A stretch of DNA of 44,489 nt, taken from positions 1-44,489 of the forward strand of contig WQXS01000015.1 of NCBI GenBank assembly GCA_009784725.1. The letters run 5' to 3'. The position numbers and the translations under genes were made by a program. The stretch comes from Oscillospiraceae bacterium (GTDB lineage: Bacteria; Bacillota; Clostridia; Oscillospirales; Oscillospiraceae). Positions within the stretch are counted from its first letter, which is position 1; each line of letters opens with the position of its first letter. Below are positions 1-44,489 of the stretch, piece by piece. The notes under the pieces were generated by a model. That model saw nothing but the letters and a program-made list of their open reading frames with translations, did not search any database and was not told the DNA's origin.

Positions 1-1
1 A

Positions 2-2158
2 ACAGCTGTTCTTGCGCTTGCTTATATACGCTGGTGGATTCCCGTGTCGGCTTTTGGTGTAATTATAGTTGGTGTTGCAATATTTCAATTTTTTACCGGG
101 ACTTTTGCAGAGTGGATAAATTATTGGGCCGGTTTTATCGGTTGGGTTGCAGAAGGGGCTTTATTCAATGAGATTTACAGCAATGATTCTTCTGAAAGGC
201 TGCTTCAATTTTTTATAGTTTTACCGGTACTTGTTACTATCAGCCCTATCGTATCCCGCTCGTTTTTGCTTCCGGTTGTTGTTTGTCTGTCTGCGGGAGT
301 TACGATACTTTCGTATGTAATTTCACCTGCAGACATGTCCGTGGTTATATGTTTTTGCGCTGCCGGGATAATTATTCTGCTGCCGGGTATTTATGCCGGA
401 ATAATCAATAAGCACGGAGAAACAGATAAAAAAATTACTGTTAGAATGCAAATAGTTGCAATACCTGTTGCGATTTTAACCGTTTTGCTTGCATTTTTGA
501 TAACTCCGCAAGATACACGGTATTGGCAATCAAGAACACTTGTAACATTTATTAATGATGTAAATTATCTGTTAAGGGGTTCTTTTAATAACTGGCCGGA
601 GATAACCCCGAATTTTTCGATGTATAATCTAGGCTTTCAATCGGAAACAGACCGTTTGGGCGGGCCGGTTGAGCTAAACAATCAAACTCTTCTTATTGTA
701 ACTGGACCCGGTAATGTACTGTTAAAAGGCAGGGTGTTTGATGTTTATACAGGTACAAATTGGGAAGTCGGGAAACCGGACGGAGATATTCGATTTGACA
801 GTATTTTACTGCGCAGATACCGCAGAGAAGCATTCGGGCAGGACAGGCCGCTGGGTGGAAGAAGAACAGAAGAATTCTACAGAGAAATATCAAAGGAGAT
901 TGAGCTTTCTATAACACATGCAACAAGTCAGTATCATTCTTTATTTACAACCGGAAGAGTGAGGGGCATAAACTTCAGCCCGCAGCTGATTAATCCGGTA
1001 GCATTTTTTAATATGCGTTCGGAAGTTTATATGCATCAGCGGATGCCGATGGGGCATGGTATATATTTAAGAACAAGAGTATGGGACAGATCAAAACCGG
1101 ACTTCGAAAATATATTTTTAGAACTTGAGGCTGTCGCTGCCGAGGAAAGTGATTCGCGTTATGATGATATTCTTGAGCGATATACGGTTCTGCCTATTGA
1201 TTTTCCTTATATTATAAGAGATATAGCTGCACATATTACCGAAAATGATGACACAGCTTTCAGTAAAGTTATGTCCATCGTAAAATGGCTTAATGAAAAT
1301 ATGGAATATTCATTGGATGTGGAAGAAGTACCGGAGGATATGGATTTTACAGAACATTTTCTTGAAACGGGTACAGGTTATTGTGTATATTATGCAACTG
1401 CACTGGCGGTAATGGCACGTTCAGAGGGGATACCGTCACGTTATGTAATAGGGTTTGCACTTGAAGACCGCGGTTATGGTTCAAGCAGTATTGCGACAGG
1501 AGAAACTGCTCATGCATGGGTAGAAATATATTTTAAGGGTATCGGTTGGGTTGAAATTGATCCGCTCAGCTGGAATTCAGAGGAACCTTTAAATAGCGGA
1601 GAAACTGCAGAAGCTCCGCCGGAGCAGCCGCAGACTCCGCCATCTGTACCCGAAACCCCGCCTTTAACCCCCGATGAAGAGGCACCGCTCGGGGATATAA
1701 TACAGGAAATACAAGAAGAACGAATCTATATTTATCTTATAGTAATTCCAATTGTGATAATTTTTATGATTTTATTTTGGAATATGCTTATCCGTTATCT
1801 GATGGGGAGAAAATACAGACAATATTCCATGGAAAAAATAATCAGCAAGGCAAATGAAAATTATCCCCGGCTGAAATTGATTTATGACGACATTATGAAA
1901 CAACTGTCTTTACTGGATATGGTTCCTTTACCGGGAGAAACATTGTTGATGTTCTCAAATCGCACAGACAGCCGCATTAAGTTTGAAAAAGCCGGTTTCT
2001 CCGCAGTCGCAAAAGATATCACAGACTATAGGTTTGCCGGTATATTACCCCAAAAGCAGCAGCTTGAAAATGCCTGCGAGTATCATAAGATACTTGAAGA
2101 CCACCTGCAAGAGTGGCTGGGCAAATGGAGATACCTGTTTAAGAGAGCTATACGGTAA
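2..2158 (+). CDS. Membrane transglutaminase-like protein, 5' end missing
   Basis: The frame is open from base 2 and has no clear start, so the gene is probably cut by the window edge; a GTG at 44 is only a possible internal start. Counting from that GTG (704 residues), the N-terminal ~150 residues are several hydrophobic segments, followed by an extracytoplasmic region and a transglutaminase-like core. Its likely catalytic triad is Cys447 (in GYCVYYATA), His490 (in ETAHAWVEIY) and Asp506 (in VEIDPLS). A Pro/Glu-rich linker and one membrane segment near residues 564-588 follow, then a cytosolic tail. This is the architecture of bacterial TgpA/YebA-type transglutaminase membrane proteins with a DUF4129-like tail. 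The substrate is unknown; a role in surface protein or peptide processing is inferred. It converges on the rubredoxin gene. Confidence 0.8.
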   Translation, partial: TAVLALAYIRWWIPVSAFGVIIVGVAIFQFFTGTFAEWINYWAGFIGWVAEGALFNEIYSNDSSERLLQFFIVLPVLVTISPIVSRSFLLPVVVCLSAGVTILSYVISPADMSVVICFCAAGIIILLPGIYAGIINKHGETDKKITVRMQIVAIPVAILTVLLAFLITPQDTRYWQSRTLVTFINDVNYLLRGSFNNWPEITPNFSMYNLGFQSETDRLGGPVELNNQTLLIVTGPGNVLLKGRVFDVYTGTNWEVGKPDGDIRFDSILLRRYRREAFGQDRPLGGRRTEEFYREISKEIELSITHATSQYHSLFTTGRVRGINFSPQLINPVAFFNMRSEVYMHQRMPMGHGIYLRTRVWDRSKPDFENIFLELEAVAAEESDSRYDDILERYTVLPIDFPYIIRDIAAHITENDDTAFSKVMSIVKWLNENMEYSLDVEEVPEDMDFTEHFLETGTGYCVYYATALAVMARSEGIPSRYVIGFALEDRGYGSSSIATGETAHAWVEIYFKGIGWVEIDPLSWNSEEPLNSGETAEAPPEQPQTPPSVPETPPLTPDEEAPLGDIIQEIQEERIYIYLIVIPIVIIFMILFWNMLIRYLMGRKYRQYSMEKIISKANENYPRLKLIYDDIMKQLSLLDMVPLPGETLLMFSNRTDSRIKFEKAGFSAVAKDITDYRFAGILPQKQQLENACEYHKILEDHLQEWLGKWRYLFKRAIR

Positions 2159-2318
2159 CCTGTCAACTCAAATGAGTAGTGTAAATAGAGAAAACATTGG
2201 ATATATACGAATAGTGCATCATGATGATAATACTTTTGGACTTTCGCAGATGTTTATTTTCCCAAGATGAAACTTTATATCAACAGACTATTTGATATGT
2301 CTTTTTCGTTGCAAAAGA

Positions 2319-2361
2319 ACAGTTCTGATATATTTATATTACATAAGTATATCAGAACTGT
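2319..2361. terminator. Bidirectional hairpin terminator between convergent genes
   Basis: Perfect 14-bp arms (ACAGTTCTGATATA at 2319-2332 and its complement at 2348-2361) enclose a 15-nt loop. T-rich tracts follow on the plus strand (TCTTGTTTTGTTGATTTTT), and a shorter one (TCTTTT) follows on the minus strand. It lies between the ends of the transglutaminase and rubredoxin genes, so it can serve both. Confidence 0.8.
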
Positions 2362-2377
2362 CTTGTTTTGTTGATTT

Positions 2378-2530
2378 TTATGCTTCGGAAAATGAATCTT
2401 TGCCGGCGCCGCAGGTGGGGCAGGTGAAGTCGTCGGGAACGTCGGCCCATTTTGTACCGGCCGGTACGTCGCTGTCGGGTTCGCCTGTGTTTTCATCATA
2501 AACATAACCGCAAAAACATTCGTATTTCAT
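2378..2530 (-). CDS. Rubredoxin with a shortened first cysteine knuckle
   Basis: A 50-residue protein, the usual rubredoxin length. The second knuckle is canonical (FTCPTCGAGKDSF, Cys37 and Cys40), and the aromatic/proline core residues (GYVYD, PAGTKW, VPDDF) are present. The first knuckle reads ECFCGYVYD, so its cysteines (5 and 7) are separated by one residue rather than the usual two. The four Cys ligands would bind one iron atom for one-electron transfer in the cytoplasm. AAAGGAG sits 8 bases before the ATG. It starts 54 bp after the flavodiiron gene on the same strand; rubredoxin is the usual electron donor to that enzyme, so the two are very likely one transcript ending at the hairpin 2319-2361. 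Confidence 0.9.
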   Translation of the reverse strand: MKYECFCGYVYDENTGEPDSDVPAGTKWADVPDDFTCPTCGAGKDSFSEA

Positions 2531-2584
2531 GTGACTACTCCTTTCATCAGATTATTTAATTGTAACAGATTGTTATAAACTATT

Positions 2585-3781
2585 TTACCGGGTGACGGTT
2601 GAAGCTATAGCATCTGCCATTGTTTCAAGCTCTGAATATTGCTCCTTGTTCAAAGCTGATTTTATACTCAATCCCTGCTCAAGAATATTGATATTTTTAC
2701 TTTTATTGAACTTATCTTTTATTAATGCACCGCTGGTTGCCGCCCAGGAGCCATTTTCGATTATTGCAACTGTGCGGTTTTGGATATTATGTGCGGTAAG
2801 GTCATTTAGTAAATCCTCCATCGAAACAAAAATTCCTGCATTATATGTTGTGGATGCAAATACTAAGTGGCTCCACTTAAATGCAGCTGCAACTATTTCG
2901 GATACCGGTGTAACAGAAACATCAAACATTACGGTTTTAATACCTTTGCCACGCAGTTTGCTCGATAAAATTTCCGCTGCGTTTTCGGTGTTGCCGTAAA
3001 CAGATGCATAAGCAATCATTACTCCGTTATCTTCGGGTTGATATGTGCTCCAAAGAGAATATTTGGAAATAATATCAGACAGATTATTGCGCCATACGAA
3101 TCCGTGTAAAGGGCAAATCATTTTTATATCAAGAGCTGCCGCTTTATTTAATACAGCTTGAACCTGTGCGCCGTATTTCCCTACGATATTTGTATAATAC
3201 CTGCGGGCTTCATTCATATAATCGGCATTAAAATCAACTTCATCTGCAAATAACGCACCGTTTAATGCGCCGAATGTCCCAAATGCGTCAGCCGAAAAAA
3301 GTATCTTGTCCGTACTGTCATATGTAACCATAACCTCCGGCCAATGAACCATCGGAGCCATAACAAAACTTAAATTATGCCTGCCGGTATTTAATGTATC
3401 TCCTTCTTTGACGATATGAGCATCCGGCTCCATGTTGAAAAATTGCTTTATAAGAACCAGAATCTTTGCATTGCAAACTATTTTTACATTCGGATAACGC
3501 AAAAGTAACTCATCGAGAACAGCAGAGTGGTCGGGCTCCATGTGCTGAATGATAAGATAATCAAGCTGTCTTCCGTCCAATGCAAAGGAAACATTTTCGA
3601 AGAATCGTCTTGCAACCGCTTTGTCAACTGTGTCAAACAAAACGGTTTTTTCATCTGTTAAAAGAAAAGAGTTATATGAAACACCTCCGGGGACCGAATA
3701 AACCCCTTCGAACATAGCAAGACGCCGGTCATTTGCACCAACCCAAACAAGGTCATCGGTTATCTTTTTTATACAATGCAT
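2585..3781 (-). CDS. fprA: Flavodiiron protein (A-type flavoprotein, FprA family)
   Basis: 398 residues in two domains. The N-terminal metallo-beta-lactamase-like domain (1-~250) carries diiron ligands: H80-x-E82-x-D84-H85 in QHMEPDHSA, H146 (MVHWPE), D165 (SADAFG) and H226 (PLHGFVW). The C-terminal flavodoxin domain (~254-398) has the FMN phosphate loop ASVYGNTENA. The family reduces O2 to water and/or NO to N2O in anaerobes, with electrons delivered by rubredoxin, which is the next gene. The set of ligands looks complete, so the protein should be active. AGGGAG precedes the ATG. A promoter-like sequence lies at 3824-3853. O2 versus NO preference cannot be told from sequence. Confidence 0.92.
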   Translation of the reverse strand: MHCIKKITDDLVWVGANDRRLAMFEGVYSVPGGVSYNSFLLTDEKTVLFDTVDKAVARRFFENVSFALDGRQLDYLIIQHMEPDHSAVLDELLLRYPNVKIVCNAKILVLIKQFFNMEPDAHIVKEGDTLNTGRHNLSFVMAPMVHWPEVMVTYDSTDKILFSADAFGTFGALNGALFADEVDFNADYMNEARRYYTNIVGKYGAQVQAVLNKAAALDIKMICPLHGFVWRNNLSDIISKYSLWSTYQPEDNGVMIAYASVYGNTENAAEILSSKLRGKGIKTVMFDVSVTPVSEIVAAAFKWSHLVFASTTYNAGIFVSMEDLLNDLTAHNIQNRTVAIIENGSWAATSGALIKDKFNKSKNINILEQGLSIKSALNKEQYSELETMADAIASTVTR

Positions 3782-3823
3782 AATGATTCCACTCCCTATT
3801 TAGTCATTGATTTATCGGAGATA

Positions 3824-3853
3824 ATAATATCACACATATATAAGCGGATTCAA
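3824..3853 (-). promoter_or_regulatory. Candidate sigma-A promoter for fprA-rubredoxin
   Basis: Read on the minus strand: TTGAAT (3853-3848), an 18-bp spacer, then TATTAT (3829-3824). The distance to the fprA ATG is about 43 bp. The match to the consensus is reasonable, but the region is AT-rich, so chance matches are possible. Confidence 0.5.
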
Positions 3854-3911
3854 TAAAATTAATATTATTAATGTTTCAATTAAAAAGTTTTATATGTTTA
3901 TCAACTATGTA

Positions 3912-3939
3912 TTGACAAATAAAAATCATATGATATTAT
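3912..3939 (+). promoter_or_regulatory. Promoter of the fatty-acid synthesis operon
   Basis: Perfect -35 TTGACA at 3912-3917 and TATTAT at 3934-3939 with a 16-bp spacer, about 120 bp before the MarR-type regulator. The palindrome at 3950-3970 covers the expected transcription start. No other promoter of this quality was noticed before the downstream fab/acc genes. Confidence 0.7.
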
Positions 3940-3949
3940 ATGAAATAAA

Positions 3950-3970
3950 TTAGTTAGCAAAACTAACTAA
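3950..3970. promoter_or_regulatory. Palindromic operator, probable FabT-like binding site
   Basis: A perfect inverted repeat, TTAGTTAG-5 nt-CTAACTAA, lies 10 bp after the -10 box. This is where a bound repressor would block transcription. MarR/FabT regulators bind short palindromes and commonly control their own operon. No second full copy was noticed in the window. Binding by the adjacent regulator is inferred. Confidence 0.65.
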
Positions 3971-4058
3971 TTGCCATAAAAGATGATTGCTTTACAAATT
4001 GAGTTATATTGATAACGCATGGAGCATGTTGTAATGAATCAGAATGGGAGTTTAGCAA

Positions 4059-4511
4059 ATGGACGATTTTGAAAAGAGCTTAAACTATGTGCTTGTGGAT
4101 ACTTTTAACTCTATTTTAAAGTATGAAGAAAGTTCTCTTAAAAAAATCGTCAGTGTTCCTGTTACTATAACAGAAGCACATATGCTTGAAGCTGTCGGCG
4201 AGTTTGAAAGCGAAGGAACAACCGTTAGTGATGTTGCTTCGTTTTTGGGCGTTTCCATGCCGACTGCAACGGTTGCGCTTAAAAAACTGGAGAGTAAAGG
4301 CTTTATTAATAAAGAACCATGTGTCAGAGACGGGCGGCGTATGATTGTAAATCTTACCGATATGGGCAGGAAAATTAATAAAGCGCATTATCTTTTTCAT
4401 AAAAGAATGGTAAAAAATATCAGCAGGCAATTTCCCGATACCGAAAAGGATGCATTATATAAAGCAGTAACAAGATTAAACAGTTTCTTTAAGGAAAGAG
4501 TCGAGGCTTAA
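4059..4511 (+). CDS. fabT: MarR-family regulator of fatty-acid synthesis (FabT-like)
   Basis: 150 residues with a MarR-type winged helix: TVSDVASFLGVSMPTATVAL is the recognition helix-turn-helix (~55-75), followed by a wing (EPCVRDGRRMIVNLTDMGR). A MarR gene heading a fabH-acp-fabK-fabD-fabG-fabF run is the FabT arrangement of streptococci and many clostridia, where the protein with acyl-ACP represses the operon. GGGAG sits 8 bases before ATG. The palindrome at 3950-3970 is its likely operator. fabH begins 4 bp after the stop. The family assignment is firm; the ligand and the targets are inferred from position. Confidence 0.85.
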   Translation: MDDFEKSLNYVLVDTFNSILKYEESSLKKIVSVPVTITEAHMLEAVGEFESEGTTVSDVASFLGVSMPTATVALKKLESKGFINKEPCVRDGRRMIVNLTDMGRKINKAHYLFHKRMVKNISRQFPDTEKDALYKAVTRLNSFFKERVEA

Positions 4512-4515
4512 CTAC

Positions 4516-5469
4516 ATGATAAAAATAATCGGAATGGGTAAAAGTGTTCCGCAAAAATGTGTTACTAATGATGAGCTTGCGGGATTTCTTGATACGGATG
4601 ACGAATGGATAACTACCCGGACAGGAATAAAAACCAGATATGTTTGCACAGATGAATCATTAACAAGTTTATCAGTGGAAGCTTCAAATCAAGCGTTGCA
4701 AAATGCAAATTTATCTGCCGAGAACATTGATATGATAATTTGCTCGACCCTCTGTGGAGATTATCTCACACCCTCTCTTGCGTGCGCAGTTGCCGGGCAA
4801 ATAGGCGCATCATGCCCTGCATTTGACATCAACGCTGCATGCACAGGTTTTGTTTATACATTGGATATAGCATCGGCTTATATAAAATCCGGAAAAGCAC
4901 AAACAATACTCATTATCTGCGCTGAAATGATGTCAACACAAGCAGATTGGAATGACAGAAATACTGCTGTACTTTTCGGTGACGGCGCAGCAGCTTGTGT
5001 AATAACAGCAGGAGATGCATTAAAATACCTATCCTTGTCGGCAATACCGGAAATAACAATATTAAATCTTCCGTCCGATACGGGAAACAGCCCTTTTATT
5101 AAATCAAAAAGAGAAAAAAGTTATTTATACATGCACGGACAAGAAGTTTTTAAATTTGCCGTTAATATTGTGGGAAAAGATATAAGCAAAGCTCTTGAAG
5201 CGCTTGGAATATCTTCCGCCCAAATAGATTATTATGTATTACATCAGGCAAATAAACGTATTATTGATTCGATAAGAGTTAAACTGCAGCAACCTGAGGA
5301 GAAGTTTCCGGTAAATATAAATAAGTACGGTAACATTTCTTCTGTATCGGTTCCTTTGCTTCTGTGCGAAATGCTGGATGAGGGAAAAATAAAAAAAGGC
5401 GATAAACTTTTTATATCAGCCTTCGGAGCAGGATTAACAGCAGGCTGCTGTATACTAATTTGGGAATAA
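4516..5469 (+). CDS. fabH: 3-oxoacyl-ACP synthase III (FabH)
   Basis: 317 residues, the normal length. The enzyme condenses an acyl-CoA primer with malonyl-ACP to start each fatty acid. The catalytic triad is intact: Cys109 in NAACTGFVY, His243 in LHQANKRI and Asn273 in KYGNISS. The N-terminal DTDDEWITTRTGIKTRY is a FabH signature. It lies 4 bp after the regulator and 51 bp before acp. It replaces the condensing step that FabF cannot prime efficiently. Primer choice (acetyl versus branched) cannot be read from sequence with confidence. Confidence 0.95.
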   Translation: MIKIIGMGKSVPQKCVTNDELAGFLDTDDEWITTRTGIKTRYVCTDESLTSLSVEASNQALQNANLSAENIDMIICSTLCGDYLTPSLACAVAGQIGASCPAFDINAACTGFVYTLDIASAYIKSGKAQTILIICAEMMSTQADWNDRNTAVLFGDGAAACVITAGDALKYLSLSAIPEITILNLPSDTGNSPFIKSKREKSYLYMHGQEVFKFAVNIVGKDISKALEALGISSAQIDYYVLHQANKRIIDSIRVKLQQPEEKFPVNINKYGNISSVSVPLLLCEMLDEGKIKKGDKLFISAFGAGLTAGCCILIWE

Positions 5470-5520
5470 TGTGTCAGAGAGACCACTCTTACGGCACAAA
5501 AATATAAAGGAGAAATTATC

Positions 5521-5733
5521 ATGTTAGAAAAAATTACAGAAATCCTTCGCGATTACAAAAGTGACCCTGACCTTGTGGTTACAGAGCAAAGTACATTTGC
5601 GGAAATGGAGCTTGACTCCCTTGACACTGTCGAGCTTGTCATGAGCTTAGAAGAAGAATTTTCGGTCACAATTGAAATGAACGAGAATATCCAATCCGTC
5701 GGCGACCTGATGAAAATTATTGAAAATGCCTAA
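5521..5733 (+). CDS. acpP: Acyl carrier protein
   Basis: 70 residues, acidic, slightly shorter than the usual ~76. Ser33 in MELDSLDTVELVMSLEEEF is the phosphopantetheine attachment site (DSL motif). The AAAGGAG ribosome site is 8-9 bases upstream. It carries growing acyl chains between the enzymes encoded around it. Its place between fabH and fabK marks it as the fatty-acid ACP rather than a peptide-synthase carrier. Confidence 0.93.
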   Translation: MLEKITEILRDYKSDPDLVVTEQSTFAEMELDSLDTVELVMSLEEEFSVTIEMNENIQSVGDLMKIIENA

Positions 5734-5770
5734 CAAGGCAGTATATCTCAACGATTGGAAGTATTAATTT

Positions 5771-6709
5771 ATGGCATCTAAATCATTACCGGAGCTGCTT
5801 GGTATCAAATACCCCATATTCCAAGGCGGTATGGCATGGATTTCCGATGCTGTTCTTGCGGCGGCTGTATCAAATGCAGGCGGCTTGGGGATTATTGCTG
5901 CAGGAAGTGCACCGGCATCATATGTTTCGGATCAGATAAAAAAAGCAAAAGAACTCACTGATAAACCGTTTGGTGTCAATATAATGCTGATGAGCCCGTA
6001 TGCGGATGATATTGCACAGGTAGTAATTAAAGAAAAGGTTGCTGTTGTGACAACGGGAGCGGGAAATCCGGCAAAATATATATCGCAGTGGAAAGAAACA
6101 GGTATCAATGTGTTTCCTGTTGTTGCATCAACCGGGCTTGCAAAGATGTCTGAGCGGAGCGGGGCTGATGGCGTTATTGCAGAAGGCTGTGAAGCCGGAG
6201 GTCATATCGGCGAACTTACAACCATGGCACTTGTGCCGCAAGGCTGTGATGCGGTTTCCATACCTGTGATTGCTGCCGGCGGAATCGGTGACGGACGCGG
6301 GATGGCAGCAGCATTTATGCTTGGAGCTTCCGGTGTTCAAATCGGAACAAGATTCCTGGTTGCAAAGGAATGCAGTATCCATCAAAACTACAAAGACAAA
6401 GTTATTTCAGCAAAGGATATTGATACAATTTCTACGGGTAAACGCCTGGGACATCCGGTCCGGTCCATAAAAACTCCGTTTTCAAGAGATTTATTTTCAA
6501 AAGAGTATGACTCATCAATAACAAACGAAGAATTTGAACAGCTTGGAGCAGGTGCTCTGCAGCTTGCAGCTGTTGAAGGTGAGTTAAAAACAGGCTGTTT
6601 CATGGCAGGTCAGGTTGCGGGTCTTATAAAAAAAGAGCAGACAGCAAAGGAAATAATTGAAGAATTAATGCAACACTGCGAGAGTGTTTTAAGCACAGTG
6701 GCGCAATAA
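5771..6709 (+). CDS. fabK: Enoyl-ACP reductase II (FabK), FMN-dependent
   Basis: 312 residues of the nitronate-monooxygenase/FabK TIM-barrel family. Visible elements are the N-terminal KYPIFQGGMAWISDA, the GLGIIAAG loop, EGCEAGGHIGE around residues 140-150 and the FMN phosphate-binding VIAAGGIGDGRG near 170. Its place between acp and fabD shows it is the enoyl reductase, the last step of each elongation cycle, rather than a nitronate monooxygenase. FabK is unrelated to FabI and is insensitive to triclosan-type inhibitors. No FabI-type reductase is visible in the window. Confidence 0.92.
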   Translation: MASKSLPELLGIKYPIFQGGMAWISDAVLAAAVSNAGGLGIIAAGSAPASYVSDQIKKAKELTDKPFGVNIMLMSPYADDIAQVVIKEKVAVVTTGAGNPAKYISQWKETGINVFPVVASTGLAKMSERSGADGVIAEGCEAGGHIGELTTMALVPQGCDAVSIPVIAAGGIGDGRGMAAAFMLGASGVQIGTRFLVAKECSIHQNYKDKVISAKDIDTISTGKRLGHPVRSIKTPFSRDLFSKEYDSSITNEEFEQLGAGALQLAAVEGELKTGCFMAGQVAGLIKKEQTAKEIIEELMQHCESVLSTVAQ

Positions 6710-6745
6710 CATACGAAACAACATATCGGGCAACGGAGATTTTTA

Positions 6746-7660
6746 ATGAATAAAACAGCATTTATTTTTGCAGGTCAAGGCGCGCAGGCAGTTGGAATGG
6801 GCATGGATTTATATGAACATTATAACTGTGCAAAAGATATATTTGACATGTCCGCAGAAATAAAGGAGCTATGCTTTAACGGCCCGAAAGAAGAGTTGGA
6901 TGTTACAAAAAACACGCAGCCGGCAGTATTTTTAACGGGACTTGCCTGTGCGGCAGTATTATCGGAAAAAGGAATAGTACCAAACGCCGTTGCGGGGTTT
7001 TCACTTGGTGAGATTACGGCAGCCTGTTATGCGGGATTTATGAGTAATGAGCAAGCATTTGAGTTTGTAAAGCACAGGGCACAAGCGATGCAGGAGTGCG
7101 CCTTAAAAACCAAAGGAACAATGTTTGCAATATTAAAGCTGCCGAACGAAAAGGTTCAAGCAATATGCAAATCACTTATAGAAGCGTATCCCGTTAACTA
7201 TAACTCTCCCGGACAAATTGTTGTTGCATGTGCACAGAGCACCTCGGATTCCCTGCAGCAAGCTGTTACGGAGCATGGCGGAAAAGCAATAAAGCTTGCA
7301 GTGAGCGGAGCATTTCATAGTCCGTTTATGGATGAAGCAAGCAAAAAAGTTGAAAAATATTTGGAGAATATAAGCCTCGATGAAGCAATAATACCAATGT
7401 ATTCAAATGTTACGGCACAGTTATATAATGAGTCGGAATTAAATCCAAAGGAATTGCTGGTAAAACAAATAAACCATCCGGTCTTATGGCAAAAAACAAT
7501 TGAGAACATGATAAAAGACGGCATTGATACATTTATAGAAGCCGGACCCGGCAAAACACTCACGGGGCTGATTAAAAAAATAAATCCTGAGGTTCGGACT
7601 CATAATGTATCTGACATTTCCACTCTTAATAAAACAATTGAGGAGCTAAACAATGCTTAA
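6746..7660 (+). CDS. fabD: Malonyl-CoA:ACP transacylase (FabD)
   Basis: 304 residues. FabD moves malonyl groups from CoA to ACP. The nucleophile is Ser86 in AGFSLGEI, with His191 in GAFHSPFM and malonate-binding Arg111 (KHRAQAMQ). FAGQGAQAVGMG starts the protein as expected. Residue 85 is Phe where the E. coli motif has His (GHSLG); many Firmicutes FabD proteins also vary here. Its last 8 bases overlap fabG, which suggests coupled translation. Confidence 0.94.
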   Translation: MNKTAFIFAGQGAQAVGMGMDLYEHYNCAKDIFDMSAEIKELCFNGPKEELDVTKNTQPAVFLTGLACAAVLSEKGIVPNAVAGFSLGEITAACYAGFMSNEQAFEFVKHRAQAMQECALKTKGTMFAILKLPNEKVQAICKSLIEAYPVNYNSPGQIVVACAQSTSDSLQQAVTEHGGKAIKLAVSGAFHSPFMDEASKKVEKYLENISLDEAIIPMYSNVTAQLYNESELNPKELLVKQINHPVLWQKTIENMIKDGIDTFIEAGPGKTLTGLIKKINPEVRTHNVSDISTLNKTIEELNNA

Positions 7661-8393
7661 AGGAAAAACAGCGGTAGTCACCGGTGCATCAACAGGAATA
7701 GGAAAAGCAATTGCTTTGAAAATGGCAGAAAACGGAGCAAGCATTGCAATAATATATATCGGTGATGCAAATCCTGCACAGGATGTAAAAAAAGCGATTG
7801 AAAATTACGGAGTAAGAGCAGAAATATACGAATGTGATGTATCGGACTTCGAAGCTTCAAAAACTATATGTGAGAAAATTATTGAAGATTTCGGTTCAGT
7901 AAATATCCTTGTTAACAATGCCGGAATCATCAGAGATAATCTGCTGTTGCGAATGAGCGAATCGGATTTTGATTCAGTAATTAACGTTAACCTGAAAGGT
8001 GTGTTTAATATCACAAAGCATCTTTCACGCTCTATTATGAGAGCAGAAGAAGGCAGAATTATTAATATAGCATCTGTTAGCGGAATAATGGGTAACGCCG
8101 GACAAGCTAATTACTCGGCTGCAAAAGCGGGAGTCATCGGCTTAACCAAAACAACAGCAAAAGAATTTGCAGGTAAAAATGTCACATGTAATGCAATTGC
8201 TCCCGGATTTGTTGAGACGGATATGACAGCAAATCTTCCGCAAGCGGTAAAAGATAGCGCAAATAGTACAATTCCGCTCAAAAGAATGGGAACACCTGAC
8301 GAAATTGCAAATGTTGCGGTATTTCTTGCGTCGGATATGGCGTCATACATCACAGGAGAAGTTATTAAAGTTGACGGCGGAATGTGCATATAG
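7653..8393 (+). CDS. fabG: 3-oxoacyl-ACP reductase (FabG)
   Basis: 246 residues, classical short-chain dehydrogenase. The cofactor loop is TGASTGIGKA (10-19), NNAG is at 88-91, and the catalytic residues are Asn113, Ser141, Tyr154 and Lys158 (YSAAK). The enzyme reduces 3-oxoacyl-ACP with NADPH, the first reduction of each cycle. The start overlaps the fabD stop. The C-terminal EVIKVDGGMCI is a typical SDR end. Confidence 0.95.
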   Translation: MLKGKTAVVTGASTGIGKAIALKMAENGASIAIIYIGDANPAQDVKKAIENYGVRAEIYECDVSDFEASKTICEKIIEDFGSVNILVNNAGIIRDNLLLRMSESDFDSVINVNLKGVFNITKHLSRSIMRAEEGRIINIASVSGIMGNAGQANYSAAKAGVIGLTKTTAKEFAGKNVTCNAIAPGFVETDMTANLPQAVKDSANSTIPLKRMGTPDEIANVAVFLASDMASYITGEVIKVDGGMCI

Positions 8394-8454
8394 CCTCATG
8401 AATGAGGCATTAGAAGATTGTTTGCAATCTTTGTATAGTCTAAAGGAGAAGGAA

Positions 8455-9681
8455 ATGAAACGTGTAGTAGTAACGGGGCTTGGTTGTATTACGCCTGTTG
8501 GAAATGATGTAAATACATATTGGAATAATCTCACTGCCGGGAAACATGGTTTTGCCGATATTACAAAATTTGATGCAACAGGCTTAAAAACAAGAATAGC
8601 TGCGGAGGTTAAAGATTTTAATCCCGAAGATTATCTGGAAAAAAGTGAAATAAGGAAAACAGATATATATGCACAATATGCCATAGCTGCAGCAACACAG
8701 GCGGTTGAAGACAGCGGCATAGTCGATAATATTAAATCAAACAGATTCGGTGTTTATATAGGTTCGGGTATCGGCGGTATTTCTACATTTATCACAGAAA
8801 CAGATAAAATGCTGAACAAAGGCCCGCAGCGTATCTCCCCGTTTTTTATACCGATGATGATAGCAAATATAGGCTCGGCTCTGGTTGCAATGAAATATGG
8901 AGCAATGGGACCCAACTTACCAACAGTGAGTGCATGTGCCTCAGCAACAAATGCAATAGGCGAAGCATTTCGTGCAATTAAATTCGGCTATGCGGATGCA
9001 ATAATTGCAGGCGGAGCAGATGCATGTATCAATCCGCTGGCGGTTGGAGGCTTCATAAATTGCCAGGCACTATCAACCACTAATGACCCGGACAATAGCT
9101 CCATGCCGTTTGACAAACGCCGTGACGGATTTGTCATTGGAGAAGGCTCAGGTATAATCATCCTTGAGGAACTAGAACACGCAAAAAAACGAAATGCAAA
9201 AATATACTGCGAAATCAGCGGGTATGGTAATACAAACGATGCATATCATATAACCGCACCACACCCCGAAGCTCTTGGCGCAACAGAACTGATTCGACTG
9301 ACAATGGAAGAATCGGGATTAAATGCAGATGAAAAGCTTTATATAAATCCGCACGGCACTTCAACACCGCTAAATGACAAGACAGAAACGCTCGCTATAA
9401 AAAACGTGTTCGGTGAGCTTGCATATAAGCTTCCGATAAGCTCAAGCAAATCAATGATAGGGCATATGCTGGGAGCGGCAGGCGGATGCGAAGCAATTGC
9501 GGCAGTAAAAACAATAGAAACAGGCATAGTCCATCCGACCGTCGGTTATAAAGAACCCGACCCGGAATGTGATTTGGATTATGTACCAAACGCTTCAAGA
9601 AAAGTTAATATTAACAAAGCAATGTCAATATCTCTCGGTTTCGGCGGTCATAACGCAGCAATTTTGTTTAACAAACTATAA
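8455..9681 (+). CDS. fabF: 3-oxoacyl-ACP synthase II (FabF)
   Basis: The ATG at 8455 gives 408 residues, matching the usual ~410, with AAAGGAGAAGGAA directly before it; the frame is open 50 codons further up but that part has no family similarity. The Cys-His-His triad is Cys161 (SACASATNA), His300 (INPHGTSTPLND) and His337 (SMIGHMLGAAGG). It is the elongating condensing enzyme. It starts 61 bp after fabG. Confidence 0.95.
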   Translation: MKRVVVTGLGCITPVGNDVNTYWNNLTAGKHGFADITKFDATGLKTRIAAEVKDFNPEDYLEKSEIRKTDIYAQYAIAAATQAVEDSGIVDNIKSNRFGVYIGSGIGGISTFITETDKMLNKGPQRISPFFIPMMIANIGSALVAMKYGAMGPNLPTVSACASATNAIGEAFRAIKFGYADAIIAGGADACINPLAVGGFINCQALSTTNDPDNSSMPFDKRRDGFVIGEGSGIIILEELEHAKKRNAKIYCEISGYGNTNDAYHITAPHPEALGATELIRLTMEESGLNADEKLYINPHGTSTPLNDKTETLAIKNVFGELAYKLPISSSKSMIGHMLGAAGGCEAIAAVKTIETGIVHPTVGYKEPDPECDLDYVPNASRKVNINKAMSISLGFGGHNAAILFNKL

Positions 9682-9737
9682 AAACAAAGGGACAGGATTT
9701 GTGCTTTTTAGCAAATTGAAAGGAGAATTTAAACTCT

Positions 9738-10217
9738 ATGAATCTTGAAAATGTAAAGGCTCTTGCCGATTTACTTAATGCAAAAGGACTCAGTGCAATA
9801 GAAGTGGGCGAAGGCGAAAACCGTATCCGCATCGAAAGAGATATAACCGGTTCGTCATCTGCGCAATTAAAACCCGCTCCGGCACCCTCACCTGTAAAAA
9901 ATGAAGATTCGGCAACTGCAGAAATACAAGCAGGGCAAATTGAACAGGACATTACAAACACACAAGTAAATAACTCTGCAAGTATTATAGAAATTAAATC
10001 ACCGCTTGTCGGTGTATACTATGCAGCACCCTCACCCGAGGCAGAAACTTTTGTAAGCATCGGCAGCAAAGTAAAAAAAGGCGACGTGCTTTGTATCATT
10101 GAAACCATGAAACTAATGAACGAGATAACAGCAGAGCAGGACGGCGAAGTTATTGATATCTGCATAAAAAACGGCGACATAGCAGAATACGGACAAGTCT
10201 TATTTAAGATGCAATAA
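9738..10217 (+). CDS. accB: Biotin carboxyl carrier protein of acetyl-CoA carboxylase (AccB)
   Basis: 159 residues. An N-terminal domain (1-~40) is followed by a Pro/Ala-rich flexible linker (~43-60) and a C-terminal biotinyl domain. Lys125 in CIIETMKLMNEI is the biotinylation site. AAGGAG precedes the ATG by about 13 bases. It carries CO2 on biotin between AccC and AccDA. The operon ends with a biotin importer gene, which fits the cofactor need. A dispersed repeat lies between accB and fabZ. Confidence 0.95.
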   Translation: MNLENVKALADLLNAKGLSAIEVGEGENRIRIERDITGSSSAQLKPAPAPSPVKNEDSATAEIQAGQIEQDITNTQVNNSASIIEIKSPLVGVYYAAPSPEAETFVSIGSKVKKGDVLCIIETMKLMNEITAEQDGEVIDICIKNGDIAEYGQVLFKMQ

Positions 10218-10241
10218 GACAGGGGACAGTCCCCTTGTCTC
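10212..10241. repeat. GACAGGGGAC-family dispersed repeat
   Basis: The stop region of accB and the following gap hold a short self-complementary element: GGGGACAGTCCCC, flanked by AGACA and TGTCT. Bases 10212-10230 are identical over 19 bases to 44254-44272, and the element matches in reverse orientation the sequence at 40104-40150. This identifies an interspersed family rather than a gene-specific signal. Confidence 0.7.
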
Positions 10242-10257
10242 ACAGATGGAGATATGT

Positions 10258-10674
10258 ATGAACAGAGAAGAAATTAAGAATATACTTCCCCACAGAGAAC
10301 CGATGCTGCTTGTTGATAAGGTCGAGCTTGTTGATGATGAAGCAATCGGTCAATATACAGTGCGCGGGGATGAATTTTTCCTGCAAGGGCACTATCCCGG
10401 CAACCCGATTGTCCCCGGTGTAATTCTTTGCGAGATGATGGCACAATCCTCATGTCTGCTTGTTCAAAGCGAAGGAGAAAAATTTACACCATATTTCACA
10501 GGACTAAAAAACGTCAAATTTAAGGAGAAAGTAATCCCGGGTGACACAATCACTTTTAAGGGAAAAAAGACAGCACAAAAAGGACCGTTTTATTTTATCA
10601 GCAGTAACGGTTATGTTAATGATAAACTCTGTGTAACAGGTGAATTGTCGTTTGCAGTTATGCAGGAAAAATAA
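10258..10674 (+). CDS. fabZ: 3-hydroxyacyl-ACP dehydratase (FabZ)
   Basis: The ATG at 10258 is preferred because GGAG lies 6 bases upstream; an ATG at 10246 lacks a ribosome site. 138 residues, hot-dog fold. Catalytic His45 is in GHYPGNPIVPG and Glu59 in ILCEMMAQ; ILPHREPMLLVDKV is the family N-terminus. It removes water from 3-hydroxyacyl-ACP before the FabK step. No separate FabA or FabM isomerase is visible, so how unsaturated acids are made, if they are, is not shown here. Confidence 0.95.
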   Translation: MNREEIKNILPHREPMLLVDKVELVDDEAIGQYTVRGDEFFLQGHYPGNPIVPGVILCEMMAQSSCLLVQSEGEKFTPYFTGLKNVKFKEKVIPGDTITFKGKKTAQKGPFYFISSNGYVNDKLCVTGELSFAVMQEK

Positions 10675-10717
10675 AACTTTAATTAAGTCTTTCAACGTAA
10701 AAGGAATGGTTTAACAT

Positions 10718-12052
10718 ATGTTTCATAAAATATTAATTGCAAACAGAGGCGAGATAGCAATAAGAGTAATCCGTGCCTGTAAAGAAATGGGTATAGCGAC
10801 TGTAGCAGTATTCTCGGAAGCAGACAGGGAATCACTCCATGTCAGCCTTGCTGATGAAAGCTATTGTATCGGCGGACCTCTGTCAAAAGAGAGTTACCTC
10901 AACAAAGAAGCGGTTATTTCGGCAGCAATGGCATCAAAAGCGGAAGCGATACATCCCGGCTACGGGTTTTTATCGGAAAACGCTGAGTTTGCAAAACTAT
11001 GCAAAAACAACGACATAGTTTTTATAGGCCCAAACTCCGAAACAATCTCTCAAATGGGCGATAAAGACATGGCGAGAAAAACCATGCGGGAGGCAGGTGT
11101 TCCTGTAATCCCCGGCTGTGACCTTGTTGAAAGTCTTGAACACGCAAAAAAAGAAGCGGGAAAAATAGGATTTCCGTTACTAATAAAAGCCCGCTCGGGC
11201 GGCGGCGGCAGAGGTATACGCCATGTTAACGGAGCGGATGAACTCGAGCAGGCATATAATACTGCAACAGCAGAAGCAACCTCTGCTTTTGGCGACGGAG
11301 CGGTATATATGGAAAAATTCCTTTTCCCCGTCAAGCACATTGAAATGCAACTGCTTGCGGATAATTTCGGAAATGTTGTCTGCCTTGGAGAACGTGACTG
11401 TTCAACACAACGCAAAAATCAAAAACTCATTGAAGAAAGCCCTGCAGTAATTATGCCGGAAGAAATAAGAAAACGCATGACAGACGTTACCATACAAGCG
11501 GGAAAAGCAGTCAATTACCGCGGAGCGGGAACTATTGAATACCTTTATGATAAGGACGGCAATTTTTATTTCATGGAAATGAATACACGCCTGCAGGTTG
11601 AGCATCCCGTTACGGAAATGGTAACACTTATTGACCTTGTAAAATGGCAAATACGTATTGCGTCAGGAATGGAGCTTGGATTTACTCAAGAGGAAATTCA
11701 ATTTTCCGGTTATGCAATCGAATGCCGTATCAATGCAGAAGACCCGTATAACGGTTTTAAACCCTCAGGCGGAAAAGTTGAAATGCTGCACGTACCAAAC
11801 GGCCCATGGGTCCGCTTTGATTCGGCAATATATCAGGGATATACTATACCTCCGTTTTACGATTCAATGATTGGCAAGCTTATCGTCTATTCAAAATCAC
11901 GGGATGAAGCAATTCGTAAAATGAAAGCTGCATTATGTGAGCTTATAATCGAAGGTGTAGTACATACTGCATCATTTCAAGCAGAGCTGTTATCAACAGA
12001 AGAGTTTGTTAACTCATCATACACAACGGATTATTTAGGAAAATATATTTAA
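10718..12052 (+). CDS. accC: Biotin carboxylase subunit of acetyl-CoA carboxylase (AccC)
   Basis: 444 residues, normal length. KILIANRGEIAIRVIRACKE opens the N-terminal domain, the ATP-grasp has the glycine-rich loop KARSGGGGRGIR (~160-170), and MEMNTRLQVEHPVTEM (~287-302) carries metal and bicarbonate-binding residues. It carboxylates the biotin on AccB using ATP. The AAAGGAATGG upstream of the start has the same spacing as that of accD. Confidence 0.96.
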   Translation: MFHKILIANRGEIAIRVIRACKEMGIATVAVFSEADRESLHVSLADESYCIGGPLSKESYLNKEAVISAAMASKAEAIHPGYGFLSENAEFAKLCKNNDIVFIGPNSETISQMGDKDMARKTMREAGVPVIPGCDLVESLEHAKKEAGKIGFPLLIKARSGGGGRGIRHVNGADELEQAYNTATAEATSAFGDGAVYMEKFLFPVKHIEMQLLADNFGNVVCLGERDCSTQRKNQKLIEESPAVIMPEEIRKRMTDVTIQAGKAVNYRGAGTIEYLYDKDGNFYFMEMNTRLQVEHPVTEMVTLIDLVKWQIRIASGMELGFTQEEIQFSGYAIECRINAEDPYNGFKPSGGKVEMLHVPNGPWVRFDSAIYQGYTIPPFYDSMIGKLIVYSKSRDEAIRKMKAALCELIIEGVVHTASFQAELLSTEEFVNSSYTTDYLGKYI

Positions 12053-12099
12053 TCAGGATTGTCTTGTGTTTCGATTTAATGAAAGGAATGGTTGTACTA

Positions 12100-12948
12100 A
12101 TGAGATTTAGAAAACCAAAAAATGCCCTTGAAGGTCACGGCAGAACAGCACCCGGGGTAAGCGATATTGTGGAGGATTCTGCAATACCATGCGTGAAGTG
12201 CAAAAAAACACTTGCTGCCGACGAGCTTGAAAATGAAAAGTTTGTATGCCCGTATTGCAGGCATCACTATAAAATGAATGCCCGTATGCGTATTCATATG
12301 ATAGCCGATACAGGTACATTTAACGAGTTCGATAAGGATATGGCTCCCCGTAATATTCTTGATTTTCCCGAGTATGACGAAAAACTCGAAACAGCACGGC
12401 TTCAAAGCTCGGAAAGTGACAGTGTAATATGCGGTGAATGTGTTGTCGGAGGCATTAAAGTTGCCGTATTTGCAATGGAATCATCATTTATGATGGGAAG
12501 CATGGGAAGTGTTGCAGGCGAAAAAATCACAAGAACATTCGAGCATGCACTAAAAGAAAATATACCCGTTATAGGTTATGCTTTATCGGGAGGAGCACGT
12601 ATGCAAGAGGGTATGGTATCACTGATGCAAATGGCAAAAACCAGCGGAGCCGTAAAAAGACACAGTGATGCAGGCAACCTTTATATATGCATCCTTACCG
12701 ACCCTACAACAGGCGGTGTAACTGCAAGCTTTGCAATGGAAGCGGATATAATCCTGGCGGAGCCGAATGCACTGATAGGATTTGCCGGACCAAGAGTTAT
12801 CGAGCAAACAATCCGCAAAAAGCTGCCTTCGGGCTTCCAGCGTTCAGAGTTTCAGCTGGAACACGGATTTATTGACCAGATTGTTTACAGGAAAAGGCAA
12901 AAAGCGTATTTGACCCAACTGTTGCAAATGCACACACATAAGAATTAA
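12100..12948 (+). CDS. accD: Acetyl-CoA carboxylase carboxyltransferase subunit beta (AccD)
   Basis: The ATG at 12100 follows AAAGGAATGG with the same spacing as at accC; the frame continues to a TTG at 12064 without support. 282 residues. The N-terminal zinc ribbon has two CxxC pairs (CVKC and CPYC). The carboxyltransferase core includes GYALSGGARMQEGM and DPTTGGVTASFAM. With AccA it moves the carboxyl group from biotin to acetyl-CoA, giving malonyl-CoA. The gap to accA is unusual: see 13003-13089. Confidence 0.95.
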   Translation: MRFRKPKNALEGHGRTAPGVSDIVEDSAIPCVKCKKTLAADELENEKFVCPYCRHHYKMNARMRIHMIADTGTFNEFDKDMAPRNILDFPEYDEKLETARLQSSESDSVICGECVVGGIKVAVFAMESSFMMGSMGSVAGEKITRTFEHALKENIPVIGYALSGGARMQEGMVSLMQMAKTSGAVKRHSDAGNLYICILTDPTTGGVTASFAMEADIILAEPNALIGFAGPRVIEQTIRKKLPSGFQRSEFQLEHGFIDQIVYRKRQKAYLTQLLQMHTHKN

Positions 12949-12983
12949 TGAATTGGTAAGTTTATATCAAGCTCAAACAAATG

Positions 12984-13091
12984 CCAAAATGGAGGATATA
13001 CTATGACATCAAGCTGTCATATAAGATTAATCACACTAAATGAACTTAAACTAATTACAAGCACTACCAAAATGGAGGATATGTTATGACA
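12984..13091 (+). repeat. Duplicated translation-initiation region before accA
   Basis: A 25-base segment with ribosome site and start codon (12984-13008, CCAAAATGGAGGATAT then ...TATGACA) recurs 83 bp later (13067-13091) with two mismatches. The second copy starts accA; the first starts a 28-codon ORF. The pair looks like a local duplication of the gene start. Confidence 0.75.
13003..13089 (+). CDS. 28-residue ORF coupled to accA (leader peptide or relic)
   Basis: The ATG at 13003 follows TGGAGG with good spacing (the same initiation context as accA) and reads 28 codons, beginning [16 protein letters not shown] and ending in TGA at 13087-13089. That stop overlaps the accA start as ATGA, so ribosomes leaving it could restart on accA. 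The peptide matches no family I know and its N-terminus is not the accA N-terminus beyond Met-Thr. It may be a translational-coupling leader, or a remnant of a duplicated start with no product function. Confidence 0.45.
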
Positions 13092-13847
13092 GCCTACGAA
13101 AGAGTTACTGCAGCACGTGATAAAAAACGCTCTACTTCACTGGATTTTATCAACGGTATTTTCGATGATTTTCTGGAGATGCACGGCGACAGACGATTTG
13201 CGGATGATAAAGCAATAATCACCGGAATTGCATACTTAAATAATATACCTGTAACAGTTATCGGTATTGAAAAAGGACATTCAATCCGAGAACGTTCCAT
13301 GCGTAATTTCGGTTCGTCACATCCCGAAGGATACCGAAAGGCACTTAGGCAAATGAAGCTTGCCGAGAAATTCAATCGCCCGGTTATATGCTTTGTTGAT
13401 ACATCGGGAGCATATTGCGGAATCGGTGCCGAGGAACGGGGTCAAGGGCAGGCAATAGCCGAAAATCTTATGGAAATGAGCACATTAAAAACACCGATTA
13501 TATCTATAATTATCGGTGAAGGCGGCAGTGGCGGCGCACTCGGACTTGCCGTTGCAAATGAAGTATGGATGCTCGAAAATGCGACATATTCGGTTATATC
13601 ACCCGAAGGTTGCGCAAGCATTCTTTGGAAAGACAGCGCAAAAGCCCCGGAAGCAGCCGAATGCCTTAAACTAACCGCACAGGATTTACTTGAGCTAAAA
13701 ATCATCGATAAAATTATTGCAGAGGGCGACCTTCTGATCGACGGCCTTCGTTCACAGCTTGTTACATCGCTTGAAATGTATTCAAAAATGAAAACAGAAG
13801 AACTGACAGACCACAGATACAATAGATTCAGAGAAATAGGAAATTAA
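13086..13847 (+). CDS. accA: Acetyl-CoA carboxylase carboxyltransferase subunit alpha (AccA)
   Basis: 253 residues, shorter than the E. coli protein (about 319) because the N-terminal extension is absent, as in many Firmicutes. The carboxyltransferase core motifs are [20 protein letters not shown] and [20 protein letters not shown], with [14 protein letters not shown] beyond. It pairs with AccD. GGAGG lies 7-8 bases upstream; the start overlaps the small ORF stop. bioY follows after 8 bp. Confidence 0.95.
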
Positions 13848-13855
13848 TTACCGGT

Positions 13856-14395
13856 ATGAAACAAAAGGGTTTTTCAACTTATGATTTATGCATAATAGCT
13901 GTTTTCGCAGCTATTATAGCCGTTATGGCACAAATAGTAATACCGATGCCGTATGGCGTACCGATGACCATGCAGACACTGGCAATAATGCTGGCAGGAG
14001 TTATGCTTGGAGCAAAAAGAGGTTTCATAGCAGTACTTCTGTATGTACTCCTCGGAGCAATAGGAGCACCCGTATTCGCTGCAATGACAGGCGGTCCCGG
14101 AACAGTCTTCGGTCCCACCGGCGGATTTATTCTGTCATTCCCACTTTTAGCCCTGTCTGTAGGACTCGGAGCAGACCAAAACAATAAACTATGGCTCTGG
14201 AGCGGTTTAGTTATAGGTGTTTCAATAAATTACCTATGCGGAGCAGCATATTTCAGCATAATCACATCAAACACATTTCAAACAGCAACAAAAGCCTGCG
14301 TTTTACCTTTCATACCAACAGATATAATAAAAATCCTAATTGCCGGATTGTTAGGGATAAAAATCCGCAGACTATTGAAACAAAGAGTTGTGTAA
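13856..14395 (+). CDS. bioY: Biotin transporter substrate-binding subunit (BioY)
   Basis: 179 residues with about six hydrophobic segments. Family features are the N-terminal hydrophobic stretch, VPMTMQTLAIMLAGVMLGAKRG and LLGAIGAPVFA then FGPTGGFILSFPL. BioY is the membrane S-component of an ECF transporter; no ECF ATPase or EcfT is in the window, so it presumably uses shared modules. Placement directly after accA, 8 bp away and ahead of a terminator, ties biotin import to the biotin-dependent carboxylase. Confidence 0.93.
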   Translation: MKQKGFSTYDLCIIAVFAAIIAVMAQIVIPMPYGVPMTMQTLAIMLAGVMLGAKRGFIAVLLYVLLGAIGAPVFAAMTGGPGTVFGPTGGFILSFPLLALSVGLGADQNNKLWLWSGLVIGVSINYLCGAAYFSIITSNTFQTATKACVLPFIPTDIIKILIAGLLGIKIRRLLKQRVV

Positions 14396-14419
14396 AGCTT
14401 CATAACCCCATGAATAATT

Positions 14420-14462
14420 AAGACAGGTCCCATGCCGCATAAAGCTGCAAAAGACCTGTCTT
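14420..14462 (+). terminator. Rho-independent terminator of the fab-acc-bioY operon
   Basis: A 10-bp stem (AAGACAGGTC at 14420-14429 pairing with GACCTGTCTT at 14453-14462) is followed by a T-rich stretch. It lies 25 bp after the bioY stop and closes the operon. Confidence 0.85.
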
Positions 14463-14521
14463 TCTCATTCAAATTATTTTATATATAATACTTGACAGTC
14501 AGATTATGATGTGGTAGTTTT

Positions 14522-14588
14522 ATGCAAATGGTTAAGCGAAAACCATGCAAATGGTTAAGCGAAAACCATGCAAATGGTTAAGTGAAGA
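14522..14588 (+). repeat. Three 23-bp tandem repeats before the AAA ATPase
   Basis: Units begin at 14522, 14545 and 14568, each containing ATGCAAATGGTTAAGCGAAA; the third is diverged at its end (AAGTGAAGA). They lie in the 219-bp gap after the bioY terminator and end ~27 bp before the next start codon. Three units with no spacers are not a CRISPR array. They could be protein-binding iterons or simple slippage. Confidence 0.85.
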
Positions 14589-14614
14589 AAAATGGGTTAT
14601 TTGGAGATGTGTAT

Positions 14615-15889
14615 ATGGCACTGACTGAGCAAGGATATAAGAATAGATTAATAGATAAAAAAATTGAACATTACTTAAAACTATTTGGCGGGTTATCAAT
14701 TGAGGGTCCAAAATGGTGCGGAAAAACATGGACAGCTCTTAATCATGCAGCCAGTGTTGTATTTATGTTAGACCCTGAAAATAACTATTCAAACCGTGAA
14801 GCAGCGAAACTTAACCCGGCATCTGTACTTAATGGAAATAAACCGCTTCTTATTGATGAGTGGCAAGAGGTACCGGGAATTTGGGATGCAGTACGCTTTG
14901 CTTCTGACAGAACGGATGAAAAAGGACTTTATTTATTGACGGGTTCGGTTACTCCAAAAGAAAGAAGTTTTGCACACAGTGGAGCCGGGAGAATAGGCAG
15001 AATCCGCATGCACACAATGTCATTGTTTGAAAGCGGAGATTCATCGGGAGCAGTAAGCCTTTTGTCTCTTTTCAATGGAGATGGAGTAGATTCCGGTATT
15101 TCAAAACTTTCACAAAATAAACTAATAAATTTAGTTATCCGTGGAGGATGGCCGGAAAATATTAACATTAATATAGATGATGCCGGGATACTGCCAAGTC
15201 AATATATAATGGCACTTGCTCAAACAGATATCACAGAAGCAGATAATAAAAAACGAAACCCTGATTTAGTATTACACCTTCTTGCGGCAGTGGCAAGAAC
15301 AAATATGACTCAAGCAGGTCTTACTACAATTGTTGCTGATGTTCAATCACGGTTTGGTGATGTTTCAAGACAAACGGTATCTGATTATCTTTCTACGTTA
15401 GTGCGGCTTTATGTGGTTGATGAAATTCCGCAATGGTTTCCTGAATTACGGGATAAACTTCGTCTACGTAAAGCACCTAAGAAAATGCTTACCGATCCTT
15501 CAATTGCAATAAGTGCTCTTAAAGCAAACCATAATGACCTTGAAAGAGATCCTCGTACGTTAGGCGGAGTATTCGAAAACCTTTGTATTAGGGATTTATT
15601 AATTTACTCTGAATCAATTGGAGCAAAACTCAGCCATTATCATGATTCAAATGGTGTTGAAGTAGATGCAATCATTGAATTAGGTGCAAAATGGGCCGGG
15701 ATAGAAATAAAGCTTGGCGCACACCGTGTTGACGAAGGTGCTGCCACCCTACTCAGATTAAAGAAAAAAGTAGTCTCGAAAGGTGCAGTTGAACCGGCAT
15801 TCTTATGCATAATAACAAGTGGAGGACCACTTTATACAAGAGATGATGGAATCCACGTAATTCCAATTGATTGCCTAAGACCTGCTTGA
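14615..15889 (+). CDS. AAA ATPase with DUF4143 C-terminal domain
   Basis: The ATG at 14615 is preferred: GGAG lies 8 bases upstream, while the GTG at 14582 has no site. 424 residues. An AAA_14-type N-terminal domain has the Walker A loop EGPKWCGKTW (~30-39) and Walker B LLIDEWQEVP (~85). The C-terminal DUF4143 region has a nuclease-like tail, EVDAIIELGAKWAGIEIKLG, with the D...ExK pattern of the PD-(D/E)XK fold. Such proteins are common, often horizontally acquired, and of uncertain function. It stands alone after tandem repeats. Confidence 0.85.
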   Translation: MALTEQGYKNRLIDKKIEHYLKLFGGLSIEGPKWCGKTWTALNHAASVVFMLDPENNYSNREAAKLNPASVLNGNKPLLIDEWQEVPGIWDAVRFASDRTDEKGLYLLTGSVTPKERSFAHSGAGRIGRIRMHTMSLFESGDSSGAVSLLSLFNGDGVDSGISKLSQNKLINLVIRGGWPENININIDDAGILPSQYIMALAQTDITEADNKKRNPDLVLHLLAAVARTNMTQAGLTTIVADVQSRFGDVSRQTVSDYLSTLVRLYVVDEIPQWFPELRDKLRLRKAPKKMLTDPSIAISALKANHNDLERDPRTLGGVFENLCIRDLLIYSESIGAKLSHYHDSNGVEVDAIIELGAKWAGIEIKLGAHRVDEGAATLLRLKKKVVSKGAVEPAFLCIITSGGPLYTRDDGIHVIPIDCLRPA

Positions 15890-15924
15890 GATGCTTTTTA
15901 TTGCCATGTTTGTGCACCTCATTG

Positions 15925-17109
15925 TTATTTATTACCGTGGTTGGCTATTTCTTTCAGTTTTTTTAGCATTAGTGCAATAACCATTGTTGTACCTCTGGAT
16001 TTTATCCTTTTAGTTGCTTCTTTAAAGAATGAATCACATAATGATATTTCCTCGGGTAAATAGGCAATATAGCCATTTGTAAACCCCGGTATCAATGGAA
16101 GCGGCTCATAGTTTCTTTCTTTGTCTACATAGTCATTCATATAAAATAAATCTACGTATTCCTTAAATTGTTCTTCCCCAAAGTTTCTCTCATCTCGCAG
16201 TAATATCAATGACAAATCCCAAAAGTCCCATATCTCCGATTTGGCTCTTCTTGTGTTAAAGTTGACTTTCTCATTATTTGTGAACACAACCTCCATTGGT
16301 ATTAGTGTGAAGTTACCAATTGAAGAATACATCGCAGAAAATTCATTTGCATTTTCCAGTAACTTATTTATTCTGTCAAAAACCTTTTCATCTGCAGAAA
16401 GGAGTTTTTTAATGTCTCTCGCAGAATAATAATTAAGTGAGTGCTTTTCGTTTTTATCATCCAAAGACAGGGCATTAGAAAACATTGTAAAAAATGAACT
16501 CATGGTTTCACTCGTTGTTCTTGGTCTCGGACTACTACGATAAGTGAACGCCATTTTACTCCATCTTTGTCTAAGCTCATTTCCTATTATTTCAGGAACT
16601 CCCGCAGCAGGAATTTTTTCCCCATGTCCCCACAGCTTCTTATATATTTTTGTCGCAAGCCTACATCTATCAGAGTCATGTTCGCTAAAATTACTATATT
16701 TCTTGCATTTTACCCACTTTTTAACAGACTCATTTGTTTCACAACGTTTGATATCTTCTTTTGCCAAATTGCAAAATTCGTTATATGCATCATTTACTTT
16801 TTTATTGGAAAAATCTACGCGATTAAACTCAAATTCATTCTTAAAATCATAATTTACAATATTCTGTATAATCTGAGGTGTTTCATCATATCCGATTTCA
16901 TCAATTTTTATTCTCAGTTCATTTGGAATATCATAAAAACCCTCAATGTGCTTATGAACTATTAGGTCTTCATAGTTAATATCCTTAGGTTTGAAGAAAG
17001 AATCATTTATACTCTTTAGAATACTGTCAAATACGTTATTTTCATCAACCTCATTTGTTTCGGCCAAATATCTGAGAAATTCTCCTGCCGGTATATTATT
17101 GCTATTCAT
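15925..17109 (-). CDS. Hypothetical protein, 394 residues
   Basis: I do not recognise a family. The protein is soluble in appearance, with no signal peptide or membrane segment, and rich in Asn, Lys and Glu, with AT-rich codons. A charged N-terminal half (1-~165) leads to a middle stretch KLWGHGEKIPAAGVPEIIGN (~168-187) and an Arg/Ser/Thr-rich stretch soon after (RSSPRPRTTSETMSSFF). GAGGAG lies 7 bases before the ATG, supporting expression. It converges with the AAA ATPase 35 bp away and follows the phosphatase on the same strand with ~60 bp between, so it may belong to the same accessory cassette. Confidence 0.6.
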   Translation of the reverse strand: MNSNNIPAGEFLRYLAETNEVDENNVFDSILKSINDSFFKPKDINYEDLIVHKHIEGFYDIPNELRIKIDEIGYDETPQIIQNIVNYDFKNEFEFNRVDFSNKKVNDAYNEFCNLAKEDIKRCETNESVKKWVKCKKYSNFSEHDSDRCRLATKIYKKLWGHGEKIPAAGVPEIIGNELRQRWSKMAFTYRSSPRPRTTSETMSSFFTMFSNALSLDDKNEKHSLNYYSARDIKKLLSADEKVFDRINKLLENANEFSAMYSSIGNFTLIPMEVVFTNNEKVNFNTRRAKSEIWDFWDLSLILLRDERNFGEEQFKEYVDLFYMNDYVDKERNYEPLPLIPGFTNGYIAYLPEEISLCDSFFKEATKRIKSRGTTMVIALMLKKLKEIANHGNK

Positions 17110-17169
17110 TGTCTACTCCTCATAACTATATTATTAATTTAATTACTTCACGTATATCGTCATATGTAT

Positions 17170-17622
17170 CTAAAAGATCGACGAATGTATTTTTCTCTTC
17201 ATGAGAAAGTAATCTAACTTTAATGCTTCCATGACACGTTTATAGCATGTCCAGTTTGGGAAGTAACGAGGGTCATGCGATATACCGTTGTCATGACCTT
17301 CAAAATGTTCGCATAATGCTGCTGCTACACCGGCTGACCTTGATTGTCCGTATTCGCAGTGGACTATAATGCGTTCTGCTTTATCCTTCACTGATACTGC
17401 AAAGTCAGCAATTTGCTTGGCTTGTTCTTTTGCAATGCAATTTCGTCCACCTTCCGTTACATCATCAAACTGCAGCTCTAAAATATCGCACATCCATTCC
17501 TGCTGATAAAATTTATTATACTCATCGCCGACATCGGTAATAGATATAATTGCTGTCAAAGGAGCTGCGTCTGCCATTGTCGCCCGCCTTGCATCAATCC
17601 TATTCATTACTTCATAAATCAT
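17170..17622 (-). CDS. Dual-specificity/tyrosine phosphatase-like protein
   Basis: 150 residues. The signature is the CX5R loop in IIVHCEYGQSRSAGVAA: His88, nucleophile Cys89, Arg95. Asp53 or Asp54 (LQFDDV) is a candidate general acid. Proteins of this type act on phospho-tyrosine or on small phosphate substrates; which is not clear here. The start overlaps the end of the upstream leucine-rich gene by 11 bp, so the two are translated together. I place it in a bacterial cysteine phosphatase family on the motif alone. Confidence 0.75.
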   Translation of the reverse strand: MIYEVMNRIDARRATMADAAPLTAIISITDVGDEYNKFYQQEWMCDILELQFDDVTEGGRNCIAKEQAKQIADFAVSVKDKAERIIVHCEYGQSRSAGVAAALCEHFEGHDNGISHDPRYFPNWTCYKRVMEALKLDYFLMKRKIHSSIF

Positions 17623-18097
17623 TGTTTCCCTCGTTTACTGCTGTATAAAATTCTTCTGTCATATCGCAGTAGTCACCTTTAACATCCAATTTATAGGTTT
17701 TTCCCCTAAAACTAACACCGCCATTTTCAAGACCTTTGCAACCAAAAAATGCGCCTTTTTCTACTGTTTTGAGATTATCAGGCAAAATTATATTTTTTAA
17801 GCCTTTACATCCTGCAAATGCAAATGTTCTGATTTCTCTCAAACCATTGCCAAAAGAGATATCCGACAAAACTTTATTTCTGCCAAAAGCATTTATATCA
17901 ATAACTATTAAGCTATCGGGAAGTATGACCTTTTCCAAAACTGTAATGTACAAAGAACCTTCAAATGCACTTTCAGCGATATAACTGATGCCTTCCGGTA
18001 CAGTTACAGTTTTAATATCTTTTGTTGTTTCATTTTCGTCGCAAAACTCTTCAATTGCATCAAAATTCCTATGTGTATCACCCGTTATATATACCAT
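17612..18097 (-). CDS. Chimera: metallophosphoesterase N-terminus plus leucine-rich repeats
   Basis: 161 residues. Residues 1-27 (MVYITGDTHRNFDAIEEFC and on) look like the start of calcineurin-like phosphoesterases, where GDTHG(D/N)F is the first metal-binding motif; here the Gly after the His is Arg10. From about residue 28 the sequence becomes BspA-type LRR_5 repeats: VTVPEGISYIAESAFEGS, VILPDSLIVIDINAFGRN, and IILPDNLKTVEKGAFFGCKG. The remaining phosphoesterase motifs are absent, so catalysis is unlikely. AGGAGG precedes the ATG. It overlaps the phosphatase gene. This is best read as a recombination product in which an enzyme start was joined to a repeat domain. Confidence 0.7.
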   Translation of the reverse strand: MVYITGDTHRNFDAIEEFCDENETTKDIKTVTVPEGISYIAESAFEGSLYITVLEKVILPDSLIVIDINAFGRNKVLSDISFGNGLREIRTFAFAGCKGLKNIILPDNLKTVEKGAFFGCKGLENGGVSFRGKTYKLDVKGDYCDMTEEFYTAVNEGNNDL

Positions 18098-18165
18098 TCA
18101 CACCTCCTGATTCTATTGCGATTATATTATATCAACTAAAGAGAAAGGTTACCGGCTATTGTTAT

Positions 18166-18315
18166 TCAAATAACTTTAAATTTTACCTTTACCTTTATCT
18201 TAACATCATTTTCGTTTTTGTTGCTACCTTTTCTTGTAGGCTTACCTGATAATGTTTTATTTACTAATGCCATATTATCATGTATTAGTTTAATAAGTAT
18301 TTCCATATTATTCAA
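18166..18315 (-). CDS. Small basic ORF, 49 residues, TTG start
   Basis: AAAGGAG lies 8 bases before a TTG at 18315 (an ATG follows three codons on). The product is Lys-rich, with a short amphipathic N-terminus (MEILIKLIHDNMALVN) and a Lys/Val tail (VKIKVKVKFKVI) that alternates charged and hydrophobic residues. No family is recognised. It runs in the same direction as, and 68 bp ahead of, the leucine-rich chimera. The ribosome site is the main support; the ORF may be fortuitous. Confidence 0.4.
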   Translation of the reverse strand: MNNMEILIKLIHDNMALVNKTLSGKPTRKGSNKNENDVKIKVKVKFKVI

Positions 18316-18645
18316 ATTTATCACTCCTTTTTAAGTTAATCAAATTATCTTTTCATATTCTTCATTTTAGAAGTCTCTCTCTTCTTCGGTTTCACCGGGG
18401 CGTCCACTCCCGCTCTCCATTTGGCGTTTCACCGCTATTTAGTTTTCAAAGTGTGGCAGCCTGCGTTGTTTCCGGTTCCGCTGTTACTTGTTTCCCGCTC
18501 CTGCTTTCAGCTGCATGCAGTAGCCTTATCTGTTTTCATAATAACAGGGAGCATGGGCGAAAAATCGACCATGCTCCCTGTTGTTGTTTTAACGGAGAAA
18601 ATAATATATAATCATAGTTGAAATAGCAGAAAGAAAAGAGAAACC
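18316..18645. other. 330-bp gene-poor stretch with one strong hairpin
   Basis: Between 18377 and 18540 the composition is less AT-rich than around it and both strands hold only short interrupted frames, as expected of decayed coding sequence or an untranslated RNA. The only clear structure is the hairpin at 18543-18582. No promoter of convincing quality was seen. Confidence 0.4.
18543..18582 (+). terminator. Strong hairpin with T-tail
   Basis: 14-bp perfect arms (AACAGGGAGCATGG and its complement) enclose a 12-nt loop, followed by GTTGTTTT. It is a good plus-strand terminator, but there is no plus-strand gene for 2.6 kb upstream, so it may end an unannotated RNA or belong to a mobile fragment. 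Confidence 0.65.
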
Positions 18646-19314
18646 ATGGGATATAAGTATGAGACGCATATGCATACTGCTGAGGTTAGTGCATGTGCGG
18701 TTAAGTTTGCGGCGCAGCAGGTTGCGGCGTATAAAAACAGGGGATATACGGGGATAATAATCACCGACCATTTTGTTAATGGTTATACTACGTGTCCTAA
18801 GGATTTACCGTGGGATAAGAAAATGAGGTTTTTTCTCACAGGATATGAAGAAGCGAAAAAAATGGGTGACGAAATTGGGCTTGATGTTTTTTTGGGGTGG
18901 GAGTATTCGATTAAAGGTTCTGATTTTTTAACCTATGGTCTGGGATTGGATTTTCTCCTAAAACATCCTAATGTAGATTTGCTAAAAATAGAAAAATACA
19001 GTGCGCTGGTGAGAGAAAGCGGCGGTTTTATTGCTCAGGCACACCCTTACCGTGATGAGTATTATGTTGAAAGACCATATCCGGTTGCACCGTATTTGAT
19101 TGATTCTGTGGAAGTAATAAATATAATGGACAGAAATGAATCAAATGAAAAAGCATTCAAATTTGCCGAAAAAAACAACCTGCCTATGCAGGCCGGCACA
19201 GATGACCATGGAAGAGGAAATAAAGCTTACAGCGGAATAATCCTGGAAAACAAAGCCGAAACAATTTTTGATATAATCAATGCGATTAAAAAGAAGGAAG
19301 TTAGTTTAATTTAG
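18646..19314 (+). CDS. PHP-domain metal-dependent phosphoesterase
   Basis: 222 residues. PHP metal-binding motifs are visible: H8-x-H10 in ETHMHTAEV, IIITDHFVNG near 41-50, AQAHPYRDEYY near 125-135 and AGTDDHGRG near 186-194. The domain hydrolyses phosphoesters with a trinuclear metal centre. The substrate is unknown; it is smaller than, and diverged from, the histidinol-phosphatase-like PHP protein at 29040-29846. A purine-rich stretch (AGAAAAGAG) serves as ribosome site. Confidence 0.8.
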   Translation: MGYKYETHMHTAEVSACAVKFAAQQVAAYKNRGYTGIIITDHFVNGYTTCPKDLPWDKKMRFFLTGYEEAKKMGDEIGLDVFLGWEYSIKGSDFLTYGLGLDFLLKHPNVDLLKIEKYSALVRESGGFIAQAHPYRDEYYVERPYPVAPYLIDSVEVINIMDRNESNEKAFKFAEKNNLPMQAGTDDHGRGNKAYSGIILENKAETIFDIINAIKKKEVSLI

Positions 19315-19336
19315 AAAAATAAAGTAATAATGTATA

Positions 19337-19400
19337 CATTGTCTCGCAAGCGAGACGTTGTAACAGCATCTAAATATGTCCATTGTCTTGCAAGCGAGAC
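19337..19400. repeat. Tandem pair of hairpin repeats
   Basis: Two copies of a 20-base unit starting CATTGTCT (19337-19356 and 19381-19400) lie 44 bp apart. Each contains a GTCTCGC-AA-GCGAGAC palindrome (the second with one T change). They sit in the 114-bp gap between convergent genes and lack a T-run, so they are not classic terminators. A fragment of the GACAGGGGAC family (reverse orientation, ACCGTCCC) follows at 19407-19414. Confidence 0.75.
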
Positions 19401-19428
19401 TTTGAAACCGTCCCTTTGACACTCAGCG

Positions 19429-19917
19429 TTATCCCCCGCAATCACTTGAGCTACTGCGTAAAATATCGAGGCCGTGTTCAATTGCGTCCAGTATTGCTGT
19501 TAAATTCTCAGAAGCTGCTTTGTGGCTTCCCGGCAGGTTGATAATTAATGATTCGCTGCGGATACCTGCCTGCTGCCGTGCTAAAATTGCACGGTTTGTT
19601 ATTTTAAGGCTTTGTGCTCTCATGGCTTCCGGGATTCCGGGGGTCATTTTTATACATACTGCCTCTGTCGCTTCGGGTGTAACATCCCGTTTTGAAAAAC
19701 CTGTCCCGCCTGTAGTGACCACCAATGCAATATCCAGCTCGTCAACGCACATTATAAGCTCACTTTCAATAATATCCTGCTCATCCGGAACTATCGAAGT
19801 ATACTCAACATTATATCCTGCACCGGTAAGCAAATCCGCTACAGCAGGTCCGGAAAGGTCTTCGCGCACGCCTTCAAAGCATTTATCACTCACGGTAATA
19901 ACCGAAGCTGTGTACAT
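19429..19917 (-). CDS. Molybdopterin-binding protein, MogA/MoaB family
   Basis: 162 residues of the molybdopterin adenylyltransferase fold. Motifs are VITVSDKCFEGVREDLSGP at the N-terminus, VVTTGGTGFSKRDVTPEAT (~86-104) and IINLPGSHKAASENL near the end. The family adenylylates molybdopterin before metal insertion. AGGAAG precedes the ATG. The other cofactor genes (moaA, moaC, MOSC) are 11 kb away in the minus-strand cluster, and no molybdenum enzyme is visible in the window. Confidence 0.88.
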   Translation of the reverse strand: MYTASVITVSDKCFEGVREDLSGPAVADLLTGAGYNVEYTSIVPDEQDIIESELIMCVDELDIALVVTTGGTGFSKRDVTPEATEAVCIKMTPGIPEAMRAQSLKITNRAILARQQAGIRSESLIINLPGSHKAASENLTAILDAIEHGLDILRSSSSDCGG

Positions 19918-19999
19918 ATGTATTACTTCCTTAATCTAATTATGGTATTATTTAATTGTATTTTATCAGGAAGAAAGCAAAAAGCAAGAGGAGTCATTA

Positions 20000-21256
20000 G
20001 TGGAACCGGAAAAAGAAAAACCTGTAAAAAAGCAAATAAAACCGATTACAAAATTTATATTGATAATTTGTATAGCCCTTATTGCAGGGCTTTTAATCGG
20101 CACGGCATTCTTAGTCCACCACATAAATCAGGTAAATACAGAAATAAAACTTCACATGGAGAATTCTGTTAAAAATATAAATAGTAGCTTTTCAAGTATT
20201 AAAGAAAAAGCAAAAAAAGCAGTCATGTTTTATGAAACAATAAAAAGAGCAGAAGACTTAGCAGAAAATCAAGACTATGAAACAGCAATACTTTTTTATG
20301 AAAATGCAAAGCAAGCAGCTGCAGAGTTGTCATTTTCCGGCGGAATAAGCTATGCTGATGAGGGTATAGCAGAAATGCAAAACCGTATAATAGAAGCAAA
20401 ACGGGCAGAAGCATCAGACTTATTTATGCAGGGTAACCGGAATATAAATAACGGTGAATATACACAAGCATTGGAGTATTATATTGATGCGTTAGAAATT
20501 TATCTTGAAATAAATGACGAACACGGTATTAGTAATACTTTGGAAAGAATAGAATTTACAAAGGAGAAAATATCGGAATCAGAGGACAATCAATTAACCG
20601 ATATTGATGGTGACCAAGCAGGGCAGGACGAAGATAGCTCTTCGGGTACACTATCAGATGAAGCTATGTCAAATTATGAACACAACATAAACATTGAGTT
20701 TGATTTACAAAAATTAATCGACAACCAAAAAATCAGACCTGCGAATCAGATAAAAATGGGTTCAACCGAGGGTATGAATGAAGGCTGGTATAACGGCTGC
20801 GGTTGGATAGCAACATATAATGCGCTGCTTATTCTTGGAAAACCAATACATCCTGCAGAAATTGTAAAACATTTTGAAGAAAACGCAGGAACTGTTTTTG
20901 GAGGGGTTTTCGGTACTTATCCAAACGCAATCGATGCTTATATTAAAAGTTTTGGATATAACACAACCCATACGGTTTTCCCGCAGATATCATTAAATAT
21001 TGATGAAACGATTAAAGCTTCAAAGGTTGCCATTCTTGCATATCTGCATACAAGCGCCGCACACTATGTAACGATAGAATACAGAGAGGATATTGATAAG
21101 TTCGTTGTTTATAATGACGGCTCCGCACGGGTTTATTCGGAAAACACAGGCTCTCGGGAAGAAACCGAAACAGGAGCGGCAATTGATTCTGTTAATTCCT
21201 TTATAAATAACACTTCGGGTATTCTGTTTTCATTTTCGCTAATTGTTGTAAGTTAA
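20000..21256 (+). CDS. Membrane-anchored TPR protein with C39-like peptidase domain
   Basis: 418 residues from a GTG at 20000, with GAGGAG 6 bases upstream. A short basic cytosolic N-terminus precedes one membrane segment (~19-41). Two TPR-like helical hairpins follow (~81-110 and ~137-180, ENQDYETAILFYENAKQA and GEYTQALEYYIDALEIY), then an acidic linker (~195-225). The C-terminal domain resembles the C39/papain-like fold: Cys267 in NGCGWIATYNALL, His355 in AAHYVTIEY and Asn372-Asp373. The orientation suggests an extracytoplasmic peptidase or a peptide-binding relative. It could process or sense peptides, but the partner is unknown. Confidence 0.65.
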   Translation: MEPEKEKPVKKQIKPITKFILIICIALIAGLLIGTAFLVHHINQVNTEIKLHMENSVKNINSSFSSIKEKAKKAVMFYETIKRAEDLAENQDYETAILFYENAKQAAAELSFSGGISYADEGIAEMQNRIIEAKRAEASDLFMQGNRNINNGEYTQALEYYIDALEIYLEINDEHGISNTLERIEFTKEKISESEDNQLTDIDGDQAGQDEDSSSGTLSDEAMSNYEHNINIEFDLQKLIDNQKIRPANQIKMGSTEGMNEGWYNGCGWIATYNALLILGKPIHPAEIVKHFEENAGTVFGGVFGTYPNAIDAYIKSFGYNTTHTVFPQISLNIDETIKASKVAILAYLHTSAAHYVTIEYREDIDKFVVYNDGSARVYSENTGSREETETGAAIDSVNSFINNTSGILFSFSLIVVS

Positions 21257-21274
21257 TAAAAATAAGTGTATAAT
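21246..21274 (+). promoter_or_regulatory. Candidate promoter before the DivIC-like gene
   Basis: TTGTAA (21246-21251), 17-bp spacer, TATAAT (21269-21274), 38 bp before the ATG at 21313. The -10 is perfect and the -35 partial. The upstream gene ends 18 bp before the -10. Confidence 0.5.
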
Positions 21275-21312
21275 TATAGTGGCGTATATATTCAAGATTG
21301 GGGAAGAGTATT

Positions 21313-21594
21313 ATGTCATCTCGCTCGAGAATAATCACTATAATCATTATACTGGCACTTACTGTATATGCAGGAATAAGCCTGTATAACTTTTGGGGAC
21401 ATCATGTTGAAGTCCTCGAATCATTACACGAAGCAAGAAGAGAAGCGGCCGAGCTGCAGCAGAAAATCGCCGATTTGGAATATATGCTTGCAAATATTGA
21501 TGACCCTGACGTTATGCGGCGTATTGCAGAAGAAATTTTAGGTCTTGTTTCACCCGATGAGCTTTTAATCACCGACGGAGCAGGTGCTGACTAA
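21313..21594 (+). CDS. Septum formation initiator, DivIC/FtsB-like
   Basis: 93 residues from ATG 21313 (a TTG at 21298 is possible but unsupported). A single membrane segment (~7-27) is followed by a coiled coil (~33-62), then DDPDVMRRIAEEILGLVSPD, the conserved end of DivIC/FtsB/FtsL-type proteins. Such proteins hold the FtsQLB-type division complex together at the septum. The small size and architecture fit; assignment to DivIC versus a paralogue is uncertain. Confidence 0.8.
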   Translation: MSSRSRIITIIIILALTVYAGISLYNFWGHHVEVLESLHEARREAAELQQKIADLEYMLANIDDPDVMRRIAEEILGLVSPDELLITDGAGAD

Positions 21595-21633
21595 CAAAAT
21601 TGCGAAGATACTTCAAGTAACGGAGCGCAAAAT

Positions 21634-22689
21634 ATGTATGAAACCGGTATAAAAAGTAAAGAGAGAGTATCGCATAAAATAAAACCACCCGGAGCATATC
21701 CCGAAAGCCGGCCGGGTTTTACGGATATAATCGGTACAATTAATAAAGCAGAAAATGCCTTTAAAGAACCTCATTATGAACTAATAGCACCTGACAAATT
21801 GGTAGACGGAGAAAAGAAAAACAAACAAAAAAAATCATCAAAAGAAGAAAATCAGGTAAAAGAAAAAACACTTGACGAGCTGCTTGAGGATTTAGACTCC
21901 CTTGTTGGTCTTGATAATATAAAACAAAATGTAAAAAGCCTTATTAATTACGTAAAAATACGAGATTTACGGGAGGAAAACGAACTCCCAAACCCGCCAT
22001 TATCGCTTCATATGATATTTACCGGAAATCCCGGTACCGGAAAAACAACGGTAGCGAGAATATTATCCGAGCTTTACAAAGCAATCGGGGTATTGTCGAA
22101 AGGTCAGCTTGTTGAGGTTGACAGAAGCGGTCTTGTAGCAGGTTTTGTCGGGCAAACAGCAATTAAAACATCGGATGCGGTATCCGATGCTCTCGGTGGT
22201 ATACTTTTTATTGATGAAGCATATGCCCTGGCTCCGGAAGCGGGAGCAAGCAATGATTTTGGCAGAGAGGCAATAGAAACACTAATCAAACTGATGGAAG
22301 ACAACCGCAACGACCTGATAGTAATTGTTGCGGGATATAATGAACCGATGGAACGGTTTATTGCTTCAAACCCGGGACTGGAATCCCGTTTTAACAGGTA
22401 TTTTATTTTTGAAGATTATAACAGTAATGAACTTTTTGATATATTTGATACAATGTGCAGGCAAAGCGAGTATATTTTAACAGATGATGCAATAGAATAT
22501 GCCCGGGAATACTTCAACAGGATTTATGAAACCCGGGATAGTAACTTCAGTAATGCGAGAAATGCGCGCAATTTCTTTGAAAATATTGTTTCGGTACACT
22601 CCGACAGGATATCATTAATAAACGGTCATACAAGAGACGATTTAATAACGGTAATACTTAGCGACCTTGAAATAGCAACAGAAGCATAA
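21634..22689 (+). CDS. AAA+ ATPase, SpoVK/CbbX type
   Basis: 351 residues. An unstructured, lysine-rich N-terminus (~1-85) precedes a CbbX/SpoVK-type AAA+ module: LVGLDNIKQNVKSLI, Walker A FTGNPGTGKTTVAR (~130-140), Walker B GILFIDEAYALAPE (~190) and sensor/arginine-finger region SNPGLESRFNRYF. The family remodels proteins; SpoVK is needed for spore maturation in Bacillus, and relatives act elsewhere. It lies 39 bp after the DivIC-like gene. Whether this cell forms spores is not shown. Confidence 0.85.
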   Translation: MYETGIKSKERVSHKIKPPGAYPESRPGFTDIIGTINKAENAFKEPHYELIAPDKLVDGEKKNKQKKSSKEENQVKEKTLDELLEDLDSLVGLDNIKQNVKSLINYVKIRDLREENELPNPPLSLHMIFTGNPGTGKTTVARILSELYKAIGVLSKGQLVEVDRSGLVAGFVGQTAIKTSDAVSDALGGILFIDEAYALAPEAGASNDFGREAIETLIKLMEDNRNDLIVIVAGYNEPMERFIASNPGLESRFNRYFIFEDYNSNELFDIFDTMCRQSEYILTDDAIEYAREYFNRIYETRDSNFSNARNARNFFENIVSVHSDRISLINGHTRDDLITVILSDLEIATEA

Positions 22690-22728
22690 ACAATTTATAT
22701 AATATTGTGTAACCAAAGGGAGGTCATT

Positions 22729-23682
22729 ATGGCTCACGGTAAGGATGTAAAAATCATATGTGGCAACTCCAATAAACCTTTTGCAGAGGATGTATGCCGC
22801 AACATTGGAGTACGCCTCGGCAACGCTGTTGTTTCCACATTCTCGGACGGGGAAATTGCGGTATCGCTGAACGAAACGGTACGGGGTTCGGATGTGTTTA
22901 TCATTCAATCAACCTGTACTCCGATTAATGACCATCTGCTGGAAATGTTAATAATGGTGGACGCATGCAAAAGAGCATCGGCAAGCAGGGTTACATGCGT
23001 AATGCCATATTTCGGGTATGCAAGACAAGACCGGAAAGCAAAAGCACGTGACCCGATATCTGCAAAGCTTGTTGCAAACCTTATTACATCCGCAGGTACA
23101 GACAGAGTGCTTACCATGGATTTACATGCTGCGCAAATTCAAGGCTTTTTTGACATTCCCGTTGATAACTTACTTGGCTCGCCGTTATTTGTGGATTATT
23201 TCCATAAAAAATTCAAAGGTGACAATGATACAGTTATTGTATCACCGGATATAGGTTCGGTTGCAAGAGCAAGAGCATTTGCGCTAAAAATGGGGCTTGG
23301 GCTTGCAATAATCGACAAACGCCGTGAAAAAGCAAATCAGGCAGAGGTTATGAACATTATCGGCTCCGTTGAAGGAAAAAGAGTCATTTTATATGATGAT
23401 ATGGTTGATACTGCAGGCAGCCTGTGTGAAGCCGCAAAAGCACTTGCTGAAGTAGGCGGGGCGGTTGAGCTTTATGCTTGTGCAACTCATGGAGTATTGT
23501 CGGGTAATGCAATAGAAAAAATTGAGCAAAGCGTTATTAAAGAAGTTATATTTTCCGATACAGTTCCGTTTACAAGAGACCAGCCCTGTGACAAAATTAA
23601 GTACCTTACAGCGGCACCGCTATTTGCAGAAGCGATTAACCGAATTTTCGAAGAGGTTTCAATTTCAACATTATTCAGATAA
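22729..23682 (+). CDS. prs: Ribose-phosphate pyrophosphokinase (PRPP synthetase)
   Basis: The ATG at 22729 follows GGGAGG by 6 bases; the frame opens at GTG 22705 without a site. 317 residues. Motifs: CGNSNKPFAEDV, the DLHAAQIQGFF metal/ribose loop, and the PRPP loop VILYDDMVDTAGSL (~218-231). It makes PRPP from ribose-5-phosphate and ATP for nucleotide, histidine and tryptophan synthesis. prs then pth is a common Firmicutes neighbourhood. Confidence 0.96.
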   Translation: MAHGKDVKIICGNSNKPFAEDVCRNIGVRLGNAVVSTFSDGEIAVSLNETVRGSDVFIIQSTCTPINDHLLEMLIMVDACKRASASRVTCVMPYFGYARQDRKAKARDPISAKLVANLITSAGTDRVLTMDLHAAQIQGFFDIPVDNLLGSPLFVDYFHKKFKGDNDTVIVSPDIGSVARARAFALKMGLGLAIIDKRREKANQAEVMNIIGSVEGKRVILYDDMVDTAGSLCEAAKALAEVGGAVELYACATHGVLSGNAIEKIEQSVIKEVIFSDTVPFTRDQPCDKIKYLTAAPLFAEAINRIFEEVSISTLFR

Positions 23683-23687
23683 ACCAT

Positions 23688-23724
23688 GTCATTGCGAACA
23701 GGATAAAGATTTTTCCGCAATGAC
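23688..23724. repeat. Short hairpin repeat between prs and pth
   Basis: 9-bp arms, GTCATTGCG (23688-23696) and CGCAATGAC (23716-23724), enclose 19 nt. This type of TGTCATTGCG palindrome is a frequent interspersed repeat in bacterial genomes. It has no T-run and probably folds in the prs-pth transcript. Confidence 0.7.
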
Positions 23725-23744
23725 GGTTAGGACACAAACCTGTT

Positions 23745-24335
23745 ATGTTTTTTAGAAGGAATTTTTCACCTGTATCATGGATAGCCGTATTTTTGGGAAA
23801 TCCCGGTTTACGTTATGAAAATACAAGGCATAATGCCGGATTTATCTCTGCGGATATTATTGCAAGTGAGCTTGGTATAAAAATTAACCGTGTAAAATTC
23901 AATGCTTTAACAACTCCTGCCAAGCTTGGCGGTCAGCAGATTTTAATGCTCAAGCCGCAGACATATATGAACCTCAGCGGGAACTCTGTAAAGCAGGCAA
24001 TGAGATATTATAAACTACCGCTTGAAAGAGTAATTGTAATATCCGATGATGTATCACTTCCTGCAGGCAAGTTGCGTGTCCGGCGCCGCGGCTCGGCAGG
24101 CGGGCATAATGGATTAAAGGATATTATTGCAAAATGCGGCGGTGAAGAATTTATACGGATAAGAATCGGGGTCGGAGCTCCGGAGCATGAAGATTATGAC
24201 ATGGCATACTGGGTGCTTTCAAAGTTAAATACTGAAGACAGAAAGCTCATCAAAGATACAGCGTTAAAAGCAGCGGCAGCTTTGGAAATGATTATCATGC
24301 GCGGCATAGAAGAAGCAATGGCGGAATTTAATTAA
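23745..24335 (+). CDS. pth: Peptidyl-tRNA hydrolase
   Basis: 196 residues. The catalytic His is in YENTRHNAGF and the Asp in VIVISDDVSLPAGKLR; MLKPQTYMNLSGNSV and GSAGGHNGLKDI are family signatures. It recycles peptidyl-tRNA dropped by ribosomes. The start carries a short extension (FFRRNFSPVSWIAVFLGNPG) relative to the E. coli protein, as in some clostridial homologues. The stop codon TAA overlaps the mutS ATG by one base (TAATG), indicating coupled translation. Confidence 0.94.
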   Translation: MFFRRNFSPVSWIAVFLGNPGLRYENTRHNAGFISADIIASELGIKINRVKFNALTTPAKLGGQQILMLKPQTYMNLSGNSVKQAMRYYKLPLERVIVISDDVSLPAGKLRVRRRGSAGGHNGLKDIIAKCGGEEFIRIRIGVGAPEHEDYDMAYWVLSKLNTEDRKLIKDTALKAAAALEMIIMRGIEEAMAEFN

Positions 24336-26914
24336 TGGACAAAAATTTAACACCAATGATGCGCCAATATCTTGATGTAAAAGGACGCAACCCCGACAGC
24401 ATCCTTTTTTTTCGGCTTGGCGATTTTTATGAAATGTTTGGTGACGATGCAAAGCTTGCGGCAAAAGAGCTTGATATAACATTAACAACACGGGATAAAT
24501 CGAGTAATCCCGAAGAAAGAATGCCGATGTGCGGTGTGCCGTACCACTCTGCAGAGCCTCATATTGCAAAATTGATATCAAAAGGGTACAAGGTTGCAAT
24601 ATGTGAACAGCTTGAAGACCCTGCGACAGTAAAAGGGATTGTCGACAGGGATGTTGTGCGTACAATCACCCCGGGAACACTCATGGAATCATCAATGCTT
24701 GACGAAGGAAAATCAAATTATCTTTGTGCTGCACTTTTGGGTGATACTTCCGCTTTATGTTTTGCAGATCTGTCAACAGGAGATATATCTGTAACCGAAG
24801 TCCTAAATAAGGATATAAGTCATATAAAAAATGAGCTCGGTTCTTTTTCGCCTGCCGAATGTATACTCGGCGGCGAACCCGATATGGTAAAAAGTATAAG
24901 TGAATATTTAAAGGAACGTACCGGTTGCACGGTTCAGCATGATGACTACAGGTTTAATGATGATAATTCCGGCCTTGTAAAAGCGCAGTTTAATGATGAT
25001 TTATCATTTGAATTATCAATTTCATCATTACATGCCGTGGGTGCGCTTTTATCATACATTAAAGATACACAAAATACAGATATGTCCCATCTTCGTACAC
25101 TACGGTACAATAACGAAGGTTCATATATGGAGTTGGATATAAATACAATGCGCAATCTGGAGCTTGTGTATACTCTCCGCACAGGCGATAAAAGAGGAAG
25201 CCTGCTCTGGGTTCTTGATAAAACAAAAACTCCCATGGGACGCCGCATGATAAGAGCATGGGTTTTGCGTCCGTTGCTTTCAACTGCTCAGATTAAACGC
25301 CGTCAAAGCGCCGTTTCCGAGCTTGTTAACGCCACAGTTCATAGGGGAGAAATAGTACTTGGGCTTAAAAAGATTAATGATATTGAACGGCTGATAGGTA
25401 AAATAGTTTACGGAAATGCCGGATGCCGTGACTTAAAAGCGCTTTCATCATCAATTACAGTACTGCCGGAAATTTCAAAAGAGCTCAGTTCAATGAAATC
25501 ATCGGCACTGCAGGAATGTGCGTCAATGGACATGTTATCGGATGTTGCTGAGGAAATTGACAATGTAATAATAGATAACCCTCCGTTTTCCGTTCGTGAG
25601 GGTGCAATGATAAAAGACGGGGTTGACCCGGAGGTTGACAGATTACGCAAGCTTATTTCGCACAGTGGAGAGGCATTAACGGAAGTTGAAGCAAAAGAGC
25701 GTGAGCGAACGGGAAAAAAGCTTAAAGTCGGGTTTAACAGGGTGTTTGGTTATTATATAGAAATCCCCCGGTCATCATCAGACGATGTTCCGGATGATTA
25801 CATAAGAAAGCAAACACTTGCAAATTGTGAAAGGTTTATTACTCAGGAGCTTAAAGAACTTGAAACAGAGCTTCTTTCGGCAAATGATAACCTTACCGCT
25901 CTTGAATACAAGCTCTTTGAAGAGTTGCGGCTAAGAATCGCTGCTTTTGTCGGACGGATACAATCAACAGCAAAAGCAGTAGCCGAGCTTGATGTTTTCT
26001 GCTCACTGGCAGAAACGGCAGTCTCAAATAATTATTGTATGCCGGAAATTGATGCTTCGGGAGTTGTTGATATAAAAGACGGACGGCATCCTGTAGTTGA
26101 AGTTATGCAAAAGGAGCTGCTGTTTGTTCCGAATGATACATTTCTTGATACCGAAGCATCGAGAACCGCAATTATTACAGGTCCGAACATGGCAGGAAAA
26201 TCAACGTATATGCGTCAGACTGCGTTAATTGTCCTTATGGCACAAATAGGTTCATTTATACCTGCCCGCACGGCGAGAATTGGAATCACAGACCGTATAT
26301 TTACAAGGATAGGTGCATCCGATGACCTTTCTGCAGGAAAATCTACTTTTATGGTCGAAATGACCGAGGTTGCTGAAATACTTAAAAATGCAACCCGAAA
26401 AAGCCTTCTTATACTTGACGAAATCGGGCGGGGGACATCAACATATGACGGCATGTCTGTTGCAAGAGCTGTTTTAGAGCATTGTGCCGATAAAAAAAAG
26501 CTCGGTGCGAAAACAATGTTTGCAACGCATTATCACGAGCTTACTGCACTGGAAAGTGAAATTGAAGGGGTTAATAACTATAATATCTCAGCAAAAAAGC
26601 GCGGAGACGATATAATTTTTCTCAGAAAGATAGTCCCCGGCGGAGCCGATGACAGATACGGCATAGAAGTTGCCGGTCTTGCAGGAGTTCCGGGTAGTGT
26701 TATAAAACGGGCAAAGACTGTTTTACAGAAATTGGAAAATGAAAAAAGTCTGCCGCAGAAAAAACAAAATGAAGCTGCCTCGGATTCGAGCCAGCTGTCA
26801 TTAATGGATATAAATGAGGATAAGATTTCGGAGCGGCTGAAGAATACAGAACTGAACACGCTTTCACCGCTTGAAGCACTTAGTTTGTTATTTGAACTTA
26901 AAAAAGATTTATAA
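24335..26914 (+). CDS. mutS: DNA mismatch repair protein MutS
   Basis: 859 residues, the full length. The mismatch-recognition domain has RLGDFYEMFGDDA (~30-42, the Phe-x-Glu motif). The ATPase has Walker A TGPNMAGKSTYMRQTA (~615-630), the Walker B region LLILDEIGRGTSTYDG and ATHYHELTALE. No MutL gene is in the window. It ends 10 bp from the converging glutamine synthetase, so no separate terminator fits between them. Confidence 0.97.
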   Translation: MDKNLTPMMRQYLDVKGRNPDSILFFRLGDFYEMFGDDAKLAAKELDITLTTRDKSSNPEERMPMCGVPYHSAEPHIAKLISKGYKVAICEQLEDPATVKGIVDRDVVRTITPGTLMESSMLDEGKSNYLCAALLGDTSALCFADLSTGDISVTEVLNKDISHIKNELGSFSPAECILGGEPDMVKSISEYLKERTGCTVQHDDYRFNDDNSGLVKAQFNDDLSFELSISSLHAVGALLSYIKDTQNTDMSHLRTLRYNNEGSYMELDINTMRNLELVYTLRTGDKRGSLLWVLDKTKTPMGRRMIRAWVLRPLLSTAQIKRRQSAVSELVNATVHRGEIVLGLKKINDIERLIGKIVYGNAGCRDLKALSSSITVLPEISKELSSMKSSALQECASMDMLSDVAEEIDNVIIDNPPFSVREGAMIKDGVDPEVDRLRKLISHSGEALTEVEAKERERTGKKLKVGFNRVFGYYIEIPRSSSDDVPDDYIRKQTLANCERFITQELKELETELLSANDNLTALEYKLFEELRLRIAAFVGRIQSTAKAVAELDVFCSLAETAVSNNYCMPEIDASGVVDIKDGRHPVVEVMQKELLFVPNDTFLDTEASRTAIITGPNMAGKSTYMRQTALIVLMAQIGSFIPARTARIGITDRIFTRIGASDDLSAGKSTFMVEMTEVAEILKNATRKSLLILDEIGRGTSTYDGMSVARAVLEHCADKKKLGAKTMFATHYHELTALESEIEGVNNYNISAKKRGDDIIFLRKIVPGGADDRYGIEVAGLAGVPGSVIKRAKTVLQKLENEKSLPQKKQNEAASDSSQLSLMDINEDKISERLKNTELNTLSPLEALSLLFELKKDL

Positions 26915-26924
26915 GAAATTATGC

Positions 26925-29018
26925 CTATCTTACGCTAAATAATAAGTCGCCATAAGTCGGGAAAGGCCAGTTCTTTCTCGATACCATCAGTTCCATCTCG
27001 TCAACCAGTTCACGGAGCAGGAGCATATTTTCCTGAACTCTGTCTTTGTAATGGTTGGCTTTTTCAAGAAGATCCGTTTTATCTTCTGCTTTTTGGAGCT
27101 CATGTATAAGTAATTCGACTTTATGGTGTAAATCTCCGGTTAATTCGGATAATCTGACCACCGTATCACGTTCATATGAACAATCGACATCACCGAGGAA
27201 CTTTCGTTTATGCTCGGCTGCATTGCTGATTTCTCCCGTATGCAGAGTGGCTGCAGGCAGGACATTTTTTCTTATTAACTTATACATTGTAATAGCTTCA
27301 ATATTACATAGCTTACAGTAATTTTCAAGACCGATTTCATATCGTGACTGCAGCTCGGCTTTGGAAAATACTTTATGTTGCTTAAATAACTCAATATTTT
27401 TATCATTTATTAAGTACGGCAATGCATCAGGCGTTGTTTTCAGATTTAATAAACCCCGTTTTTCTGCTTCCTGTACCCACTCATCACCATAACTGTTACC
27501 GTTGAATAAAATTCTTTTATGCTCTTTTATGGTTCTTTTTATTAATTGATGAAGAGCCGTGTTAAAATCATCCGCTTTTTCAAGCTCATCGGCAAATAAA
27601 CGAAGTGACTCCGCAACTGTTGTATTGAGCATGATATTTGCTTTTGCTATGGACATTTTAGCTCCGACCATACGAAATTCGAACTTATTGCCTGTAAAAG
27701 CAAACGGAGAAGTCCTGTTGCGGTCTGTGGTATCTTTTGGAAAACTCGGAAGGACTGTTGCGCCTATCTTCATTTCTGTTTTTTCACCGGCATCATAGTG
27801 AGAGTCGTTTTCGATTGCGTCAAGAATTGCAAACAGTTCATCTCCGACAAAAACGGAAATAATCGCAGGCGGGGCCTCTCCGCTGCCGAGGCGGCAGTCG
27901 TTGCCGGCGCTTGCTGTGGATATCCGGAGTAAATCCTGATGTTCGTCAACTGCTTTGATAACGGCAGTGATAAAAAGTAAGAATTGAGCATTATCGTGTG
28001 GTGTTGCCCCGGGGTCGAGCAGGTTTTGACCGTCTCCCGTTGCGAGTGACCAGTTATTGTGTTTTCCGCTTCCGTTTATTCCGTCGAATGGTTTTTCGTG
28101 CAGTGTGCAAATCATTCCGTGGTCTTTTGCGATGCTTTGCATTATTTCCATAATTAGTTGATTATGATCTGTCGCAAGGTTTGTTGTAGTATAAACTGCG
28201 GCAAGCTCATGCTGAGCGGGGGCTGATTCGTTATGCTCTGTTTTTGCGGGGACACCAAGCTTCCAAAGCTCCTCGTCAAGAGCTTTCATGTATGCGGAAA
28301 CTCTTGGTTTTATTGCTCCGTAATATTGGTCATCAAGCTCTTGCCCTTTAGGTGATTTTGCTCCGAATAATGTACGCCCTGTGTACATTAAATCCTTTCG
28401 TCTTTCGAACATTGCTTTGTCGATTAAGAAGTACTCTTGCTCTGCTCCCGCCATTGGTTTGACGGTCTTTACTTTTGTGTTTCCAAACAAACGTAAAATA
28501 CGGAGAGCCTGAGCATTTATTGCCTGCATTGAACGCAGAAGCGGGGTCTTTTCGTCGAGTGCTTCGCCGCCGTAAGAGCAAAACGCTGTAGGAATATAAA
28601 GTGTGTTTCCTCGAACAAAAGCGTATGATGTAGGGTCCCATGCGGTATATCCCCGTGCTTCAAATGTCGCTCTTAGACCACCGGATGGGAAACTTGAAGC
28701 ATCGGCTTCACCTGATACCAATGCACTGCTTGAAAACTCCATTATTGCTCTGCCGTCACCTGTCGGAGAAATAAAACTGTCGTGTTTTTCGGCTGTAATA
28801 CCGGTCATCGGCTGGAACCAATGAGTATAGTGCGTTGCACCGAGTTCAACCGCCCAATCCTTCATTACATCTGCAACAGCATCGGCAACCTCTGTATTTA
28901 ATTTGCTGCCGTCTTGAATAGTTTTTTGCAATGCTTCATAAATATTATTCGGTAAACGGCGCTTCATAACATGGTCACTGAAGACCATCATTCCATACAT
29001 TTCAGTCAATTTTTGCAT
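26925..29018 (-). CDS. glnN: Glutamine synthetase type III (GlnN)
   Basis: 697 residues, the length of GSIII rather than GSI (~450). GSIII features include [11 protein letters not shown] near the start, [35 protein letters not shown] (~193-210), [11 protein letters not shown] and the adenylate/ammonia-binding [19 protein letters not shown]. It makes glutamine from glutamate, ammonia and ATP. AAAGGA lies before the ATG. It ends the minus-strand run that starts at fic and follows the PHP gene by 21 bp. Confidence 0.96.
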
Positions 29019-29039
29019 TTCTACGTTCCTTTCGATATG

Positions 29040-29846
29040 TTACAGTAAATCGTCTGTAAAATCATCGCCGGTAAAGCGTTTTATATACTTAAATCCGCAG
29101 GATTTAACAAGCTCACGCATCTCGTCAAACTTAAAATATAATGATTCGGCTGTGTGACTGTCGCTTGACAGAATAATCTCACCGCCTCTTTTTTGCAATT
29201 CCTTTAATAAAAAAGTTGATGGATATGGTTTATTAGCTCCTCTTCGGAACATTGCTCCGGTGTTTACTTCAAACAGCTTGCAATTATTGAGCACCTGCTC
29301 CATTGCACCGAGTGCCGCATCTATATATCTTGGATGTGATTCGTCAAACAGACTGTTATTATCGTTATTTTTTGTTATCAGGTCAAAATGTCCGACAATA
29401 TCGGCATTGGTTTTTTCAACAACATCTGCAACAGTTTCATAATATGACTCAGCCATTGCGTAAAAATCACCGCCGAAATGCTTATTGTTCATGTTAATCA
29501 AGTGCTCTGCCCAGCCGTCAACAGTTATGTTTTTTCCATTTTTTCTTACATGATGAACTGCGCCGATAATATATTCCAAACCATCCGGGATTTCATCCGT
29601 AAAATAATCAATTTCCATTCCGAGATAAACATCGATTGTGCCTTTATACTTTTCCTTGAGGTTGTTTATTTCGCTTATATATAATGGTGTATCTTCGAGC
29701 AACATCGAATATTCTTCATCAAACGGGACATATGAATGCTCTGAAAAACCTATTGATTTACCGCCTTTTTCGATTGCGGCTTTTATCATTTCTTCAACAG
29801 ATAGTGTTCCGTCGCAGTAAGTGGTGTGGGTATGTAAATTTTGCAT
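29040..29846 (-). CDS. PHP-domain phosphatase, histidinol-phosphatase-like
   Basis: 268 residues. PHP metal motifs: H4-x-H6 (QNLHTHTTYCDG), GFSEHSYVP (~33-41), GMEIDYF and EYIIGAVHHV, DIVGHFDLI and the C-terminal SSDSHTAESLYFKF. HisK-type histidinol phosphatases have this layout. Placement 16 bp downstream of hisIE supports histidine synthesis, though PHP phosphatases are often assigned on context alone. AGGAGG precedes the ATG. Confidence 0.85.
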   Translation of the reverse strand: MQNLHTHTTYCDGTLSVEEMIKAAIEKGGKSIGFSEHSYVPFDEEYSMLLEDTPLYISEINNLKEKYKGTIDVYLGMEIDYFTDEIPDGLEYIIGAVHHVRKNGKNITVDGWAEHLINMNNKHFGGDFYAMAESYYETVADVVEKTNADIVGHFDLITKNNDNNSLFDESHPRYIDAALGAMEQVLNNCKLFEVNTGAMFRRGANKPYPSTFLLKELQKRGGEIILSSDSHTAESLYFKFDEMRELVKSCGFKYIKRFTGDDFTDDLL

Positions 29847-29862
29847 AAACCTCCTGATGTTT

Positions 29863-30495
29863 TTATTCCTCTTTGCCTGAATGGCGTGATTTGAGTTCAG
29901 ATTTTATTAAATCGGGCGTTATTCCCATTTCGGTCATAAGTACAAGAGCGTGGTAAATAAGATCGGAAAGCTCATAGATAAGCTCTTCTTTGTTGTCGGA
30001 TTTTGCGGCTATTATTACCTCGGTAGCTTCCTCACCGAACTTTTTCAAAATTTTATCGAGACCTTTTTCAAAAAGGTAATTTGTGTATGAACCTTGTTTT
30101 TTATTAATTTTCCTGTCGTTAATTATATCATGCAGGTCTTCAAGCGAAAATGGTTTTGTGTGGGTTTTACCGGAAATAAAAACATCTTCATAAAAACATG
30201 ACTCTGCACCGGTATGACACGCAGGACCTGCTTTAACTACGCTTATTAAAAGAGTATCCATGTCACAATCGGTTTTAATACTTATTATATCTTGTGTGTT
30301 TCCCGAGGTTTCACCCTTTCGCCAAAGTTCATTTCGAGAGCGTGACCAAAAGCATGTTATCTCTTCATTTATGCTTATTCTCAGGCTTTCTTCATTCATA
30401 TACGCAAGCATAAGAACATCGTTTGATGCGGCATCAACAACGACTGCCGGAATGAGCCCGTCTTTATCGAATTTTAGTTCATTTATATTAATCAT
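29863..30495 (-). CDS. hisI: Bifunctional HisIE (phosphoribosyl-AMP cyclohydrolase / -ATP diphosphatase)
   Basis: 210 residues, fused HisI and HisE. HisI (~1-105) has the zinc/metal residues in [15 protein letters not shown] and [18 protein letters not shown]. HisE (~110-210) has [20 protein letters not shown] and the downstream helix [14 protein letters not shown]. Together they convert phosphoribosyl-ATP to the ring-opened intermediate, steps 2 and 3 of histidine synthesis. The other his genes are not in the window. Confidence 0.95.
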
Positions 30496-30516
30496 ACCAG
30501 TCCACCTTTTTTGGGT

Positions 30517-30948
30517 TCATTTTATGTTAATCCTGTCTCCGGGTTTTATTATACCACCTTTTACTACAGAAACGAAAATACCTTCTCTAGGCATTACACA
30601 ATCACCGGTTTTCTTCTTGATTGCGCAGCCGTCATTATGACATTCTTTACCTATTTGTGTGACTTCAAGAATTGTTTCATTAATTTTTATTTTTGTGCCG
30701 ATTGGCAGCTCATGTAAGCATAAACCGGCAGTCAGAATATTTTCCGCAAATGCTCCCGCTTCGATAGTTGGCATTTTATCACGAATCTTGTCAACACTTT
30801 CATCGGCAAGCAAACTAACCTGTCTATGTCCGTCTCCGGCATGTGCATCTCCGAGAATGCCGTGGTTTTTTTTAAGGGTTATTTCGGGAACAGGTTTTTT
30901 AACTGTGCCTTTTTCTTCGCTGATGCAAACAGCTTTTACTGATGCCAT
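30517..30948 (-). CDS. MOSC-domain protein
   Basis: 143 residues from the ATG at 30948, with GGAG 8 bases upstream; the frame opens further up at 30984 without a site. MOSC signature residues: GILGDAHAGDGHRQVSLL (~34-51), AGAFAENILTAGL and the conserved cysteine in GKECHNDGCAIKKKTGDC. MOSC domains bind sulfur carried to molybdenum cofactor. A stand-alone MOSC next to moaC suggests a cofactor sulfuration or trafficking role; the partner enzyme is unknown. Confidence 0.88.
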   Translation of the reverse strand: MASVKAVCISEEKGTVKKPVPEITLKKNHGILGDAHAGDGHRQVSLLADESVDKIRDKMPTIEAGAFAENILTAGLCLHELPIGTKIKINETILEVTQIGKECHNDGCAIKKKTGDCVMPREGIFVSVVKGGIIKPGDRINIK

Positions 30949-30984
30949 AGGCTGGTCTCCATTATTCTTATATAAAATTAGCAA

Positions 30985-31464
30985 TTAGGTATGGAAACTA
31001 TAATCTCCGGATTTTCCGCCGGTCTTTTTTATTAATTGGATTTCGCTTATTTTAATGTCCTTTTGTACGGACTTGCACATATCATAAATTGTCAGTGCTG
31101 TTACCGTAACTGCTGTGAGCGCTTCCATTTCGACACCTGTTTCTCCCTTTGAACGGACTGTTGCTGTTATTTCTATGGCGTTTTGTTCTTCATCGGGATT
31201 AAATGAAATATCTACACCTGTAATATTTATGGGATGGCACATTGGGATAATATCGGATGTGCGTTTTGCGGCCATTATGCCTGCGACTTGTGCGACGGCG
31301 AGAACATCGCCTTTTTTGTTTTCGCCTTGAGTTATCATATTAAAGGTTTCGGTGTTAACGGAAACAACTCCGCAAGCAACAGCTTCACGGACTGTTACAC
31401 TTTTTCCGCTGACATCAACCATTTTAGCATGGCCTTCATTATTAAAATGAGTTAACTCTGCCAT
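30985..31464 (-). CDS. moaC: Cyclic pyranopterin monophosphate synthase (MoaC)
   Basis: 159 residues. Conserved motifs: NEGHAKMVDVSGKSVTVREA near the start, MCHPINITGVDISF (~75-88) with the catalytic neighbourhood and GVEMEALTAVTVTALTIYDM. MoaC with MoaA turns GTP into cyclic pyranopterin monophosphate, the first intermediate of molybdenum cofactor. It sits 66 bp after moaA on the same strand. Confidence 0.96.
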   Translation of the reverse strand: MAELTHFNNEGHAKMVDVSGKSVTVREAVACGVVSVNTETFNMITQGENKKGDVLAVAQVAGIMAAKRTSDIIPMCHPINITGVDISFNPDEEQNAIEITATVRSKGETGVEMEALTAVTVTALTIYDMCKSVQKDIKISEIQLIKKTGGKSGDYSFHT

Positions 31465-31530
31465 AATAAACCTCGTTTATTTATATTTATTAATAAAGCC
31501 GATGGATTGGATGCTCAAAAATTCTTATCT

Positions 31531-32478
31531 TTATCCGCCGATTGCATTCATATTTCGGATTGCATCACTATGTGAGCCGTCGTCAAGCCCGTGTTTTTTC
31601 GGCTTTCCATATATAGCGTCACGAATGGTTTGCTCCAGCTCAGCTCCGTGCAGACCCCTTAGTTTTATTTCTTCAGCAGAATGCAGACAGGGTTTAAGCG
31701 TTCCGTCGGAAGTAATGCGTATTTTATTGCATGACGGGCAAAAATGCGAGCTTATCGGGCTTATAAGACCTACTGTACTAAGTCCGTCGGGCAGCATATA
31801 CAGTTTTGTTACTCCGTCTGTACCGATTTCTCGGAGTTCCGGCGAAAGCTGTAAAACCCTGCTTGCGTTTATGAATTTTTCCTCCGACCAGTCCGCACAC
31901 TCACCGATTGGCATTAACTCAATGAATCTGACATCAACCTTATACTTTCGTGTTAGAGCGAGCATATCATAGATACTTTCTTCATTGATACCGCCGATAA
32001 GAACGGTATTTATCTTAACAGCATCAAATCCGGCTTTAATAGCAGTATTTAATCCGATAAGCGCATCATCCAATCCGTTAAAACGGGTTATCTTATTGTA
32101 CGTTACTGCGTCAAGTGAATCAAGACTGATATTAATGCGGTTAACACCCGCTTGTATTAACTCATCAGCATACTTTGGCAGTAAAATGCCGTTTGTTGTA
32201 AGGCATACCTCATTAATCCCGGGGGTTTCGGCAACCCGCCTGCAAATATCAATAATACCACGGCGAACAAGAGGCTCGCCACCTGTAATACGCACCTTAC
32301 TGATTCCGCAAGCTGCCGTAGCTTTTACGATCTCATCAATCTCCTCAATTGATAAAATATCCTCATGCCGCAGCTTCCTGATACCACTCTCCGGCATACA
32401 ATAAACACACCGAAGATTACACCTATCAGTCACCGACAACCGAAGATAAACTATATCCCTGCCAAACCCGTCTTTCAT
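31531..32478 (-). CDS. moaA: GTP 3',8-cyclase (MoaA), radical SAM
   Basis: The ATG at 32478 overlaps the fic stop as ATGA (an in-frame TTG at 32490 is less likely). 315 residues. Radical SAM cluster: Cys20, Cys24, Cys27 in SVTDRCNLRCVYCMPE. The C-terminal second iron-sulfur cluster has CPSCNKIRITSDGTLKPCL. The protein ends in ...AIGG, the MoaA C-terminal double glycine. Together with MoaC it makes cyclic pyranopterin monophosphate. Confidence 0.96.
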   Translation of the reverse strand: MKDGFGRDIVYLRLSVTDRCNLRCVYCMPESGIRKLRHEDILSIEEIDEIVKATAACGISKVRITGGEPLVRRGIIDICRRVAETPGINEVCLTTNGILLPKYADELIQAGVNRINISLDSLDAVTYNKITRFNGLDDALIGLNTAIKAGFDAVKINTVLIGGINEESIYDMLALTRKYKVDVRFIELMPIGECADWSEEKFINASRVLQLSPELREIGTDGVTKLYMLPDGLSTVGLISPISSHFCPSCNKIRITSDGTLKPCLHSAEEIKLRGLHGAELEQTIRDAIYGKPKKHGLDDGSHSDAIRNMNAIGG

Positions 32479-33515
32479 AAACAAACCCAATAACCCGTTT
32501 TATCCGAACCAACACGGTTTATAAATTCTTTATTTTTTAGTACACTTAACGCTCGCTTAACTGTTGATTCAGAAATGTTGCATTGCTTTGCTATACGTTC
32601 GGCTGTAATGTTTGGGTTTTTCTTTAATGCTGCCAGAACCCTTCGCTGGCTTTCCGAAAGTTTTACAGTGTCATTTACAGTGTCATTTACAGTGTCATCA
32701 TTTAATTTCTTGACACGCAAATCACGATTTTTCAATGTATTATTTTCATTTAATAAAAGATTGGCAAAAAAACGGTCGAGGAATTCCTGTGTTGCATGGA
32801 TTCCTTTTTTTATGTTTCTGTAGTTTGCTCGTACGAGGGCATTTCTAAAGTACCATGCGTTTTCTGCAAAGATGTCGTTTGTTACATCGAAACCGAATGT
32901 TCTTAAATACTTTATTGCAAATACAGCAGTTGTACGTGTATTTCCTTCTCCAAATGCATGGATTTGCCATAAACCGGAAATAAACTTAGCAATCTGCTTT
33001 GCAGCTTCTGTAACAGAGAGGGTTTTATAGTCAAACTCACGTTCTCTTTTAAAATCATATTCAAGGGTTTCTCGTATGCTGTCGGCACCGGCGTAATACA
33101 CGGTTTCCCCGTTTAATACCCATTCTTTTTTACTAATATTATAGTCACGTATCTTTCCTGCGAATTTGTATACACCGTCAAACAAACGGCGATGAATACT
33201 AATATATTCTACAGGGGAAAATGAAAAAGCCTTTTCTGCTAAAATTAAAGAGACAGTTGCAGAAACTTTATCCGCTTCTTCAGTGCGTGTGTTATCGTCA
33301 CTTTCAATAGGTTTTGACTCATAATAGCTATTAATTAAACTTTGTGCTTCTTCAAGAGTGATTTCACCGTTTATATTTCTGTTTGCTGTGGCAATTAAAT
33401 ATTCAGATGTTTTTAATCCATCAGTTTGCTGTAAGCCTATAGCGGTATGCCATATATAACCGCGTTCTTTTTGATCAGGCTCACCTTGGAGCATATAATT
33501 GTTGAGGTCAATCAA
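32475..33515 (-). CDS. Fic-family protein with C-terminal winged helix
   Basis: 346 residues. The Fic core motif is at 186-194, HAFGEGNTR (canonical HPFxxGNxR, Pro replaced by Ala), with a beta-flap region upstream (GKIRDYNISKKEWVL). Fic proteins usually transfer AMP to protein hydroxyls. No inhibitory (S/T)xxxE(G/N) helix was identified. Residues ~273-286 are a slippage-prone NDTV repeat hinge. Then a DNA-binding winged helix follows (LSESQRRVLAALKKNPNITA, ISESTVKRALSVLKNKEF). Its stop overlaps the moaA start, so it leads the downstream operon, an odd partner for cofactor genes. Confidence 0.88.
   Translation of the reverse strand: MIDLNNYMLQGEPDQKERGYIWHTAIGLQQTDGLKTSEYLIATANRNINGEITLEEAQSLINSYYESKPIESDDNTRTEEADKVSATVSLILAEKAFSFSPVEYISIHRRLFDGVYKFAGKIRDYNISKKEWVLNGETVYYAGADSIRETLEYDFKREREFDYKTLSVTEAAKQIAKFISGLWQIHAFGEGNTRTTAVFAIKYLRTFGFDVTNDIFAENAWYFRNALVRANYRNIKKGIHATQEFLDRFFANLLLNENNTLKNRDLRVKKLNDDTVNDTVNDTVKLSESQRRVLAALKKNPNITAERIAKQCNISESTVKRALSVLKNKEFINRVGSDKTGYWVCL
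32662..32697. repeat. Three 12-bp in-frame repeats in fic
   Basis: TTTACAGTGTCA repeats exactly at 32662, 32674 and 32686, encoding Asn-Asp-Thr-Val units in the linker between the Fic and DNA-binding domains. The unit is a multiple of three, so slippage would lengthen or shorten the hinge without a frameshift. Confidence 0.9.
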
Positions 33516-33674
33516 AATTTATTCCTCCAAATACAGATTAAGTCACAATTATATTATAACAAAAAACCCGTAAAATAAACAGAGGTCAATTAAGGAAAAA
33601 ATACTGCAGTAAAATACTGCTTTTACGCCTGTGAGCATGTGGTATACTGTATTTCTCATGTTATTTTTGTTGCT

Positions 33675-33691
33675 TCCAACCTGAGGTTGGA
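33675..33691. promoter_or_regulatory. Perfect palindrome between fic and XRE genes
   Basis: TCCAACCT-G-AGGTTGGA, 8-bp arms around one base, lies in the 266-bp divergent gap about 90 bp before the XRE start. Such compact palindromes are typical operators of dimeric regulators; the neighbouring XRE protein is the obvious candidate, which is inference. No convincing -35/-10 pair was identified in the gap. Confidence 0.45.
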
Positions 33692-33781
33692 TGGATTCCG
33701 TTTAATTCAACAAACACGTTATTGAATATATGTATATGAGATATTAAGCTTATTACAATAAATATTATGGAGGAATAAATC

Positions 33782-34423
33782 ATGGCAGAAATAATAAATC
33801 AACAAATTGCAGCTTTACGTAAAAATAAAGGTATTACACAAGAAGAGCTTGCAGGTCACTTAGGTGTCACGAATCAAACGGTTTCCAAATGGGAGCTCGC
33901 AGCATGTTGCCCCGACATTCAACTCTTGCCGGAGATTGCAGATTATTTTGATGTAACGATCGATGAGCTTTTCGGCAGGGATGAAACAGCAAAACCCGAA
34001 AGCAGTTCCATTGAATCAGTACCCTGGGATGACGATGGCACTCTTCGGGCGGTTGTTTTCATTGGTAAAAAGCTGATGAAAAAAACAGACGATTTATCCG
34101 AGTTTACGTTTGAATACGATGGAGAAGCATTAAACATAGAGTGTCAATGTAACATAAGCTGTAACGATGTTGAAGGCGGTGTAAACGCAGGCCGTGATAT
34201 CAGCTGTAATGATGTAGGTGGAACTGCAAATGCAGGACGCGATATCAGTTGCAACGATGTATGCGGAAACGTAAACTCCGGCGCTTCATTAACATGTAAT
34301 GATATTGACGGAAGCGTCACCGCAGGAAGTAGCATCAGCTGCAACGATATTTGCGGCAACGTCACCGCAGGAAGCACCATAAACTGCGGCGAAATCGACG
34401 GCGACATCTCCTCCGGGGAGTAA
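33782..34423 (+). CDS. XRE regulator with a Cys-Asn-Asp repeat tail
   Basis: 213 residues. The N-terminal HTH_3 domain (~5-65) has ALRKNKGITQEELAGHLGVT and NQTVSKWELAACCPDIQLLP. A linker with acidic residues leads to a C-terminal repeat region of six 15-residue units beginning near residue 123. Five of them start I/L-S/T-C-N-D-V/I; the sixth is degenerate (INCGEIDGDI). The periodic pattern of small, hydrophobic and Gly residues suggests a short beta-solenoid, like bactofilin-type folds. GGAGG precedes the ATG. A DNA-binding head with a solenoid tail could multimerise or sense something; that is inference. Confidence 0.8.
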   Translation: MAEIINQQIAALRKNKGITQEELAGHLGVTNQTVSKWELAACCPDIQLLPEIADYFDVTIDELFGRDETAKPESSSIESVPWDDDGTLRAVVFIGKKLMKKTDDLSEFTFEYDGEALNIECQCNISCNDVEGGVNAGRDISCNDVGGTANAGRDISCNDVCGNVNSGASLTCNDIDGSVTAGSSISCNDICGNVTAGSTINCGEIDGDISSGE

Positions 34424-34549
34424 TATAAGTATAGAATATATATTGCAACCAAATAAAATAAAAATACTTTATTTCGTTATGTTCATTACAAAGCCATTGT
34501 AGGTCTATACAAGACCGTTGTTTCTGCGGCAGAAACAGAGCAGCCGGTT

Positions 34550-36451
34550 TCATTCTTTGTTGATGCACAGAATTATTTTTACATTAAATTCATTATTGCT
34601 TTTTTCAAAATTAGCCGAGTCGCCGTATTTTTCAACAATGGCTTTCACCGACGAAATGCCGATGCCTTCACCTTTGCGTTTTTGCGACATAAACTTATCG
34701 TTTTCAATTTGAATATTCCCGTCAAAGCTGTTGGTAATAACAATTGTCAGCATCTCTCCAAACAGCTTGGATTGAATTTTTATATATCTGTCTCCATCCG
34801 TTCTGCAGCATGCTTCGATGGCGTTTTCAATGCAATTGCCGAAAATAATACACAAATCCGTATCATTTATACCGGTATCTGCCGGAATTTCTGCATTTAT
34901 ATGAATATCTATGTTTTCTTTTTTTGCAATACTGAAATAATAATGTAATATGGAATTTACGGCAAAATTTTCGCAAAATGTGATATTTGAACTGTCCGGT
35001 ATTGATTTAAAAAGTTCGTCCAAATAACCGCTGAGCTTTTCATGCTCGAAGCCTTTATTATATGCTTTGATTGTAGTTAAATGCTGCCGCAAATCATGTT
35101 CCGCCCGTTTTGTTTCCGTAATATGAGAACTGAGCGCTGTGTAATATTCAGTTTTCGACTGTGAAATACCTTCAAGTACGGCAACCTCGGTGGTGAGCCG
35201 TTGCTGTTCATGAAACGCCTGCTCTTTTTCGCGCATTGTCGCAACAAAAATTGCAGAAGCCGCACACATTGCAAGAACTAACATAGCAACACCCGTAAGA
35301 TGATACTGCGGCATTAAAAAGATTGTCGGCAGGTAACCAAAATCAGTCAACACGGATAAAAAGAATACAATTAGACCAAAAACAAAATAAATCTGCGGTG
35401 TGTCAATTTTCCGCCTGAGTATAAATTGCCTGATTATAAGCGTAACCAATACATAAATAATTCCCGGGCCGTATATAATATAAACCCAATCCATTAAATG
35501 GCTCATCGGTAAAGTATCTATAAAAATAAATAAAACGGAAAATACCGTTGATATTCCGTAATAAATATACAACACAGGCTTGTGCAGTACCTTCGGGAAA
35601 AGAATGTTTATGATTGCAAGAGTTAATGCAGCGGAAACCGGGATGGAAATATACTGTAAACGAAGCATCACAAACCAGTCCAACTGCGGAAATAAAACCG
35701 AAAACACCACATTGCCCGTCACACCCACCCGTATAAACCATACTATACAAAACAAAGAAAAATATAACGCTGCACGATTTTGAATACGTGTAAAGAAAAG
35801 CAGGATAAATAGAAATGCCAATAGTAAAAAGCAGCCCAAAACTATATTGGTTTGATATTGCCCGGAAAGAATAATATCGACAATTTTTGTTCCCGTTCCG
35901 ATACGCCAGTATGCATGCCCCCAAGGTTCGCCGTACCGGTGGAAATGGTTTGACGATTGCTGCACTAAAACGATTTTGCCGTCAACACCCTGCGCCGTAA
36001 AGGTTATACGTCCGTTACCGGGGATGTCTTTTTCGGGGTCGGCACTTGTAAACCCGATATCGGCAAGCCATGCACCGTTTACATATAGCCTGTGTGTGTG
36101 TCCAAGTGATTGGCGGGTGAAAGTATACCATTTATTATCTTCTACTAAAAAGGTTATACGGCTTGTAAGATATGAATTGTGCTCTACTCCGGACCAATCG
36201 TGAGAATAATTATCACCGTCATAAGCTTCAAACTCCTCAGGTGTGAGCAGTTCATTATTTATAACCTCCAGACGGCCTGTAGGAATATAAGTGTAATTAT
36301 CAAAGTCGATTTCGCGTATATCATAAATACCGTCATCACTGAATTCGTATTTCTGGTTGGTTATAGGCTGGTCAAATAAAATAAGCCCGTATGCCAACAG
36401 TAAAATAAGCAGCAGGACTGAAAACGGCAGTAATAATTTTACAATCCTCAT
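34550..36451 (-). CDS. GHKL sensor histidine kinase, LytS/AgrC type
   Basis: 633 residues. An N-terminal membrane anchor (~5-28) precedes a ~170-residue extracytoplasmic domain of 7TMR-DISM/jelly-roll appearance (LGHTHRLYVNGAWLADIGF), then seven or so membrane segments (~200-405). The cytosolic kinase has the H-box EHDLRQHLTTIKAYNKG, the N-box FGNCIENAIEACC and the glycine box RKGEGIGISSVKAIVEKYG. It should phosphorylate the LytTR regulator encoded 4 bp upstream on the same strand. A peptide or sugar ligand is plausible. The pair diverges from the peptide-export operon. Confidence 0.85.
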   Translation of the reverse strand: MRIVKLLLPFSVLLLILLLAYGLILFDQPITNQKYEFSDDGIYDIREIDFDNYTYIPTGRLEVINNELLTPEEFEAYDGDNYSHDWSGVEHNSYLTSRITFLVEDNKWYTFTRQSLGHTHRLYVNGAWLADIGFTSADPEKDIPGNGRITFTAQGVDGKIVLVQQSSNHFHRYGEPWGHAYWRIGTGTKIVDIILSGQYQTNIVLGCFLLLAFLFILLFFTRIQNRAALYFSLFCIVWFIRVGVTGNVVFSVLFPQLDWFVMLRLQYISIPVSAALTLAIINILFPKVLHKPVLYIYYGISTVFSVLFIFIDTLPMSHLMDWVYIIYGPGIIYVLVTLIIRQFILRRKIDTPQIYFVFGLIVFFLSVLTDFGYLPTIFLMPQYHLTGVAMLVLAMCAASAIFVATMREKEQAFHEQQRLTTEVAVLEGISQSKTEYYTALSSHITETKRAEHDLRQHLTTIKAYNKGFEHEKLSGYLDELFKSIPDSSNITFCENFAVNSILHYYFSIAKKENIDIHINAEIPADTGINDTDLCIIFGNCIENAIEACCRTDGDRYIKIQSKLFGEMLTIVITNSFDGNIQIENDKFMSQKRKGEGIGISSVKAIVEKYGDSANFEKSNNEFNVKIILCINKE

Positions 36452-36455
36452 CCTA

Positions 36456-37181
36456 CTACTCCTGTGTTGTTACCATAAACATATAATCCTTGTACGTTTG
36501 TTTAATCGCTTTTTTATCACTTCTGCGTATGGGGATTTCTTTATCGTTGCTTAAAATGAATGAATCGGCTGACATTCTTTTGATATAATTCATATTAACA
36601 ATAAAAGACCGCTGTGTCCTGAGAAATGCGCCGCCTTCAAGCTGCTTTTCAAATTCGTGAAGGCGCATGAAGGTTTTGATTGTTTCTGCGCTAGTATGAA
36701 TATACGTATATTCCGAAATGACTTCAATGAAAGTAATGTCCTTCAGCAGCACCTTCATCATAAGCCTGTCCGACAATACTTCAATATATCTAAGTGATGA
36801 TGTAAATTTTTCATTACAGATTTCAAGAACTTTTTTCACTTCATGATATTCTACCGGCTTTATTAAGTATTGCAATGCATATACAGAGTATCCGTCCAGG
36901 CTGTGAGCAGTGCTGCCGGTCGTAAAAATAATAACCATATCATTATTGGTTTCACGTATCTTTTTTGCTGTTTCAATACCGTTTGTCCCTGGCATGTAAA
37001 TATCAAAAAATGCAATTTTTACATCGCCCGGCTTATTTGCAGTTAAATCCTTGAGAAAATCATCACCGTTGTTATAAACAAATATATTTACTTCACAGTT
37101 GATTTCATCAAAATACCGCTCAACCAAAAGACGCAATTGATTGGCGTCTTTTTCTATATCTTCACAAATCGCAATATCCAT
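36456..37181 (-). CDS. LytTR-family response regulator
   Basis: The ATG at 37181 is preferred (GGAG 9 bases upstream) over GTG at 37187. 241 residues. The receiver has an intact acidic pair (Glu7, Asp8), phospho-acceptor Asp60 (AFFDIYMPGTNG) and Lys in YLIKPV. The C-terminal LytTR DNA-binding domain has YTYIHTSAETIKTFMRLHEF, FLRTQRSFIVNMNYIKRM and DKEIPIRRSDKKAI. It is the AgrA-type partner of the kinase at 34550-36451 and is likely to act on the divergent export operon promoter. Confidence 0.9.
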   Translation of the reverse strand: MDIAICEDIEKDANQLRLLVERYFDEINCEVNIFVYNNGDDFLKDLTANKPGDVKIAFFDIYMPGTNGIETAKKIRETNNDMVIIFTTGSTAHSLDGYSVYALQYLIKPVEYHEVKKVLEICNEKFTSSLRYIEVLSDRLMMKVLLKDITFIEVISEYTYIHTSAETIKTFMRLHEFEKQLEGGAFLRTQRSFIVNMNYIKRMSADSFILSNDKEIPIRRSDKKAIKQTYKDYMFMVTTQE

Positions 37182-37523
37182 AAACACAAGCTCCGTTTTG
37201 TATGGTTTTTATAACAAGAGATCAAATTTCCTTTGCCGAGCAAAGCTATTTAATCAAGCGTTTCAACGAGGTAGGAGATTTTACTCCCTACTGTGAGCTA
37301 TATTGTACCCCCACTTATAGAAGAAGGGGACATCTTGACCGAGTTTTATACCGGTTCAATTGAGTCATATCTTACATTATGAACAACCGATTTACAAGAC
37401 ATCAAAATGTGTTGAACACGCATTCTATTGAATTAAAAAGCATTTCATTTAAGGTCTATTGATTTATCAATTGCCGATACATATTTTAGTGATAAAAGTA
37501 GTTGCTCGGAGGTACCAAAAGTC
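37182..37523. other. 342-bp divergent regulatory gap
   Basis: It separates the two-component genes (minus) from the export operon (plus). Besides the candidate promoter at 37459-37487 it holds an imperfect hairpin at 37271-37291 (GTAGGAG ... CTCCCTAC) and a small palindrome ATTGAT-TT-ATCAAT at 37458-37471 that overlaps the -35 box. These are candidate sites for the LytTR regulator. No ORF with a ribosome site was seen. Confidence 0.5.
37459..37487 (+). promoter_or_regulatory. Candidate promoter of the peptide-export operon
   Basis: TTGATT (37459-37464), 17-bp spacer, TATTTT (37482-37487), 37 bp before the ATG at 37524. The -35 lies inside the palindrome ATTGAT-TT-ATCAAT (37458-37471). The match is fair, not strong. 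Confidence 0.5.
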
Positions 37524-38048
37524 ATGGAAAACACATTCATGCGGCTCGCTGTATATGACAACACCGAAAAAGACCGTGAGCTCACCGTGTCATATATTTC
37601 CGCATATTTTGAACGTACAGATATACCGGTAAAAATTCATCGTTTTTATGATACAAACGGTCTCATAGATGCTTTCCGCCATGACCGGTTTACAGCGGTT
37701 TTTATCGGCATGGACAGTATGAATGAAGTGGATGCGGCTTGGATTATCCGAAAATTCGCTCCCGGTTGTTCTCTTGTAATAATGAGCAACAGCGGAGATT
37801 ACAGCCTGGAAGGATATAGACTCGAAGCATTTAATTACTGGCTAAAGCCGGTTGGCTCCGAAAAAGCCGGAGAAACGTTGGAGCGTTTGATGGCACACCA
37901 TACCGTACCTCATACGAAAGATTTTAAACGCAATATTACACACCTTTCTGAACATGACCTTGAAGGTATCGCAGCAGCGGGACTGCCACCCGATGAGCAA
38001 AGGAAAAAACAAAAGGAGTTGCATGTAAATGGAAAACTCATTATTTAG
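37524..38048 (+). CDS. Degenerate receiver-like protein heading the export operon
   Basis: 174 residues. The first ~115 align by eye with the receiver of the LytTR regulator next door (LAVYDNTEKD versus IAICEDIEKD; FNYWLKPV versus LQYLIKPV). The acidic pair is Asp12-Asn13 and the phospho-acceptor position is Gly62 instead of Asp, though Asp64 is nearby. There is no LytTR or other DNA-binding domain. The tail contains LSEHDLEGIAAAG (141-153), which resembles the LxxxxLxxVAGG ends of the precursor leaders here, then a basic stretch. It is probably not phosphorylated. A modulator role is inferred. It overlaps the secretion gene by 20 bp. Confidence 0.6.
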   Translation: MENTFMRLAVYDNTEKDRELTVSYISAYFERTDIPVKIHRFYDTNGLIDAFRHDRFTAVFIGMDSMNEVDAAWIIRKFAPGCSLVIMSNSGDYSLEGYRLEAFNYWLKPVGSEKAGETLERLMAHHTVPHTKDFKRNITHLSEHDLEGIAAAGLPPDEQRKKQKELHVNGKLII

Positions 38049-38604
38049 AAAAAGTGCATTAGATAAAATATCATCACCGGAGCAGCTGAACGAATATATG
38101 AAGGTAGCGGGGCCGGGTGTGTGGGCGATACTTGCGGGTCTTGCTGTTACCTTTGCGGCGTTTATCGTTTGGGGTTTAATGGGTTCAATACCTGAAACGG
38201 TAGATATCACCGGCACAATGCTGTCTCCCGATAACGGTGTAATGGCGGTATATTCGTATTTACCTATTGACGAAACGAAGTATCTTCAACCCGGCATGAA
38301 AGTCCGGGTATCACCGGATTACGCACCAAGGGAGCAGTACGGATATATCTACGGTACTGTAAAAAGTGTCGGAAGTATGCCTGTAAGTGTAGAAAATCTC
38401 AGAGCGGCTTTAGGTGACAGCTTTGACATGATATACCTGCCGTCGGGTAACGTGATAGAAGTGGTTATCAAACTTGAAGTATTGGATGGCAACCCGCGCT
38501 GGTCGACAGCTAAAGGCGCATCGGTTGAAGTCATCATTGGCTCAACCTGTTTAGTGGATGTAATAACAGCGGAACGCAAACCTTACGAACTGATGTTCAG
38601 GTGA
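38029..38604 (+). CDS. NHLM-type secretion protein (HlyD-like), short form
   Basis: 191 residues. LFRKSALDKISSPEQLNEYM is the start typical of NHLM bacteriocin system secretion proteins. One membrane segment (~31-53) is followed by a periplasm/wall-side beta-barrel-like part with PGMKVRVSPDYAPREQYGYI and GASVEVIIGSTCLVDVI. It lacks the long coiled coil of Gram-negative HlyD proteins and would act with the two following ABC transporters. The start overlaps the receiver-like gene; GGAG lies 10 bases upstream. Confidence 0.85.
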   Translation: MENSLFRKSALDKISSPEQLNEYMKVAGPGVWAILAGLAVTFAAFIVWGLMGSIPETVDITGTMLSPDNGVMAVYSYLPIDETKYLQPGMKVRVSPDYAPREQYGYIYGTVKSVGSMPVSVENLRAALGDSFDMIYLPSGNVIEVVIKLEVLDGNPRWSTAKGASVEVIIGSTCLVDVITAERKPYELMFR

Positions 38605-38606
38605 GG

Positions 38607-38687
38607 TGTCATTCTGAGGGAGTGTAGCGACTGAAGAATCTGTTTCGATGAATTTTGACAAGATCCTTCGCTTTGCTCAGGATGACA
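38607..38687. repeat. 81-bp element with terminal inverted repeats
   Basis: It begins TGTCATTCTGAG and ends CTCAGGATGACA, and its two halves are imperfectly complementary (GAAGAATCTG / AAGATCCTTCG). It has the form of a REP- or MITE-like element. It starts 3 bp after the secretion gene stop and ends 14 bp before the next ATG; the GGGAG ribosome site of the exporter lies just beyond its right edge. TGTCATTCTGAG-type palindromes are a widespread intergenic repeat class. Confidence 0.8.
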
Positions 38688-38701
38688 TGGGAGATTAATT
38701 A

Positions 38702-40879
38702 ATGAAAGCAAAAGCAGCAAAAACACCATTCATAATGCAGATGGAAGCTCTTGAATGCGGAGCGGCTTCCTTGTGTATGGTATTGGCATATTATGGTAAA
38801 TGGATACCGCTTGAACAGGTGCGCTCAGACTGCGGAGTATCACGTGACGGCAGTAATGCACGAAATATCTACCGTGCAGCCGTATCATATGGATTAAAAC
38901 CCACAGCGTACCGCATGGAGCCGGCAGAGCTTCGCGATGTGAAGTGTCCCGCTATCATACACTGGAACTTTAATCATTTTGTGGTCTTAAACGGCTTTAA
39001 GAAAAAATGTGCAGTCATAAACGACCCCGGACGAGGAACAACTGAGGTATCGCTCGAAGAATTCGACAGGTCGTTTACCGGAATAGTGATGACATTTGAG
39101 ACTACAGATGAATTTATAAAAGAAGGAAAACCACGCAGTGTTTTACGTTTTGCAATGAGCCGTCTCAAAGGAACGATTCCCGCATTTGTATTTGTGTTCC
39201 TAATGGGTATCTTCGCTTCAATGATAGATATACTCAACCCCGTGTTTACACGTATATTCATGGACGATATCCTGTCGGGCAGAAACAGGTCATGGCTGAT
39301 GCCGTTTATCATAGCTATGTTGCTGGTTTTGCTTGTAAGGCTTATCTTGTCCGTTATTAATGCGGTATGCCGTCTTCGTATGGAAGGTAAGTTCGCCATA
39401 ACCGCAAACGCCGAGTTTATGTGGCATGTGCTTCGGTTACCGATGGAGTTTTTCTCACAACGTTATGCAGGTGATATCCTCATGCGCCAGTCTTCAAACG
39501 AAGGTATCGCAAGCATGCTCATATCACAGTTCTCACCGATACTCATAAACATGGGTCTGATGATCTTTTACTTCATCATGCTTCTGCAGTATAACCCGAT
39601 ACTTACAGCTATAGGCATCGGTTCTGCAGTGCTGAACATGGTGTTTTCGCAGTATATGGCGAAGAAAAGTGTCACCTTTGCACGGCAGTCACAATCATCG
39701 GGCGGTAATCTCAGCAGTGTCACTATGTCGAGCATAGACATGATTGAAACTATCAAAGCATCCGGAGCCGAGGGCGGCATATTCGAGCGGTATGCAGGTT
39801 ATCTTGCAAAACAGCACAATGCGGGTATAGCAGGCGAACGTTTTTCGATGAAATTCGGTCTGATACCATCGGTGGTAAGCCAGATACTCAACATCGTTGT
39901 AATGATGATTGGTGTTGCTTTTATCATGGACGGGCATATGACAATCGGAACTATGGCTGCATTCCAAGGCTTCCTCGGTTCGTTTCTCGCACCCGTCGGT
40001 CAGTTCTCGGGCATCCTGCAAAGCCTGACAACAATGCGTACAAACATGGAACGTATCGAGGACGTAATGAATTACAAGGTCGAGCCTTCAGCAAGTGAGA
40101 ACACAAGAGAACCGTCCCCTCTGTGCTCAAGAGAACCGTCCCCCTGTCTTGGTGGTAAGCTGTCCGGCGCATTGAAGATAGATAATGTTACCTTTGGGTA
40201 CAATAAATTATCCGACCCGTTGATTAAGAATTTCTCACTTGATTTGCAACCGGGCAAGTCTGTTGCAATCGTCGGTGCGTCCGGGTCGGGCAAGTCAACG
40301 CTCGCCAAGCTAATCACAGGGTTGTACGAACCCTGGGAGGGTGAAATACTTTTTGATGGCAAACACAGGCTCGAAATAGATAACTATTCATTCCGCAGCA
40401 GCGTGTCCATGGTAGACCAGGAAATCATGTTGTTCGAGGACACGGTGGCGGAAAACATCCGTATGTGGGACCCCTCGATAGAAGATTTTGCCGTAATTCT
40501 CGCCGCTCGTGATGCGGACATTCACGAAACCATCGTTACACGCCCAGGCGGGTATAACCAGATAGTTGCGGAAAACGGTAAAAACTTCTCGGGCGGTCAG
40601 CGCCAGAGACTTGAAATTGCACGGGTTTTAGCACAAGAACCTGTTATTGCAATTTTGGATGAAGCTACAAGTGCACTCGATGCCAAAACCGAAGAAACTG
40701 TTATGACTAATATCCGGAAAATTGGTTGTTCCTGTATCGTCATTGCACACCGTCTTTCCACAGTACGCGACTGCGACGAAATTATCGTCCTCGAAAAAGG
40801 CGACGTCGTAGAACGCGGCACACATGATGAACTATACGCCATGTCCGGCAAATACGCCGAGTTGGTGGCTACGGAGTAA
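38702..40879 (+). CDS. NHLP-type peptidase/permease/ATPase peptide exporter
   Basis: 725 residues in three parts. The C39 peptidase (~1-140) has Gln13, nucleophile Cys19 (ALECGAASLCMVL), His92 (NFNHFVVLNG) and Asp108 (VINDPGRG), so it is intact and should cut after double glycine. The membrane domain (~150-450) precedes the ATPase: Walker A VGASGSGKSTLAK, signature FSGGQRQRLEIA, Walker B VIAILDEATSALDA, and the switch His in IVIAHRLST. It should mature and export the precursor peptides at 43.1 kb onward. Residues 469-482 (REPSPLCSREPSPC) are encoded by a dispersed repeat and sit in the linker before the ATPase. Confidence 0.92.
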   Translation: MKAKAAKTPFIMQMEALECGAASLCMVLAYYGKWIPLEQVRSDCGVSRDGSNARNIYRAAVSYGLKPTAYRMEPAELRDVKCPAIIHWNFNHFVVLNGFKKKCAVINDPGRGTTEVSLEEFDRSFTGIVMTFETTDEFIKEGKPRSVLRFAMSRLKGTIPAFVFVFLMGIFASMIDILNPVFTRIFMDDILSGRNRSWLMPFIIAMLLVLLVRLILSVINAVCRLRMEGKFAITANAEFMWHVLRLPMEFFSQRYAGDILMRQSSNEGIASMLISQFSPILINMGLMIFYFIMLLQYNPILTAIGIGSAVLNMVFSQYMAKKSVTFARQSQSSGGNLSSVTMSSIDMIETIKASGAEGGIFERYAGYLAKQHNAGIAGERFSMKFGLIPSVVSQILNIVVMMIGVAFIMDGHMTIGTMAAFQGFLGSFLAPVGQFSGILQSLTTMRTNMERIEDVMNYKVEPSASENTREPSPLCSREPSPCLGGKLSGALKIDNVTFGYNKLSDPLIKNFSLDLQPGKSVAIVGASGSGKSTLAKLITGLYEPWEGEILFDGKHRLEIDNYSFRSSVSMVDQEIMLFEDTVAENIRMWDPSIEDFAVILAARDADIHETIVTRPGGYNQIVAENGKNFSGGQRQRLEIARVLAQEPVIAILDEATSALDAKTEETVMTNIRKIGCSCIVIAHRLSTVRDCDEIIVLEKGDVVERGTHDELYAMSGKYAELVATE
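40104..40150. repeat. Dispersed repeat read in frame inside the exporter
   Basis: CAAGAGAACCGTCCCC occurs at 40104-40119 and again at 40128-40143 (24-bp period, so in frame), ending CTGTCTT at 40150. Read in reverse it is the GACAGGGGAC-type element found at 10212 and 44254. It encodes residues ~468-482 between the membrane and ATPase domains without disrupting either. Confidence 0.8.
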
Positions 40880-40948
40880 TAGGGCACAGGGCACAGGGGC
40901 TAGGAGTAAGGTGACGAGAGAACGGAAGATAAACGGGAGAATAAATTC

Positions 40949-43111
40949 TTGAAAGAAATCAATATTTTTGATGACCAGCTTGATATACGCAAGACCGGCG
41001 ACGATATGATGTTCGAGGGTGCCTTTGACGACCTCTTATCAATACTGCAACTGCGGCCCGATATGAAGCAGGCCGATATATCCGATGCGGTTGTTGAAAT
41101 ACTCACACACCTCAGATTAAAGATACCTGAAGTACCGCCGGAGCTTACTGACCCCGAAGCCCGGATTGAATACATGCTGCGCCCGTCGGGTGCAATGCGC
41201 CGCAGGGTTGAGCTAAAAGGTCAGTGGTGGAAGGATTCGGTCGACCCGTTCTTTGGCTGTACCATAGACGGCGACCCTGTCGCAATTTTACCAAGCAAAT
41301 CAGGCGGTTACACTTACCGTGACAAGGACGGTAAAAAGATTAAAGTAAACAAAGAAACAGCAAAAAATATAGGCGAGGATGCATTTTGCTTCTACAAGCC
41401 GTTTGCATTAAAGAAACTAAGACTTATCGACTTTGCGCTCTTTATGATAAAGAACGTACGTATACCCGACTTTGTATATGTGCTGATAATATCGCTTATT
41501 GTAGCACTATTAGGACTTACATCACCATACGTGCAAAGCCAGCTGTATGGAACCGTCATTCCATCGGGCATCAAGACGAACATCCTCGCTGTCGGGTTCC
41601 TACTTGCGGGTACTGCTATAGGTTCGATACTGTTTGGGCTTGCACAGAGCCTTGTGCTTACACGTTTTTCGACACTGTTCATCCGTGTTCAAAACGCCGC
41701 TATGATGCGTGTACTGTCACTGCCTGTTACATTTTTCAAGGATTATGCTGCAGGCGAGGTTGCAAGCCGTATGGGCAGCCTGACATCTTTATGCCAGACC
41801 ATTTCAAACACGTTTATGTCTACGGGGCTGACTGCAGTATTCTCACTGGTATTCCTGTTCCAGATGCAGTATTACGCACCAAGTATGGTAGCACCTGCAT
41901 TTCTTGTAATACTGACTATGCTGACGGTTTCTATTCTTACTACTGTACTTAACATGAAGATATCACGAAAACGCATGAATGCAAGTGCGAAGCTCTCGGC
42001 ACTTCTCTTTGCACTCATAAGCGGTATACAGAAGATAAAACTTACGGGTGCTCAGAAACGTGCGTTTGCAAAATGGGCTGCAAACTGCAAGGAAATCGGG
42101 TGTCTTACATATTCACCCCCGATTTTTCTAAGACTGCTCGAACCTATAAATCTCATCATCTCACTCGGCGGTGGAATCTTGATGTACTATGTTGCAGGTG
42201 CTTCGGGTATCGGTACTGCCGATTATCTTGCATTTATGGCAGCATACGGTTCGATGTCGGGAGCTATTATGATGCTTTCAGGGCTTGCTCATACATTTAC
42301 CGATATCCGTGTCAACCTTGAAATGGTACGTCCTATCATGGAATGTGAGCCGGAAGTGCATGAAAACAAGAAACAGCTTACATCGCTGTCAGGCATGATG
42401 GAAATGAATAACGTATCATTTCGTTACCGTGAAGACGGACCTTTGATACTTGATAACATAAACCTGAAAATCCGTCCCGGTGAATATGTTGCAATAGTCG
42501 GGAAAACAGGCTGCGGTAAGTCTACCCTGCTAAGATTATTGCTCGGTTTTGAAACACCTGAAACGGGTGACATCTACTATGACGGGCATAGCCTTTCTAG
42601 TCTTGATTTACGTGCACTGCGCCAGTGTATAGGTGTTGACCTGCAAAACGGCAAGCTGATGGCAGGTTCGATATTTTCAAACATCGTTGTAACAGCACCT
42701 TGGAAAACACTTGATGATGCATGGGAAGCCGCCGAGCTTGCGGGTATCGCACAGGATATCCGAGAGATGCCGATGGGTATGCACACCATGATTGCCGAAG
42801 GCGGCGGCGGTGTTTCCGGCGGGCAAAGACAACGCCTGCTCATTGCACGTTCTCTTATTTCCAAACCGAAGATGATTTTCTTCGACGAAGCAACAAGCGC
42901 ACTTGACAACATCACCCAAAAGCATGTTGCACAGTCGATAGACGGGCTAAAAGCAACACGCATTATAATCGCTCACAGACTCTCTACAATACGAGGCTGT
43001 GACCGTGTGATCATGCTCGACACCGGCAAAATAATCGAGCAGGGCGGATATGACGAGCTTATGGATAAACAAGGCGAGTTCTATGAGCTTGTGAAACGCC
43101 AGACAGTGTAA
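40949..43111 (+). CDS. Second NHLP-type ABC transporter (permease/ATPase)
   Basis: 720 residues from TTG 40949; GGGAGA precedes it. The N-terminal ~170 residues are cytosolic and not a C39 peptidase; they contain DPFFGCTIDGDPVAIL and SGGYTYRDKDGKKIKV, as in the NHLP ATPase/permease partner proteins. The membrane domain (~175-480) precedes an ATPase with IVGKTGCGKSTLLRLLLG, VSGGQRQRLLIA and IFFDEATSALDN. It follows the peptidase-bearing transporter by 69 bp and presumably works with it. The gap 40880-40948 contains GGGCACAGGGCACAGGGG, a short low-complexity repeat. Confidence 0.9.
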   Translation: MKEINIFDDQLDIRKTGDDMMFEGAFDDLLSILQLRPDMKQADISDAVVEILTHLRLKIPEVPPELTDPEARIEYMLRPSGAMRRRVELKGQWWKDSVDPFFGCTIDGDPVAILPSKSGGYTYRDKDGKKIKVNKETAKNIGEDAFCFYKPFALKKLRLIDFALFMIKNVRIPDFVYVLIISLIVALLGLTSPYVQSQLYGTVIPSGIKTNILAVGFLLAGTAIGSILFGLAQSLVLTRFSTLFIRVQNAAMMRVLSLPVTFFKDYAAGEVASRMGSLTSLCQTISNTFMSTGLTAVFSLVFLFQMQYYAPSMVAPAFLVILTMLTVSILTTVLNMKISRKRMNASAKLSALLFALISGIQKIKLTGAQKRAFAKWAANCKEIGCLTYSPPIFLRLLEPINLIISLGGGILMYYVAGASGIGTADYLAFMAAYGSMSGAIMMLSGLAHTFTDIRVNLEMVRPIMECEPEVHENKKQLTSLSGMMEMNNVSFRYREDGPLILDNINLKIRPGEYVAIVGKTGCGKSTLLRLLLGFETPETGDIYYDGHSLSSLDLRALRQCIGVDLQNGKLMAGSIFSNIVVTAPWKTLDDAWEAAELAGIAQDIREMPMGMHTMIAEGGGGVSGGQRQRLLIARSLISKPKMIFFDEATSALDNITQKHVAQSIDGLKATRIIIAHRLSTIRGCDRVIMLDTGKIIEQGGYDELMDKQGEFYELVKRQTV

Positions 43112-43138
43112 CTAACTCAAACAAAAAGGAGAGTGAAC

Positions 43139-43660
43139 ATGGGCACAAGAAATGCAGCTATTAATCAATACGAAGACTTTATTAAGGAAACCGAAGCAAA
43201 CAGCGATTTGCGAGAGAAATTCAGCGCACTTTGCGCAACAGGCGCGACCATTGATGCTGTTATAACCTTTGCCGCAGAACACGGCTTTGTCTTTTCGAGA
43301 GAAGACATGGGCAATCTCCCTGCGTCCGACCCTCCTAAGGAACCCGTACCGCTGAAACCGGAAGAACTTTCTGACGTGGTCGGAGGTACTCAAGTCGGCG
43401 GTAGTGGCTCCGGTGCTAAGTATTGCTTCTTTACGCCAACCGGAAAGGAGAGCATCGGCGGGGACGATATGGTATGGCTGGAATGCGGCGTTTACTGCGG
43501 ATTCGGGTCAGATGCAAATCTCTGTGCCTGTTGGGGGAAGTCTCATTGTGTAAACAAATGGCATATGTGCGGACCCAAGAACAGTTTTCCTAGGGAACTC
43601 TGGCCGGTGTCACATAGAAACCATCAAGCTAAAAAGCCGCCTACTTATAGAACAGAATAA
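43139..43660 (+). CDS. Precursor peptide with Nif11-like leader, 7-Cys core
   Basis: The ATG at 43139 is 6 bases after AAGGAG. 173 residues. Residues 1-83 resemble the Nif11-like leader: a helical segment (YEDFIKETEANSDLREKF), a segment ending in AAEHGFVFSREDMG, and the double-glycine end PEELSDVVGG (74-83). Cleavage after Gly83 would free a 90-residue core with seven Cys, rich in Gly, Trp and aromatic residues and poor in Ser/Thr. Nif11/NHLP leaders direct exported RiPPs. The core matches no family I know. It starts 27 bp after the transporter. Confidence 0.85.
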   Translation: MGTRNAAINQYEDFIKETEANSDLREKFSALCATGATIDAVITFAAEHGFVFSREDMGNLPASDPPKEPVPLKPEELSDVVGGTQVGGSGSGAKYCFFTPTGKESIGGDDMVWLECGVYCGFGSDANLCACWGKSHCVNKWHMCGPKNSFPRELWPVSHRNHQAKKPPTYRTE

Positions 43661-43674
43661 AAGGAGAAATGAAC

Positions 43675-43968
43675 ATGGAAGAAAATAAAAACCTACAACC
43701 CGAAGCAATCAGCGAAGAGCTGCTTGAAGGAGTCGCGGGCGGTATTACTATTACAAAGGACCGCCACGACCCCTACTTATGTAAAAATTTGATAAGAACC
43801 AGAAGCGATGGCGCTTGTGACGGTAATAATTTTAATTATGCAAAAATATGGTGCGACCATTACAGACGTGCTAAATATGGCGAACATACGGGCAGGCCTT
43901 ATTGGGCTCACGTATGTATTAGGAATGGCTTCGATAGATATCACGGTGATGAGAACGGAAATACTTAA
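43675..43968 (+). CDS. Double-glycine precursor peptide, short leader, 4-Cys core
   Basis: The ATG at 43675 is 8 bases after AAGGAG (43661-43666); the nearer ATG at 43669 is too close. 97 residues. A 23-residue leader (MEENKNLQPEAISEELLEGV then AGG) ends in double glycine at 22-23. The 74-residue core has four Cys (DPYLCKN, GAC, IWCDHY, HVCIRN) and is rich in charged and aromatic residues. Its leader is nearly identical to that of the precursor at 44313, and the cores share DPxLCK and WCD, so the two are paralogues. Confidence 0.82.
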   Translation: MEENKNLQPEAISEELLEGVAGGITITKDRHDPYLCKNLIRTRSDGACDGNNFNYAKIWCDHYRRAKYGEHTGRPYWAHVCIRNGFDRYHGDENGNT

Positions 43969-44004
43969 TAAAGTGTAATCAAATAATAATTGGAGAGAAT
44001 GAGC

Positions 44005-44247
44005 ATGGAACACAAAGAAAAGCAAATCGTACCGGAAAAAGAATTAAAAGACGTCGTTGGCGGAGGTGCACCTTATTTTTGGTGCATTGCATGCAATGAA
44101 TCATATATCTATTGGTATGGAACTATATGCCCTCACTGCGGCTGGGACAGTAAGAACGGTCCCCCCACTTTGCCAAAGCAGACCCGTGTAAATGACCCGG
44201 AGGACGGTACCGGTCTACCGGAGGACGGTATCGGTCGATCGAGATAA
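44005..44247 (+). CDS. Double-glycine precursor with zinc-ribbon-like core
   Basis: The ATG at 44005 follows GGAG by 9 bases; earlier in-frame codons lack spacing. 80 residues. Leader of 20 residues, MEHKEKQIVPEKELKDVVGG. The core opens GAPYFWCIACNESY and continues with ICPHCGWDS: two CxxC pairs, the ligand pattern of a zinc ribbon or rubredoxin-like knuckle. The C-terminus has a tandem repeat (PEDGTGL/PEDGIGR, see 44197-44238). Either this is a small exported metal-binding peptide or the pattern is a chance resemblance. Confidence 0.72.
   Translation: MEHKEKQIVPEKELKDVVGGGAPYFWCIACNESYIYWYGTICPHCGWDSKNGPPTLPKQTRVNDPEDGTGLPEDGIGRSR
44197..44238. repeat. 21-bp tandem duplication at the end of the zinc-ribbon precursor
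   Basis: CCGGAGGACGGTACCGGTCT at 44197 recurs at 44218 with two differences. It is in frame and encodes Pro-Glu-Asp-Gly-x-Gly units. This is a recent local duplication of the core C-terminus. Confidence 0.85.
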
Positions 44248-44253
44248 CCATTT

Positions 44254-44283
44254 CAATAAGACAGGGGACAGTTCATCTGTCCT
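44254..44283. repeat. GACAGGGGAC-family dispersed repeat between precursors
   Basis: Its first 19 bases (44254-44272) are identical to 10212-10230. A 6-bp stem, GGACAG-TTCAT-CTGTCC (44266-44282), follows. It separates two precursor genes and could act as an mRNA structure in the transcript. Confidence 0.75.
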
Positions 44284-44312
44284 TTGAAAGAAGAATAAGG
44301 GGAGAAATGAAC

Positions 44313-44489
44313 ATGGAAGAAAACAAAAATCTACAACCCGAGGCAATCAGCGAGGAAGTTTTAGAAAAGGTTGCGGGTGGTATTTTCGGCACCACAAAGA
44401 ACCGTTATGACCCTAATCTTTGCAAAGACATGAACGGCTCCGATGCGGAACGCTGCAAAGGGAGTAAGACCTTAGGTGTATGGTGTGAC
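44313..44489 (+). CDS. Double-glycine precursor peptide, 3' end cut by the window
   Basis: The ATG at 44313 follows GGGGAG. 59 codons are visible to the window edge, with no stop. The leader MEENKNLQPEAISEEVLEKV then AGG differs from the 43675 leader at only two positions, and the ribosome region upstream is also duplicated. The core begins IFGTTKNRYDPNLCKDM and reaches VWCD; the DPxLCK...WCD framework is shared with the earlier precursor. A recent gene duplication is the simplest reading. More copies may lie beyond the window. Confidence 0.85.
   Translation, partial: MEENKNLQPEAISEEVLEKVAGGIFGTTKNRYDPNLCKDMNGSDAERCKGSKTLGVWCD

Follow-up and report, generated by a model that had tools for sequence, protein, structure and literature searches.

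The window is an entire contig (G000:C15) of 44,489 bp, from an assembly of 2.77 Mb in 99 contigs that is 98.41% complete and 0.72% contaminated. At its right end lies a plus-strand operon. A gene for a receiver-like protein comes first, then those for a short HlyD-like protein, an NHLP exporter with a C39 peptidase, and a second NHLP ABC subunit; these are followed by four double-glycine precursors (P1 to P4), the last of which is cut by the contig end. The features of this region are as follows.

34550..36451, minus strand: 7TMR-DISM sensor histidine kinase with a GHKL domain (PF07695, 1.6e-15; PF14501, 3.3e-20), divergent from the export operon
36456..37187, minus strand: LytTR-type response regulator (PF04397, 5.3e-18; PF00072, 5.8e-12)
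37524..38048, plus strand: receiver-like protein with weak receiver matches (PF00072, 0.011; PRK14084, 2.4e-4)
38029..38604, plus strand: short HlyD-like NHLP secretion protein, 191 aa (TIGR03794, 8.7e-30, below cut-off)
38702..40879, plus strand: NHLP ABC exporter with a C39 peptidase, ABC1 (TIGR03796, above cut-off; Pfam C39, 1.7e-34)
40949..43111, plus strand: second NHLP ABC transporter subunit without a peptidase match, ABC2 (TIGR03797, 705.5 bits)
43133..43660, plus strand: P1, Nif11-leader precursor with a 7-Cys core, likely start at the ATG at 43139 (PF07862, 28.9)
43669..43968, plus strand: P2, double-glycine precursor with an RxDPxxC/WCDHY four-Cys core (homologues in G009, G013, and G585)
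43990..44247, plus strand: P3, double-glycine precursor with a CxxC/CPxCG zinc-ribbon-like core (relative in G009; alignment and profile with zinc-ribbon-like cores)
44307..44489, plus strand: P4, P2 paralogue cut by the contig end (62% identity to P2)

This gene content, two NHLP transporters and a short NHLM secretion protein followed by at least four double-glycine precursors, had been proposed in a preliminary description from the sequence alone and proved to be real. No DNA-binding domain was found in the receiver-like protein at 37524..38048, whose tail, LSEHDLEGIAAAG, looks by eye like a double-glycine leader. From its position, the divergent 7TMR-DISM/LytTR pair is probably connected to the export operon. 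Between 37000 and 44489, we counted 8 promoter-like and 6 terminator-like matches, no excess over shuffled sequence (means of 14.2 and 6.5, respectively).

The searches with NHLP, C39, and Nif11 models that the preliminary description had suggested placed ABC1 above the TIGR03796 cut-off (914 versus 853.3 bits), with its Q-x5-C, HFVV, DP, Walker A, and SGGQ motifs retained, and P1 above that of PF07862. ABC2, with 705.5 bits, fell just under the cut-off of 709.4 bits of TIGR03797, its best-scoring family. The product of 38029-38604 is not a full-length HlyD above the TIGR03794 cut-off; it scored 103.9 against 156.2, and its best stretch covers profile positions 294-416 of 421. This short form is common around the cassettes of relatives, beside which we found 24 ORFs of 69-209 aa similar to it; longer HlyD-like candidates were seen at L060 (287 aa, assigned by position) and L017 (303 aa), and the window's HlyD matched neither. 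The short form may reflect the lack of an outer membrane. ABC2 was matched at 1e-190 in 47 of 400 genomes of the family, at 50 places, with 25 of the 400 above the TIGR03797 cut-off. The window's own genome carries two diverged copies of the cassette (contigs C15 and C90), which align with 83.6% identity across 2651 bp and 74.6% across 578 bp. The arrangement resembles the one described by Haft, Basu and Mitchell in 2010 (PMC2887384), in which a three-gene ABC cassette accompanies Nif11 and double-glycine precursors; it differs in an HlyD of about half the length, in having no maturase in the sequence available, in its conserved Cys-rich miniproteins, and in the LysM, CW_7, and zinc-ribbon cargo domains of its relatives.

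In each of the four precursor genes, a GGAG motif lies just 5' of [AG]TGARCATGG, which contains the start. The Cys content first reported for their cores, i.e., seven, four, a CxxC/CPxC pattern, and a partial core with three, was correct. The leader lengths given with it, 20-23 residues for P2 to P4, suit P3 (about 20-25, depending on the start); those of P2 and P4 have 25 residues from the first Met and 23 from the second. P1 alone combines a Nif11 domain with a double-glycine site, its leader scoring 28.9 against the PF07862 cut-off of 23.8 and 31.4 against TIGR03798, just under the cut-off of 32.3. The cores had also been described as unlike each other, which holds for three types but not for P2 and P4, paralogues that share a core motif and count as one type. 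The 61 residues of P4 share 62% identity with P2, the partial core taken alone 40%, and the two leaders are identical at 61 of 75 nucleotides, the ten differing codons comprising eight synonymous and two replacement changes. None of P1 to P4 matched a bacteriocin model above cut-off. Against the XyeA triceptide model (TIGR04495), P2 and P4 scored 16.2 and 19.8 bits, with a cut-off of 33, through leader residues 2-25 only.

The four-Cys core of P2, mostly of the form RxDPxxC...WCDHY...C, recurs in G009 and G013, which together with G015 are sister species, and in G585, which belongs to a different family of the same order. Pairwise, P2 matched a G009 precursor at 5e-9 across leader and core; a profile of P2, P4, and the G009 core then reached a copy in G013 at 2.3e-6, and a five-sequence profile found three tandem copies in G585 at 4.4e-9, 8.0e-9, and 7.1e-8. 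This brings the family to eight sequences, six RxDP/RxNP and two YYDP, with all four cysteines kept in the seven complete members and the first three also in the truncated P4. When 358 candidate cores, many of them spurious ORFs and with P4 entered twice, were clustered by phmmer at 1e-4, P2, the G009 core, one G013 core, and two G585 cores fell together, and a second cluster united the YYDP types of G013 and G585; the partial P4 core without its leader had no link to the P2 core at this threshold and joined its own duplicate only. The leaders of the P2-type sequences differ. They are of the double-glycine type in P2, P4, and the G585 copies at 9375 and 9723; Nif11 in G009 (PF07862, 1.6e-12) and in the G013 copy at 6796 (23.9 bits, cut-off 23.8); Nif11-like by eye in the G585 copy at 10102; and long, with no match to a Nif11 model, in the G013 copy at 7476. 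One core family is thus carried by more than one leader type, which fits the mix-and-match of precursors and modification already put forward in PMC2887384.

The P2-type core is rare. P2 as query found it in 2 of 19 genomes of the genus, and the profile of P2, P4, and the G009 core in 3 of 400 genomes of the family. With the five-sequence profile, 7 of 394 genomes of the order gave matches, of which we accepted the own genome and G585 only; those of G464, G609, G673, G613, and G508 were rejected as single matches of 5.1e-4 to 0.0098 that cover 19-52 of 66 model positions, three of them interrupted by stop codons, and the G464 and G613 loci list no double-glycine precursor among their ORFs. At the level of the class, the core-family profile A6 hit 1 of 361 genomes, G585 itself. 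A mobile-element origin of P2 was considered and set aside, as tblastn of P2 against phages and plasmids, and of a G585 core against plasmids, returned no match; viral contigs likewise yielded no confirmed relative. Among the open-licence PMC papers retrieved, no title or abstract opening described a P2-type core or whole domains as NHLP cargo. P2 and P4 are best read as a new cargo family on a known NHLP cassette.

P3 has two Cys knuckles, CxxC and CPxCG, and thus the hallmark of a zinc ribbon, as seen in its sequence, in an alignment (A10), and in a profile. On its own, P3 gave a best Pfam match of 0.041, and its relative in G009 was found at 2e-7 pairwise, with the signal mostly in the leader. 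A profile of P3 and six look-alikes matched the designed zinc finger 2i13 best (3.4e-6), followed by the CPxCG small zinc-finger proteins 9e71_Bc (3.9e-5) and 9fhl_C (2.7e-4), a likeness that is partly circular because the rows of the profile were picked by their Cys motif. Unlike these two proteins, which we take to be cytoplasmic, P3 has an export leader. By motif, P3 and its G009 counterpart fit a recurrent zinc-ribbon-like set. The initial view that the cores match no known class therefore survives for P1, which is still unclassified and whose core had no relative in a C-x-C profile test, in core clustering, or in further searches; P2 and P4 belong to a single family that has relatives in other genomes, and P3 resembles a zinc ribbon.

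We also surveyed the cargo of related cassettes. Of the 50 ABC2 places, 49 were fetched, the 50th being the window, and some loci are short because their contigs end. A strict leader pattern applied to mechanically called ORFs of the fetched loci, the window, L110, L018, and L189 gave 87 candidates, of which 79 were kept; on visual inspection, five of these were dropped as a sigma factor or probable spurious ORFs, and four missed ones were added (P2, P4, and two from G585). Among the resulting 78 hand-picked double-glycine precursors, 20 matched Nif11, 6 LysM, 5 CW_7, and 2 a zinc ribbon at E ≤ 1e-3, counts in which near-identical genes from related species (L061 and L072, for example) are entered separately. 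Intact domains therefore do occur as cargo. The LysM/CW_7 examples inspected lie on the cassette strand upstream of HlyD-ABC1-ABC2 (L061, 4529-5515), six bases from ABC2 (L057, 7970-8455), and about 4 kb from ABC2 (L067, 4895-5170). Papers that mention both LysM domains and double-glycine leaders contained, as far as their text was accessible, no description of LysM behind a double-glycine leader. By a looser criterion, two spaced CxxC pairs were present in 10 of 87 double-glycine cores, compared to a mean of 1.2 and a maximum of 7 in 1000 shuffles; among the remaining short ORFs, most of which are not genes, 24 of 4287 had them (Fisher, 5e-10).

We consider it somewhat probable that the locus encodes a permissive NHLP-type exporter of unmodified, disulfide- or metal-stabilized Cys-rich miniproteins, some with a fold of their own. 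On the basis of homology, ABC1 is expected to use its C39 domain to cleave each leader behind the Gly-Gly, with export of the core from the cell through the ABC1/ABC2/short-HlyD cassette. The cores would then lack enzymatic cross-links; P2 and P4 would fold extracellularly, through two disulfides on their four conserved cysteines or by binding a metal, and P3 around a zinc ion. The leader, short or Nif11, may serve mainly as an address label, so that cores could shift between leader types, and cores may be gained and lost in the array through duplication and recombination. The 7TMR-DISM/LytTR pair would regulate the array, and the products presumably act outside the producer, on competitors or neighbors, as bacteriocin-like agents or signals. 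Several observations count against this reading: the contig ends inside P4, the P4 and P2 cores are not linked at 1e-4, the similarity of P3 to its G009 relative lies mostly in the leader, and one G013 array pairs P2-type cores with a radical SAM enzyme. Nif11 leaders, moreover, are classically leaders of RiPPs.

P1 to P4 might instead be ordinary unmodified class II-type bacteriocins or pheromones, with the likeness to zinc ribbons or folded domains being incidental. Double-glycine leaders, a C39 exporter, and an adjacent LytTR two-component system, all present here, typically make up a bacteriocin locus. A general scan of the ORFs brought up no obvious immunity gene, the cores are found on Nif11 leaders too, and the LysM and CW_7 cargos of related cassettes are not bacteriocin-like; we therefore regard this alternative as possible but doubtful. 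Because it and the permissive-exporter reading both hold the products to be unmodified, their probabilities do not sum to one. Class II bacteriocin and microcin V exporters (PMC10231218) provide C39-type export of unmodified double-glycine small proteins, as proposed here, and the microcin V exporter, which moves very diverse small proteins, offers a precedent; the window differs in its two ABC subunits, its Nif11-type leader, and its lack of a match to bacteriocin models. PMC2887384 also points to a resemblance of the leaders to those of unmodified class II bacteriocins.

A different possibility is a RiPP cluster whose maturase lies past position 44489, the likeliest candidate being the radical SAM enzyme linked to Nif11 precursors in the sister species, in which case P1 to P4 would become cross-linked peptides. 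The preliminary description had left open whether the products are unmodified or matured by an enzyme beyond the contig end, having noted no LanM, YcaO, or radical SAM gene in the window. That statement holds for LanM, YcaO, and radical SAM enzymes of the RiPP type, none of which was found among the 28 window ORFs scanned (including all those of at least 330 aa; the YcaO check covered the large ORFs), but not for radical SAM proteins altogether: 31531-32490 on the minus strand encodes MoaA (TIGR02666, 340.6 versus 284.05), a housekeeping enzyme that adjoins moaC, and apart from this protein no LanM, YcaO, or radical SAM enzyme was found in the truncated cluster. The own genome gave no match to LANC_like, found in 1 of 19 genomes of the genus (G010), and had 22 Radical_SAM matches above cut-off among 25 listed, MoaA alone being assigned by model. 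These absences carry little weight, because the three arrays of the genus with a P2-type core (G000, G009, and G013) are each broken by a contig end in or near the array, perhaps at a multi-copy cassette, of which more than one copy was seen for G000. A maturase may thus lie in the missing sequence.

G585, the sole genome with a contig that continues far beyond such an array (102,666 bp, of which 19,901 bp were read), is more informative. Its three P2-type cores and a further Cys-rich peptide lie directly behind ABC1/ABC2; genes for a histidine kinase and a LuxR-type regulator come next, and no LanM, YcaO, or radical SAM enzyme was detected among ten large flanking ORFs (Pfam, E ≤ 1e-5; overlapping antisense ORFs left out). 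Together with the zinc-ribbon-like type of P3, this makes unmodified disulfide- or metal-bound products the better supported of the two options first proposed.

In favor of a RiPP cluster, P1 joins a Nif11 leader to seven cysteines, and G013 and G015 carry a related cassette, then Nif11 precursors, and finally a radical SAM enzyme, which shares 93% identity between the two genomes and is cut by the contig end in both; the G013 array in addition holds two P2-family cores. These Nif11 precursors, which the enzyme directly follows, have C-x-C, poly-Gly, and WGCGC cores of a kind that the window does not show. (A DUF7005 gene, PF22541, beside the G013 precursors, considered as a candidate shared accessory, occurs in 3 of 19 genomes of the genus, on other contigs in G009 and G015, and is absent from the own genome.) In a scan of GTDB contigs, the enzyme family was present at 58 loci, many of which also contain Nif11 or double-glycine precursors; the hosts include Synergistaceae, Selenomonas, a Butyrivibrio, and Clostridia from gut and rumen. 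C-x-C type cores formed the largest core cluster (72 members at 27 loci, some outside the 58), and a motif scan found P2-type cores at only one of the 58 loci, that of G013 itself; this probably ties the enzyme to the C-x-C cores rather than to P2 and P4. The enzyme had no match in the own genome, whose contig ends in the array, or in G009 at 1e-8. In a C-x-C...WGCGC...C-x-C profile, P1, P2, and P3 scored -7.2, 0.8, and -3.7 bits, and none clustered with the C-x-C family. P1 as a diverged C-x-C/poly-Gly Nif11 member, suggested by an alignment, was accordingly rejected, as 2794 of 2996 scored shuffles (of 3000) did as well as P1. In PMC4289311, NHLP/Nif11 clusters of anaerobes include Firmicutes Nif11 precursors with a C39 transporter, some with a radical SAM gene; they resemble G013 and G015, and the window differs in showing no RiPP-type radical SAM gene and in its core family. 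We therefore judge a RiPP cluster with a maturase beyond the contig unlikely.

That the array is decaying or misassembled and its precursors are not made is highly improbable: the genome does have two diverged cassette copies, and contigs do end in or just beside arrays in G000, G009, G013, and G015, but the four ORFs retain ribosome-binding sites, starts, and GG motifs, the P2 and P4 leaders differ mostly at synonymous sites, and homologues keep the four cysteines.

Beyond this locus, we give about an even chance to the broader proposal that in monoderm gut Clostridia, NHLP-type cassettes export miniproteins that are ready to fold and carry interchangeable leaders (zinc ribbons, LysM/CW_7 wall-binding domains, and the four-Cys RxDPxxC/WCDHY family), acting as general exporters rather than primarily as RiPP exporters, with P1 to P4 as unmodified members. 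Genes next to NHLP cassettes are usually interpreted as RiPP precursors for which a maturase has yet to be found. If many NHLP cargos were unmodified folded domains, the puzzle of the missing maturase at such loci would largely disappear. The RxDPxxC core family would provide a clean test, because the same core sits on different leader types, and, if the proposal is true, the secreted Cys-rich and wall-binding miniproteins of gut Clostridia would be directly testable by enzyme-free expression.

A second, diverged copy of the NHLP export cassette, with the genes ordered HlyD-ABC1-ABC2, was found in the same genome as the window on a sequence of 4,021 bp (L016; G000:C90). Aligned with the window cassette, this copy is 83.6% identical across a stretch of 2651 bp and 74.6% identical across another of 578 bp, and it ends inside ABC2, the second NHLP ABC subunit. 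A third and divergent cassette lies in this genome at L017 1-4529 (G000:C22), with the following genes:
577-aa ABC subunit, whose length leaves no room for a C39 domain
303-aa HlyD-like protein (identified by eye)
periplasmic-binding-like protein (identified by eye)
ABC2-like gene, start only, the remainder cut by the contig end

Within the window, the following gene was noted:
33782-34423, HTH-like and repeat protein
Its N-terminus resembles a repressor HTH, with scores below model cut-offs, and is followed by repeats of approximately 13 residues each with the motif ISCNDxxGxxxxG. In the receiver-like protein encoded at 37524-38048, no DNA-binding domain was found; its C-terminal end is LSEHDLEGIAAAG, a tail that by eye resembles the double-glycine-like tails of short proteins in L056, L057, L075, and L084. 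The L056 protein, of 63 aa, precedes a sigma-factor-like ORF, and those of the other three loci are similar to it. Such RNA polymerase sigma-factor-like ORFs, identified by eye, adjoin NHLP cassettes in four loci:
L056 1750-2420
L084 17201-17812
L090 11739-12233
L099 11073-11624

Near NHLP cassettes, LysM or CW_7 (Cpl-7) wall-binding domains were also seen fused directly onto double-glycine leaders:
L061 4529-5515
L072 14341-15345
L057 7970-8455
L067 4895
L070 5441
L063 11045, placed in this set by clustering only

The DUF7005 (PF22541) protein carries the motif [HN]HEC[AT]H; in G013, another genome of the genus, its gene separates ABC2 from the precursors, and in G009 and G015 it sits on other contigs:
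L078 5736-6767
L190 7871-8695
L191 10193-10993

Core clustering also revealed a Cys-rich double-glycine core family, VGAxAFE..., common to three genomes:
L099 12534
L118 3082
L189 10833

A large precursor family with Nif11 or double-glycine leaders has cores bearing C-x-C, GGGG(G), WGCGC/C-A-C, and C-x-C; by core clustering, it comprises 72 cores across 27 loci, including:
L078 8091-9035
L110 671-6100
L101, L121, L134, L144, and others
Many of these precursors are adjoined by a radical SAM enzyme, two members of which exceeded no NCBIfam cut-off among the best 25 matches listed. Together, the C-x-C/GGGG(G) precursors and this enzyme possibly represent an undescribed class of radical SAM RiPPs.
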